DNA from: Gyrodactylus bullatarudis
Lineage: Eukaryota > Platyhelminthes > Monogenea > Gyrodactylidea > Gyrodactylidae
Direction: 5' to 3'
Length of the DNA stretch: 64,000 nt
Assembly: GCA_012064415.1 (NCBI GenBank)
Contig: SSNU01000227.1
Coordinates: forward strand, 102,736 to 166,735
Positions 1 to 64,000 of the stretch are shown piece by piece. Under the pieces are notes generated by a model. The model was not told the origin of the DNA and did not search any database. It saw nothing but the letters and a program-made list of their open reading frames with translations. Numbering within the stretch: the first letter of the stretch is position 1; each line of letters begins with the position of its first letter. The translations under genes were made by a program, and so were the position numbers.

Positions 1-392
1 TTGGCTTTAATTTTGCCCGAGTAGCTCAGAATTAGTCAGAGAATACACAAGCGATAAAATTCATGATGACTAGGGCCTCAAAAATAAGACTAATTTATAG
101 AAAATTTGCCCCCTCTTGTTTTACAGTAGTTTTTCTGAGTGAAAAAGAGAATGAGGGCTTTTTAACATCGATGAAATGAAAACGAATCCCTTGCTTTTTC
201 ACTTTTCTTTCCACTGTTGCTATTTAATGGAGAGTTTCGGTGTTTTTTCAGCTTGCATTTATTCTTAATTCTTAAACTTTTACTGTAATTTATCTGAAAA
301 ATCAGATAAAAAATTATCCGAGGCTATAAAATCTTTCCTTTTATATAATTTTAAACAAATAGCAGCTTAATGCTTCAAGATCTTACAACTCA
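1..392. other. Upstream flank, no gene seen
   Basis: AT-rich sequence with no open frame of substance. It would hold the promoter and 5' UTR of the TRPA gene starting at 393, but I see no clear TATA box or other recognisable control element. Confidence 0.5.
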
Positions 393-3300
393 TTGAAAAT
401 AAATTTAGAACTGAAAAGGTATAAAGACCAACTAATTTACTCAAATGTGCAAAAAAAGAATTATAGTAGTAGTTTTCACATTCATTCATATAAGAAAAAC
501 ATGATGAATGACGATAATCGCTATAGTCTAAGGAGATATCTTGGAATTCGAAGTGACTCTCAATTCAATGAATTCATCAATGTATGAAAGATTTTCATAA
601 CATAAATCCTTAGCGCATTCTATTGAATGATGTAAATTATGTTCGGGAATTCCTTCGATGTTATGATGCATCGGTTTACATCAACTCTCCAGATTTTGAC
701 AATAACACTCCAATTTTTTATGCTGTTTATAGGAATAGTAGTCCAATCGTACGTTTACTAGCTAAACATGGAGCTGGTAAGCTACTAATTTCAATCATTA
801 GATTAATTAGAATTAGAACACTACAATACCCACAAATTCGGCCTGATTCATTTAGCTGCAAAGAATGATCTTGTTAAAATGCTGAGAATTCTAAGAGACC
901 TCAGAGTGGATTTGAAAGGCGTCGACAAGAACGGAAAAAATATCTTACATATTGCAGCTGAAAGGAGTTTATTGGATGTTGCCAAAGTATTCGTGTTATG
1001 TTTTTCTAATACTTTAGTTTGCTCTAAGCATTCCGAATTTTGATATTGATGCTCAAACCGATAAAGGTTTAACTGCACTTCATTACGTCTGCGAAAATGA
1101 TCAATATCGAATAGCGAAAATTCTCTTTGACGCTGGTTGTAGAATTGACTTGTCTGACAAACACGGTAATAAACCCATTCATCTAGCTGTTGAGAAAATA
1201 TCGAATTCTTGCTTTAAACTGATGGTAGCTCCGAAATATTTGAAGATGAAACAATGTCCAAAAATCAAGAGAGTCAGGTCATCTTCCTTTCGAGATATTG
1301 AGGTTAGGCAAATGCTAGAATGGAAAAATGTGGAAGGAAATAATCTGCTTCATTTGGCTTCGAGATTATGCCATTTTGATTGGGTTCAGGTGAGTTGATT
1401 AGAGCTTGATGAGTTATTTTATGAAACCAAAATTCTTATGTAACCCTTATTCATGTTTGGGAAAAAAAGGTTTTGCCATTATTTGATCAACATTTTTCAA
1501 CTTTGTGTTAAGCTGATTTCTATAAGGATTGTGATTAGTGAAAGAAATCGATTTTACTTGATTAAAATCAGTGCTCTTAATTTAACAGGATCCAAGATCC
1601 TAGAATTACGGTAGTTTTCTTTGCATTTCTTGACTAATCTCGATCTTAAAAATCGACTTTAGATCACTGAGATCAAAAAAATACTTCATTATCATTGATT
1701 TTGTAAAAATAATTTCAATTCCAATCTTATATATCTAGCTATTTTTTCTTCGGGCTGATTCTGAGAAAAAGTGAATTCAAATTTCGCAGCAAACTGTTTT
1801 TGAATTAGTAAAAAGAAATTGAAGAACTACATTTTTAATCTTAACGACCATTTATTGCATTTCAATTTAGTTTTTGCTTGGAAAAGGAGGTGATTTATCA
1901 AAGGAGAATGCTGATGGCAATACACCATTACAAATAGCGGTTGTGTGCAGCTGTAAGAAGATAGTTTCCTTCTACCTAGATTTCATTGAAAGAATTAAAC
2001 AGTTTTCTGTTCTAATTCATCCGAATAAGAATGGCCAGACAATCATACACCTTCTTGTAATATATGATTACTATGATTTGTTGAGAAAGGCTCTTGATCT
2101 CGTAAGTTTTCCTTTGTAAACTGTGATGTATAAACAGTTTTTCAAAACCCTTTAATCACAAAAGTTTTAACAGAATACCAGTGTAAACTATCCTTTTAAA
2201 TCTTACCTTTTAAAGAATTGTCTTCTGACATTTAGAATTTAAACAATTAACTATCCTCTATTTAAAGTTACGTTTAGGAAATAAGATGACTTGAGTCTCT
2301 TATGGAATCGACACGTTCTTGTCCAATTTCGAAAAGTTAGGAGTGAGAAGATAATCTTCTTATAAATTCAGATCTCAAAGAAAATACAGTGCCCGTAACC
2401 ATTCCTAAAATCACTTCTCGATATAATAGAACTAATCTTCAAGTATTTTAACATCATCCCACCAAATTTCGCTTTAAAATATTATCATCAGTCTCTGTAA
2501 TGAATAAATAAAGAAAATCAATGTTTTATTTGATGATTTCAAATTGAATTCACACTATTTCTTCCATCAAAGTTGCAAAAATAACTTAAATCTGAATAAA
2601 ACTGAAATTAAATATAACTATTCTGATCGGTCAAAAAACGAATTTTATTTGAAAATTTTGTTAACCTTGTTTCTATTAGCGATGATGCTAAAGAATATCG
2701 ACGTGTGATTTAGGAATTTTCAATTACTCTTTGTATTAGTATTATAAATTGAATAGATAATCTGATTTGAAACCAAATACTTTAATACATCTACTCAATA
2801 AAATTGACAAAATCAAACGATTGAATTATTGACCAATAGTTTATCTATAGTTCGAGAAATACAATCTAGAATACATGACTCAAGATAAGGACAGCCATTC
2901 CCCATTTGATGTAGCAATCTATCATTCAGCAATTGAATGTTATAACCTCTTATTGGACAGGGTTATGGAACGAAATGATTCCGAACAAATATTAACACGA
3001 ATGGACCACAAGAAGCGTAGCATTATCCATAGAATCATTAAGTTTTCATCATCAGATACACCATATTTCTTGAGACTATTACAAGTTGTGAGTTGATCCA
3101 ATGAAACTTTATCTATCTTGGTCTATTGTTCTCTTGCTCTACTCTCAACAAGGAAGGGGATTAGTTAAATAATGATAGAAAAAATAGTTTTCCTATGAGA
3201 TTTAAAATTGAACAGAGATTTTGTGTCAGTCCCATAGAATAAATGTGGTAGTTGCATTAAGGATCTTTATCAAATTGAATCGGGAATTAATTTTCTTCGT

Positions 3301-6300
3301 TTATGTACCTCGGTGAGACTAAAGGTGAAAGTAACTCAGGACAAATTCCTAGTTGATTGAAAGATGAGAATCATTTTGAATCTCGAGTTGACGCCAGATT
3401 CCTCTCTTTCGGAACTTTGAGTTGAAAATTTTTGCTGATATTAAAGTGAGATAGTGATCAAAAGTTGATTATTAATATCACGATTTGGCAACGAAATCAA
3501 ATATGCTGAATCTGATTTTCAGATCACCCAATCATTGTGTGAAAATTGATTATTTTCCCTATTTCAAAATCCATGAAATTTTGATGATTCAAGATACCTG
3601 AAAATGGACGAATTTATCAAAATTATTATGAGGATAATCGATTTTCTTGTCTTATTATGATCCTAAAAATCAACTTTTGGTCACTCTCTCACTATGAAAT
3701 CAACATAATTTCTTCTCTCTCGTTTACTTGAATCTTTCACATTTTGCCAAAAAATCTTTAACATATTCGAGTTCAAAAAAATTACGAATCATAGTAAAAA
3801 TCATAAATTCTCTTTTAATTGAAGTTTGATCAGAAGAATATTTCTATAATTTGGTTTTGAACTCATGGGGGGAGGTTAGCGAAAACAGACGCATATTATA
3901 GTGATAAACGTTATATTTCGTCAGGTCTCTTCAGACTCTACCCTGATTGACATATAAATACTATCACAATGCGAAATTTTTGTGCAATTCCATTGGTTGA
4001 GCTGATTGTAAATTGCACCAAAGAAGCAGGGGGTTCACTTCTCATTTCACTTTTTGCCTCTTCAGGAATGCAGAAGAATATTTGTTAATCACAAAGTAAG
4101 AAAGTGATGATAAATATTTGTAGATTTTTGAAAGATGTGAGATTTAACTTCAGACAGTCAAAAGATTTTTGTTATTCTTGAAAGCTTATTTGTGAAAGCT
4201 ACTGTTTGTTATTTGCAATTTTGGAAAATCTCAAGACTTCAAACTTTGATCGTTAGATTAAATTTTAAGCATTAAAAATTCTTTTGATGTAATGGAATGG
4301 CTAATCATTGAAAAAACATCTATAAAATAATGATACTACAATATAATTACTATTTTCTTTGATGATCAACAAGCATTGATCAGAATCTAATGCCTTGAAT
4401 GAATTCAATCTTTATTATTACAGTCGTTGTATTTTAACAATTAGTTCAAATGATACGAGAAAACTAACAAGCATTACGGCCTAACCATTATAGTATAATG
4501 TATAAAAAAGAAAATTTACATGATCCCTAATTGAGACATAATATTCTTAGATTCGTCCTCTAACTTTCCTATTATTTAGATAACAGTACAGAATGAAAGA
4601 TCAAAAAATATTTTTTGAAATCACAAAGACTGTGGAATTATCCCTTTTCCTTTTAAAAATATTACTGTATTTTGAAATATTAAGATTAATTTAGTTTGTT
4701 CAGCATGAAATTTTCGCAATCACTTTCCTATCAAGTTAAGCAGTGAGCCCGTATCACGACTAGGTGAGGGGATGAAAGATAAAATGAGTTGATAAAAAGA
4801 TGAACATCTACAAAAAACCACAACATTTCTAGTCAGGATAGTCAGGGAGACAAATATTATCTGAATGAAAAAATGCTGCCATTATATGTGTGAAATTCAA
4901 AATGACAAAAATTAGACTACCAAATATACTCTCTTACGCCAAACAAGCTTTACTTTTCCTAAATCACTAAAAATATATTTATTTTTCATAGGAATCAAAT
5001 GCAATTTTCTTTCGCCATATTTAATGCTATTTATTCTTGTTTTGTGTAGAAATATGAAAAATTCGAAGAACTGATTCAATTCAGGGACATGCATGGGCAG
5101 ACATGCATTCATTACTGTGTTCTTTTTAATTCAATGATTGGCTTAAATTATATCTTGAAAAACTGTTTGAGCTATGTTGATATTATGGTACCAGATACGA
5201 ATTCAATTATCCCACTACACTTGGCCATTGAACTGGAAAGAGTAATTATAAATACAGTTTATATACATTTCTATTTATAAATGATTATTTATTTAAATAA
5301 ATAGTTGCGATAAAATGATTTTTCACCGTTTTTTGAATTTATATTAAATAACGGGTTTTTTGAGCTTTGAATTGAAACACTTTCCAAACTTGATTCTGAT
5401 TGGTTAAACATTTTTAACTTAAAATTTTTCTCCAGTTTGATATGGTCGAGATTTTCATGAATCTACCAGGGTCGGAAAAATTCAAATTTCTCGCTGATAG
5501 TAAAGGAAGGTTTCCCCTACATATTGCAACATCGAAATTGTTTTCTCGGACAACTGATTTATTCATGGATCGATCAATAATTGATAAACGTTCACGTATC
5601 GGCAATAATGCACTCCATTTCGCTGCCATTCACGATGATCTGAATGTTGGAGAGTTTGTCCTCCATATTGATCCGTATTTAGTTGAGTCAAGAAATTATG
5701 ATGGGGTAATTTACGTTTGCAAATTGCAGTTTTAATTAATAATCCTTATTAATGAACATTATCTATAGATGCTTTTTACTGTATTTTACTATTTAATTAC
5801 ACTAATGTATTTTTGTAAAAATTATTTCACTCAGGAATAGATTTTTGAAATGATCGAGTCATTTCTAAATAAAAAAACAATTTTCTGAATAAGAATTATT
5901 GACATTCCAAATGATTTCATTAAGTGAAATCTAGATTAAATCACAGTCTTTAGGAAACAGTTTGAATTAAATGAATGAAATTAAATCCTTTTTCTTCTCC
6001 AATTTCATATAAAAGGCAACCTGTAGGTTGAAGGCAAACGAACCTGAAAATAATCTGATTGTATTCAATATAAATATTCGTTTTAATTTGAATAAATTTC
6101 AAAAAAAATCCCTTTTTATAGCTGACCATTTCTTAATTTTAATTGAACAATTATTGGATTCTCAAAATAGTCAATAGGTGAATTTCCATGCCAACATCTT
6201 TTTGAATTTATTGGAAAACAAACATGGATAAATCATAGAGAAAGATTAAATTGTAAAAACGCAATGCTTAAGATATTTTCCATCAGTCTTTTGAATTTTT

Positions 6301-9300
6301 TCAAATAGTTTTTTGACATATACAAAATAAATATAAAAAATTTCACCAGTTCTAAAATAAAATGTAAGAATTTATTGAACCGACAGGTGAAATACCGAAT
6401 CATCACACCCCCTAGTAATTATTAGATTCTTACAAAATAACCTCAAATCTATGAAAGCCATGAATGATTTTCTTCATATTTCTACCTTGAGGAATATACC
6501 TTCATTGAATATTATTCATTATTATTTTTCACTTGAGATAGAATATTCTTTTCAACATAACCTTGATCAATAATAATAACTTGGGAGAATCTCATTTTTA
6601 AATTATAGGATGCCACTTATTCAAGAGAAATTTTAATGACTATCTTTCAAAAAATAAATCATTCAAATCGATCAAAGTTATTTATCCAGTCATGATTAAT
6701 TAGATCATACGAAGAGAAAATTCTGATGGACTTATCATCATTTAACAATGAACGTTTCGTAAGGATACTGATCGTAACATTCATTCATAGCGCGTTTTTG
6801 GAGAAACAGAGAAATGATTAAAATCAAAAAATATAAATTTTTTTGTTTCAAAATAATAAATAATTATAATCTGTGGAAAATTAGTTAGGATAGAAAATTT
6901 CTACCAAGTTATTAACTAAATAAATTGTGTTAAACTGATAGATTCTTGGTAAATTTCAGTCCTTTTGTCATCTGGCAAAGGATTGTTGTTGGTATCTTTG
7001 AGAAAAATATTTTGAATTGGTGAATAAATAAGCATTCTAAAACAAAAATATTTTTTGAGCATTAAATTTAAGAATCATAATTTTGAACCAAGTAGTTCTT
7101 CAGGGAGCTGTTCGGCATAGATTGTCTATAACGTTGTTCGCTTGCTGCCTGACTATGTTGTCTTCTGGCTTGTATTGGTCTGTTTGTAGAAAGAGGAGAA
7201 AAGGGTGTAGTATTTTCTTAAAGAGCAAGGATTATAAAAATTATAGTGATTGTTACAATAATCAGAATTATTAGAGTAATAACTCTGATAATATAATTCA
7301 TCACTTGAAGGAAAATTAAAATAAAGATTAGAATAAAAAACAGTTAGGACTCACACAATATTTCGAATACATGTCGTACAAGCCAGAAGACAACATAGTC
7401 AGGCAGCAAGTGAACAACGTTATAGACAATTAAACTTAAGGTTGACTCGTGTTTAAAGTCCTCTATAAAAAGTTGAGGATTACTCTGAGTAGACTTAGTT
7501 CAGATTTCGTGAAATTACTTAGTTTGAGTATAGATTTGTTTAAAATAACAATCTTTGGGGTTTTTAAGATAATTCCTCATAGGCTTGCTGAGTTAGATCT
7601 TTTAATGCCTTTGATTTTATTAGAGGAACAAAGTTTAGGAAATCTCGAATTTTTTAATAATTTTCAAGATTATCTTTTCTTCTCAAGTGTCAAGACGGGA
7701 AAAATAGATTCAAATTGAATAAAAATATACTCTTCAAACCAATTAGCCGAAATAGAGATCTTTATTTGCATAATATTCTAAAAAATTTTATGCGAATGGC
7801 AGATAACTTTAGATTCAAAGCATATTCTCAATAATGACAAAAAATAAACTCCATCCAGTCTTGAGCCATGAGTGAAATATTCATACCTTTCTTATTGGCA
7901 CTATATAAAATAAATTGTTTTAGCATAAACCCCTCCATCTGACAATGATCCATGATTCTCCCAAAATGGCCAAGTTAATTTTATCAATGTATCCAAAACT
8001 TGCACTGGATGGCTTAGACAAGACTCCTGTTGAATTCGCCTTATCAAATCATTCGTATACTGCACTTACTACTCTTATCAATGATGAAAAGTTCTTGGCA
8101 ATATCAAAAACATTAAACGCCTCTGGGCAGAGCTGTATTATGAATATAATTGAGTTAGAAGATGATGCTACAAGGGTAAATAAAAAAATATTACAATCTA
8201 TATATAAAAATCAATAATTTAATTTGATTGGCTCATTTCTAGTTACTCTTTGATCGAAGCGTTAATATTGAACTGAACTACAATAATCTTGTAAAGACAA
8301 CAACATATGACTTTAGAATTTTAAAATCAGATCACGACATAAGTATAGTGAAGAAAAATTTTCGAATTATTAAACGGATTATCGAATTGAAGAAATATGA
8401 TCTTCTAGATCACCCCCTTGTGTCAAAATATGTGAATTTGACATGGGATAAATTCTGGAGAAAAATTTACTATACTCAAGTTTTTGTTATAACTATGTAC
8501 CTGTTGCTCTTCTCAAGACTCTTAATCACAAGTAATTATCTTGAATCCTATTCAAAGTACAAGTGTATGGACATTGTGAGTTGAACCAATGAAATACATG
8601 TTGTAAGATGTGATTCTATTGGTCAAGAGTTTATAACTGACATATATATAAATATTGAAATTGTACTTTTCAGATTGACAAGAATGAGAAACTAACAGGT
8701 GAACAAAGATGTCTCATCTACACTCTGATTTCCATGACCGTAGTTCTTGTTGGAATCTACATTTGGAATACAATTCGAAAAGGTTTACATTTATTGAAAA
8801 GATGTGAAATATTAGCTGAATTCTTTCTTTCAATTTCAACACTTGCTCTGCTCATTCGCATGTTGAAGACAAACTTTGATGGTCAAAAGATTCTATTTTG
8901 TATTAGCGTAAATGTCTACTGGTGGCTTAAATTATTTCAAAAGCTCATGTGGTTTGTATGATCATTGATCAATTAATATTATTATTAATTTTAATAATTA
9001 GTTGAAACATTTAAACTTTCTAATATGCATTTTAATTTACTACTTTTTATTCACTCATATATAGCATTCCGATATTTCACAAGTTTCTTGAAATCTTTGT
9101 CACTGTCCTATGGGCTTTGCTAAAGTGTCAAATGGCTTTCTCTCTTTTGTTCGTTTCCTTGACTTTCTTCTTTTATGCTGCTCATGCTTTTGTGCAGCCT
9201 GTTGTGAGTATTTGTTTAATAGACGAGTTAAGATAAATTATAAATTAATCTAGAATTAACATTTACAAAAGGTTGCTGAAGATCTTGAAAATGAATTTTA

Positions 9301-9986
9301 CCAGTGCATGCCGAGTTTGCGGGAAATCCGGGATCGCTATGTCAACATATCAAAGTCAAATTCGCATTATTCAATAAGAATGTTTTCCTCGATTGATACA
9401 ACATTCTTTATCCTCTATGTTTATTTGAATGCTGAACTGGACACATTGAAGGTGGCAATGAGAGATATGTTTGATCCTGAAACAGATGGTCACAATTTGA
9501 CATATAGGGCTTTTGGAATATTACAAACTGAAATATTTTTAACAATTTTATTGAACAATCTACTTGTAAGTAAATCCCATGATATTTTATTATTATTTAA
9601 ATCCAAGTACACTGACTATTCTATTTCAGTCCGGCATATCAGTATTCGAAGTGAATAGAGTATCTAGAAAGATTGATCACAAAGGGATTGAGAAGCGTAT
9701 CCAATGGATGTACAAGACGCAGAGAATCTTGCCTGTTCGTTTTGTGAATCACTTTCAAATTGATGATTTATACGTAGAATCTAAGTTGAATAAAAAGTTC
9801 AAAAAGACTAAAGAGTTTGCTTTGGAAAAGAAACCTGTCAATAGTTTGACTAAAAAGTTGGTCAGTCTAAATAAAAAGTTTAGCAGTACAAACTTTTATT
9901 TGGAACAAATCAAAACAAGCCTTATGAACTCAAAAATTAAAAATTTCAATATGAAAAACTATCGCTTGAGTACAATGGGTACTTGA
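393..9986 (+). CDS. TRPA-family cation channel with ankyrin repeats
   Basis: Predicted exons: 393-581, 614-776, 811-986, 1018-1389, 1871-2101, 2851-3087, 5050-5241, 5436-5705, 7924-8175, 8243-8575, 8674-8951, 9065-9203, 9272-9565, 9630-9986. All junctions are GT-AG, the phases close, and the product is about 1160 aa, near the usual TRPA length. Roughly residues 60-680 are ankyrin repeats (GLIHLAAKND, NILHIAAERS, GNNALHFAAIHDD, HKPLHLTMIHD). A pre-S1 segment (DHPLVSKYVNLTWDKFW) precedes six hydrophobic segments. The segment after S6 (LLNNLLSGISVFEVNR) aligns with the TRPA 'MNLLIGLAVxDI' region. TRPA channels are plasma-membrane non-selective cation channels for noxious stimuli. Odd: the pore loop lacks the usual Gly-Asp filter, and three introns are 31-34 nt. 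The ATG at 393 is the first in frame; exon 1 is the least certain. An AATAAA lies at 9988, overlapping the 3' end of the convergent MED7 gene. Confidence 0.88.
3088..5049 (+). other. TRPA intron 6 (2 kb)
   Basis: Non-coding. About 3440-3810 resembles the dispersed palindromic family best seen at 62164-62580: it shares stretches around 'tcactctctcac' followed by 'tgaaatcaa' with 21760-21815 and 62330-62375, and the reverse orientation at 3445-3480 and 63110-63165. No gene is seen. Confidence 0.5.
6745..7025. repeat. Dispersed repeat, copy 1
   Basis: Similar in the same orientation to about 29320-29665. Shared landmarks are 'taacatt.attcat.gcgcgttt', 'gagaaatgattaaaat' and 'ggattgttgttggtatcttt' followed by 'attttgaattgg'. 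Both copies lie inside introns of unrelated genes, consistent with an old interspersed element. No coding capacity is visible. Confidence 0.6.
7121..7430. repeat. Inverted-repeat (foldback) element
   Basis: The arm at 7121-7174 is the reverse complement of 7377-7430 over 54 nt with one mismatch seen. The arms contain 'cgttgttc', 'ttgctgcctgactatgttg' and 'tcttctggcttgta'. They are separated by about 200 nt of AT-rich DNA. It sits in a TRPA intron and looks like a foldback element or MITE; no target-site duplication was confirmed. Confidence 0.75.
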
Positions 9987-10044
9987 AAATAAAAGAAACA
10001 ATATATGATATACATGTACTAAAATAATTAAAATTTTATTATTT

Positions 10045-10815
10045 TTAAACCATTTCTAAATTTTCATCTGCTTCAATGTATTTCCAGAGAATTGGATCGA
10101 ACAATTCCATCACTTGTTCCTTACTCAAGTCAACTGTTGGTTCACTTTTTATGTTTGACTGACTGTCAATATTCAAATTAGAAGTTGATGAAAGCAACGA
10201 AGATACATCATCTGAAGTTTGAAGATTAGTGACAAAATCTCGAATTTCCACATCAAGATCATCGAGTGTGAGACTTTGGACATCTCGTTCCAAATCTTTT
10301 TGAGCTTCATGAATAATTTTTTTTGATTTTTCAAGGTATTCTTCAGCTTTGCGAGCTGTCTCAGAAGAAACTTGAACTTGATACTTGAGTATTTCCTTGA
10401 GAAGATCTCTTGCCTGATAAGGTCGGTACTCATTGACTAAATGATGCATATTTATAAATAATACACCAATATCCTCTGTTTTTTCTATTCTTTTGGGATT
10501 GAGTGGATCCTTGGTAATTATGTCAAGTAAATCCAAATAATTTGCAAGCAAAGAGAAGTTTATTTTTCTCAACTCTTTCTTCAAATTGTAGGTGAGTGGA
10601 TAAACTCTTTTTACATTATGATATTCGAGACCTTTAAGAATTGGATCGTCAGTATTACAGAAACTGCCAAACATTCGGTATAGCATTCCTTTCATGGGTG
10701 GGGGAGGTGCAGGGCTAAGGCCTTGTGAAAAGTTTGGATCAGAATATTTCTCAATCAACTGCCAAGGAGGAAGAGGAAAGAGACTAACATGTTGATTTGC
10801 TAAATCATCATTCAT
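10045..10815 (-). CDS. MED7: Mediator complex subunit 7 (MED7)
   Basis: Intronless frame of 256 aa. The N-terminus has the MED7 signature: SLFPLPPWQLIEKYSD, then SPAPPPPMKG and YRMFGSF. Next come KKELRKINFSLLANYLDLLD and INMHHLVNEYRPYQARD, both strongly conserved in MED7 and forming its helical core. The C-terminal 90 residues are an acidic, Ser-rich extension. MED7 heterodimerises with MED21 and forms the hinge of the Mediator middle module in the nucleus. Its ATG lies inside the stop codon of the twin CX9C ORF upstream (10812-10815, ATGA), suggesting a shared transcript. A tttatt (AATAAA on the minus strand) near 10035-10040 could be its poly(A) signal. Confidence 0.95.
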   Translation of the reverse strand: MNDDLANQHVSLFPLPPWQLIEKYSDPNFSQGLSPAPPPPMKGMLYRMFGSFCNTDDPILKGLEYHNVKRVYPLTYNLKKELRKINFSLLANYLDLLDIITKDPLNPKRIEKTEDIGVLFINMHHLVNEYRPYQARDLLKEILKYQVQVSSETARKAEEYLEKSKKIIHEAQKDLERDVQSLTLDDLDVEIRDFVTNLQTSDDVSSLLSSTSNLNIDSQSNIKSEPTVDLSKEQVMELFDPILWKYIEADENLEMV

Positions 10816-11012
10816 AGTCGTGTGTTATGACGCTTGGCAGAACGCTCAAGGCAAGATTTAAGAGATGCGAACTCTTTATCACACGAACCCTTTTCGAGTC
10901 TCTTTTGATTAAAAACACACTCTCCGTAGAAAATAGATTCTTTGACACAGTCTTTGAATAGTAATGGATATTTTGCTAGTCTTTCAACGGTGGAACCACT
11001 AGATTTGGGCAT
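10812..11012 (-). CDS. Twin CX9C (CHCH) protein, NDUFAF8-like
   Basis: 66-aa intronless frame with two CX9C motifs: CVKESIFYGEC (about residues 22-32) and CDKEFASLKSC (about 44-54). These form the coiled-coil-helix fold of Mia40-imported intermembrane-space proteins. The pattern of the first helix with YGEC, a Lys/Gly-containing loop, and EF..LKSCL followed by a basic tail (AKRHN) resembles NDUFAF8/C17orf89, a complex I assembly factor working with NDUFAF5. Other small CHCH proteins (CMC or COA families) are possible. Its TGA stop overlaps the MED7 ATG by four bases. Confidence 0.8.
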   Translation of the reverse strand: MPKSSGSTVERLAKYPLLFKDCVKESIFYGECVFNQKRLEKGSCDKEFASLKSCLERSAKRHNTRL

Positions 11013-11121
11013 ATAATCAATTTAAACAATGAATGCCATATTAGCTGGCAAATTATTTACTTAACTCAACTCTTGGCAGAATTATGAAAATGTCTTTATT
11101 TAAAATGTTACTTTTATAATC

Positions 11122-14100
11122 ATGTCCAGTGAAAAAGTTGACTCATGTATAACCAGTGCTCCTCTATCGTCGATACTCAGTTTCATTCTTGTCATTTGTG
11201 GAGCTGGAATATCTATGGTTACTATTCTCGAGAGCCTACGAAGAATTGATCGAATATTTGTTGATACATTTTATCCAGTTAAAAAGTAAGATTTCATATT
11301 TTATCTCTGTTCCAGCATTTTTTTCTTGCAAATAAGCTTTTTTACATTGACGGCATTCACTATAATCATTTCATTTGTCTTGTTATGCTTTGGTATTTGC
11401 AATAACACAAAGTCTTTCGAAAAAGCATCGAATCGTAGAAAACCAATCAAAGATGGACTCTGCAAATATCGTTTACTTTACGTTTTCTCTTACTTTTTAC
11501 TTTTCATCTGGATTGTAACCATACTAATAATGGCGATACCGACAATTGTCTGGGCAATGTTATCATCTGTGTGTAAACACGAAAAAGATTTCTGGAAAGG
11601 ATTGTCACTAAACAAGGACGAGACAAAATTCACCTACACTCTCAATTTGACCAATTACGGATTATTCTCTGAAGACTATGATAAGAGTGTATCTAAAAAT
11701 TATATAAATACTCCTTTGGAGTTTTACAAATTCTGTACTTATGTGAGTTTATTCTTGGATTTAAAAAACGTTGGAAATTTTTAATCTCAATTTTGATCAT
11801 TTTTAGGTTTCATCAATCGGTCCAATGGTTTTGAGTGCACTTGTCTCTTCCATTCTTGTATTCTTTGGATTGGTAAGTAGTTTTATTTAAAATATAAATA
11901 ATTCACAAAAAATAGTGCATCGCCTAACATTCGAGATCTTGTTTAATTTACATACTATTCACTGTCTATATTTAGTAGTATTCCCCCTATTGAATCAGCT
12001 TATCCCAATAATCTTATTTTATATTGAATTTTAAGAGTAATTTGGGATAGAATTTTATGATCATTCTTGTAATTAGTTTTCCACATACCTTTTCAATATA
12101 TTCTCAAGAATTTTCATCCAATTTAGTTCATGATGCACTACTTGATACATTCAAGAAAATAGATTATCCAGTCCTACTCAAAGTTTTATTAGAATCAACT
12201 ACATCAAACTTTTCAGCGTAGGCTTACACATCTAGGTTAGGGTATTTTTAAACTTGCATTCTTTCAATAAATTTATCTCCTCTAATTCATCAATTTTTGA
12301 CTCTTTATGAATAAATCATAATATTGATTTTCATATCTCTCTTAAATGACATTAATTGCTGGAAATAAAAAAAAGAATTTGGAAAAATTCCCTCCACCCC
12401 TTCCTATAAACTATCACATTTCCACTCTATCTTGGTACTTTATCTAGAGTAAATATTAAATAAATAATAGGATATTTATTATTATATTGCTTGTTTATCT
12501 TATTCCCTGTATTAAATACTTGAAAATTTTTTATTATTGAATCTAGAATCAATAAGAAAACTACCCCTCGCTAATCTATATCCTCAAACACTTTTACAAA
12601 TGAATAATTCTATAGAAAATAGTTTAGTTCTAGCCATCTTTTTTGAAATTTTAATAAAAAATGTCCTTCATTTGACCTATTGACCCGCTGATTTCAATCA
12701 TAATTCTTACATTCTTCAATCAATCCAATTGATAAGATATACACTGTTACATGTGCTAAAATAGTTGAAATATTTTGATCTGCAAATTTGTTCTTGGCAA
12801 AATATTGATATTTTAGCAATTCAGTATGTTTATCTTTTATACAAGTTTATACATAATGGAAAATAATTATGGTGTCAATGTTTTGAACTTTTTTACGGTT
12901 AAACGAATTCTTGCTACATCTTTTGTTTGTTTACTCTTTCAGTTGGCTTTTATATTCTTTTTAATTCGTACTTCACTTTCATCCATGTCATCTAAAGAGA
13001 AAGAATAAATAAAGATCGATACAATGAAAATGCAATGTAATGTGAACTAATATACAATTTCCGTTGAAGAAAATGCCGATTTCTTTTTTCAGAGTGTTTT
13101 GATACTTTGTTTTTGAAAAAAATACAAGAAAAAATCAATAAATGTCATTACTTTATGCATCCATTAGTGAAATCGAATGAGAAATATATTCACTTTGATA
13201 TTTTAATATTTGTTCACACATTGATACCATGGTTATGTTTTTAAACAAGATTAACTTGAGATGGCGTTTATGCCAAAACATCCTCTGTTCAACACCACAC
13301 TTTATCTATAAAATACTTACCCTTCAATTCATGAATAATAATTTTATTATCTTGTGATAAGAGGATATGTAATAAAAAGTAAGGTCTACCAATATATGCA
13401 TTTAACCTTTACTATTTCCATGCTTATCTTTATCCATTCTACATCTATTCCTACACTATTTCTGATTTTCTATATCCTGATAAATCTTTTCAATTCTATA
13501 ATATATTATATATTATTTGTGTAAATAATCACACCGACCTATAAACCAATACATCTATTTATGGATGAAAATAACATTTCTGGTTTATTTTTACACGGCT
13601 ATAGATTCACCTTGCCTTTCTCGCGGATTGAAATTGGGTTGAATTTTCTTTATTATTTTTCAAAAATTCTCTTTTATCAAAGAAACCCAAAGAAAGAAAT
13701 GTATTCCCTCAATTCTGGATACTTTTTTTCATTGTTTTGAATAGAAATTCAAGTAATTTTTTATTTCCTCTAGAATACATTCATGGCATGTGTTCACTCG
13801 AAGGGAGTAAAATCGCAATATTATCCAGAAATTTGCCATTATCAAAAGATCCTTGATAAGGAATGCAATCAGAATTCCATGAATCTGGTACCGCCTCCAT
13901 CAAACATGTGTATGAACCACAACCAGGATATGAACAGCATGAATATGAACAACTTTATGGATTCTCAGAATCCCTATGGCCAATTCAATCCACAAAAGTT
14001 TCAGTCAAACACTCTCAGCTATTCTATGAGCAATGCAATGTCTTCCAATATCAATCACACAACCGGCTATGGACAATTGAATAACCTGGGTGGCAGAAAT

Positions 14101-14244
14101 TCCAATACCCTCGGCTATCCCAGTACAAGTAACTTCTCCGATGCCCAGTATCTACCCCATGGTCAGAATATTAATGCATCTTATGCTTCTCAAAATCAGC
14201 CTTTATTGTACGGGACCCATTATAGGGCACCATCTCAACTATAA
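11122..14244 (+). CDS. Proteolipid M6 family tetraspan protein
   Basis: Exons 11122-11285, 11316-11742 and 11807-11872 are followed by either of two phase-0 last exons: 12817-13008 (total about 282 aa) or 13774-14244 (about 375 aa). Hydrophobic segments are LSSILSFILVICGAGISMV, FFTLTAFTIIISFVLLCFG, YFLLFIWIVTILIMAIPTIV and VLSALVSSILVFFGL, with an extracellular loop carrying Cys between the last two. Order, spacing and the 'ESL..ID..F' stretch after the first segment fit PLP/DM20/M6, neural and epithelial membrane proteins linked to tricellular junctions and filopodia. The first intron is only 30 nt. Family assignment rests on pattern and topology, so it is moderate. 'aataaataaa' at the stop of the first terminal exon is a possible poly(A) signal. 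Confidence 0.7.
12817..13008 (+). CDS. M6 alternative terminal exon 4a
   Basis: Begins after 'tattttag', in phase 0 with the exon ending at 11872. It encodes QFSMFIFYTSLYIMENN, a further hydrophobic helix (ILATSFVCLLFQLAFIFFLI) and a short basic and acidic tail ending SSKEKE. The extra helix is unusual, since M6 proteins have four membrane segments. Confidence 0.6.
   Translation, partial: QFSMFIFYTSLYIMENNYGVNVLNFFTVKRILATSFVCLLFQLAFIFFLIRTSLSSMSSKEKE
13774..14244 (+). CDS. M6 alternative terminal exon 4b, Asn/Ser/Met-rich tail
   Basis: Starts after a good acceptor (tttatttcctctag) in phase 0. It encodes NTFMACVHSKGVKSQYYPE followed by about 130 residues rich in Asn, Ser, Gln, Met and Tyr (for example NMCMNHNQDMNSMNMNNF). 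It joins smoothly to the exon ending at 11872, giving ...ILVFFGL-NTFMACVHSKG, so the low-complexity tail would be cytoplasmic. No separate promoter or start is apparent, so I treat it as a second C-terminus of the same gene. It could instead be the last exon of an unrecognised gene. Confidence 0.55.
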   Translation, partial: NTFMACVHSKGVKSQYYPEICHYQKILDKECNQNSMNLVPPPSNMCMNHNQDMNSMNMNNFMDSQNPYGQFNPQKFQSNTLSYSMSNAMSSNINHTTGYGQLNNLGGRNSNTLGYPSTSNFSDAQYLPHGQNINASYASQNQPLLYGTHYRAPSQL

Positions 14245-17200
14245 TTTCAAAGAAACCTCTCATTCGTTTTTATGCGCCTTCATTCCTGGATACAAAACGA
14301 ACCAAAGTTATCAACCAATTGTAACTATCGACAATTTCTTGTTTAAAATTTTATTTTATTTAACCTGATGAGAGGATGAATCTCACTTCACATTTAAAGT
14401 GTAAATATATACAAGTTGAATCAAGGTATCATGTATTTTGTATTTTTAAATTTCATAAGAATCTTATTCATGTTTGTTAAAGTTTTATAAACAAAACTCT
14501 TTTCAGTTATGGTACATCATTCTTATCTTGCATTGATACATCATCATGTAACATAATTATTTTTATTATTATTTTCAATATAAAAAGTATTTGATTTTGT
14601 GTAGATTTTTAAATTGGAATCCCAAAGAAAATCAAAGGTAATAAAAGAAAGCAACAAAGTAAAGCAACGAGAAAATACAAATACTTTCAAATGTCTGCAC
14701 AAATTTTTAGTAAAAAGTTTTACTTTTAGGCATTTCAGTAATTTTATAATGTAATTTCCATTCATGTGTCAATCTACAATAGCATAGCAATTTTCTCCTA
14801 AAAAAATTAATAAGATCTGAAATTTTCATCGAGGTCTAATACACAGAACATTAATCAATCCCCCCCAAAAAAAGAGAAAGACTTGATCAAAATCTAAAAG
14901 TTTGAATACTAATTTCTTTAATTTGCACTAACTACTGTACTACAATTGGTTGCAAAACTCATTGGCCACTCCAGTCCGTAAAAACTGGGGCGTAATATAC
15001 AAACATGAAAATTTTACAAAAAATTGATTGGTGCATTTTGTTTACCGTTTAACTTGTCTTTTCAAGGGTAAAATTTAGAAGTGTGAGCAATTGAGTTTTG
15101 AAAGCCTTATTATGAGGATCAGAGAGATGTTAGAAAGTTTGAAATTATCAATTAATACAAAAAAAAGGTTCTTTTTCATAAGAACATTAATAACCCCTCT
15201 TATGTAGGTCTAGTTGTAAGCGACCGATAAAAAACAGGGTTATGGATCACATATTAAAGGGGTGTGAATCAATTATACATTCACTCGAGCTTCGAATGGT
15301 CTAGTTTGAAAGATAAAAGGGTACTCATTTCATACATAGTCAGGGCATGAAAATCAGTCCACCAGATCACAAGTGATCTGATCGTGAAATCCAGATCATA
15401 TTTTTATTGAAAATCTGTATTTTAGGTTTCTTATCGAGGCGAAATACCAAAAAAACAATTATCTATTAAAAAAATATATATTTCCAATGAATTTTACTAG
15501 GAGATATGATGAATTTTGAATTATTGAACACGACATAATCTTTTCAAATCAAAATATCACGTCAAATTAATATTAAACCTTGAAAAAATCCAGTCAATTT
15601 GAGAAAAAATAAAATAAAAATTCATTGAACCAAGAGAAACTGTAGAATTCCCCAATTACAATAAAAAATGAAATCATTTTGTCAACAGACCTCTATGAAA
15701 TTAATATTTTTTTATCAAGCAATACATTGGTTCAGAAAAAACTGAAAACAAAAATAAAATTTTTTCATTCGACTGACGAGAAAAAAGATGATGAATTCGA
15801 CAGGGAGATTCAAGTAAAAGAGAAATCTCTCTGTTGACAGGGTTTGAAAACGAATGTAAAATATTGATTTTACGCTCTTTTACATACACTAATGAATATT
15901 AATAATACAAGAAATGTCGATCATGAAAGAAAATGCAAAAATAACTTGAAATTGTGGTGATTGTAGAAGAACAAGTGTTTCTCTTTCACATCACACATTC
16001 TCCCCTACAAATCTCCATTTGAGGGCAATTTATTGGAAACAAGAAGATTTCTTTCCAAGGTCATTTTCTTCGTACTGTATTATTATTGCATAAGTTTAAT
16101 TTCCTTTTACGATACAATCTATTCACTATTGCTTTTAATACAACTGCTATCGATTTTTGAACATCTTTCTTCTCTTAAAGATGAATATTTCTTTGCGAAT
16201 AACTTGTTTCCTTCAAGTGGTACCTCTTTTCTATATGATTATATAGCTGAGAAAGTACTGGATCTAGGGTGTTTCCAAGTTGGAAATTCCTATAAAAAAA
16301 TAAACCTATTAATCGATAAAATTCTGAACTTCTTATCAATTAGCTTTATTTTACATAGTTCTCAAGTCATGATACTTCAGTTAAAGGTTTTATTTTTAAT
16401 CTCCAGTAAAAATTACGCAAATCATCGGTGATTCATGGATAATTTCAAGTATTTTTCTTAGAGTTGAGATAAAAGTTGATATTCTTTAACTCATGCAGTT
16501 CTGTTATTTAGAGAGAAATGATTTATAAAATTCTTTTTACATTTTGATGGATTAAGTCAATGCATTCAACCAGAGAATAACTACTGCGTACAATTTTGAG
16601 AATAAATGTGTATTCAGCAGAGGATTGCTCAAAGGAATCAATTGACCTTAGATGAATGGAATTACCACTTGAAATATATATCAAAACTCTACAAAGTTTA
16701 TACGATCTTATTCAAATCTTACTGAATACTTACTAGATAAAACTTGAGAAATAATGTGAATAGGTGAGATTATGTGATTGGATATTTTAGAGTCACAAAT
16801 TGAGATGCGCAAAAACACAATGGGTAAATTAAGTTAGAAATTGGCAATTTTGAAAAGGTCTTTTTTTTATTTTGATCTTGTGATACCAAAATAAACTAAA
16901 GTGATCCTGATCCGAAGTTTTTTCTGAATCTGGTCTGATAACTTATAATAGTTGACTATTAAAATATGAAGAAATAGTTGAGGGTAAAATTTTCAATGTT
17001 ATCTTCAATGTAATCTCGTATAAAGACTCTTTATCTACACTGTAGATTCTACAGTCAATCTTACCTGGAAAGTGTGACAATAATGTGGAAATATTGTATA
17101 TTTGGCTCATTAGTTTTGAATTGCCATTTCTGTTTGAAAAAATTGAATTAAATGGGCACAACACTTCTTGAGATCATAATGAAAATCCCGACAATTCAAA

Positions 17201-17280
17201 AGAATATTAAAAATCATATTAAAAAAGATAAAAGTCATTAATACGTAACTATTTCTAAGTAGATAGAGGAATAAACTTTT
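14245..17280. other. 3 kb without a supported gene
   Basis: Intergenic AT-rich DNA between the M6 gene and Hsp70. A 132-aa open frame at 16033-16431 is hydrophobic and low in complexity, with no domain. About 16870-16945 matches 33290-33365 in the same orientation (a dispersed repeat containing 'ccaaaataaactaaagtgat'). Confidence 0.6.
16870..16945. repeat. Short dispersed repeat, copy 1
   Basis: Shares 'taccaaaataaactaaa.tg', 'atcctgatccgaa' and 'tctg.atctggtct' with 33290-33365, in the same orientation. The two copies lie about 16.4 kb apart. Confidence 0.6.
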
Positions 17281-17284
17281 ACTA

Positions 17285-17302
17285 GAATGTTCTAGATCTT
17301 TC
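17285..17302 (+). promoter_or_regulatory. Heat-shock element upstream of Hsp70
   Basis: Alternating pentamers GAA-TTC-GAt-TTC at strict 5-bp spacing (17285, 17290, 17295, 17300), three exact and one with a single mismatch. This is a canonical HSF trimer site about 230 bp before the ATG. A weaker half-site (TTCtaGAt) lies at 17400-17407. Confidence 0.8.
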
Positions 17303-17417
17303 TACTTGAATCTTATTGGTTGATAAAAATAGCTTTTCTTATTCGTAGTTATCTTGTATGCTGATTGGTTGATTTTTTAATCAAGAATTCTCTTGTATTT
17401 TCTAGATCTTTTAAAAG

Positions 17418-17430
17418 AGATATATATATG
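17418..17430 (+). promoter_or_regulatory. TATA box of Hsp70
   Basis: 'agatatatatatg', about 90 bp before the start codon and between the HSE and the leader, in the usual place for a heat-shock promoter. Confidence 0.65.
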
Positions 17431-17511
17431 AGCTCAATGAAACTTGTTCAACAACTTGAAAATCATACTGAATCATCACTCTAGAAAAAACTTGCAACAC
17501 AACTACAGACA

Positions 17512-19425
17512 ATGGTAAACGCAATCGGAATCGATCTTGGAACAACCTACTCGTGTGTAGGAGTCTTTCAGCATGGCAAAGTCGAGATAATCGCCAATGA
17601 TCAAGGAAACAGGACAACTCCTAGCTATGTCGCCTTTACAGATACCGAACGCCTGATTGGCGACTCTGCTAAAAATCAAGTAGCCATGAATCCCATGAAC
17701 ACAGTCTTTGATGCCAAACGGCTCATTGGCAGAAAATTCAACGAATCCTCTGTCCAGAATGACATGAAGCACTGGCCTTTTAAGGTTGTCGAAGTTGATG
17801 GCAAAATTAAAATCCGAGTCGAGTACAAGAGTGAAGAGAAAGACTTCTTCCCCGAAGAAATCTCATCCATGGTCTTGGTGAAGATGAAGGAAACGGCTGA
17901 AGCATACCTCGGCAAGAAAGTAACTAACGCCGTTATCACCGTACCGGCCTACTTCAATGACAGCCAAAGACAGGCAACCAAAGATGCTGGCTCAATAAGT
18001 GGCCTGAATGTTTTGAGAATCATCAATGAGCCCACAGCAGCAGCCATCGCCTACGGCTTGGACAAGCAGCAGAATTCTGAGAGAAACATTCTCATTTTCG
18101 ACTTGGGTGGAGGCACTTTCGATGTTTCCGTTTTGAATCTGAGTGACGGAATATTCGAAGTCAAGTCAACAGCTGGTGATACTCATCTTGGCGGAGAAGA
18201 TTTCGATAACAGGATGGTCAACCATTTCTTGGAGGAATTCAAGCGCAAGTACAAGAAAGACATTAGTCAGAACAAACGAGCCGTCAGAAGACTTAGAACT
18301 GCCTGTGAGAGGGCGAAGCGAACACTGAGCTCAAGCACGAATGCCAACTTGGAGATTGATTCTCTCTTTGAAGGCATCGATTTCTACACCAGCATCACTC
18401 GTGCTCGTTTCGAGGAGCTGTGTGCAGACCTGTTCAGAGCCACATTGGATCCTGTTGAGAAAGCTCTCAAGGACGCAAAACTAGACAAGACCAAAATAAA
18501 CGAAATTGTCCTAGTTGGTGGGTCAACCCGCATACCTAAAGTACAAAAACTACTGCAAGACTTTTTCAACGGACGTGAACTTAACAAATCTATAAATCCT
18601 GATGAGGCTGTGGCCTACGGTGCTGCAGTCCAGGCTGCTATTCTGAGTGGTGACAAAGATGATACGATTAAAGATGTCCTTCTTCTTGACGTTGTTCCAC
18701 TCTCTTTGGGTATTGAAACAGCAGGAGGAGTCATGACTGCTCTCATTAAGCGGAACACCACCATACCTACAAAACAAACACAAACCTTCTCTACTTATAG
18801 CGATAACCAGCCTGGTGTTCTTATCCAAGTGTTCGAAGGAGAACGTGCCATGACCAAGGATAATAACCTCCTGGGCAAATTCGAGCTCAGTGGAATTCCA
18901 CCTGCCCCCAGAGGAGTTCCGCAGATTGAGGTCACCTTTGATATTGACGCGAATGGCATCCTGAATGTTTCCGCCTCCGATAAGTCAACTGGAAAAGCAA
19001 ACAAAATAACCATCTCCAACGATAAGGGTCGTCTCTCCAAGGAAGATATTGAAAGGATGGTCAACGATGCTGAAAAATACAAGAAAGAGGACGAAGCAAT
19101 TAAAGAAAAGATATCTGCCAAAAACTCCCTTGAGAGTTATGCTCTCAATATGAAGTCGTCCATCGAAGAAGCAAAGGGCAATGGCAAAATTTCAGATGAT
19201 GAAGTGAACAAGGTCGTTCAAAAGTGTGACGAGACTTTAAAATGGCTGGAAAATAACCAGTCTGCTGAGAAAGACGAATTTGAGCACAGACAGAAGGAGC
19301 TGGAATCCGTGTGCAATCCGATTGTCACAAAAATTTACCAGCAAGGTGGAATTCCTGGTGGTATGCCCGGTGGAGATACTAAATCGAATGGCGGTTCAGG
19401 ACCAACAATCGAAGAAGTTGATTAA
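17512..19425 (+). CDS. Cytosolic Hsp70 chaperone, full length
   Basis: Intronless, 637 aa, the normal length. The ATPase domain carries [14 protein letters not shown] (about residues 5-18), [12 protein letters not shown] and [13 protein letters not shown]. The linker [14 protein letters not shown] leads to the substrate-binding beta domain, then a complete helical lid ([15 protein letters not shown] to about residue 610), a Gly/Met-rich stretch ([10 protein letters not shown]) and the C-terminal EEVD that binds TPR co-chaperones. It folds and protects proteins in cytosol and nucleus using ATP, with J-proteins and exchange factors. Lack of introns plus an upstream HSE and TATA box indicate a stress-inducible gene. 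A second inverted copy lies at 35206-36876, with a long stretch of sequence identity. Confidence 0.97.
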
Positions 19426-19457
19426 ACCAAGATTTCAATATTATTTTGCATTTATGA

Positions 19458-19463
19458 ATAAAA
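19458..19463 (+). terminator. Poly(A) signal of Hsp70
   Basis: AATAAA about 33 nt after the stop codon. Confidence 0.7.
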
Positions 19464-19916
19464 CATCCTTTAATTTTTCAAACCTTGTGTTCTTTTTATC
19501 ATTGTACTTCAGTGTAAACTTAGTTTATAAACAGGGGCTACACAAAAGCAACCTCAGAGTATTTTGAATTATGAATTGATACAGCCTTCAAATATATTAA
19601 AAATTCAATCTAGGGTAGGGAAATACTACTTTGCTAAATCAATCCTTTCAAACTTAATTTCATGAAAAACAATTTGGCCCATATTTTTTTCATAAACCAA
19701 AACTTTAATCAAAAATCCTCTAATTTTATATAGTTTAATTCAAATTTCAATGAAACATTAAAAAGTATCTTTACTTATAAGTAACGTTATAATAAATAAA
19801 TGAATTTAACACAAAACAGATTTAAACAAATTTTTGGTAATTATTCTCATATTAGCTTCAGGAAATTTATCAAAAAATTTTCCTAATTACAAATTTAATT
19901 CAAATCTTGACAAAAA

Positions 19917-22900
19917 ATGACATCTTGCTTGAATTTACGCTGTGTAGAAGACTATGGACGCTATAATGCTGTTCTAAACAATGTCGATATTAAGGTTGAT
20001 GCTAATTCAGCCATTTTAAACGTGGAATCAGTTCTATCATTCGAAAATACTTTTGATAAGCTTCTTGAAGCTGATTTTGAATTTCCTTTTATTGCATCAG
20101 CTTCCATTTACTATTTCGAAATGAAGACCAAAGATAGAACCCTTGTTGCTGAGTGCAGAGGGAAACATGAAGTTAGAAATAATTAATAGTAAATTCTTCT
20201 TCTGTTTAGGCAATGGAGAAGTACAAAAAGGCAGTAAGCGAAGGTCATACAGCTGTCTATTCAAGTGAAGACTCAAATATGGAGGATGTTTTCAACATAA
20301 AACTCGGCAATATACCACCCAAGTCTAAAATTGATATAAAACTATGCTTCACTATGATGGGAGAGACTAAATATACTGAAAATGTTTCTGGTCTAATTAC
20401 CCGTGAGTTAATATTCGTGTTGCCTCAAGTCTTACATCCACGATTCGACCCAATTCCCAATGGTCATGATACTTTTGAGCATAACGCAAACTATGTTGTA
20501 CAGAAAAAATACCAATTCACCTTTGAAGGCAACATGAATATGAATCGAGACATTGAAGAAATTATTTCACCTCACTTGAAATATAAAACAGAATTGATCA
20601 ATGGAAATAGAAGAAAAATGCATGTAAGTCTCAAGAGTCTAAAAAAAGGGTTTACTGATGCGTTTAGAAATTTTTCTTGCTATTTGAGAATATAAAGTCC
20701 TTTTTTACACTTTTACTAATTTTCAAGTTTTCTCAAAACAATTTCTCGTCTTAAATCTTTTGCCATATCTTATCAAGTTTCATCATGATTCTTTCAGATG
20801 AAATAAGAGTGAATCAGTAACTATTTTTATCGCTAATCGGACGTGGAAGAGGGGTTCTAAGCTTTGAGTCTTCATTAATCATTAGGGTGTGAGCTTTCTG
20901 TAAGAAAAAGGATTGAATTTTTTCGTTCTTCATTTTGTTTATCAAATACTTCAGAAAACTGGACGCACATCTCCTACGATCGGGGATTGTCTCTTGCTTT
21001 ATTTATAAGGATTATTGGTAAGTTGATTTTATGGAGGTGAAAATTACCCTCAGTATTGAGCTATCTAAAAGAGGTCTAGATTAACAGACAGTAAAAGTGT
21101 ACATTTTAAATCAGAAATCGAATTTTAAAGATAGCAAAAAAAAGCATTACTTCCTAATAAAATATTCTTTGGTACATATAACTTGGAATGCATTATGAAA
21201 CAATTTTTTTGTCTTATTGAGAATAGGATTCTGAACAAAGTTTTCCGATTCATACTATAAAAATCCGACCGATAAAATACTAATGAGAATCAAGTACTCT
21301 GATTCGTCAAATAAAAAATTTGATAGTTCCTATGGACATTGGCCCTAGGCTTACCAAATTCTAGTTAATAGTAATAGGGTATTTAAGTTGATTTCGTATG
21401 AGAAAAGAGATCATATTCGATCTAGACTTGTCTTTGATTACATCATGGATAAGAATTTGAGGCTTGCTTGATGAGCAAATCAAGATAATAATAGCAAAAA
21501 ATAGCTTTTGTTGGGAAATAGCAAAATTTCAGAAACCAAAACTCACACAATAATATGCTATATATCATTCTGATCAGATTTAATCGCTCATGAACATAAT
21601 AAAAATAGCATTCTTACCGCCCTAATTATAAATTAACTATGAATTAAAAGTATTAAATTTGGTTAGGATTTTTCATCAAAAATTCGATGTTAAAGATTTC
21701 TTGGAATCCTACTCATGTTGGCCGTTTTTACGATTTGGAGAAAAGAAATTTCTTGTCTTATTGTGATCCTGAAAATCAACTTATGATCAATCTCTCACTT
21801 TGAAATCACTAAATATTTTCAGCTAACAGTTCGAAAAAATTGGATTTTTGCGCCAAATCGAAATTTGAAAAATGACCATATTTTTCATTAAAATAATTTT
21901 TTTTCAGATTTTTTTTCATCAAATCTTAAAAGTGGACAAAATGAGCAGGATTCCAAAAAATCGAATTTTTGATAAAAAAGTCAAGGTTTTCATAAAAATC
22001 ATAGATTTCTAACTTCACATCAACTAGCTTTATTGAATTAATTATTTAATATTTTTCAAGATTAAACTCAACGAAGAATTCAAATATAATCATGATATTG
22101 AACTACATGTTCTACTTAAAGAGGAAAGCAAAGAAGCTTGTAATTTGACAGTGTTTCTTGAAGATGGTATTGAAAAAGATGCCTCTGGCTTCCTCTCAAA
22201 AACATGTCTAGCTGCAATATTTGAACCACAAATTCTCGACAGAATCAGAGAAACAAGAAACGAGTTTATTTTCGTTATTGATAGATCTGGGTCAATGAAT
22301 GGCTTCAATATTGAATCTGCTAAGGAGAGCTTATTATTATTTTTGAAAAGTTTACCGAAAAATTCTAGGCTAGAAATTATCGGATTCGGATCAGAGTTTT
22401 CATCTTTATTCGGATCGTAAGTAATTTTTTCGTAATCATCAAAAGTGATGGTATCTTTTAATAATATTTAGTATTGAAAATACGAAAATAACGAGGAGTT
22501 CGTCTACCTCTTTCATTTCTTTTCAAGTTGTCAATAGTTAATAGATGATTACCGAATACAGTATAACCAAATTCTTATTATTTTTTAGATCAGTAGAATT
22601 GACGAAAGAAAATATGGATAAGGCTCTCGAATATCAAAAGAGTATGCTAGCGAACATGGGCGGTACTCAGATGTTGGGAGCATTGAAATGTGCCTTTGAT
22701 AAGCCAGTATTTGGACCAGGATGGCAAAAGCAAATTATTGTGATAACTGATGGAGATATTCATAATTCCAATGAAGTTAAAGCAATGGTTTCTCAACATG
22801 AACTAGATGGGAGAGTTTTCGCTATTGGTCTTGGTGACGGGGCAAGCACATCTCTTGTATCTGGACTAGCAGAAGCAGGTCATGGAAAGGCAAGATTTGC

Positions 22901-25900
22901 TCGAGAACCGTGAGTAAAATTGTCAAACATCTTTCACCAGTAAAAATTTTTTTAATTTCTTAAAGATCTCAACTCCGAAGAGTTGTTATGGAAATTCTCA
23001 ATTTGGCTGTTCAACCTAGAGCTAGTAACATTGAGATTTGTTGGAAATTCAAGAAGAATCCGGAAATCAAAATTCTACAGATTCCATCGAAAATACGAAG
23101 TGTTTACGCAAATGATCCCCTTGTTGTCTACGGTTGCTGTGACATTTGTAAGTGTTTAAAAATAAAGGTTGAATGTTTTTGTTTCTACAGAAATTTATTT
23201 CCAGCCCTAAAAGATGCTGAAGGAACAGTTGTCCTCAAGTATACAATGAATGATGAAAAATTCGAGTTGAACGAATCTTTCAGCTTCCAAACATCAACAT
23301 TAATCGATAACAAGAATAAACCGCTGCATAGAATTGCTTGCAAGACCCGAATCATGGAGTTAAAGAGTGAACTGTTACGAATAAAGGATGAAAATGCAAG
23401 TAAAGATGCTATAAAAGACATTGAAGAGAAGATGAAGTTGGCATCAATCGAGTGTAACGTCATAAGCCCTGTTACTGGCTTCATATGTGTTGATCCTAAT
23501 TCTCGGAATAAAGGTAGATAAACCTCTTGAAAATCAAAATACCTTAGTAATATAGTCGAATTTTGCTATACAGAACTGGAAACAATCAAAGTTATATCAG
23601 CTCCGACAAGAGAATGTTTGTTTAGAGAATGTAAACTCCTTATTTTACTAGTTTATCATGAAACATTCAATTTAGCCGAGCCTATCAATCTGTGTCATTG
23701 TAAGTTTGATCAAATACCTGATTAATATGATGTATAAATTTGTTCCTAAATTCTTTTTCATCATCTGGATTTTAGATCTTGTGAATTCATGAGAGTTACT
23801 AGAAACATTTCGTTCTAGGTGCTTAGGTAATATATCCCACAGGAACGTCTTATTTGGTAATGGATTAGCCCATGTCGCTGAATGTTACAGCTTAATAATG
23901 GATCCCACCGAGACTGGTACGAAAGAAACTCACAAAGCATTTAGAAATAATCTAAGTATGCATATATGGTAGACATATACGCGCGAATTGTAGTCCAATG
24001 CTCAATCCACTCTCCCAACATCCCATGCAATTAGGATTATTTCTATATGCTGAGGCGTACCCCTAAGGTTTTCTAACTAATGAATAGTGCAGCACCTATA
24101 CTTTAAAAAGTTACTAGAAATATTTCGTTCTAGGTGCTTCGTGAGTCTCTTTCGTACCAGTCTCGGTGGGATCCATCAGTAAGCTGTATAAAGGAAATAA
24201 CTGTCCTTTCAGATTTAGCAACGTTTGCATTCCTGGAATGGAAAGGGCCTGTTGGATCTTGGGATCCAGCAATAGCTGATACCAAGTATTGACAGTGTTG
24301 CTATCAGGGAGGGAACCGTTCAACCTACTGTCTTGAGACTCCTCATCGGCGTTGGGACCTTTGGGGGTAAAACAGAATCAATGTTAAAATTCTCCATTAA
24401 GCGTGTTTTGTATTCGAATTCTGTGAAAAGAATGCCGCGCTGCGGCTTGTTATAACAATTCTTTATTTTATATTATTTTGTACAATTTGTTTTTCTGTTC
24501 TTGCTTGACTCTCGAATTCGACTTTAATATCACTTTATAACTTTCTACTCCACTATACTGTGGTTGTTATTTACTTTGATATTGATTATTACTAGTTCGT
24601 CACTATACTGTGACTCACTGGTGTCATATACTGTGATTGCCTATTTTATTTATTTTATTTATGTTTATAAAAGTTATTCGTTAGATTACTGTAACCACTA
24701 TACTGTGATTACTCTTCATAATACTATGCTACTTGCTTATTGAGCGATACTATGCTGTAACATTCAGCGACATGGGCTAATCCATTACCAAATAAGACGT
24801 TCCTGTGGGATATATTACCTAAGCACCTAGAACGAAATGTTTCTAGTAACCTTTGTAAGTATAGGTGCTGGACTATTCATTAATTCATGAGAGTCTTTTT
24901 ACTGATTCTACATTCGGAAGATATTTATACCTAACCTTCTTAGGGTTACTTGAGCATTTAATTATAAATTATACAAATAAGGGTCTATCTGTTGATTTGT
25001 ATGGTTGCATAATACATATATTCTGGATTTAATTGGAAGCAAGCCTTTTCTACAAATAAATCTTATTCAAAGTGAAAATTGGTCGGCTCACTTCATTGCT
25101 ATATTGAAGTTTCTAGATTCAAATCTCTCAATCAATTGAACAAGTATCGAGTAGCATCTTTTTATTCAAACAAGATCTGGTAATAAGGAATAAGCCTAAA
25201 GTGCAGTCTTTGCCATTGATATAATCTCTCGGCTTTACCTTCGAAGGGAAGATAATGGCTCGGATCTTGACCAAGTTTGACGGGTAATAATCTACTGCTC
25301 TCAACCAGGTTCCCCACTTTGTTAGAACTACTGACGAACTACCTATTTCATCAAAAGCGGCCATGTGGTGCCAATTTTCTGCTAGTAAAACCCTGGGGTC
25401 GAAATAAAACGCATTTTTGATGTTTTTAGAATTCTGGCTTTTGCCAGATAAAATATGCTTTTTGAGAAATTTTGAGGCCCTAAATCGTTGATTACCATTC
25501 TAAATACATTATATCTTTAGTCTTTCTTTGTCAGATATATTTGAAAGAAGTAGTAGGATTTTCCATGATACCTAAATTCCTAATTGAAATTTTATTCCAG
25601 ATGCTCCAAGTTAGTTTCCAAAATTCTTAGAGAGTCCGATCTCTGTTTATTTTCGCTGTCCCTGAGCAAATATTGCAGTATTTTAAAGTGTTAATGAAAC
25701 CATATTTTAAATCAATATTTTTATTTCAGTGCCAAGGTTTAGAAGTGAGTCAAAATTCAGGGTCTAACGTTTATATTCATAAATTTTGGTTCTGTTATAA
25801 AAATGTAATTTTTTATAGAATCAAACTTCATGTAGATATATGAAAAATAGATGAATAGAATAGCTATACGTTGTAGGTCTAGAAAAGGGTATACTATCTT

Positions 25901-28900
25901 CATTGAATAGAGGAACTCATGAAATCTAGAAAAATTCAAAAAAGTGGGGATTTGGCGCTAACTTGAGATTTGAAAAAAAGTTCAGATTATAGGCTGTTTA
26001 AAACATATAATTTGATGTTTTCTTGGGTTTTTAACATTTTTAATATACTGATTTGTAAAAAAAATAGTCAATCCATTATCCTTTATCCAGAAGCCAGGGG
26101 TAAGTCGATTGATTCTTACATCAACTAATAACACGAAGCTAGTCCATATAATGTTTTAGAATTTTAGATCATCAAAAATATGAAATTGATGAATATAATC
26201 TTCAAATCTAGCTACTTTCTAATGTTATCTTTCCTATTAAAGATAAAAGATTTCTTGAAAAATGAAGCTTTAGAGTTTTGATTTGGCGCCAAATTCCTTT
26301 TAATGAAGACAAGGAAATTAAAATTGCTAAATATGGTCTAAAAATTAACCTCAGGATCGAGAAGAAGCCGAATTTTGATCATTTGATCATTTTACTACTT
26401 GAAAAATTTATTTGCAATATTTGGCTTCCTAATTTTATCCTCTTTGACCGACCTCCCACTTTTAATTCATGAAAATAAATTTTTCGCATAATGGAAATTT
26501 GATCTTAATCTTACCCATTTTCATCAATTTCTAATTTTTGCGGATGGAGGAATATTTTTGTAAAAATTCAAAAATTCTCAACATCCTATTTACTAGCTTT
26601 ACACCAAAATTATTTCAATTTTTAGAATTAAAAAAATAAAATTAAACTCTCTTCAGCTGCACCAATACAAATACATTATGAATCACAGAAATTCTATAAT
26701 TAAGAATAATGCAATACTCACATATATATGAGAGATGCAAAAAGCAATTCTGCATCTAATAGAGCCTTTTTCATTATTCTAAGACGGAAAAAGATCATCT
26801 TGCTTATAAATTATTATTTTACTATTCAATTTTATGGGACCAGATATAGACTAAAAGATTTGTTTATGTCCAAGATAATTTACCACTGACAAATGTTTTA
26901 CTTTGACGACAATAGTTTAAAAAATAGAAAATTTTATTTCAATCAAATTTTTTGAAAATGAATTCATCAATTCAAAAAAATAAGCTTTTCAATTACTCAA
27001 AAGGGGTTCTTTTACTCATGAAAAAGCTGTAATTGGAAATGATTTGATAAAAAAGTAAACAGCTCATGTGTTGTAGTTAAAGATTAATTACTCCAGTTGC
27101 TTCAGTTCAATGTAAGTTAAAACTAGAGATTTTGAAATTTTAAATTAAAAATAATCTATTTCAGATGCTCCAAGTTAGTTTTTCAGTTAATCATTTAACC
27201 TTATCTAATGAATGGAGATATCTATCTAATCTTTACCAATCAAAAACTAAGAGTATTCTAAAGTTTAAAGTCTCAACCGCCTGAACCCTCTTTTAAAAGG
27301 CGCAAAATCTAAACAGACTAAGATCATGCGATTAAATGTAATTGGAAATTTGAAATTCAAACTATGTCTCGAAAACAGCGGAAGAATGAAGTTAGATCTC
27401 AAAATATGGATCAAAAACATGATTTAAAAATCTTTCAATCTCCCACTTGTGAGATAGAAGAGCTTATTTGTGAAAATCTTGGAATCTCTTTCTTTTTCCG
27501 AAAAATCAGCTCGTCATCAATATTAGCAGTTTTAAACGTATACAGCATTTTAAAGATTAATTCAATGAATATTCTGAAAACAAAGAAACGAAATTCTTCT
27601 TGAATTTCTTTTATTTAGTCCTTACATTGTCTTCAAATTGTAAAATAAGGCCTCATAATGCGGATTTCAGATAATCATCTTAGTTTCGACTAAAAATTTG
27701 AGTTTCACAACCTCATATCATATCTTAGCTTTATCATATACACCTAGTCAATATGAAGATGCGAATTTTAATATATTTATGAATTTTACAAAATTCTAAA
27801 ATTTTTTCATATTTATTATTATAATAATTATCTTTCATTGTGGAAGCAAGTCGAATTAATCCCATGAACTAAATAAAATTCTAATATTCTAGTGGGTAGA
27901 GGTGAGTCGAAAGCTTAAAAATTCATAATATAAAGTTAGATGATATGAAGATGAGAATTTACTTCTAACCCACTAGCAATAGAGAGTCAAATAATATTCA
28001 ACTCACGGTGGCAGATGTAGACGCGTTTCGTCCATATTAAGGCTCGTCTTTACAGTGTACACCATAGCCAGGATTCGAACCCGTGTCTTCAATGTTGTAA
28101 GAATTCGTGGTGATAGAAAGGAATCTTCTGTTTTCAGGAAAAAATTATTAAATTTAGGATCATTCCCCTTAGTGATAAGCAATTAATTCAAATTTTTCTA
28201 TTTCCCACAATAATAACGAATTTCTGTGAATTTCTGCAGCCCAATTTTAATTCTTTGTCTAATGCTGATGTCGAATATCTTGATTTAACTGCTCCAAATT
28301 TTTGAAATCGATAAAATTTTTGAGCTCAAAAGTTGAAATAGTGGAAATTTGGTGCCTATTAGAAGTTCGAGAAACGGCATAATTTTGGTCAGATTGAATT
28401 TTTTTCATTATGTAATTCAGAAAATAATTTTTTCCTGACTTTTCGAAGAAAAATATTGAGTTTCTTGTAAAAAAAGTAAGTTCTCAATGTCAATTAGGTT
28501 TACATCTGAGGAAACCTAAACAAGTTACGTTTGTCCGGATTTTCAATTAAATTTTCGCTTTCGCTGATACCGTATTACCAACCAACTGCGTAGATTTAAT
28601 CTTAGTTTTTCTAGCAGCTAGTCAATGTAAGTTAAATAAAAAGCTTCATAGCAGGCTTTAAAATTGCCTTTTCATAGTATCATATGAACAAAATCACAAA
28701 TTTAAATTTTTTATAATCAAAATGTAGAAATTACAGTATTTCAGACATTAGACCTACTAGAAAAGTGTGGTCACAGGTAATCACTAATTAGGATATCTTA
28801 CAACTCACGAGAGTACTCACTTTTCTGATAAAATTTAGTACTCAGATCGTATACGACCTCTAAATCAACAGTTTTAGGCGATCGCTGCATTTTAACGGGT

Positions 28901-31900
28901 TCGAAGGGGTTAATTGATAACCTATTAGGGTGTTAGCCTGCTTAAACATTATACAATTAAACTCTAGAGAAGGCTTGTTATTTACTTACAAATATGTAGG
29001 ATTTCTATACGATATAACAAATCTAAACCTAATTTATAATTATTTTTTGTTTATACTTGGTGTAAAAATTTGGCGATTTGGGTATTTTCGAAATTTTTCT
29101 GAATCTGAAAACCCTAGTTAAAATTTATTTTGAAGTTTTCGAGGCGTAATATAGAGTTTTCTCATTTTTTAGCTGGACCATGTGAGTCTTAATATAATCT
29201 ATCGAATCTTTAAGTAATAAAATTTTTAATTTAAATTCATGAAACCGATTATGTATACTAAATATGCATTGCGTATGAGTCATATTCATTAACTAAGGAA
29301 TTAGGAAGTATTGGGTATGAACTGATTGTAACATTTATTCATTGCGCGTTTTCGGATAAATAAAGAAATGATTAAAATTTTAAAAAAAGAAAAAATTTTT
29401 GTTTCAATTTGTTTTTAATAATTATAAATTATAATCAGGGGTAAATTGGTGAGAATGGAAAATTTCTATTGAATGATTTACAAACTAGATAGATTCACGG
29501 TCTACTTCAGTCTTCACTTTGGGTTGTGAATAAGGTATTATTATTACAGATTCAGAAAAATTGATTTTTTTTTTCAATTGAATTTTGGTTAATGCAAATT
29601 TTTATCATCTGGCAGTGGATTGTTGTTGGTATCTTTAAGAAAATATTTTGAATTGGTTTACAAATTTTAATTCTAAGTAGAATGAAGAAAAATTGCTTGT
29701 TTGAAATTCTAGAACTATTAGTATAGGTCAGATATGTATGAAATTTTAAAGTTGTTCCTCCTCAAATTCGATTTAATAAAGCTTTTTAAGATTTTTAAAA
29801 TGGTCTATTCTACATTATCTCTATAGTTCAATACCTTGCTCAGACTTTGATCCTGAATCCAAAGCTTCGTGGGCTTCCTACACAGGTACAGTATCTAAAC
29901 CATAGGAAAAAATTCGTGCGCTATTCACCAATGAATTTTTAAAAAAGGTCTTGATTCTGATATCATAACATGGAAAATTAAATCTTCTTATTAAAGAACT
30001 TTTATAAGTCTCTTTTCATTAATAAAAATTAAGTCTGGGATTTAATATTCTAAAATCTGCACAAAATGAAATACAATGAAATTCCAAAAGTTTTATATTT
30101 CTTTTACACATATTTATTATAGAATCTTTAATTTATATCCTCAGCTCTCGAAAGTAAACGAAAAAAATTTATCCTCTCAAAACATAAAAAATTAATGTTA
30201 TCTTTTTTTAAGCTAGACAAAGTGAGTTCTTCTAAAGTTCAACAAATGAAAATCTACGATTAACCCTTCATATTGCATTGTTCGGCTATTAGAACACTTT
30301 CTCGAACGATAATACTTAAATAGTTTGAGATAAATATTGACAAACTTCTTCAAATACACTGTAAACTCACTAAGTGGATCTCAAAACTAGAATTTCTCAA
30401 ATGATTTTATGAAGTGATTCATTTTTGAAATTATCTATTTTAATTATTAAGAGAAAACTTACCTTATTCATAGAACTCTATGGTGAGCTTCATTCAAGAC
30501 AATACTTGATAATATAAATTAAACTGTAATTGAAATGAATGAAACTTTAAATTCCAGATATTCATATGAGTATAGGTTAGTATTAGACCTCGAAGAAGAT
30601 TTAAAAACATTTACTCTAAGTAGAAAATATCCTAAAATCTCAAAGTCTCCATCTTGCTAAAACTGAAAATTTATTTTCGACATCAGAAATAAATTTTGAT
30701 TTATCATATTTAGAAAAACAACAATATTATTAAAATTTAAACATTATTTGTTTTAAATCACCAAATAGTAAAAAAATTAATTACAGTTACAAAGAATTGA
30801 ATAATGAAATTGATTTTCAAAATTTAGAATCCTTCAATAGACCTGGATTATTATCTGAAGACAAGCTCCCTCTTAACAGTGATGTTGTTAATCATTTCTT
30901 GTATCTTCGTAATCAAGGAGATAGGAAAAAGTATTATGCCAACGTTTTCTTATAATTACCCCGAATATATAGGCTCTGAATATTTAATTTTTTGGCAAAT
31001 TCTTTTGTTGTGAAAAAATTTATTTTTTGTCTACATACAAAAGGGTTGAAAAAAATTTCAAGTATCAGAGTGTAATGATCAGACTAATATCAAGGGTATA
31101 ATGTCACATATTAGGTCTAAATTGAACTACACAAAAAGTCTTCTCTACCTCCAATAATTCCAGAATGTTCTAATTAGATTTCTTGAATGGCTTATTTACT
31201 CATTATTTTGTTATTTTGACTATTCAACCATATTAATAGAATCTATGTATTGCAAAATTATCCAGAGAACTATAAATTTAAATTTTTAATAGAAATTTTA
31301 TAACAAAAAATATTGCATTTATTAATTCAGATTATGAAAATATTTATTGACAGCTCAATAAAAATAAAAATTGTTTATTAACAGTCTTTTTGAATAAAAT
31401 TTAATAATTTATTCTTTTTCTTTTCAGATGTTCCATGTAAGTATTACTGACTCTTTGAATATCTTTAATCTCAGATAGATAATTTCTAGATTAGTTATCC
31501 GAATTGTTTAAATTGTAATAAGAGTATTCTCTAAAATTGAATATTCTTTTAAGCTTATGATAGTGAGTTAGGAGAAATTTATTCTTGTCATAAATTAACC
31601 TCTTAAAATATACTACTATATACTATAAGCTTTATTACTAAATATCCACTTGACTTCCAAATCCTCTGAGCCTCTCATTCGAAACTGAAAATTTTTTGAG
31701 AATTTTTTTCTTCAAATCGTAAGATGTGGCAACATGAGTAGGATTCCAAATAATTTCTGAAAAAATTGAGGTTTTCATATCAACCAGCTTTATGTTGACT
31801 TCAGAATATAAAGTTTAGATGAATAAAATAAATTCTGATATACAGAGATTCTCTTATCCTGGTAGGAGAAATTGATTCAAGATTTATGATTCAACCATAA

Positions 31901-34900
31901 GGTAAAATATATATCATTTAAAATCGTTCTAAAAATACTAAACTTTGGATTTAATTTCAACTGAGTTATTTAGCAAAATGGTAGGATTAAACTTATTTAT
32001 ATTATCAATAGTGGAATGTATAAAGAAAAGTAAGTCCATTGAGACCTAGATTTCTTCTTAGAATAATATTCAATGGATATTATTCATCTAGAGGAATAAT
32101 AATTACAGAAATATGTTTTAATTTTCAGATTCAAGTAAGGGATTTATTAATAAACGAACTTAAAGATATATGTTACAGTGATTCTGAGTCTGTAGACTCT
32201 CTAGTAAATAAGGGAATCTGGAACTCGGTATTCAGATTCCCTGATTAGCTATTCCCTATTTACCAGCTAGTAACAGTGAATCTGGAAACCTTAGGAATTC
32301 TGCAGAATCCCTGGGCAACAATCAGTGAGTCTGCAGAATTAGTATTGTTAATTTTAACTACTAAGTTTTTAGCCCTAAATTTCCATTGGTATGAATAAAA
32401 TACACTGCTCTTGGTCAATGCTAGTGTTTAACCGAATACACAAGTATTTTCAGAATTGAAGGATAAGTTTAAAATAAAGTTAAAAAGAAATTTTCTGAGT
32501 CTGTTGGTTATCGGGCTTATTTTATTTAGCTCAAATATAGAGCCAGAGCTTCATATGATTTGACAGCAGTGACGAGTTAATGCGAATTTTGAATAACGGC
32601 GTCTTACACTATTCTTGATTTCATAACAGATTTTCAAATAGATTAATGTTATCACAAAAACATTGAAATACATTCATGCTGCTTCTACATGAATTTAAAT
32701 ATAAAATTTTAAGTTTTCAAATGAATAATTATAATTAGTTTCCAGAATCCCTAAGAGTCTGCAGACTCACTGATTGTTGCCCAGGAATTCTGCAGAATTC
32801 CTAAATTTTCCAGATTCACTATTACTAGCTTATAAATAGTGAATAGCTAATCAGGGAATCTGAATACCGAGTTCCAGATTCCCTTATTTACTAGGGAGTC
32901 TGCTGACTCACATAAGTTTTCAGAATCCCTGTAGCATATATATTTAATATATTCTAGATATTTTGACACGTTAGTTAATCATGCTAAAGTTAAATTATTA
33001 ATTTTAGTATCCCATTCCATTCAACTTTACGGGTTTTTACAAATGGTTTTGGTCCAGAATGGTTTTCAGTCTATTTTTACATCTAAAAGTCACAATTTTC
33101 AGCCTAATCTAATGAAAACGGTCATCCGACATGAAATCATGAAATTTGAGATAGCAGGCATATTTTTTCTTAGTCATCCTGTTTTTATAAGGACCCTTTT
33201 TTAACCTTTAAAGACTCACTGTGCCTTTGAAAGCGCGTATCAATTAAGCAACTCATTATTAATTACACGGCGTGTCAATTTTTTTTCGATCTGGAGGTAT
33301 CAAAATAAACTAAAATGATCCTGATCCGAAATTTGACGCAGATTCTGTATCTGGTCTCAGAATTCACGAATTGAATTCAGTTTTGGAGATATTCGCAAAA
33401 AACGAAAATTTCGAATTTTCCCAAAACTGGAGTTACTAATTGATCAAAATCATTAAGAGAAATTAACTAATTGCCCAACAACTGGATATCATTAAATAGA
33501 AAATTAAATTCTGCGTCGATTGATGTATGTATGAACGGGATAAAGAGAAAAAATTTGCGCAAAAAATAAAATCAAGTAAAATTTATTGAAAAAAAACATA
33601 AAATTTGAGTGAAAATTTGTGTTTTCAAATTAACTCACGGCTTCAAATAGATCAAATTTCAAAATTTTCTTGGACAACCTAGATCGAAATTTTCTCCTCT
33701 TTCGATTAAGACCACTCTCAACTCTGTCAGACATCGTCTTCAGGTGTAAAATTGGACTTTTTAAGATGTTGTTCAACATTGGTATTTCTATTTAATATAC
33801 TGTACCATATATTGTATATCCATATTGTAAACTCTTTTCGGCAATTAAAAAATCTTTTGAATAATATATACAGAGAACATTTAGAAATAATGAATTAGAT
33901 TAACGAAATGAAACTCACTTCATCTTTTGGGCTCAAAATGTCCCATACGAATCAAGTCTAGACAATGCATGGCATGCTTTACAACACAACCAATCAGGTT
34001 AGAGGTCAAACTTAACTATGAGCCAATGAAATAGGCAGTTTTTTTCGAGTTTAATCATGTGATTTTCTCAATTAACTCTTTCTTTATCAAATCATGGATA
34101 GACCTTTTTAGTATAGGAATTATTTTATATTTTTGAAAGATATGAAACTCTGAAAATTATATTGGAAAAAATTTATTATCATGAAAATGAATTTAGAAAA
34201 ATAGCTGATTTTCATATTACAAGCATCTTAAGTGAGGGTTGAAAATCCACAATTAATTGAAAAAGAGCTGTTAAACTTCTATCTTTCAAAAATATAAAAT
34301 AAAAATTGAATCAATTGAAAATATCATGAATTCTTGTAGAAAATGTAAACACCACTTAAAAGTAATAGGCTTTAATTTCGCAATTTTTAAACTTTTTTGT
34401 ATTGGCATCACTTCTAAGAAAAGGTTTGATCTAAGAGAGATTTCACACCTAGAATTCTTATTTATCTAGGCATCAGTGATTAATATTCTAAACTTAATAG
34501 ACGTATAGAAGAATATTAGAACTAAGAAAAATTTCCTCTTTCAAGCGCAATGGGATAATACGGAGCAAGATGAAATTAAAGAGATTAAAGATGATTTGCT
34601 GGCATTGATTGATTATCAAAATTTCGATGGAACATGGACACTAAATCAAGATCTGGGCGCATTGTTGAATTCTATTAATAAGTCGAAAAGTGTGAAAGAT
34701 CTGATGGACCTAAACAAAACTGGTAGTAAGTATTTCAAAAGAAGCCCATGAATTTTTTTAATTTCCAAAATTAGTCCTAGATAATTCTAATCAATACTTT
34801 TCTATAATATATAGTCGATGCAGACATATTCTTAACATTGCTAATTATTGCTGTTTTCAATGTAAAGTTTGCTGATAAAGAAATTGAATGGAGCATGATT

Positions 34901-34993
34901 GCGGATAACGCTAAGGAAGCTGTGATGAGAGAAATTTCGAAAGAAAGGTTGGACGAAACCTTGGAACTGTTATCAAATGAAATAAGGAAATGA
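19917..34993 (+). CDS. VIT-VWA protein A with a microexon-coded linker
   Basis: Main exons: 19917-20171, 20210-20623, 22061-22416, 22589-22909, 22966-23147, 23205-23513, 23574-23630, then microexons from 23676 to about 32134, then 34546-34725 and 34815-34993. The VIT-like N-terminus (about residues 1-225; ILNVESVLSFEN, ADFEFPFIASASIYYFEMK) precedes a VWA domain with a complete MIDAS: DRSGSMNG, the Thr of GGTQML, and ITDGDI. A beta-rich region follows, ending ISPVTGFICVDPN. The C-terminal domain has DYQNFDGTWTL and KEIEWSMIADNA. This is the VWA5A/ITIH/PARP4-type architecture. No signal peptide is seen, so it is probably intracellular; the function is unknown. With the eleven better-supported linker microexons after the one at 23676 the product is about 796 aa. 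Introns up to 2.9 kb hold repeats and retroelement relics. Confidence 0.85.
20624..22060 (+). other. Intron of VIT-VWA A with dispersed repeat
   Basis: This 1.4 kb intron has no counterpart in gene B, where the flanking exons are fused. About 21720-22030 belongs to the dispersed palindromic family of 62164-62580. It was either gained in A or lost in B; gene C also has an intron here (59188-60849). Confidence 0.65.
23676..32134 (+). CDS. Microexon array of VIT-VWA gene A
   Basis: Each candidate is preceded by AG and followed by a GTRAGT, GTTAGT or similar donor, is a multiple of 3, and is read in phase 1: 23676-23699 (24 nt), 25601-25609, 25730-25744 (15), 26091-26099, 27165-27173, 27893-27901, 28618-28626 (or 12 nt from 28615), 29173-29181, 30213-30221, 30558-30575 (18, weaker), 31428-31436, 31554-31562, 32012-32029 (18, weaker), 32129-32134 (6, weaker). 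All without a stated length are 9 nt. Spliced in order they contain no stop and join the exon at 34546 in phase. They add triplets such as YAP, KAR, DAP, MGR, SGP, SRQ, DVP. The 9-mer ATGCTCCAA occurs twice (25601, 27165) with the same flanks, indicating exon duplication. Genes B and C have related chains. Confidence 0.65.
23795..24850. mobile_element. Retroelement relic with inverted 96-nt ends
   Basis: Arm 23795-23890 is an exact reverse complement of 24755-24850. A second inverted pair lies inside: 23899-23940 against about 24137-24178 ('ggatcccaccgagactggta'). The terminal motif 'ttcgttctaggtgctt' recurs at 24123 in direct orientation. About 24114-24400 on the minus strand encodes a short gag-like peptide (DSNTVNTWYQLLLDPKIQQA) with a frame break near 24365. 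About 24550-24760 has six loose copies of 'actatactgtga'. This resembles rearranged LTR-retroelement material, not an intact element. It sits in an intron of VIT-VWA A. Confidence 0.6.
25128..25400 (-). pseudogene. hAT-type transposase fragment
   Basis: A minus-strand frame reads AENWHHMAAFDEIG, then TKWGTWLRAVDYYPSN. The 'T(R/K)WGTWL.A..YY..N' block is typical of hAT-like transposase proteins in many invertebrates. Only about 90 residues remain, with no catalytic region, so this is a dead fragment in an intron of VIT-VWA A. No inverted ends were identified. Confidence 0.5.
27741..27965. repeat. Fragments of the palindromic MITE family
   Basis: About 27741-27800 ('tatacacctagtcaatatga', then 'aattttacaaaattct') matches the left end of the element at 62164-62580. 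About 27925-27965 repeats the same end once more. Intronic. Confidence 0.5.
27995..28100 (-). repeat. SINE-like fragment with a pol III B box
   Basis: On the minus strand, 28071-28081 reads GGTTCGAATCC, a perfect tRNA-type B box (GGTTCGANNCC). It is followed by a stretch containing 'gacgaaacgcgtc' (about 28017-28031). A related copy of the tail lies at 45490-45565. No A box or tRNA fold could be found, so this is a SINE remnant and not a tRNA gene. Confidence 0.55.
29320..29665. repeat. Dispersed repeat, copy 2
   Basis: Second copy of the element at 6745-7025, same orientation and diverged, in an intron of VIT-VWA A. Confidence 0.6.
32166..32940. repeat. Large imperfect inverted repeat
   Basis: The arm at about 32166-32340 is the reverse complement of about 32756-32940 with scattered mismatches and small indels, separated by about 415 nt. 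Within the arms are smaller palindromes, such as 'gagtctgcagactc' (32753-32767) and 'aattctgcagaatt', and repeats of 'gggaatctg'. The composition is distinct from the surrounding DNA. It sits in the last large intron of VIT-VWA A. Confidence 0.75.
33290..33365. repeat. Short dispersed repeat, copy 2
   Basis: Second copy of the repeat at 16870-16945. Confidence 0.6.
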
Positions 34994-35205
34994 TATATTG
35001 ATGAATGAAAAAAAACTACTCATAAGTATAGTTTTTCCAAATTTTTCTCTTCATTAATCTTTGTCATATGTTGAAAATATAATGATGAATTGAATGGTGA
35101 ACAAACCAAATCAAATTTATTAAAGAAAGAATTGATGATGAATCGAAATTCAAATTTTAGAAAGTAGAAAGAACTTTTAAAAAGAAAACTTGAAAAATCG
35201 AGCTT

Positions 35206-36876
35206 TCAGTCGACCTCTTCTATTGTTGGTCCTGAGTTTGAGTTTGAATCAACATCTGGATTATCACAAGCATTCATCTTTGCTCGTAATGCTTCGTCTT
35301 CTTCCTTGAACTTTTCAGCATCTTTGACCATTCGTTCGATCTCTTCCTTGGAGAGACGACCCTTATCATTAGAGATGGTTATTTTGTTAGTTTTTCCAGT
35401 TGACTTATCAGAAGCGGAAACATTCAGGATACCATTTGCGTCAATATCAAAGGTGACCTCAATCTGCGGAACTCCTCTTGGAGCAGGTGGAATTCCACTG
35501 AGATCGAATTTGCCCAGGAGATGATTTTCATTCGTCATGACACGCTCTCCTTCGAACACTTGGATAAGAACGCCAGGCTGATTATCGCTATAAGTAGAGA
35601 AGGTTTGTGTTTGTTTTGTAGGTATGGTGGTGTTCCGCTTAATGAGAGCAGTCATGACACCTCCTGCTGTTTCAATACCCAAAGAGAGTGGAACAACGTC
35701 AAGAAGAAGGACATCTTTAATCGTATCATCTTTGTCACCACTCAGAATAGCAGCCTGGACTGCAGCACCGTAGGCCACAGCCTCATCAGGATTTATAGAT
35801 TTGTTAAGTTCACGTCCGTTGAAAAAGTCTTGCAGTAGTTTTTGTACTTTAGGTATGCGGGTTGACCCACCAACTAGGACAATTTCGTTTATTTTGGTCT
35901 TGTCTAGTTTTGCGTCCTTGAGAGCTTTCTCAACAGGATCCAATGTGGCTCTGAACAGGTCTGCACACAGCTCCTCGAAACGAGCACGAGTGATGCTGGT
36001 GTAGAAATCGATGCCTTCAAAGAGAGAATCAATCTCCAAGTTGGCATTCGTACTTGAGCTCAGTGTTCGCTTCGCCCTCTCACAGGCAGTTCTAAGTCTT
36101 CTGACGGCTCGTTTGTTCTGACTAATGTCTTTCTTGTACTTGCGCTTGAATTCCTCCAAGAAATGGTTGACCATCCTGTTATCGAAATCTTCTCCGCCAA
36201 GATGAGTATCACCAGCTGTTGACTTGACTTCGAATATTCCGTCACTCAGATTCAAAACGGAAACATCGAAAGTGCCTCCACCCAAGTCGAAAATGAGAAT
36301 GTTTCTCTCAGAATTCTGCTGCTTGTCCAAGCCGTAGGCGATGGCTGCTGCTGTGGGCTCATTGATGATTCTCAAAACATTCAGGCCACTTATTGAGCCA
36401 GCATCTTTGGTTGCCTGTCTTTGGCTGTCATTGAAGTAGGCCGGTACGGTGATAACGGCGTTAGTTACTTTCTTGCCGAGGTATGCTTCAGCCGTTTCCT
36501 TCATCTTCACCAAGACCATGGATGAGATTTCTTCGGGGAAGAAGTCTTTCTCTTCACTCTTGTACTCGACTCGGATTTTAATTTTGCCATCAACTTCGAC
36601 AACCTTAAAAGGCCAGTGCTTCATGTCATTCTGGACAGAGGATTCGTTGAATTTTCTGCCAATGAGCCGTTTGGCATCAAAGACTGTATTTGAAGGGTTT
36701 CTAGCCTCCTGATTTTTAGCAGAGTCGCCAATCAGGCGCTCAGTTTCTGTGAAGGCGACATAGCTAGGAGTTGTCCTGTTTCCTTGATCATTGGCGATTA
36801 TCTCGACTTTGCCATGCTGAAAGACTCCCACACACGAGTAGGTTGTTCCAAGATCGATTCCGATTGCGTTAACCAT
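35206..36876 (-). CDS. Hsp70 lacking most of the lid
   Basis: Intronless, 556 aa. ATPase domain and substrate-binding beta domain are complete ([39 protein letters not shown]). After [19 protein letters not shown] the chain runs straight into a short Asn/Asp/Ser-rich segment ([15 protein letters not shown]) and EEVD, so about 80 lid residues (helices B-E) are absent and the frame stays open. Lidless Hsp70 would bind and release substrate faster but still recruit TPR co-chaperones. It is inverted relative to 17512-19425 and practically identical over about 1.1 kb, yet its flanks differ. Upstream 'tataaaaagagtatata' (minus strand, about 36938-36955) can serve as a TATA box; only a poor HSE (GAA...GAA near 37013-37026) is visible. 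Convergent with VIT-VWA A. Confidence 0.93.
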
Positions 36877-38401
36877 TCTTAATTCTCAGGTATTAGAAAC
36901 TATTTTAAGCTAGAGGAAGTAGGTCTTTTGAATATATACTCTTTTTATAATAGATATTGAATCGTTAACATTTTTCATTACATTATCCAATGCCTTCTTA
37001 ATTCTAAATACCTAGAAGCTGTTAGAAATCAATATCGAAATTCAGAAGATCATCAGAGCATTGTATTTTGCTTTAAAAGTTATCATAAATTTTATAATTT
37101 CTATTCTGAATTTAATCTCATAATGATCGTTGCACTAGAATTTTTTCTAGCACGATATTGAAATTATAAATTTATTTATATCAAATTCAAGGGATATTTG
37201 ACCCATTTTTTAAATTAACAGAATAGAACTTGGTTTGATTCTGAGCTACGAATCTAAATGAAAAAATGCGTCTGTGCCTCTATGTTCAAATTGTTTCTTT
37301 ACTAAAAATTAGTAAAAGTAGATTTAATTGGAATATAACTGTTATAGAATTGAATATATATCTTGAATTTAAATATGTGTTTTATTTGTAAATAGATAAA
37401 CAAACGTTCACCTGGAGGAAACCTGGTTCAAACGGACCGAATGAAAATCCCGGGAAAATTAATTCAAATAATAACAATAACTCTTACTTTCCTAACACAG
37501 ATCAAAATCAAGTTAACAATCCTAAATAAATAAAGTTTATTGTGTTACTATTAGTTGTTATCAATAAATATATAACAATAACCAACCTATTTCTAATTTT
37601 TATTGAAGATTTCAGATTCCATTATGGAACAATTTTCCTATTGTTTCTTTACTAGCTTTCTTTACATGCTTAGGGATACCTCTGATTAGAAGACTTTGTT
37701 AACATAATAGACTATTATTAATAGTGGATAAAAGGTTTTCTATGATATAGCCTCATTGATGTTAATGGTAGTTATAGCCACTCTAAGAAAAAATTGAATT
37801 AATCTTTAACGGGCAGTAGTAGCCGTATAAGAAATTTTGGAAAAAAAAAATAGCATCACCAGAATCAACAGGAAAATCTTATGTACATATCAAAAATTCA
37901 GCAAATTTTTTTGCACAGTGCAAGGTAAAATGTGTGATTTCTCCTCATCGAGTTACGCAAAATAAAAGACTAGCACTTATCCCTTGTCACTAGAATAAAA
38001 TTGGCTGAGATCAAGCAGTTCATAAAAAAAAATAATTGCTCCAAGTTATTCAACCATTTTCACAAATCATCATATACAAAAACTATCGTCCATGATCATA
38101 ATCAACATGATTTCTTATTGAATGATAGAAATTAGTTATAAATAATTTCATGAATTTCGTCCTATATAAAAAATTGTTTTGTTGTCATTTGGATCCTACT
38201 TGTGAAATCTATAAAATCACCAACTTCCAGGGAGAGACGCTAAATGAACTATTCATCAGATAATTAATTGAAAGAAGTGTTACATCAGAGGGGAAAAATA
38301 TTTATTGAAAATTAGCTCTCTTATTTAGAATGAAAAGAAAAATAAAATCTCATAAAGAGTGAAACATGTGTAAAAGTTGAAAAGCAATTCAAATTTTAGC
38401 A
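36877..38401. other. Intergenic stretch between Hsp70 and SCaMC
   Basis: Promoter side of the lidless Hsp70 and 3' side of the carrier gene. It is AT-rich and contains only one possible exon (37396-37529). Confidence 0.5.
37396..37529 (+). CDS. Orphan terminal exon, unknown protein
   Basis: After 'tttgtaaatag' a phase-1 frame encodes KQTFTWRKPGSNGPNENPGK, then an Asn-rich tail (NSNNNNNSYFPNTDQNQ) to a stop followed at once by 'ataaataaag'. GC content rises within it. No upstream exon on this strand was found after VIT-VWA A ends at 34993. It could be an alternative 3' exon of that gene (same phase), part of an unrecognised gene, or chance. Confidence 0.3.
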
Positions 38402-41400
38402 TTAAAAGTCATAATCTGCAAGTTTTTTCTTGGTAAATTCGTATGTTGAATAGGAAATGCCGACAGCTGGTAATACTTTTAGCATGTTTGGTCCAAGGCC
38501 ACGATAGAGTCCTGTTGGACCTTCCTTCTTCAAAATTTCTCCTAAAAGTTTGGTTACTCCAATCTAGAAAGTTTTTTCAATCAATATAAATAAATCCATC
38601 TTGAATTTTTGATCAGATTTTATCTTTTTGATTTAAATTTCTTACTCTGAAATGCTTTTTATTCTGTTCGAGTATTATTTTCTCTCTGCAATTAACTAAC
38701 TTTTTCTTTAGTCTTGCTGACCTGAAGTCGAGTTTTGGCTAATGCCAAAGGATAAGTGAAAATTTGAGCACAAATCGAAGACATTGGACCAGCTACAAGA
38801 GCTACATATGATGATGCATTTGGATTATTTTCCAGTTGACTGTGAAAGGTTTTCTTGATGCCCTTTTGAAATGTTTCATACATGGCAAAATCAATACCGG
38901 CGTAAGGTAAAATTCCCATCATATTTGGAACATAACCACGGTAAAAGACACGCCAACCGTATTCACGATATAGTTTTCGGACACAGTCAAATGAGCTTGA
39001 ATACTCGCCAGTACTTCGAATGCACATTCTAGTTTTTATTACCTGAATAAAATATATACTCGTAATATTAAATCAGTCAATGCTTGTAAATACATTTTAA
39101 TTCATTGAAGTTTGAACTGTGGGTTTAAAAATCGAGTATTTTCGACATATGCCTTATTGAAAAAATTATTGTTAAAATTTCATAATTCAGTTTCTAATAA
39201 AGCTTAAATCTGGAATTATCTACTACTATCAAAGTCTGTTGGATATCATAGATTAGGTTTTAAGAAATTTGTACTATTACTCTGTTACTGTTGGAGTAGT
39301 GAAAATAAATCAATTCAACAACATGTCAGAGTTATAAGAGAAAATTCGATCAATAGAATTTTTTTTGAGAACTCCAATATTTTAGCCTCGAGATGACACA
39401 ATGTTATAAAAAGTTTTGAAATAATCTGTGGGCATATGTATCTGGATGATGTTTAAGAGAAATAAACTCACAGTAAGCAATTATAAGGATCAAATACTTT
39501 TTACTTTCGATAAATCTTGAATTCAGTGATAATTCGAAGAGTTTACTCTATCTTCACAGTAGATTGGGTCTTGATTGTTTTTCATCAAAAAATCAATTCT
39601 AATTATCATTTTGCTGAGTAATGTCTTGCATTTTGTAGGTAGAAAACGAAAATAGATTCTGGGTGAGCTCTTTATTTTCGTCGGTTCCCATCAGACCCTA
39701 CAGCGACATGTATTTTTACACAGAATATTATTCAATGAAATGCGAAAAGTTCTTTTGGGCCAATCAGAGGATTTATTTATAACCGGATGGAGGGTGAAGG
39801 GGCTAGTTGGATAGACTTCTGACTGTTGTTGTTACACCTTTCTATCTCTTTTTGAAAAATGCTTCTATTCCTCTAGACCCCTTGGAGATAGTTTTTCGAC
39901 TCTTCCGTTCTGATTGGTCCAAAAGAACTTTTCGCATTTCATTGAATAATATTCTGTGTAAATATACATTTCGGTGTAGGGTCTGATGAGAACCGACAAA
40001 AATAAAGAGTTCATATTCACCCAGAATCTATTTTCGTTTTCTACCTACAAAATGCAAGACATTACTCAGCAAAATGATAATATATTCGCGGAAATCAGGA
40101 ATCTCAAGCAAGTCAATTCTAATTATATTGTCTTGGTTTCAAGTAAACTTTTGAATAATGAAGAAATCCCAATTGATCAGGATCCAGAAGAGGACTCAGA
40201 AAAAATATTTATTTCCATCATAAACTCATAGATTATTGGATTTTTGAATTCTTATTCAGAAATTATATGAAATTTTCAAAAAGTTGATTCTATTCAAAGT
40301 TCCAGTGCACTGGAAAAGTGTTTTAGAAAACATTGAAGGATCTTTTAAAAGAATTTTAGCTCGAAAATTCTAATTTGATAAATATCATTTGAAAACTGAG
40401 AGAAAAATGTGTACCAATTTTTTTCAGTCGAATCATTTCTTTAAAAAAATTTGTTGGTATTGATCAAGAATTTAGACTATGACAATACATTTGTGATTTC
40501 TCTTTTAATTTTGGAAATGGTTAATCACATGGCCATATTTCTTGACAGTATTCGAGCATCTTCGAACGCATACAAATTAACTTTTTCAGGGCAGTCAATT
40601 TGTCTGTTTTCCTAGGATATGGTTGAATTTTAACCTGATTTTTGTACAAACTTTTCTGATAGAAATATCAATTCTAAGCATTATTTTCTATTCAATCTTA
40701 TTTTAAAAAGGCTTCTTCTTCTTTATGGTATTTATGTTTAAACTCTTATTATATGATCCCTAAAATCTTGTATTACTTGTTCATCAAATAGGTTATTAAC
40801 CTTGTTACATCAAAAATATTAGTCTTTTCATAAAAAGACGCATAACAGTAAAATTCATTGTTCTATGATTTCTGTGAAAGATTATAGGAAAAATGAGCAA
40901 TATCATAACGAGGAATGATTTTCTCTCTTCAAACATACAGAACATTATCGAGTATTAAATTCCCTGAGAATAGTAGCTATTATCGGGAGTTGTTAGGAGA
41001 TGAACACTGTTCAATCTTCTTCAAATACAGTACTTGTATATTCAGAGTCAAAATATTAAATTCCTTTAAAACTTTAAGTAAAATTAAATCTTGAAAATAA
41101 TTATCTTTGTGTAAAACATTGCTAACGATAAAGGATGCATAACAGAAAGGAACCTATCTTTTGGGGTAGACATTGGAAATTTCTCCCAACAATTTTTCAA
41201 TTTTTGTATGATTTAAAAAAATTAATAATTGATCAGACTGAAAAGTTATTGAATTAAATTAAACTTACCTCCATAGGATAAATAATTGATTGCGAGGTTG
41301 CACCTGCAAGTGCTCCAGCAACAAATTTTTCTCCCAATGAAACATTCGGATTCAAACTGGTTCTTGACTCTCGGTTCAACAAAAGTCTTTTGTACTCTTC

Positions 41401-42493
41401 ATAGAAAAGAAAACGCAGAGCAGATTCAGGTCCTATCTTGAGACAGTTTATAAAGTTTCCACGCCACAGTGAACTATAGCCGCCCTCCCTTAGCATGATT
41501 GAGAAAGATTTCATTAGACCTTGGGAGGCAGCTTCGATTCCTCTAGCTTGCCATATTGTCTTTACTCTGTCTAGGGGAGCAGTTAAGGTTCGTGAAAAAG
41601 CTCCAGCAACACCTGAAATATATTTTTATAAAAATTTAGTCAGTCAAGATGCTGAGAAGCTACGTTGAGAATGACTAATTTTTATTGAATTGGCTAAATC
41701 AATAATATTGCATCAATGATATTGAAGGCTAAGGAACTGAATCAGCTGAAAGAATCATGAATGCACATGATACCGAGTTTTATTCAAAGCATTTTAATTT
41801 ATGTTACTAGTTTAATCGAAATCATGCTAGAATAATATTATAATATCAAAATAAAAAATGTCAAAGAAACTATACTACAGTAAGATCAGATTACAGTTAT
41901 AATAAATTTTCTGATAACTCACCTCCAGCAATAAGAGTTTTGAGTGGCTTAGATTTCTTTTTATCCTCATCAGTGAAATCAGGTACAGTGTAACTAAATT
42001 CACCAATATCAAATTTGTAGGATTTCTTGATAAAAGATAACATATCCTTGAGATTATTGGATCCGGAAAGTAGGAGAAAATCTCTCCATTCCTCGTAGCT
42101 CAAATTTAATGATCCATCTTTGTCAACCCGTTGAATTAGTTTATTAGCGTATTCCTTTGGGACTTTGACACCAAGATCCTCAAAGGATGACATGAGTTCA
42201 TCAGCATCAATGACCTTATCGTTGTTACGATCAATTTGTTTAAAAGCCAGTTTCAAGGTTGCTTCAGCTGACTGGACATATTCTACAAACTCGTTAAGAC
42301 TAATTTGGTCTGAGTTCTTCATAACTACTTTTGTTCTTTCATTAATACGATCTTGTGAATCTTTTGATATGTGTTTCTTTAATTCATCAATACTAATTTT
42401 TCCATTTTTATCAACATCAAGTTTGCTGTATAGTTCTGCTAGTCGTTTACGATCATCACTGTCAAATAGATTTTCAGAATCTTTTCTAGTCAT
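38402..42493 (-). CDS. Calcium-dependent mitochondrial ATP-Mg/Pi carrier (SCaMC, SLC25A23/24/25 type)
   Basis: Four exons: 41923-42493, 41269-41612, 38701-39042, 38402-38563; phases close, 472 aa, the usual SCaMC length. The N-terminal 165 residues carry EF-hands ([39 protein letters not shown]). Three solute-carrier repeats follow with the signatures PLDRVKT, PMEVIKTRM and [10 protein letters not shown], and repeats such as [20 protein letters not shown] and [20 protein letters not shown]. The third signature has Ala in place of the acidic residue, as often in this family. It exchanges ATP-Mg for phosphate across the inner mitochondrial membrane in response to cytosolic calcium. A weaker alternative donor (CAG/gtcagc, inside exon 3) would remove VSKTKEK. 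The 2.2 kb middle intron holds an inverted repeat. Confidence 0.93.
39604..40079. repeat. Inverted-repeat element in the SCaMC intron
   Basis: The left arm 39604-39768 is the reverse complement of 39911-40079, with few mismatches and a small indel; the spacer is about 140 nt. Outer ends read 'atcattttgctgagtaatgt'. It has no coding content and is probably a nonautonomous foldback element. Confidence 0.8.
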
Positions 42494-42778
42494 ATTGAAT
42501 TAGCTAAGAACTTAAAAATCTTTCCAAAAATGAAAAATAACTGTAAATATTTCAATAATTATGAGGAATTATTTAATATCACAATTGGATTTGAAAAGAA
42601 GGATTTAAATAAAGGTCCTTCGATTAGAGTATTTTAGAAAACTCTAATTTAATTCTTTAACTTTCAAACTTGTAAAATGAAAGAAATAAAACACAAGTTT
42701 TTAATAGGCCATGATATGAATTCTGAGAAACAAATTAGGCGTCGTTTTAAAAAAATAATTTCAAACGTCTATTAAAAC

Positions 42779-45700
42779 ATGTCTTCTTGCATTACCTTTA
42801 GAAGTAAAGATGACTACGAATTCTACGAAAGTGTTCTGAAAGATATTGATGTCAAGATTGAGGCTCATTCAGCTATTCTGAATGTTGAATCTGTACTAAA
42901 ATATGAAAACAAATACGAAAAACTCCTGGAAGCTGACTTTGAATTTCCTTTTATCGCCTCAGCATCAATTTATCATTTTGAAATGAAAACTAAGGATAAA
43001 TCTTTAGTTGCTGAATGCAGAGGTAAAGAAGAGGTTTGTTGATTTACATTATTACATTATCATCATTCAATGTTGAATTTTAAAAATACGATAAAATCAA
43101 ATCTCTTTAAGAGATTGGTACATCCATTTGTTTAATTTTTCTCTCTTTTCATTAGGCAAAAGAAACTTATGATAAAGCGGTAGAAGATGGCCATACTGCT
43201 GCTTACTCATACGAGAGTCCGGAAATGTCAGATGTTTTTCGCATAAGCCTTGGAAATATTCCTCCCAAGTCCGAAATTTTGATCAAAATTTGTTTCACAA
43301 TGATGGCAGAAACATCATACATTCAAAAAGAGAATGGTTTTGTCAATAGGGAAGTTGTTTTTGTACTTCCCCAAGTTCTTCATCCAAGATATAATCCAAA
43401 TCCGGAAAACACTGTTTACAACATGAATGCAGTATATGCTGTTCAGAATAAATACAAATTCTCTTTCAAGGGAGATTTAAACATGGATCGTGAAATTGAA
43501 GAAGTTAAATGTACCGGCATGAAAATTAAGACTGAATCTATTGAAGGTGACAAGAAGAGATCAAGAGTTAACCTCGATGAAGAATTTGACTACCAACATG
43601 ATGTTGAATTGCGTGTGATTTTGAAAGAAGAAACCAAAGATGCTGGCACATTCAAAATGTTTGTTGAAGAAGGCAAAGAGAATGCTGGTTCTTGTCTGAG
43701 CAAGCCTTGTGTAGCAGCTGTATTTGTTCCTCCTGTTCTAGATAATGTTAAAGAGACAAGGAATGAATTCATATTTGTTATTGATAGATCCGGTTCAATG
43801 GACGGTCCAAATATTGAATCGGCCAAAGAAAGTCTGTTATTGTTCCTTAGAAGTCTACCAAAAGATTCTAGGATGGGAATCATTGGATTTGGTTCAAGTT
43901 ATTCTTCTCTCTTTGATAAGTAAGTTGGCATTTGTGTGTAAATTGTATTCACAAGGTTGCATGATGTCTGGGTGGGTATCGATTTTTCAAGCCTTACCTT
44001 CTATTGATATTGCATCACATAATGATCTTTGAATCTTGTAAAGATTTTACTCATTCCAAGGCAAACATGAAAATAGTTCTCAACCAGCTTAGGTTTTGAA
44101 AGATGAAAAGATCGGTTTTGTATTACTATCAAGGTTTTCTTTAGATTCAATAGTTTATATATTAAAATAAAGAGATATTGACAAAAAATGTATATATGGG
44201 TAGGCTAATTGACAAAAAGTGTATAGTGTTTTCACAAATTCAATAGATGTATACGGTCTATTATCACATGTCAAATAGTTTTTTTCACAAAATGTATTGG
44301 TGTGTTTGAGATTTTCAAAACATTAATAGGTATTTTCAATTAATGTATACTTTGTAGAGGTTTTTACAAAACTTAAATAGGTTTTTACAATTATTGTATA
44401 CATTTTGGAGGTATTTACTAAAAATGAATAGGTTTTTCCTACATCATACTCCTCCCTCCTAAAAAAACCGAAATAGATTTAAAAGGTTTTCCATTTGCGA
44501 AATAGCTATAGAGCTTACTTAAATAATACCTGAAAAGATTTCAATGCATTATTTCAATGGGAAATTGACATAAAATGTATAAATAGGTAGAAAGTGGAGT
44601 ATGATGTAGGAAAAACCTATTCATTTTTAGTAAATATCCCCAAAATGTATACAATAATTGTAAAAACCTCCACAAAGTATACATTAATTGAAAATACCTG
44701 TTAATGTTTTGAAAATCTCGAACACACCAATACATTTTGTGAAAAAAACTATTTGACATTTGATAATAGACCGTATATATCTATTGAATTTGTGAAAACA
44801 CTATACACTTTTTATCAATTAGCCTACCCATATATACATATTTTGTCAATATCCCTAAAATAAAATAGAAATTCTCAACTCGTCACTGAAAATATTTTTA
44901 AAATTTTAGACCAGTGGACTTGACAGAAGAAAACATGAATAGAGCTCTTGATTACCAGAAAAATATGAAAGCTGACATGGGAGGTACAGAAATGTTTAAC
45001 GCTTTGAAACATGCCTTTGAGACGTCAGTTTCTGCACCTGGCTGGCAAAAACAAATTATCCTAATTACTGATGGAGATATTTACAATTCGAATGAAGTGA
45101 AGAGTCTTGTTGCTCAACATGAAATGGACGGAAGAATATTCGCCATTGGTCTAGGCGATGGTGTTAGCACCTCGTTAGTTAGTGGTCTGGCTGAAGCCAG
45201 TCATGGAAAGGCAAGATTTGCTAGAGAACCGTAAGTTCAATTACTATACTTGTTCTTGTAATTTACCAATTGTTTCAGTAAACAAATAATTCTATTAATA
45301 ATATTTATTTTTGTACTTTTTATTAAGCTTTTCACTTGATAATTAATTCATGTTTTTCATTAGGGTTTTTGGTGACGAGAGATAAGGGCTCAAGTCTTTT
45401 AGTATCTCTGATTGGATGCGGAGAAGTCACACATCTTACCTTAGAGATAAGACTCAGCGTGTATCTAATTTAGTAAAGAATCAATCCAAACATGTATGGC
45501 AGGCATAGACGCGTTTCGTCTCTATTGAGAATCTTAAGTATACAATTGAAAGCATAGAAAAAAAACAAATAATTCTGTTCTCTGTTCCCACTGATAATTT
45601 ATTTGGATTTTTAGAAAAAAAGTCCAGAAAATCTCCTGAAGTGCTAACCAAATTGAGAATCTTTCGGGGGTTTTTATAACTGGAATAAATTTGAAAAAAT

Positions 45701-48700
45701 ATTTACTTCTACTGTTGCTTATAGAAATTTTACAATTCTAGATCTCAGCTCAGAAGAGCGGTCATGGAAATTCTTAAATTGGCTGTACAACCGAGAGCTA
45801 GTGATGTCGAGATTACTTGGAACTTCAGCACTAATCGTAAAGTCAACATGCTTCAGATTCCATCTAAAATTCGGAGTGTTTATGCTGATGATCCCATCGT
45901 GATCTATGGAATTTTCGATGGTCGTAAGTATTAAACCGTTTCATTATTAAAGTTTTCTTATTGCTTAAAATTCTCCCAACTTTTAGCATTGAATGAATTT
46001 CGCGGTGTCGCCGTTTTAAAATACAAAATGAATGGAGAATCATTCAAAATTACAGAACAATTCAGTCCCGAGAATGCTTTCAAAACAACTAACGAAAATA
46101 AACCCCTTCATAGAATTGCTTGCAAGGCCCAAATTAACGAATTAAACATTGATCGTCTCCGCTTGAAGAAGGAAGACAAAAATAAGGATAGTCTCAAAGA
46201 AATTGAAGAAAAAATGAAATTAATTTCAATTGATTGTAACGTTATCAGTAGTGTTACTGCCTTCATTTGCGTTGACCCAGACGTCCAGAAGAAAGGTAAA
46301 CACATAAAACAAATGAAATTATCAACATTAATGAAAACAATTTCAAGGGCTAATAAAATTTATTAATTTCAGACTTGGAAACTGTCAAAGTTATCTCTCA
46401 ACCAACTATCGGAGGTAAGTTCAAACTATCTTTTGAGAAAAAAAAACATTTTAATAAACGAGCTTTCATTGGATAGGGCCCTCTCAATTCATGGCATGCT
46501 GTAAGTTTCTTTTCAATAAATGATTTAAAACTTTTTTATAGACGTCACATTTAAATTTCGCATTGCTATCTGTTTTCAAGATGTAAACTTGGCAAGAAAA
46601 AATTTCTTTTTACCATCAAAACAACAAATTGGCTATATTTCAGTCTTTCGAAATCTAAAGAAATTCTAACCTCTTTAGTATTATTTACAAATAATTTAAA
46701 TTACCCGTAGCTTTTTGGCTATTTATTAGCTATATAAAAATTAATTTTATTTGAAAATACATTAATCAAGGGTAATTTTTCAGGTGCTCCACCACCAATG
46801 GCATTTTGTAAAGGTGATTTTGCCATTTTATATATTGAAATCTCATAATTAATTTTCAAAATTTTTCTTCAGCAGCTAGATGTAAGTTGAACACAAATAG
46901 ACATAAATTATAATTTATTCATCAAAAAACAAATAAACTCAATTTTGATCCAATTTATCAAAGAAAAAAACAAGAATATATGCATCAAAGTTGTATGTAT
47001 CAATTTTTTTAGCATGTGCAAGAAAATTTGAACGTTTTTGGCCTATTTCCAAACTGATTCTAGACTCATTCAGTTCAGATAGCTTATTATTGATTTTTTT
47101 CTTAAAAGTTCTGTGTTACAAATAATCAAATCGTAATTTTTTAGGTGCTCCTCAATGTGAGTCTTGCTATTTCATGTTAAGATAATTAAAAAATATCTTT
47201 TCTTTAGCATTGAGCTGTAAGTTGGAAATGCATCATTAAATTTATCATCAGGTATTTTAATATTTTGATGCTTTGGCGTTATAATGGATTCTAGAGATTT
47301 TTACTGCTATTAAATTCTCTTAAGTACCTAATTGAAATAAGGTTACTCATCAGATGAATGACAGAGTCTACCTATGCAATGCATTTATTGATAAGTAATA
47401 CTTACCACTGGTAAGTTACCAGGGGTGAGGGATTCACACTAAAATTTGTATACTTATATAGATCCTGGCACATATAGATAGATCTTGAGACACAAAATCA
47501 AATTGTGATAGGGTTTGCCATTATTAAATCAAGTTTAATTAGTAAAAATCCAAAAATATTGCTTATTTCTCATTAAATATTCTCACTTTTCACAGATTGC
47601 ATGGGTAAGAAGATCAAAATTCTATTTATTTTGATAATTTATTTTCAAATTTTCTCTAGATTTCTGTGATTCTGGCCCAGTGAAGGAATCCCTGAATCTG
47701 TTGGTCTGTGATGAAGAGGAAAGGGTCGAAGAGGAAGTTACCATAACGAAGGATCCCTTTGTTTCCTTAGTTGAACTACAAAATTTCGATGGAACATGGA
47801 CTTCTAAAAACTCAATTATTAACATAATCAATAAGATTATTGAACCGAAATTATACTCGGATATCCTTGCCAAGAAGCCAACTGGTGGTAAGATTTTCTC
47901 TAATCCAATAGCAATAAGTTTGTCATCAGCAATTTTTCGTTAATTTTTGAATTATGCAATGGCAAATAAAATAATGAAAGATAATTCACTTTCGAACAAC
48001 ATCAGAAAATTATCTACCTTAGGGGACCACTCTTCCTTAGCAAATTTATATTATTAATTTACCATTTGGTCAAAACTTAGCTTAAAAAACTATCGCATGT
48101 TTAATTATTTTTCTTCTTATCGTGAAAGTGGGCAAATTCTAAAAAATCTTGATCAAATTCGACTTTTTGATGAAAAAAATGAGAATTTTGTAAAAATCAT
48201 AAATTCCCATCTTCATATCATATATAAATTAGGATGAGTCGATTTTTTTTCGAAAATTTGGAAGAGGCAAAATATGATAAAGCGTTGAAAAATATTTAAA
48301 ATGGCATGGGGGGTAAAAATTTTTTTTATCAATTCTTTTTGCGTTAGAAAATTTCCCACCACGAAAATAGCAGAAAAAATTAAAACGTTTTTTATTTTTA
48401 TTTTGTATTTTTTCCCTTTCTAACTACAAAATTATCAATAGGCATAATTCGTTTGTTAATAATTATTAACTGTATTATAATACAGTATTTTTATATGATT
48501 TAAAAAATTTTCTATATTATAATAATAGAATAGTAATATCAATTATTTTCATTTATAGTGGAAAATGATACCTGGATTACTATGACGATTTTAGTCATCT
48601 TTGAAAAGAAGTTCAATGATAAAAAAATCGAATGGGAAATGATCCATGATAATAGTATGGATGCCCTCAAGAAGAAGGTTAGCCACGAAAAACTTGGAGA

Positions 48701-48734
48701 ATATTCAAAATTAATAAGCAATTTAATAATCTGA
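42779..48734 (+). CDS. VIT-VWA protein B with a microexon-coded linker
   Basis: Exons: 42779-43033, 43156-43919, 44910-45230, 45742-45923, 45987-46295, 46373-46414, microexons 46477-46500 (24), 46784-46813 (30), 46873-46881 (9), 47145-47156 (12), 47208-47216 (9), 47596-47604 (9), then 47660-47887 and 48559-48734; 789 aa, all phases close. The VIT-like domain (ILNVESVLKYEN, FPFIASASIYHFEMK) leads to a VWA domain with an intact MIDAS (DRSGSMDG, GGTEMF, ITDGDI), a beta-rich middle (VISSVTAFICVDPD) and the C-terminal domain with ELQNFDGTWTS and KKIEWEMIHDN. The linker coded by the microexons reads roughly GPSQFMAC, CAPPPMAFCK, AAR, CAPQ, SLS, YCM. It is paralogous to A and C, with the same exon phases. 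No signal peptide is seen. The exact role is unknown. Confidence 0.9.
44161..44868. repeat. Long inverted repeat (arms about 280 nt)
   Basis: 44161-44452 is the reverse complement of about 44596-44868, with a few small gaps; the spacer is about 143 nt. Arms are built from variations on 'aatgtata' and 'ggtttttacaa'. The whole lies in the intron that splits the VWA domain of gene B (43920-44909), so the pre-mRNA could form a very long hairpin. Confidence 0.85.
45490..45565 (-). repeat. SINE-like tail, copy 2
   Basis: Contains 'agacgcgtttcgtc' preceded by 'tggcag' and followed by 'tattgaga', as in 28008-28040, with 'accatag/gcatag' further on. No B box is left here. It lies in an intron of VIT-VWA B. 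Confidence 0.5.
46477..47604 (+). CDS. Microexon chain of VIT-VWA gene B
   Basis: Six consecutive exons of 24, 30, 9, 12, 9 and 9 nt, each bounded by AG and GT with a pyrimidine-rich acceptor for most, all phase 1-1. The donors are gtaagt, gtgatt, gtaagt, gtgagt, gtaagt and gtaaga. The first corresponds by size and position to the 24-nt exon 23676-23699 in gene A. The CAGCTAGAT exon at 46873 has a tandem AG ('cagcag'), so it may be 9 or 6 nt, as may its relative at 28615/28618. Confidence 0.75.
48140..48240. repeat. Solo arm of the palindromic MITE family
   Basis: Matches the right arm of 62164-62580: 'aaaaatcttgatcaaattcg', then 'tttttgatgaaaaaa', 'gagaattttgtaaaaa' and the end 'cccatcttcatat'. 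It lies in the last intron of VIT-VWA B. Confidence 0.6.
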
Positions 48735-49617
48735 TCCAGAAAAAAAACTCTTTCATTACATTATGAAGAAAAAGATTAATTTTAAGATTTTGCCTTTGAT
48801 TAACATCAGGATTTTGTTCAAGCTAAATTGTCATAATTTCATTCGAATATAGATTTTATTTTAGCTATATGTTTTCTCTTGATAAATAATTATAATAATA
48901 ATAATAATCCGCCCAGACCTTTATTCACTTTGGAAGCTTGATTCGCATGGATTAAATAAGAAAGGGATTTTAAGATTAAGTTACGCTAAAGCTTGCTTTA
49001 TTTGATATGAAAAAATACTCGCATTTCTCAAAATTCGAGTTGAAAATTTGATATCGATATTATCGAATGGGTTCCATTTGAAGTTGATAAATTTATCAAT
49101 ATACATTTATCGTAAAATAACTGTATCAAATAGAGAGTTATGACAGGTCCGGCTGCGTCGGGTGCTTGATAAATCAATTTCAGTCAGTTTAGTTGACTCG
49201 TCTGGCAGTTAATAAAATGAAATCGAATTCTCTCGGATTTTAAGATCAAATGGGGGTCTACTTCTTCAGATGATTTTTCCAGTTAAATGTTTTGTACACC
49301 ATGATGATTGATTTCTCAAATGTCTCTGTTTGCTTTCAGAAATGGAATTGATTTTTCAATGTTTATTCACTGTTTAAATCTCGGAACTGAGAAGTTTTGA
49401 AGAAGCATTGCTAATGCCGCATTAGATCAGTGGTTTTTGAAAAAACAGGAAAAATTAAAGTACACATTAAAAACTTTATCTCTAATCAGACAGAAATTAT
49501 GCGTATGAATAAATTAAGACTAGAAGAATAGTAAAAGCTATTCGATTTCTGAATTTTTGATGAAAAATGTTTTTATTTAATCTGAAAAATAAAGCTATTT
49601 ATTATACAGTAGTCTGT
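48735..49617. other. Intergenic, convergent 3' ends
   Basis: Between the 3' ends of VIT-VWA B (+) and the aldo-keto reductase (-). No gene or repeat is recognised. Confidence 0.5.
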
Positions 49618-51116
49618 TTAGAGAATATCACTCGGGTCCCACGTCATTTTAGTGTTGGAACAGATTTTGTCGATAGTCAGATAATCTGTTGTCTCCATGT
49701 TAAAATCAAGGGAACAAAAGTTTTCTTGGATTCTATCTAGAGTGGAAGTTTTAACCACAGCACTTAGACCAGTATGCCTGACAATCCAATTAAGGACAAT
49801 TTGTGCGACTGATTTCTTATAGAGTTGGGAAATTTCTCTAATTTGCCTATTATCAAAGAGAGCAATCGATCCGTTAGCCAATGGACTGTAGGCCTGAAAG
49901 ATGACTTTATCCTTGCCGAATAGTTGATCTAGACAAGCTCGTGTTTCCTTATAGTTCCTCTGATATAGGGGATGAAATTCGTTCTAAGAAAAAATTACTT
50001 TTAGCTAGTTCGATAATATAAAATTCGTAGTTTTTGTTTACTTGAATAAGAAACGGTGTTATTGAACAATAACCTGGCATTTCCACTAAATGTTTTGCCA
50101 TATAATTTGATATTCCTATATTTTTCAAATAACGATATTCATTGGGAGCTTGGTTGTTATCAATTGTCAACGATTCCAATTGCAACCAAGCGGAACGTCT
50201 GGCTTCAGCGAGATAGCCACGGACTTGATGAGATGGCATTGTTGAAAACTTTTTATCTCCAAATCCTGGCCAATGAATCAAATAAAGATCAATGTAATCA
50301 AGGCGTAGATCTCTTTTAGATGACTGTACAGCTTTTATAATCTCGTTATTCTTGAGATCTTTAGGGGCTGGAGCTCAAAATTAGCAAATAAGCCAACTTA
50401 CACAGCTTGGAAGTTATAAACAAGTTATCCCTTTTGATATTACCTTTAGAGAGAATCTTGGCGAGTATGTTGCCGATTCTGTCTTCATTTTTATAGGCTC
50501 TAGCTGTATCTATACCGGAATAGCCTATTTTTATTGCCTTGGCCAAGCATTCTTCTAGCTCATCGAATACTTTAAAGGTTCCATCTGAAATTTGATATTT
50601 TGGTTTTGAATTTCATGTGGAAAATATTTTTATTTCGGTTTCATCAGAAAAATATTCTAAAATTATCGATTACTAGAATTTACAATGACTATTGAATTTT
50701 ACTTTTTTCATGGTTCAAATATCTGTATGATTATTTTTCTGTACACTGTGTACAGTAGAGATACAATAAAGATACGATTATATTCTTCTTCGCTCTGATT
50801 GGTTAAAATTTCAAATTGAGAAGGAATGAATTTAAAATATTTTTAAATCAGTGATAATACTAGTGAGTAATTTCAACCAAAAATAAAATTGTTCTTAAGG
50901 ATTTTTAGAAATTCAATCAAATCTATAGTTTTTGGACATTTATTTTGAATTTTACCCATTAATTATGATAATTATCGATTCTGAATGCATACAGAACTTT
51001 GATATGCAATCATTCAACATGGCATAAATCAGATCAAAGAATCAAGAAATTTACTCACAAAATAGCAGAGGGATTAAATTCTCATGGTAGCTAATTTCAG
51101 TGTTCTCTGGACCAAC
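49618..51116 (-). CDS. Aldo-keto reductase, start codon not visible
   Basis: Exons 51059-51116, 50402-50584, 50042-50367, 49618-49983; phases close, 310 codons. The AKR tetrad is complete: Asp45 and Tyr50 (GIDTARAYKNE), Lys79 (ITSKL), His112 (YLIHWPG), numbered from the first visible codon. All are exactly five lower than Asp50/Tyr55/Lys84/His117 of typical AKR1 proteins, so about five N-terminal residues including Met are missing. NEFHPLYQ, AYSPLANGS and IVLNWIVRHTG confirm the TIM-barrel NADPH-dependent oxidoreductase; the substrate is unknown. The first exon begins in phase 0 directly after an AG (51117-51119), and no ATG with a usable donor lies upstream before the CARNMT1 stop 83 nt away. 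One intron is 34 nt. Confidence 0.87.
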
Positions 51117-51198
51117 CTATATACGTAGGTATTATAAATAAATCATGAGTATTTAGAAGTAGAGAAGATTAAATTTTGAATACATAAAAAATTATATT

Positions 51199-52417
51199 TT
51201 ATTCTGGTTTCTGCATGACAAGAAGGATGCATCTGTACTCATAGTTGAGCATTGAATTCGAATTTTGAGCATAAGTTGTTGATAAATCTCTCTTCTCTTC
51301 AAGCAGACGAAATCCAATTGACTTGGCTGCATTCAAGATTTCTTCGTGAGTAAATTCGATGCTAAAATCATCAGGCATTTCAGCAAAATGATACAACAAG
51401 GGACCAAAATTCACCCAATAACCTCCGGGTTTGAGAATTTTGAAAATATTCTCCAAATATTCTAGGATATTGTGAGCTGTGTCAATGAAGAAGACAGTAC
51501 AAACACAATCCCAATAATCTAAATGAAAAAAAGTAAATTATACAAAATTACCTATATCAGTGCAAACTTCAAGGAAATCTCCAGCGACCATTGAAAATGA
51601 ATCAGTTTCGTCTTGAATAATTGAAGGATCTACATCTGGAATGTTAACAGGGATCAATTGGTCTTCTCGAGATATCAAGTTACAATATTGTGTGACCCAT
51701 GGATAAATTGTATGCATATTGGCTTTTTGACATCTAGGAAGACACCATAAGACGAAAATTTACTTACGAATTCAAAATGTAATATGATGGTATGAGCATA
51801 TACAGGCAAAATTCATTACCTTGAGAACAATATCCTAATCTGGCAAACTCCCAAGCCAGTCTACTAAGTCCAGCACCGGGTGTCAAAATTTTATATTTGG
51901 ACTTTTTTGAAGGAGGCAAAAGTTGGGTCACTTTCTTAATAACTACATCATGACAAGTTTTTCTCTCATACTGACCAGCTTCAGACCAATCTCGCATCAA
52001 CATCTTGAAAACGGTCCGAACTTTATCCAAATCTCCATGTGTAAGACCAAATTTTTTATTCTTACAAATATCACTCAATGATTGATTCGGATCTTAATTA
52101 ATTTATTTCAATTTAGAGATTACCATTCTCTTCAACAGAAAAATAATCTTCGCTACATAAAATTGCATCGATAAATTTGGCATTTTCTTTGATACAGTTT
52201 TCTGCTGCTTGAGAGTATTTGGCGAAATTGGGAACAAGTTTACGATATTTCTCTTCAAGATTTTCAAAGTTTTCTAAGGTTTTCGCTCCCTTTTTCAAGC
52301 AATAATTTCTAATATAAAATAGAATAATATGAACTTGTATGCTTTAAAACATTGAACAGTTTTAGCAATGACTTCTTTTTCTAATTCGATAGCTTTAGAG
52401 TCTATGTCAGGATCCAT
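51199..52417 (-). CDS. CARNMT1: Carnosine N-methyltransferase (CARNMT1/UPF0586)
   Basis: Exons 52335-52417, 52124-52308, 51768-52092, 51552-51733, 51199-51518; phases close, 364 aa. The SAM-binding motif is [20 protein letters not shown] in exon 3, followed by the family hallmark [13 protein letters not shown]. Then come [38 protein letters not shown] and the post-motif block [17 protein letters not shown], all conserved in CARNMT1, which methylates carnosine to anserine. It is somewhat shorter than the vertebrate enzyme, mainly at the N-terminus. Introns are tiny: 26 nt (52309-52334), 31 nt (52093-52123), 33 nt (51519-51551) and 34 nt (51734-51767). It lies 228 nt downstream of TXNL4A and 83 nt upstream of the reductase exon. 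'aataaaa' overlaps its stop. Confidence 0.93.
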
Positions 52418-52645
52418 TTGATTTATAGTGCCTACATAAACAAACAAAAATCAGATTCCTTTAATTTCTTGTTTAAGTCTCACAACAAGAAATATAAATT
52501 TGAAATTTTCCTTTCATTTGGTAATTCCAATAGTGTTGCTTCTATCTTAAACGAGAATAATTCATAAAAATAGAGACAAGTAATAAGCTTTTGAATTAAA
52601 TATTAATAAAATATTTTATTTATAAAATATTTTTTAAAAGTTGTC

Positions 52646-53074
52646 TTAGTATCTACATTTGGTGGCATAATTTTTAGGGGCATCTGCAATACCTTCACCT
52701 TTTCTAGCTGCTCTGTATATAACTTCAACAATATCGATAAATTCCTCTTTATTGTCAATTGCCCAATTAATTTTATTATTGTTACCAGTTCCGAGATCAA
52801 TCATCATGTGCTTATTTCGATAAAAAAACATTACGGTACATGGATCATAGAGTTCGTACATTTTATTAAAATCGGTAACAACTTTATTATCACACAAATA
52901 TATAACTGCAAAGTTTTTGATAAGCTCTGAGCATTTGTATAAAACTTCATCCATTTTCATGCAAATTTTGTCATCATCAGTTCCAAATCGGATGATTACT
53001 AATCTATCTTCTTCTGAAATAATGGCTTGATCGACATGCCATCCAGATGGAAGGTGAGGCAATAGATATGACAT
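52646..53074 (-). CDS. TXNL4A: U5 snRNP 15 kDa protein DIM1/TXNL4A
   Basis: Intronless, 142 aa, the same length as the human protein. It matches along its length: MSYLLPHLPSGWHVDQAI, CMKMDEVLYKCSELIKNFAV, DFNKMYELYDPCTVMFFYRN, IDLGTGNNNKINWA. This thioredoxin-fold protein lacks the redox CXXC and is an essential part of the U5 snRNP and U4/U6.U5 tri-snRNP. The second block has DDDKIC where most species have DWDPTC, an unusual change at the old active-site loop. First of three closely spaced minus-strand genes. Confidence 0.96.
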   Translation of the reverse strand: MSYLLPHLPSGWHVDQAIISEEDRLVIIRFGTDDDKICMKMDEVLYKCSELIKNFAVIYLCDNKVVTDFNKMYELYDPCTVMFFYRNKHMMIDLGTGNNNKINWAIDNKEEFIDIVEVIYRAARKGEGIADAPKNYATKCRY

Positions 53075-54065
53075 TACTCAACTTATGTACACAAAATAAG
53101 AATTAGGATCGGATAGAAGACTTCTGAAGTTAGACTTCAAAAATTTCAAATTCCATTCCATTTAAACAACATTTGTATTTCGTGTTGAATAGTACTTTTA
53201 AAATTCCAAATGCAATTAATCCAAAATTTAATTTTCAAATTAAAAATTTTAACTACTCGGTAGTACCAAGTTAACATATTGTTACCGTGACAGAGTCTGT
53301 CAGACAGACAGTACGTTCATCGTCTTCATCTCATCGAATTTAGTATTCAGATACTTAAACTTCAATCATGCTAATTATATCGAATCCCAATCAAACTTGA
53401 AAATGTATAAATTGATGATATAAAAATAGTAAATTAATTTAATCTCATTTTCTTCAGACACAAGCTCCAAATTTACATCTGAACCCAAAGCTGAATGTTC
53501 ACTGAGCGAAAAGTAATCAGAATTCTTCAATATATATATGACCCATCTGAGAGTCGTGTGTTATAGGAAATTAACCGGAATCGATATCCTGAGTGATGAA
53601 ATAATATAACACAATAAACAACAAACAAGTGAGATACAAAGCGAAGAAGTTTGAGGTGAAGGCTGCATATCCAGTGGGGATCTTGGCCAGTGGATATTTG
53701 TTTCACAAACACTAATGACCACCATGTGGTGGGTGAATGGGGTGAGTTGGGCATCGATTCTAGTCTAGCCAAAACAACTGTGACCGTATCGGGCTAGTCC
53801 AAGGACCTGCCCCATTCAACCACAACATGGTGGTCAGGCCAGTAGTTTCTGTGTAGCAGTTATCCGACGGTAAAAGTCCAGATTGGCCGTGTAGCCTTCA
53901 CTTGTTTAGTTAAGGAGGGATGATCCTATATATTTTTTATGCACTCTTTTTTATTTTAATCCAAAGTTTGATGATCAACTTTTTTTTTGTTCTTTAATAG
54001 ATGCATTAAACAGTTGTATTATTTTTTAAGCAATGTATGTTTTCAATTATTTTTTATAAAATGGA
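53075..54065. other. Intergenic stretch with mobile-element debris
   Basis: Between TXNL4A and the 3' end of VIT-VWA C. About 53527-53890 has higher GC than its surroundings and an inverted pair: 53714-53742 against about 53809-53837 ('gaccaccatgtggtgggtga' versus its near complement). An 81-codon minus-strand frame at 53527-53772 has no recognised domain. Probably a fragment of a retroelement. Confidence 0.45.
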
Positions 54066-57000
54066 TTAAACTTCTATTCCTTCATAGTCTAATTTGATTT
54101 GGCCTTTGTTTGGATTTTCTAGAAAACTCCATGCATTATCTGCTACCATGGTCCATTCAATTTCACGATCTTTGAAATATTTCTCGAACACTTTTAGGAC
54201 GATCAGAGTAATGTATTCATCATTCGAGTCTAGATAGAAATATTTCCAATTATGATTATGAAATGACTTTATCGCGACATATTGAATTATTTTGGATTTG
54301 TTATTAACTTTATAGAGTTTCAGCATTTCCTGGTTTTATATCTTCACTGGTTTACCAATGATAGAGCACCGTAAATCTATAAATTATTAAAACACTTCTG
54401 CGAGTAAGCTTTGGAATTCAGATGCTTTTTTATAGAAATGAAATGTTTGCGGATAAAACTCAAAATTGATTTTAGACAGCCACCGGTGTTTTCTGGTTTT
54501 TCTAGAAACAAATTGTGGAAAGGTGTATAATTCTTGATTCTCACTCGAATGGTATAAATTTTATCGATTAATTATGAAAAATGCTCAAAATCGTAATCTT
54601 AAAAGTAGAGCCTGGAATTTTTCAATTAGAATTTTAATACGGCTACTTTATAGTAGAGGGTATTTTTTATTATTGAGTTGGTCTTTTTTATATATAATTA
54701 TTAGAGAATTCACTGTAATTCTTTTTCAAACGTCATGCAAAGAAAATAAAAACTCGCATTTATTTTTATTTCCCAATAGGACTTTAGTGATTGTATTTGG
54801 CCTGATAACTTCATCGAGACATTTTTGAAGATCCTTGCCAATCGACCAGTTTCCTTTGTTAGTTTGGAAGCTAATGATTTGAATAAGTTTGTCCTCAGGC
54901 TCAAAATTGGCATCCGCGGATATTTCTAAAATTATTTTTTATTATAAAAAAATTTTACTTTAAAAAAGTAACTCACTATCTTGAATAACCTCTAATGGTA
55001 TAAAATCATGAAAAAATTTTTAAAAATTTGAAAAATACCTTGTTTAAATAAAGTTGGGAATCTTTTGAGAATATGTGAAGGAGAAGAAATCATTAAAAGA
55101 GGGTAAAGCTAACCGATTTCTCATTTTGTTTCTTTTTTGAAACATTGAGAATAATTATAAATGTAGTAAAACTGTTTTGGTTTTGAGTGAGAAAATTTTT
55201 GGTCTCTGCTCTCATTTCACCCCCAAAGATTTCATATGTTTTAAATGTTGATTTGAAATAACCAATCAGAGATGGAAACCTCGAAAAACATCACATTAAT
55301 CAGGTGTAATTATTTCGATATCAGTTGAATAAAATTTTCTATTTCTAGAAATTAAAAAATAAAATTTCCTACACAATTTTAAATAAAAACCTTGCATGTA
55401 AAAGCTGACGAGTATGCCAAGAAATAAAAGTGCAACATTCTTATAAATAATAGGCATACACCCTTTTGAATCATGCAACTCTTAGCTACAAGAAAATCGC
55501 TATTATTCGTTTGATATAAAAGTTGCTAAGGATTGTAAAATAAGCTTTGTAATATTATTGTCCCGATTTAACCCTTCATGTCCCAAATAATTTTTTTCAT
55601 CACACAAATGAGAAAATTTTCCACATTACCAAAATAATTACGCTGATTCTGAATCTGAATTCCTTTTTGTAAGCCGACTTATCCTTGCAAAAATAACAGA
55701 GGTTAAAATACGCATTTTCTGGCTCTAAAACCAGTTATCTTCTAAACTATAAGAGATATCGACCAGGCGATTGCATATTTGTAATCTACAGCTATTGTTT
55801 TTTTCCTAAGAACTCAGCAAATAGGTTTTCAAAAAAAACGATCTAAATATTTTTCAAATATTTGACTACATTTTCAAAAAATCACCATTCTTCTAGTAAC
55901 TACAGTGTGCATCAGTGAAAAGCTATCATTATGAAATATGTAGCTTCATAAATTTACTTTCTTATGAGGGGCAAAAAATGTGTTTTAGGTATCTTTGAGT
56001 TAAAATTATCGCTCGAGAAAGAGTTGTGTTCCACTGGTGGACATGAAGGGTTAATATTCTTATAAAAATCATAGGGAATTAAGTAGATTTATAATATCAA
56101 TGTAAAAGAAAAATATCAATCACACGAAACAATTCGACTTACCTCTCATCTTATGCTTTCTCGCAGTGCAATTCAAGCCTTGAAGAAAATTATGATAAGA
56201 AACATATATTTAAAAACAGCATTAATCTCAAAGGTATCAAGACAAAGATAGCGCAGGTCGAAAAATATTGCATCCAGTTATTTCTTCACCTAAATCTTTC
56301 CACTAATTATTAAGAATGGGAGAATTTCCAAAACTACCACATTTACATTGGAAATGCATGCAGTTTGTTAAATATTTTTCTTCAATATTCTTGGGGAAAT
56401 GATAAATTGACCTGCACTATTTTTGAGATTAACCTTTTGAAAATAGGGTCATAACGAGAGTAAATCAAATAAAACTTACTCTTTAAATTAAGTAATGGAG
56501 TTGTTTTTGAAGCTTCTAAAAAGTCAAAAGATAATTTATTGATTTGAATTTTGTAAGCACTTTTCGATATGGATTTTGAGTTATTTATTTACTGATTTAA
56601 AAATTACTTTATAGGATTCCAATTAGATCTTAACAGATTTTCTTATTTCTTCAAATTCTAGAAACTATGAGTCTATCAATCTAGATTCCAAGAAATTTTC
56701 ACTCGAGTTCTGAGATTTATGGTCCATAAATTCCCAATTTATAGAGATAAAAGCAAAATAATGCTCCCATTGGGTTTCCCGACAACCTTCCTTGAATCTC
56801 TTCTACTTCCTGGAGAAATTGTCTCCTAATCTATGTTTCAGTATAAATCACAAAATAAAATTAAATCTATATTTTGATCTGCCTAAGATAAATCCCATGA
56901 ATTTTGCTATCCTTCTTAAAATCAGTAATCCTCAGAATTAAGGTTTATAAATCATTAACAGTGCTCATACACTTTGTTTATATTTCTCTCTGGATTAAAA

Positions 57001-60000
57001 ACTTATTTCGCACTCGTATTTTGTTTTGAGAAGAACCTTACTCAAAATACATTGGTAAAAGTAGATTTAATTGGAATTTTTCCAAACAACCTTACCCACC
57101 CTTACATTACTCTTATTCAAATGACATCTTACTCTTCATAACACCTTTTTGTTGCATACTGGAATCAAGTCCTGGAATGAAAAAATGCAACCTTTGATTG
57201 GTCAGGAAAATGAGCAAAGACTCACTCAAAGAACACAATCCTGACTGTCTTATCCTCGAATCTGTAGGATGAAAATTTTTTTGTAATATTTTTCTCATCA
57301 TAAAATAAGGCTTGATTTCATTAATAAACCCAGACATTTACTTTCTTAGAATTTTTAAAAGGTCATGGAGCCCTTTATTAATAAAATAGAATTAGAGAGA
57401 GAAATCCAAGATCGTTTGCATTCAAGTTTGTTCAATACTATTTATTAAAATACTTTATTAAACTTACATTGACAACTACTTTGAAGGTATTCCTTTTCTG
57501 AAATGAAATTTAAAAGTTAGTCAAGAAAGAAAAAATATATAGAAAAGTATCCAATTCTCATCCTTCAATACTCAGTTAGAGTCTGATGTTGGAATAACAC
57601 GATCAAAAGTAAGGGTTCATACTTTTCACAGAACAGCCAACTTACCGTACATAGTTGGTTTCGAAATCACTCTGGTCTTTTCAATACCTAGAAAAAGTTA
57701 TGTCAAAATATTTGCTCATACCTTTATCCTGAACATTAGGATCTACGCATATAAAACTGGTCATTTTGCAGATAACATTGGCATCAATTGAAATAATCTT
57801 CATTTTCTCTTCCAACTCTTTAATTTTAGCAGCATCTTCGTCTGTCTTTTTATCTTGCAGAGATAATAACTCAGTGTTAAGTTCATTAATTTGGGCTTTG
57901 CAGGCGATCCTATGTAGAGGTAACTGATCACTACTAATTATTGTACTGCTCTTTTTGTTGAAATCCTCAGTTAACTTGAATTCTTCTCCTTTAATTTTAT
58001 ATCTAAGGGTTGCATTTCCTTGGACTTCGCTTAAAGCTGAAATTCACCATCAAAAAATTTAACTTACGACCATCAAATAAACCGTAAATGACCAATGAAT
58101 CATTGGAATATGCACTTCGTATCTTTGATGGAATCTGAAGCATATTTACTTTTTGATTTGTGCTGAAATTCCAGCTAATCGTGATATCACTGGCTCTTGG
58201 TTGTACGGCTAGTAGCAAAATTTCCATAACAGCTGTCTTGAGTTCTGACCTGAATAGGAAAATTTCAGATAAATTAAAACTGATTATAGACAAGTAGAAA
58301 TTAGTTTCGTTAGAATTTTATGAGAGTCAAATAAAAACGCACGGTTTTCTTGCGAATCTAGCCTTCCCATGACCTGCTTCTGCAAGACCCTCAACTAAAG
58401 CTGTACTGTAACCTTCACCAAGACCTATGGCAAATATCCTTCCGTTCAATTCATTTTTAGCCACCAAGGATTTTACTTCACTAGAATTGTTTATGTCCCC
58501 GTCAGTAATGAGAATGATTTGTTTTTGCCAGCCAGGTGCTGAAATTGGCGTTTCAAAAGCATGTTTCAAAGCGTTAAACATTTCAGTTCCGCCCATATCA
58601 GCTTTCATAGATTTTTGATAATCCAAAGCCTTCTTCATATTCTCATCAGTCAATTCAACTGTTCTGAAATTTGAATTTAAAAAAATCAGAGTATGTATTT
58701 TTTCATAAAATATCTCAACTAGCTGAATTTAAACCAGCATAAATTTGACATATTTAGGTTCATACCTCTTAATAAAGAAAGTTAACTATTTATTATTCAC
58801 GGGATCAAAAGATTCTGAATTAGTTTAGACTAACTGATTGAAAAGAGATGAAAAATTAGAGCCAAATCCGATAATGTCCACGCGGGAATCTTTAGGTAGA
58901 CTTTTAAGAAATAAGAGTAAGCTTTCCTTAGCTGATTTAATGTTCTCTCCGTCCATTGATCCAGATCTATCAATGACAAACACAAACTCATTACGAGTTT
59001 CCTTTACACGATCAAGAACAGGTGGTCGAAAAATGGCTGCTACACAAGGTTTTGACATGAAGCTACCCTTTGATGGGTCTCCTTCTTCTACGAACAAGGC
59101 GAAATCACTCGAGTTCTTGGGTTCTTCTTCAAGAATTATATGCAGTTCAATATCTGTTTTGTAGTTGAACTCATCAGCTAAAACAACCTTGAATAAAAGA
59201 TCTTTGAAAATCCTTTTACTTTATTCAAAAAACTCATGAATCTTGAAAAAAATAAAGATATTTGAGCATAGCATCTGTATTAGTTCATGATCGAACCTAT
59301 TTCCTTAAAATTTCTTCTGATCTAGGATCCCGTATTCTGTAATCTGATCTTGATCAAAATATAATTTTTTTCTTCTTTGAATGATTGATCTTTATCATAC
59401 ACTGTTTTTCGAGATATTATTTGATTTTTTGAAAATAAAAAATTAACTAGAAAAATCGTACTTTTAGAATCAGCATCAAATCTCATGTAAAGGCTATTCC
59501 CAGAACAATTTTAGCAAAATGATAATGGGGAATTTCAACTACCATCTAATAACGAAATCAAGAAAAAATGTTAGCTCAAAGTTTATAAAATTTTTTAATG
59601 TCTCTCAACCTAACTACTTCTCAATAGACACACAATTTTAAAAATACAATCTTTTGAAAACTCTGTTTGTTTCTGAAATTAATGTTTTCCACCTATTTCT
59701 GACTTATTGAATAAAAAAAGAAGTTTTCTCTCTATTCAAATTTAAAGTATTTTAATTTGAAAGAGTTGAAACGTAACAGCTTCTAATTTGCTTCAATTAT
59801 AGTTGAAAAAACAATTTAATACTTCATTTGTAATCCGTTATAACTGTCAATAGGTTATCCCTCTCCTCTCTACACATCTAAAAGGTTTTCTGGGACATGT
59901 AACTACCATAAAGTAGGCAAGAGTGCTTAAAATTCAGTCGAACCCCCAGTCCTTTTCTTTATTAGGCTCATTGAAAATAGAGCATTTTTTCTGATCAAAT

Positions 60001-61546
60001 CAAAGAAGATATGCCATCATTGTTAAATCATTTGCTAAATCTGTTAACATATTTGAAAATTCATATAACCTCAGAAACCCCTCTTTTTCAAATCACTATT
60101 TACTATCTTCATATAATATGATTGATAAAAAATATAAAATCTCCGACTGTCATGACCTGACTAACATTAAAACTATAGGTCTAAACTTGATTATTCTAAG
60201 AGTCTCCTCTATGCTAATCTTCATTAATCCCAGAATGTTAATGAAATTTCTTGAAAGGCTTATTTATTTCTACAATTCTCAGTATACATATTTCACGAAC
60301 ATAGATTAATCAAATTATTTTATTTTAATTTTGAACCGCCATATTATATCAAGAGATGCTATATTGTATTTATATTTATTTATTTTTACTTTCCTAACTC
60401 AATAAAACCATACTTTCTAACAAAAAAAATCCGTTGTGAGTTTGAAGGTGTATTTCAACAGGAACTTATTAAAACTTGCTTATGAAACGAAATCATTCAG
60501 TCCTAGGTCCATAAAACCAACACCTCAACGTTGATTATCTATAATTATAATTTTAGGACAGAGATGTATAAAAATCTATCTCACAATGTGAAAAACTGAT
60601 GGTGATTCTGAAAAACGAATATTTCATTTGAGAGACATGGTTATCAATATTTCTGCTACCAAAAAAAATTTATTTCTTATCTACTCTTTTTATTTTGACG
60701 TGTTATATCTTTAGGTAAAGCATAAGCATCTTCCTTAAATTATAAGCCAATCAGAATGAGCTTCATGGTTGACTAATATTATACCTTAGTAACAAGCATT
60801 CATACGAGACTTTTCTGATGGATTTAAAACCATGTTTTTAATTTCCTACCTTTGCTCTTCTTCTGTCATCTCCCACAACATCTGTTTTATATTTTAAATT
60901 GGGTGATGTAACTTCCTGGATATCTTTGTCCATACGTAGATCTGCTTGAAAAGAAAATTTATATTTTCTCTGAACCTGATAGAAATCTCCAAAATTAGGC
61001 TCGTCGACTGTATTCGATGTACCATATCTAGGATTGAGTACCTGTGGCAGAGCGAAATACAGTTCTCGGCTAATCTGGCCAGTTTTTCTCTCAATATGAC
61101 GAGTTTCTGCCATCATTGTGAAACAAAGTTTGATTTCGATTTGAGACTTTGGAGGGATATTTCCGAGGTTTATGAGAAAAACATCAGTCCTATCAGAATC
61201 GACATAGGATAGAGCAGCTGTATGACCCTCCTCGATGGCATTGTCATAAATTTCTTCAGCCTAAATTGATGATATAGGGAAATTTTTTTACCTCAGCTCT
61301 TGCTTTAACTTCGGCAACTAATTTTTTGTCTTTGGTCTTCATCTCAAAATGATAGATGGAAGCTGAAGCGAACAGAGGAAATTCGAATATCGCCTCGAGA
61401 GGCTTGTCGTGATCATTTTCATATACTAATACGGATTCTACGTTTATTATCGATGAGCTTGCTGTAAGATTAATATCGATAGATTTCAAAATGTTGTCAT
61501 AATTTTTAAAGTCTGTTGTAGATCTGAGAATTAGAGCCTCTTTCAT
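54066..61546 (-). CDS. VIT-VWA protein C, third paralogue
   Basis: Exons: 61292-61546, 60850-61260, 58835-59187, 58343-58663, 58068-58249, 57722-58036, 57646-57687, 57468-57497 (30), then possible microexons 57133-57144 (12), 56480-56515 (36) and 54977-54991 (15), then about 54770-54925 and 54066-54229. The VIT-like domain (IINVESVLVYEN, FPLFASASIYHFEMK) precedes a VWA domain with a full MIDAS (DRSGSMDG, GGTEMF, ITDGDI) and a middle region ending MTSFICVDPNVQ. The C-terminal domain is diverged: FQTNKGNWSIGKDL replaces FDGTWT, and DREIEWTMVADNA follows. The exon ending near 54770 lacks the GT donor that A and B have at the homologous place, so the 3' part may be mis-spliced, shortened or decaying. 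Linker microexons here are the least certain. Confidence 0.8.
55568..56054. mobile_element. piggyBac-type MITE with TTAA duplication
   Basis: 479-bp element (55572-56050) flanked by TTAA on both sides (55568-55571, 56051-56054). The ends are exact 12-bp inverted repeats, CCCTTCATGTCC...GGACATGAAGGG. TTAA target duplication and CCC-initial ends define piggyBac-like transposons. No transposase frame is inside, so it is nonautonomous. It sits in an intron of VIT-VWA C. Confidence 0.85.
59188..60849 (-). other. Intron of VIT-VWA C (1.66 kb)
   Basis: At the same phase-0 position as the 1.4 kb intron of gene A (after ...RRK-MH or ...RRAK), absent in B. No gene seen; a 63-aa plus-strand frame at 60118-60309 has no recognisable domain. 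Confidence 0.6.
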
Positions 61547-62615
61547 TATTCAACGATGATGTAATTTTTATAAGTCTATGATTCAAATTATTGAAAAAAT
61601 TGAGTCAGTTTAACGAAGATTGTTTTAAATTGATTTTTAGCGGGAATTTCAAAATTCTTTCAATTTCAGTTCCTTAAATTTAAATTTATAATATATTATG
61701 GCTATAGCTACTTTGAAGTAGATAGCCTTTATTTATTTTTAGCTAAATTTTCTTATTATTATTCTTGCGCTCAAATTTACTACTGTTGGGTATAAAACTC
61801 TTAATAATGAAAATTTTCATTTAAAAAATGTATGAAATACTTAATAGATCTACGAATAAGTACGTTAATGATACAAATATATTATTTTGAGCTTAGAATA
61901 TCATCTCTATACCTCAAAAAATGTGGATTGAGATCACTGATACGAAAGAATAACCATGCTTATTATGAATTATTTTATTACCTTATCTTCAAAATAATTT
62001 TTAGACCTTATAAGTTTGAACAATGATGCCATAACAGAAAAAAGTATTGTTCTAAATGGTTTTCAGAACATAGGGAAGTAGCTAGTTAATACTTTTCGAG
62101 GCTCTACTTATAACTCATTCAAGATAAATTTTTTTATCCATAATAGAATATATACACCTAGTTAATATGAAGATGGGAATTTATGATTTTTACAAAATTC
62201 TTAATTTTTTCATCAAGAAATCGAATTTGATCAAGATTTTTTGGAAACTAGATCATGAGGGCCTCTTTCACGATACGGAGAAAAAAATTTAGAAAAAATC
62301 AATTTTTAAGGAAAATACGGCAAATTTAAAATCTTTTGATCACTCTCTCACATTGAAATCAACAAAAATTTTCAACTCAAAGTTCAAAATAATGGGAATT
62401 TGGCACTAATTCAAGATTTCAAATTTGCCTTAAAAATTGATTTTTTCTAAATTTTTTTTCTCCGTATCGTGAAAGAGGCCCTCATGATCTAGTTTCCAAA
62501 AAATCTTGATCAAATTCGATTTCTTGATGAAAAAATTAAGAATTTTGTAAAAAAAAATCAAAAATTCCCATCTTCATATTATTTACCTTTGTATATGTGA
62601 TTTATTCTTTTGTCT
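61547..62615. other. Intergenic with palindromic element
   Basis: Upstream of VIT-VWA C on the minus strand. It contains the MITE at 62164-62580 and no gene I can support. Confidence 0.5.
62164..62580. repeat. Palindromic MITE, reference copy
   Basis: Left arm 62164-62332 is the reverse complement of 62414-62580 with few mismatches, around a spacer of about 80 nt. Ends read 'aatatgaagatgggaatt'. Solo arms or fragments occur at 27741-27965, 48140-48240, 21720-22030 and 3440-3810, so it is a dispersed family in this genome. No coding capacity. Confidence 0.85.
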
Positions 62616-62884
62616 TCATTGGTCGATCAAATTTTCTCTCAGTAAATCTGATTTCAATTTTAAGAGTGCATTATCTGCCATTTTAAATTTATGAGTCCTA
62701 TCAGTTGATTTTAAACTAACCAAGAAATCCTTAACCTCAAAGAATTTAACAGGCTTAAAGGATATTACTCTGTTAGAGTTTCTCACATTCAATGAAATCT
62801 GATCTCTTGTTACATCAATACTTTTGATTTTAACTGATCCTTTAATCGTCTCATCAAAGTAAATGATTTCATTTCTTCTTGGAA
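62616..62884 (-). CDS. Terminal exon of an unrecognised gene
   Basis: After a pyrimidine-rich acceptor (tttttttag on the minus strand) a frame of about 89 codons runs to a TGA: PRRNEIIYFDETIKGSVKIK, SLNVRNSNRVISFKPVKFFE and SLKSTDRTHKFKMADNALLK are parts of it. Composition is protein-like and followed by a possible 'aataaa'. I do not recognise the family. Upstream exons should lie to the right, possibly beyond the window; none was identified before 64000. Confidence 0.5.
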
Positions 62885-63302
62885 CTAAAAAAATAAAAGG
62901 ATCTCTTCAATAATTTACATATAAAGTAATAGGAAATAAAGCTATTCTCGATAAATTTGAAAATCTCATTTTTTCATCAAGTTACTAAAATTTTTGAAAG
63001 ATTTTTTGGTAACTGCTTCAAAATGTACACTTTTACTGATTTTTAAAACTTTTGTGGATATTTTAGAGTCATTTTCAAATTCGAGATAGCGCAATTTTGA
63101 ACCAAATTTTTGTTGGTTTCAATGTGAGAGAGTGATCAAACGTTACTTTTCAGGATCATCATTCAAGCTTTTCACATGACAAATGAAACATTTAGCAATA
63201 ATCAACTTCATTAATAATTTTGATTCTTATTCTACTTATTAAGTGAAATATCGAAGTGTCAAAAATTAGTTAGGATGTGATCAAGTCAAGGTTTACATAT
63301 AG

Positions 63303-63772
63303 TGATTCATCAAAGTCTGGTAACCAAAATCATCAAAAATATTCTAATTTGAGAAAGAGCAAATTAGAAAATGATAATTATAAACAAAATGTACAATTTA
63401 AAAATATATCTTTTTGTTTAAAGCTTCTGCATAAGAGAGGCATTATCGTCTTTTCAATTTAAAAAAAACCACGTGACTATGTCTGAAATTCCAAAATCTC
63501 TTTCAGGTTCCACTGATGGTGCTTCCGTAGACCTTGACGAGTTACCAAATCCCATAGTGAACGAAACTGCCAATTTATTGCACTCTGTTACGAAGAATAT
63601 GAATGAAGCCTTTGACCGTTATGCCGCTATGATGACTGATATGAAGTCAATGTTTGATAACAAAATCACCGCCGCCCTCGCTGGAGCCTCAGCAATAAGA
63701 GATCAATCTCAACATGCTCTTTCTCAAATTAGAATATTTTTGATGATTTTGGTTACCAGACTTTGATAAATC
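63303..63772. mobile_element. Inverted-repeat element carrying a small ORF
   Basis: About 63309-63361 is an exact reverse complement of about 63715-63767 (53 nt, 'aaagtctggtaaccaaaatc' near the outer end). The 350-nt interior is richer in GC than the flanks and holds the start and most of an open frame at 63473-63766, whose last codons run into the right arm. This looks like a foldback element that captured coding sequence. Confidence 0.6.
63473..63766 (+). CDS. Small ORF within inverted-repeat element
   Basis: 97 codons. The first 80 residues look protein-like: SEIPKSLSGSTDGASVDLDE, NPIVNETANLLHSVTKNMNE, then FDRYAAMMTDMKSMFDNKI and AALAGASAIRDQSQHALSQ. They are probably helical, with no hydrophobic segment and no known motif. 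The last dozen residues come from the inverted-repeat arm. It could be a captured exon or a mobile-element protein (gag-like). Function unknown. Confidence 0.4.
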   Translation: MTMSEIPKSLSGSTDGASVDLDELPNPIVNETANLLHSVTKNMNEAFDRYAAMMTDMKSMFDNKITAALAGASAIRDQSQHALSQIRIFLMILVTRL

Positions 63773-64000
63773 GCTACATACATGATTAGTTAATCTAAAT
63801 ATCTTATATTTATAGAGTAATAAAACCGTATATATAAAAGTAAAGTTATGATATTCCATGGGATAATGAACATGATAACAGGACTTTACTTTCTGATACA
63901 ACTGTAGACAAAGAAAATACTCACTCTTATTCATTTTTTTGAAAAAACACACCATTTACGTATGATCTTGGAGTACCCTAGTTTATCAATTTCCAAGCAA
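63773..64000. other. Right end of window
   Basis: AT-rich, no supported feature. Confidence 0.4.

Follow-up and report, generated by a model that had tools for sequence, protein, structure and literature searches.

A candidate chain of phase-1 microexons in the linker of a VWA5A-like gene of the monogenean Gyrodactylus bullatarudis

The hallmark of the schistosome micro-exon genes (MEGs) is a chain of exons that are symmetric and 6-36 nt long; one description gives nearly all their products as secreted or anchored in a membrane and places about 80% of the coding region in short exons (PMC5825161), and a further account gives MEG proteins as being without known domains (PMC4413821). Schistosoma VAL-6 is described as a composite gene for which MEG recombination has been hypothesised (PMC4350168). 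According to a passage of PMC4398949, which cites a tapeworm paper and a Gyrodactylus paper, the organization of genes into micro-exons has been proposed as a gain of the neodermatans, and therefore microexon chains of monogeneans may have appeared in print before. No paper on microexons in VWA5A was present among the matches listed for microexons with VWA5A, Gyrodactylus or Monogenea and for microexon clusters.

A VWA5A-like gene and its paralogues

The window analysed, a stretch of 64,000 nucleotides of contig SSNU01000227.1, contains the gene considered here (P1). Three paralogues of P1 were found, two of them inside the window (P2 and P3) and one on another contig (P4, contig C467). The exon model of P1 comprises:

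19917..34993, plus strand: VWA5A-like gene P1 (VIT, VWA, linker, C-terminal domain), 804 aa
19917-20171, plus strand: first long exon
23574..23630, plus strand: final exon ahead of the microexon chain, 57 nt, phase 1 at both ends
34546..34725, plus strand: opening exon of the C-terminal domain, phase 1
34815..34993, plus strand: last coding exon

The family assignment of P1 was made via its identity to P2, the sequence used for homology search and domain scan; P1, P2 and P3 are 58.5-64.6% identical in pairs over 605 residues. The Pfam domains of P2 were VIT (86.8 bits) followed by VWA_3 (81.2 bits), and its best ten matches were all flatworm proteins, seven of them named VWA5A, with identities of 32-39% and query coverages of 75-98%. 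The P2 scan and the identity among P1-P3 thus give the VIT-then-VWA order of the intracellular VWA5A clade, and the exon models of P1-P4 place a C-terminal domain after the linker, as in VWA5A. No signal peptide was found in P1-P4, again as in that clade, by a simple hydropathy test rather than a dedicated predictor (maximum 9-residue hydropathy 0.71-1.04 in the first 38 residues). P1-P3 keep a DRSGS motif, which we take to be the metal-binding site. On its sequence, P1 is a VWA5A-like VIT-VWA gene, most likely of a gyrodactylid monogenean. The lineage marker was COX1, which gave 89% to a Gyrodactylus cluster; HSP70 proved uninformative, its matches being scattered over animals, plants and fungi.

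The exons of P2, P3 and P4 were picked out visually, with the consensus and phase of the P1 exons as a guide, giving these models:

42779..48734, plus strand: paralogue P2, 787 aa
46477-46500 (24 nt), 46784-46807 (24 nt), 46873-46881 (9 nt), plus strand: P2 linker microexons, all phase 1
47145-47156 (12 nt), 47208-47216 (9 nt), 47596-47604 (9 nt), plus strand: P2 linker microexons, phase 1
54066..61546, minus strand: paralogue P3, 799 aa
57468-57497 (30 nt), 57226-57261 (36 nt), 57133-57171 (39 nt), minus strand: P3 linker exons, all phase 1
56480-56515 (36 nt), 56143-56178 (36 nt), 54977-54991 (15 nt), minus strand: P3 linker exons, phase 1

P4 has short phase-1 linker exons of 54, 18 and 12 nt, and exon 54761-54925 of P3 has no GT donor at its end in the model and is possibly of the GC-AG type. 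A linker modelled from short phase-1 exons, similar in design to that of P1, recurs in all three paralogues.

P1 resembles the MEGs in having symmetric short exons amid longer flanking exons, long introns and a flatworm host genome (PMC5825161, PMC4671649, PMC10526429). Runs of symmetric exons of 6-36 nt were predicted in P1 (14), P2 (6) and P3 (five of six linker exons). Unlike the MEGs, P1 has a VIT-VWA body, the two domains being those of the P2 scan; microexons make up 6.7% of its coding sequence (3.7% in P2, 8.0% in P3), and by hydropathy it lacks a signal peptide or hydrophobic N-terminus, the highest 19-residue values being 1.83 (P1), 1.60 (P2) and 1.35 (P3). The best reading of these sequences is that P1 is MEG-like in exon design and, by secretion, domain content and coding share, no member of the MEGs. 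As described for VAL-6, P1 is a conserved-family gene with a MEG-like run of tiny symmetric exons (PMC4350168); VAL-6 is, however, a venom allergen-like protein, whereas P1 is a VIT-VWA protein with a phase-1 linker common to four paralogues. Human VWA5A/BCSC-1 and Dictyostelium Vwa1 likewise have VIT, VWA and a C-terminal domain parted by a less conserved stretch, in a description that, unlike P1, gives no linker exons of 6-12 nt (PMC10539598). With the aphid bicycle and megacycle genes P1 shares numerous small exons of one phase; those genes are insect gall effectors encoding an unrelated protein, with exons in phase 2 (PMC9168663), whereas every linker exon of P1-P4 is in phase 1. Among VWA proteins such a run may be uncommon. 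The original prediction, which called it extraordinary and without a described case, was nevertheless too strong, since MEG chains are described and contig C252 carries a further chain of microexon candidates.

Candidate microexons of the P1 linker

The candidates, identified by their splice sites and, where stated, by the exon model and by a scan with splice-site matrices trained on long exons alone, are:

23676..23699, plus strand: 24 nt, phase 1, length and order as in P2 46477 (model)
25601..25609, plus strand: 9 nt, ATGCTCCAA, donor GTTAGT (model)
25730..25744, plus strand: 15 nt, donor GTGAGT (model, matrix scan)
26091..26099, plus strand: 9 nt, donor GTAAGT, first bases AA (model)
27097..27111, plus strand: 15 nt, donor GTAAGT; alternative 6-nt form from 27106 possible (model, matrix scan)
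27165..27173, plus strand: 9 nt, second copy of ATGCTCCAA, donor GTTAGT (model)
27893..27901, plus strand: 9 nt, donor GTGAGT (model, matrix scan)
28615..28626, plus strand: 12 nt, tandem AGCAG acceptor, contains 9-mer 28618-28626 (model, matrix scan)
29173..29181, plus strand: 9 nt, donor GTGAGT (model, matrix scan)
30213..30221, plus strand: 9 nt, donor GTGAGT (model, matrix scan)
30558..30575, plus strand: 18 nt, donor GTTAGT (model, matrix scan)
31428..31436, plus strand: 9 nt, donor GTAAGT, top score in the chain (matrix scan)
31554..31562, plus strand: 9 nt, donor GTGAGT (model, matrix scan)
32129..32134, plus strand: 6 nt, donor GTAAGG, weakest accepted, 11.5 bits (model, matrix scan)
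32958..32969, plus strand: possible additional 12 nt, donor GTTAGT, absent from the original prediction (matrix scan; outside the model)

The seven 9-mers predicted to be flanked exactly by AG and GTRAGT (26091, 27893, 28618, 29173, 30213, 31428 and 31554) and the two with GTTAGT donors (25601 and 27165) were confirmed in position and sites, and the predicted candidates of 24 nt (23676), 15 nt (25730 and 27097), 18 nt (30558) and 6 nt (32129) were all present. The sites of 28618 are as predicted, but its length of 9 nt gave way to the 12-nt form 28615-28626, favoured by the tandem AGCAG acceptor and by the matrix score (15.5, the 9-nt form being missing from the 32 candidates listed). The P2 counterpart 46873, itself ambiguous, carries an identical tandem acceptor. 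From its sequence, 28618 is thus probably part of a 12-nt exon. After this correction the exon model holds 14 microexons of 6-24 nt, eight of them of 9 nt; 32958-32969 was left out of it, an inverted repeat being in contact with its flank.

Reading frame, possible exon skipping and linker variation

Read in order in phase 1, the microexons of the 804-aa model proved free of stops and joined exon 34546 in frame, in agreement with the original prediction. It had also been claimed that skipping any subset keeps the frame; this always held, but a stop is created in 2,048 of the 16,384 subsets (1 in 8), leaving 14,336 open. The stop-making subsets are those joining 26091 straight after 23699 or 23630 (T|AA), since 26091 begins with AA and therefore gives a stop behind an exon ending in T. 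All 64 skip subsets of P2 are open, and 14 of the 64 of P3 contain a stop. Starts that yield a stop after T (AA, AG or GA) were found, in small numbers, in one of 20 microexons of P1 and P2 and in four of six of P3.

The phase-1 peptides of P1 (internal residues of 13 microexons) were compared in composition with 58 VWA5A linkers, a redundant set of isoforms and paralogues, and gave a mean log-odds of 0.59 against -0.32 for random open 9-mers (0 of 20,000 draws as high), a result to which the higher GC of coding DNA contributes in part. The other two frames gave -0.24 with two stops and -0.03 with five. Annotated proteins of Schistosoma and Spirometra carry linkers of comparable composition. 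Six VWA5A isoforms of the fish Triplophysa rosa differ exclusively in the linker, where junction residues force phase 1, and isoforms X2 and X5 of the mussel Mytilus edulis show a 31-residue difference in the linker. By analogy, the linker as the site of differences among listed fish and mussel VWA5A isoforms supports, in kind, the linker variation of the original prediction.

Exact splice signals, an excess over chance, a single phase, the lack of stops, a position outside the repeats seen and paralogues of similar design carry the explanation that we regard as very probable, namely that the linker between the VWA body and the C-terminal domain of P1 is built from about 14 real, spliced phase-1 microexons. 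Exons of 6-12 nt are under the size that ordinary exon recognition copes with easily; the strong donors would offset the tiny size and allow splicing into the mRNA, and a row of a dozen such exons would be a test of how the spliceosome locates tiny exons. The linker may be a tether, changing fast and probably disordered, by which the reach of the C-terminal domain to the VWA body or to partners is set. Since every exon is symmetric and in phase 1, gain, loss or skipping should do little damage, so some alternative inclusion of P1 microexons is likely.

It is quite plausible, if somewhat short of probable, that real microexons are here all included every time, so that the linker has a single, constant length, and that they are small only as a side effect of intron gain and exon duplication. 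Strong donors (GTRAGT on 10 of the 14) agree with this, as do the stop-making subsets of P1 and P3, which leave free skipping only partly protected; against it, the listed fish and mussel isoforms, from other species, vary in the linker, and P2 tolerates all its subsets, computed on predicted exons. We consider more tentatively a combinatorial cassette array that yields a multitude of linker variants, as has been claimed for the micro-exon genes of schistosomes. The symmetry and common phase of all exons, the linker isoforms of relatives and the rarity of stop-prone starts in P1 and P2 relative to P3 would suit such an array, but those starts are few and depend on the encoded residues as well, and a protein without signal peptide has no obvious need of antigenic-type variety. 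That VWA5A is here a cassette array with linker variants numbering in the hundreds to thousands, and also one of several chain loci (C252), is doubtful; if true, MEG-like architecture would reach ectoparasitic flatworms and conserved-domain genes, beyond the secreted proteins of blood flukes.

As to spliced phase-1 microexons in P1 as such, flatworm microexon chains have so far been tied to secreted domain-less proteins, and this chain sits in a family spread across eukaryotes, in the stretch where the listed fish and mussel isoforms vary. Gene predictors easily overlook such exons, and therefore annotations of the VWA5A linker in other flatworms may be wrong.

Excess over chance, repeats and possible exon duplication

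The original estimate put AG-N9-GTRAGT at far fewer than one by chance; 20 other genome windows give an expectation of 0.41, and seven are seen. The 10.8 kb P1 region contains seven in sense and one in antisense, 300 dinucleotide shuffles of it gave a mean of 0.19 and a maximum of 3, and a further 38 kb of the window, lying outside its three paralogous genes, held 0 and 1 on the two strands. The control set, drawn from five further contigs as 20 windows of 10 kb each and read on both strands, held 15 in 40 strand-windows, with a maximum of 4 per strand-window. The Poisson probability is 2.6e-7, or 4e-6 when 28618 is counted as a 12-mer. Without the acceptor filter and summed over lengths of 3-60 nt, 53 sense and 47 antisense sites showed no overall rise; the excess sits at 9 nt.

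A length-blind filter for a pyrimidine-rich acceptor and a GTRAGT donor, spanning 6-45 nt, retained 12 sense candidates in the P1 linker, 11 of them multiples of 3, and two in antisense, both multiples of 3; the controls gave 42 in 400 kb, spread 18/13/11 across the three remainders (maximum 5). In the paralogues, symmetric candidates were 4/5 (P2) and 4/4 (P3) with this filter, and only 2/4 and 3/3 in the matrix scan at 13 bits. That scan ranked 12 of the 13 chain exons within the scanned stretch in the top 17 sense candidates, and at 13 bits or more found 21 sense (15 multiples of 3) and four antisense in the P1 region, and 26 elsewhere in the window over 70 kb of strand-sequence. The best antisense candidate scored 18.5, exceeding every chain exon except 31428 (21.4), and the repeat-borne false site 24134 scored 17.3, so score alone is no proof of an exon. 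Genome-wide, the pattern matched 49, 19, 38, 48, 24 and 52 times at exon lengths of 9, 10, 11, 12, 13 and 15 nt, some matches being repeat copies. Neighbouring lengths were compared because the pattern read backwards, which has a different word content and gave more matches at every length (62-98 against 19-52), was judged a poor control.

It is very unlikely that P1 skips the region, with the 9-mers being relics or chance matches inside an intron: a direct join of 23630 or 23699 to 34546 would stay in phase by the model phases, and false or antisense candidates do score equally high, but the excess of 9-mers, the symmetry of 11 of 12 length-blind candidates, the stop-free phase-1 reading with its composition match and three paralogues of similar design argue against it. 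An origin of the chain from a repeat or transposable element with splice-like sites is scarcely credible and was rejected: as judged from the window and 220 kb of other sequence, none of the 14 microexons overlaps a repeat-like segment, although one flank (32129) does, the region contains four pairs of inverted repeats besides 18 repeat-like segments, and one such repeat bears the strong false site 24134.

Donor flanks, compared among the P1 microexons and with those of P2, were not significantly similar as a set (three pairs with at least 9/14 matches against 1.2 expected, p = 0.12), and exon-by-exon orthology of P1 and P2 microexons is accordingly not claimed. The 25601 and 27165 exons carry the same 9-mer, with flanks 38-40% identical over 60 nt. 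The chain may have grown through duplication of tiny exons, as this repeated 9-mer suggests, with repeats meanwhile inserted into the introns.

On the minus strand of its stretch 500001-516994, contig C252 of the same genome carries another, denser chain of microexon candidates, apparently in phase 2, the likeness of which in phase to the aphid bicycle genes is presumably convergence.

VWA5A-like paralogues and their genomic setting

The window contains three gene models for VWA5A-like paralogues, named P1 to P3:

19917-34993, plus strand, exon model of P1
42779-48734, plus strand, exon model of P2
61546-54066, minus strand, exon model of P3

A Pfam scan run on P2 detected VIT and VWA domains, and its ten best relatives in a protein search were all flatworm proteins, seven of them carrying the name VWA5A; PARP4 and inter-alpha-trypsin inhibitor heavy chains were among the solved-structure relatives. 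Judged from its sequence, the gene is a member of the VWA5A family. The matches listed by a search of the whole assembly (77.3 Mb, 471 contigs) with one P2 exon were P1, P2, P3 and a fourth paralogue on contig C467, P4, showing 51% identity to that exon. In the P3 model, exon 54761-54925 (minus strand) lacks a GT donor at its end; the phase would be satisfied by a GC-AG intron beginning three bases further along. P1 is flanked by two HSP70 open frames facing one another, 17485-19425 (plus strand) and 35206-36885 (minus strand); the latter is shorter (559 versus 646 codons open) and retains its EEVD end. The mitochondrial COX1 of the assembly (G000:C13:9972-11309) contains 12 in-frame TGA codons and is open with the flatworm code; the flatworm codes 9 and 14 gave the best score (399.2 bits, against 390.1 for code 4 and 379.5 for code 5). 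Among the proteins listed, it shares 89% identity with a cluster bearing the name of Gyrodactylus albolacustris and 83-84% with Macrogyrodactylus, Cichlidarus and Paragyrodactylus, the others reaching no more than 71%. By this marker the animal most likely belongs to the gyrodactylid monogeneans, which are ectoparasitic flatworms.

The microexon chain of the P1 linker

In P1, the linker that joins the VWA body to the C-terminal domain is encoded by a row of fourteen predicted microexons of 24, 9, 15, 9, 15, 9, 9, 12, 9, 9, 18, 9, 9, and 6 nt (sum 162). The original prediction had singled out nine 9-mers, seven with GTRAGT and two (25601 and 27165) with GTTAGT donors, readable in phase 1 without a stop and in frame with the exon at 34546. 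All nine were found with these boundaries, and the chain is open, with every exon in phase 1 at both ends. The accompanying estimate that chance would give far fewer than one AG-N9-GTRAGT was borne out by 300 dinucleotide shuffles (mean 0.19, maximum 3), against seven sites observed on the sense strand of the 10.8-kb linker region; the antisense strand held one. Twenty 10-kb control windows from five other contigs, read on both strands, contained 15 such sites in total (maximum 4), giving an expectation of 0.41 for the linker length and Poisson probabilities of 2.6e-7 for seven sites, or 4e-6 for six in case 28618 is a 12-mer. When every length between 3 and 60 nt was counted and the acceptor left unfiltered, sense and antisense totals in the linker region were alike (53 versus 47), which located the excess at 9 nt.

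Since the 9-mers had been picked in the original prediction, tests blind to exon length were added. A filter requiring a pyrimidine-rich acceptor, then 6-45 nt, then GTRAGT retained 12 sense candidates in the P1 linker (11 multiples of three) and two antisense (both multiples of three), and 42 in the 400 kb of the control windows (maximum 5), where counts of 18, 13 and 11 over the three remainders showed no clear length preference. Splice-site matrices trained only on the long exons of P1-P3 (23 acceptors, 19 donors) yielded, at 13 bits or more, 21 sense candidates (15 multiples of three) and four antisense in the P1 linker, and 26 in 70 kb of other strand-sequence. Chain exons made up 12 of the 17 top sense candidates, the scanned stretch containing 13 of them; the other five were three overlapping candidates at the repeat-borne site 24134, plus 32958 and 31846. 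Counting against the chain, the top antisense score, 18.5, exceeded every chain exon except 31428 (21.4). At the level of sequence architecture the predicted feature is real, and the chain is most likely composed of real exons. Nested inverted repeats at 23794-24885 (arms of 103, 65 and 61 nt), which recur in other sequence fetched from the genome, carry the false microexon-like site 24134. The last chain intron holds another inverted repeat, 32185-32337 / 32758-32910, with 153-nt arms 93% complementary and 420 nt between them.

The linker exons of the other paralogues, chosen by eye, were modelled in phase 1 throughout: 24, 24, 9, 12, 9, and 9 nt in P2; 30, 36, 39, 36, 36, and 15 nt in P3; and 54, 18, and 12 nt in P4, whose incoming phase was assumed and whose frame is then open until the stop. 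Multiples of three were four of five candidates in P2 and four of four in P3 by the length-blind filter, and just two of four and three of three by the matrix scan at 13 bits or more. Identity among P1, P2 and P3 was 58.5-64.6% in the VIT-VWA part and 12.9-35.5% over the 31-54 alignable linker residues, indicating fast linker change, and a comparison of donor flanks among P1 and P2 microexons fell short of significant evidence for homology of individual microexons. The 9-mer ATGCTCCAA is present twice in the chain, at 25601 and 27165, with identical donors and with flanks only 38-40% identical over 60 nt on each side, which fits an old duplication that retained the exon and its splice sites alone.

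Composition, variation and possible role of the linker

For comparison of peptide composition, the best 120 homologues were reduced to 60 with both boundary motifs by pattern and then to 58 linkers long enough, a redundant set that includes isoforms and paralogues. Against it, the internal residues of 13 P1 microexons (the 24-mer left out) scored 0.59 per residue, and random open 9-mers from the control windows (n = 964) averaged -0.32, with none of 20,000 draws reaching the P1 score, a contrast owing in part to the higher GC of coding DNA. P2 scored 0.91 (0/20,000 draws as high) and P3 0.01 (p = 0.004); the alternative frames of the P1 microexons scored -0.24 with two stops and -0.03 with five.

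Skipping any subset of exons keeps the frame, as the original prediction stated. Of the 16,384 P1 subsets, 14,336 stay open and the rest hit a stop; 64/64 subsets stay open in P2 and 50/64 in P3. Skipping is thus predicted to be mostly, yet incompletely, tolerated. Substantial combinatorial use of the chain is possible, if somewhat doubtful. In database models of Triplophysa rosa VWA5A, the six isoforms listed match throughout except in the linker, where isoforms X2 and X5 of Mytilus edulis also show a difference of 31 residues. The variable fish pieces do not come in threes: one has two residues, and the others range from 12 to about 17. One downstream fish piece begins with R or S depending on the preceding exon and another with Q or K, alternations that only phase-1 junctions allow. 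From these isoforms and junctions, a phase-1 variable linker is probably an old trait, and the very small exons probably a subdivision of it in this flatworm.

The tiny exons are probably spliced in with the aid of their strong donors, and the linker would then form a disordered tether from the VWA body to the C-terminal domain. According to PMC10539598, this domain is common to human VWA5A and Dictyostelium Vwa1 and missing in ITIH1, and the authors of Vwa1 overexpression experiments inferred from them a possible autoinhibited state. Varying the tether length could be one means of tuning the contacts of the C-terminal domain.

Micro-exon genes and a second chain

In schistosome micro-exon genes (MEGs), symmetric exons (lengths a multiple of three) of 6-36 bp are described as making up about 80% of the coding region, the products being secreted or membrane-anchored with hardly any exceptions (PMC5825161). 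Two long exons flank them, and 79% of the microexons of new MEGs are given as symmetric (PMC4671649); PMC4413821 describes MEGs as without known domains and apparently also present in tapeworms. P1 resembles MEGs in exon design and in nothing further: judged by hydropathy it is not secreted, it has known domains, and microexons make up 6.7% of its coding sequence. Like VAL-6 (PMC4350168), it carries a MEG-like stretch within a gene of a conserved family. PMC4398949 treats micro-exon gene organization as a proposed gain of parasitic flatworms, its cited source being taken as the Gyrodactylus salaris genome paper. No report of microexons in VWA5A was found among the literature matches listed; here a MEG-style chain, of a kind already known, lies within a conserved VIT-VWA gene.

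The strict pattern YYYYYYNYAG-N9-GTRAGT had 49 matches genome-wide; three fall in the window, of which P1 has one and P2 the other two. Other lengths gave 19 (10 nt), 38 (11 nt), 48 (12 nt), 24 (13 nt) and 52 (15 nt), so that lengths divisible by three averaged 50 and the remaining lengths 27, although a reversed-pattern control exceeded the strict pattern at every length (62-98 matches). These counts suggest many symmetric microexons across the genome. Of the 48 strict 12-mers, contig C252 has seven on its minus strand, all in 70 kb, two of them copies of one sequence. By the length-blind filter, C252:508001-516994 held 21 minus-strand candidates (19 symmetric) and none on the plus strand. 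Read in phase 2, the 19 are free of stops over 37 internal codons; phase 0 gives two stops and phase 1 five, four of the five due to one fourfold 9-mer. The adjoining 8 kb held eight minus-strand candidates and none on the plus strand; the seven symmetric ones (15, 9, 27, 15, 15, 30 and 6 nt) were open in phase 2, the phase checked. Looser donors in C252:508001-516994 gave less order (9/16 symmetric, two with stops), and C252:490001-497000 gave three candidates versus one on the opposite strand by the length-blind filter. The C252 chain looks like a candidate MEG-like gene, and this genome probably has at least one microexon chain besides that of VWA5A. The C252 chain, on the minus strand of C252:500001-516994 (segments L029 and L030), is a run of 6-30 nt candidates denser than the one in P1 and apparently in phase 2. 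It runs near the contig end, a repeated 12-mer lies close to the fourfold 9-mer, and the longest stop-to-stop frame of L029 is 102 codons.
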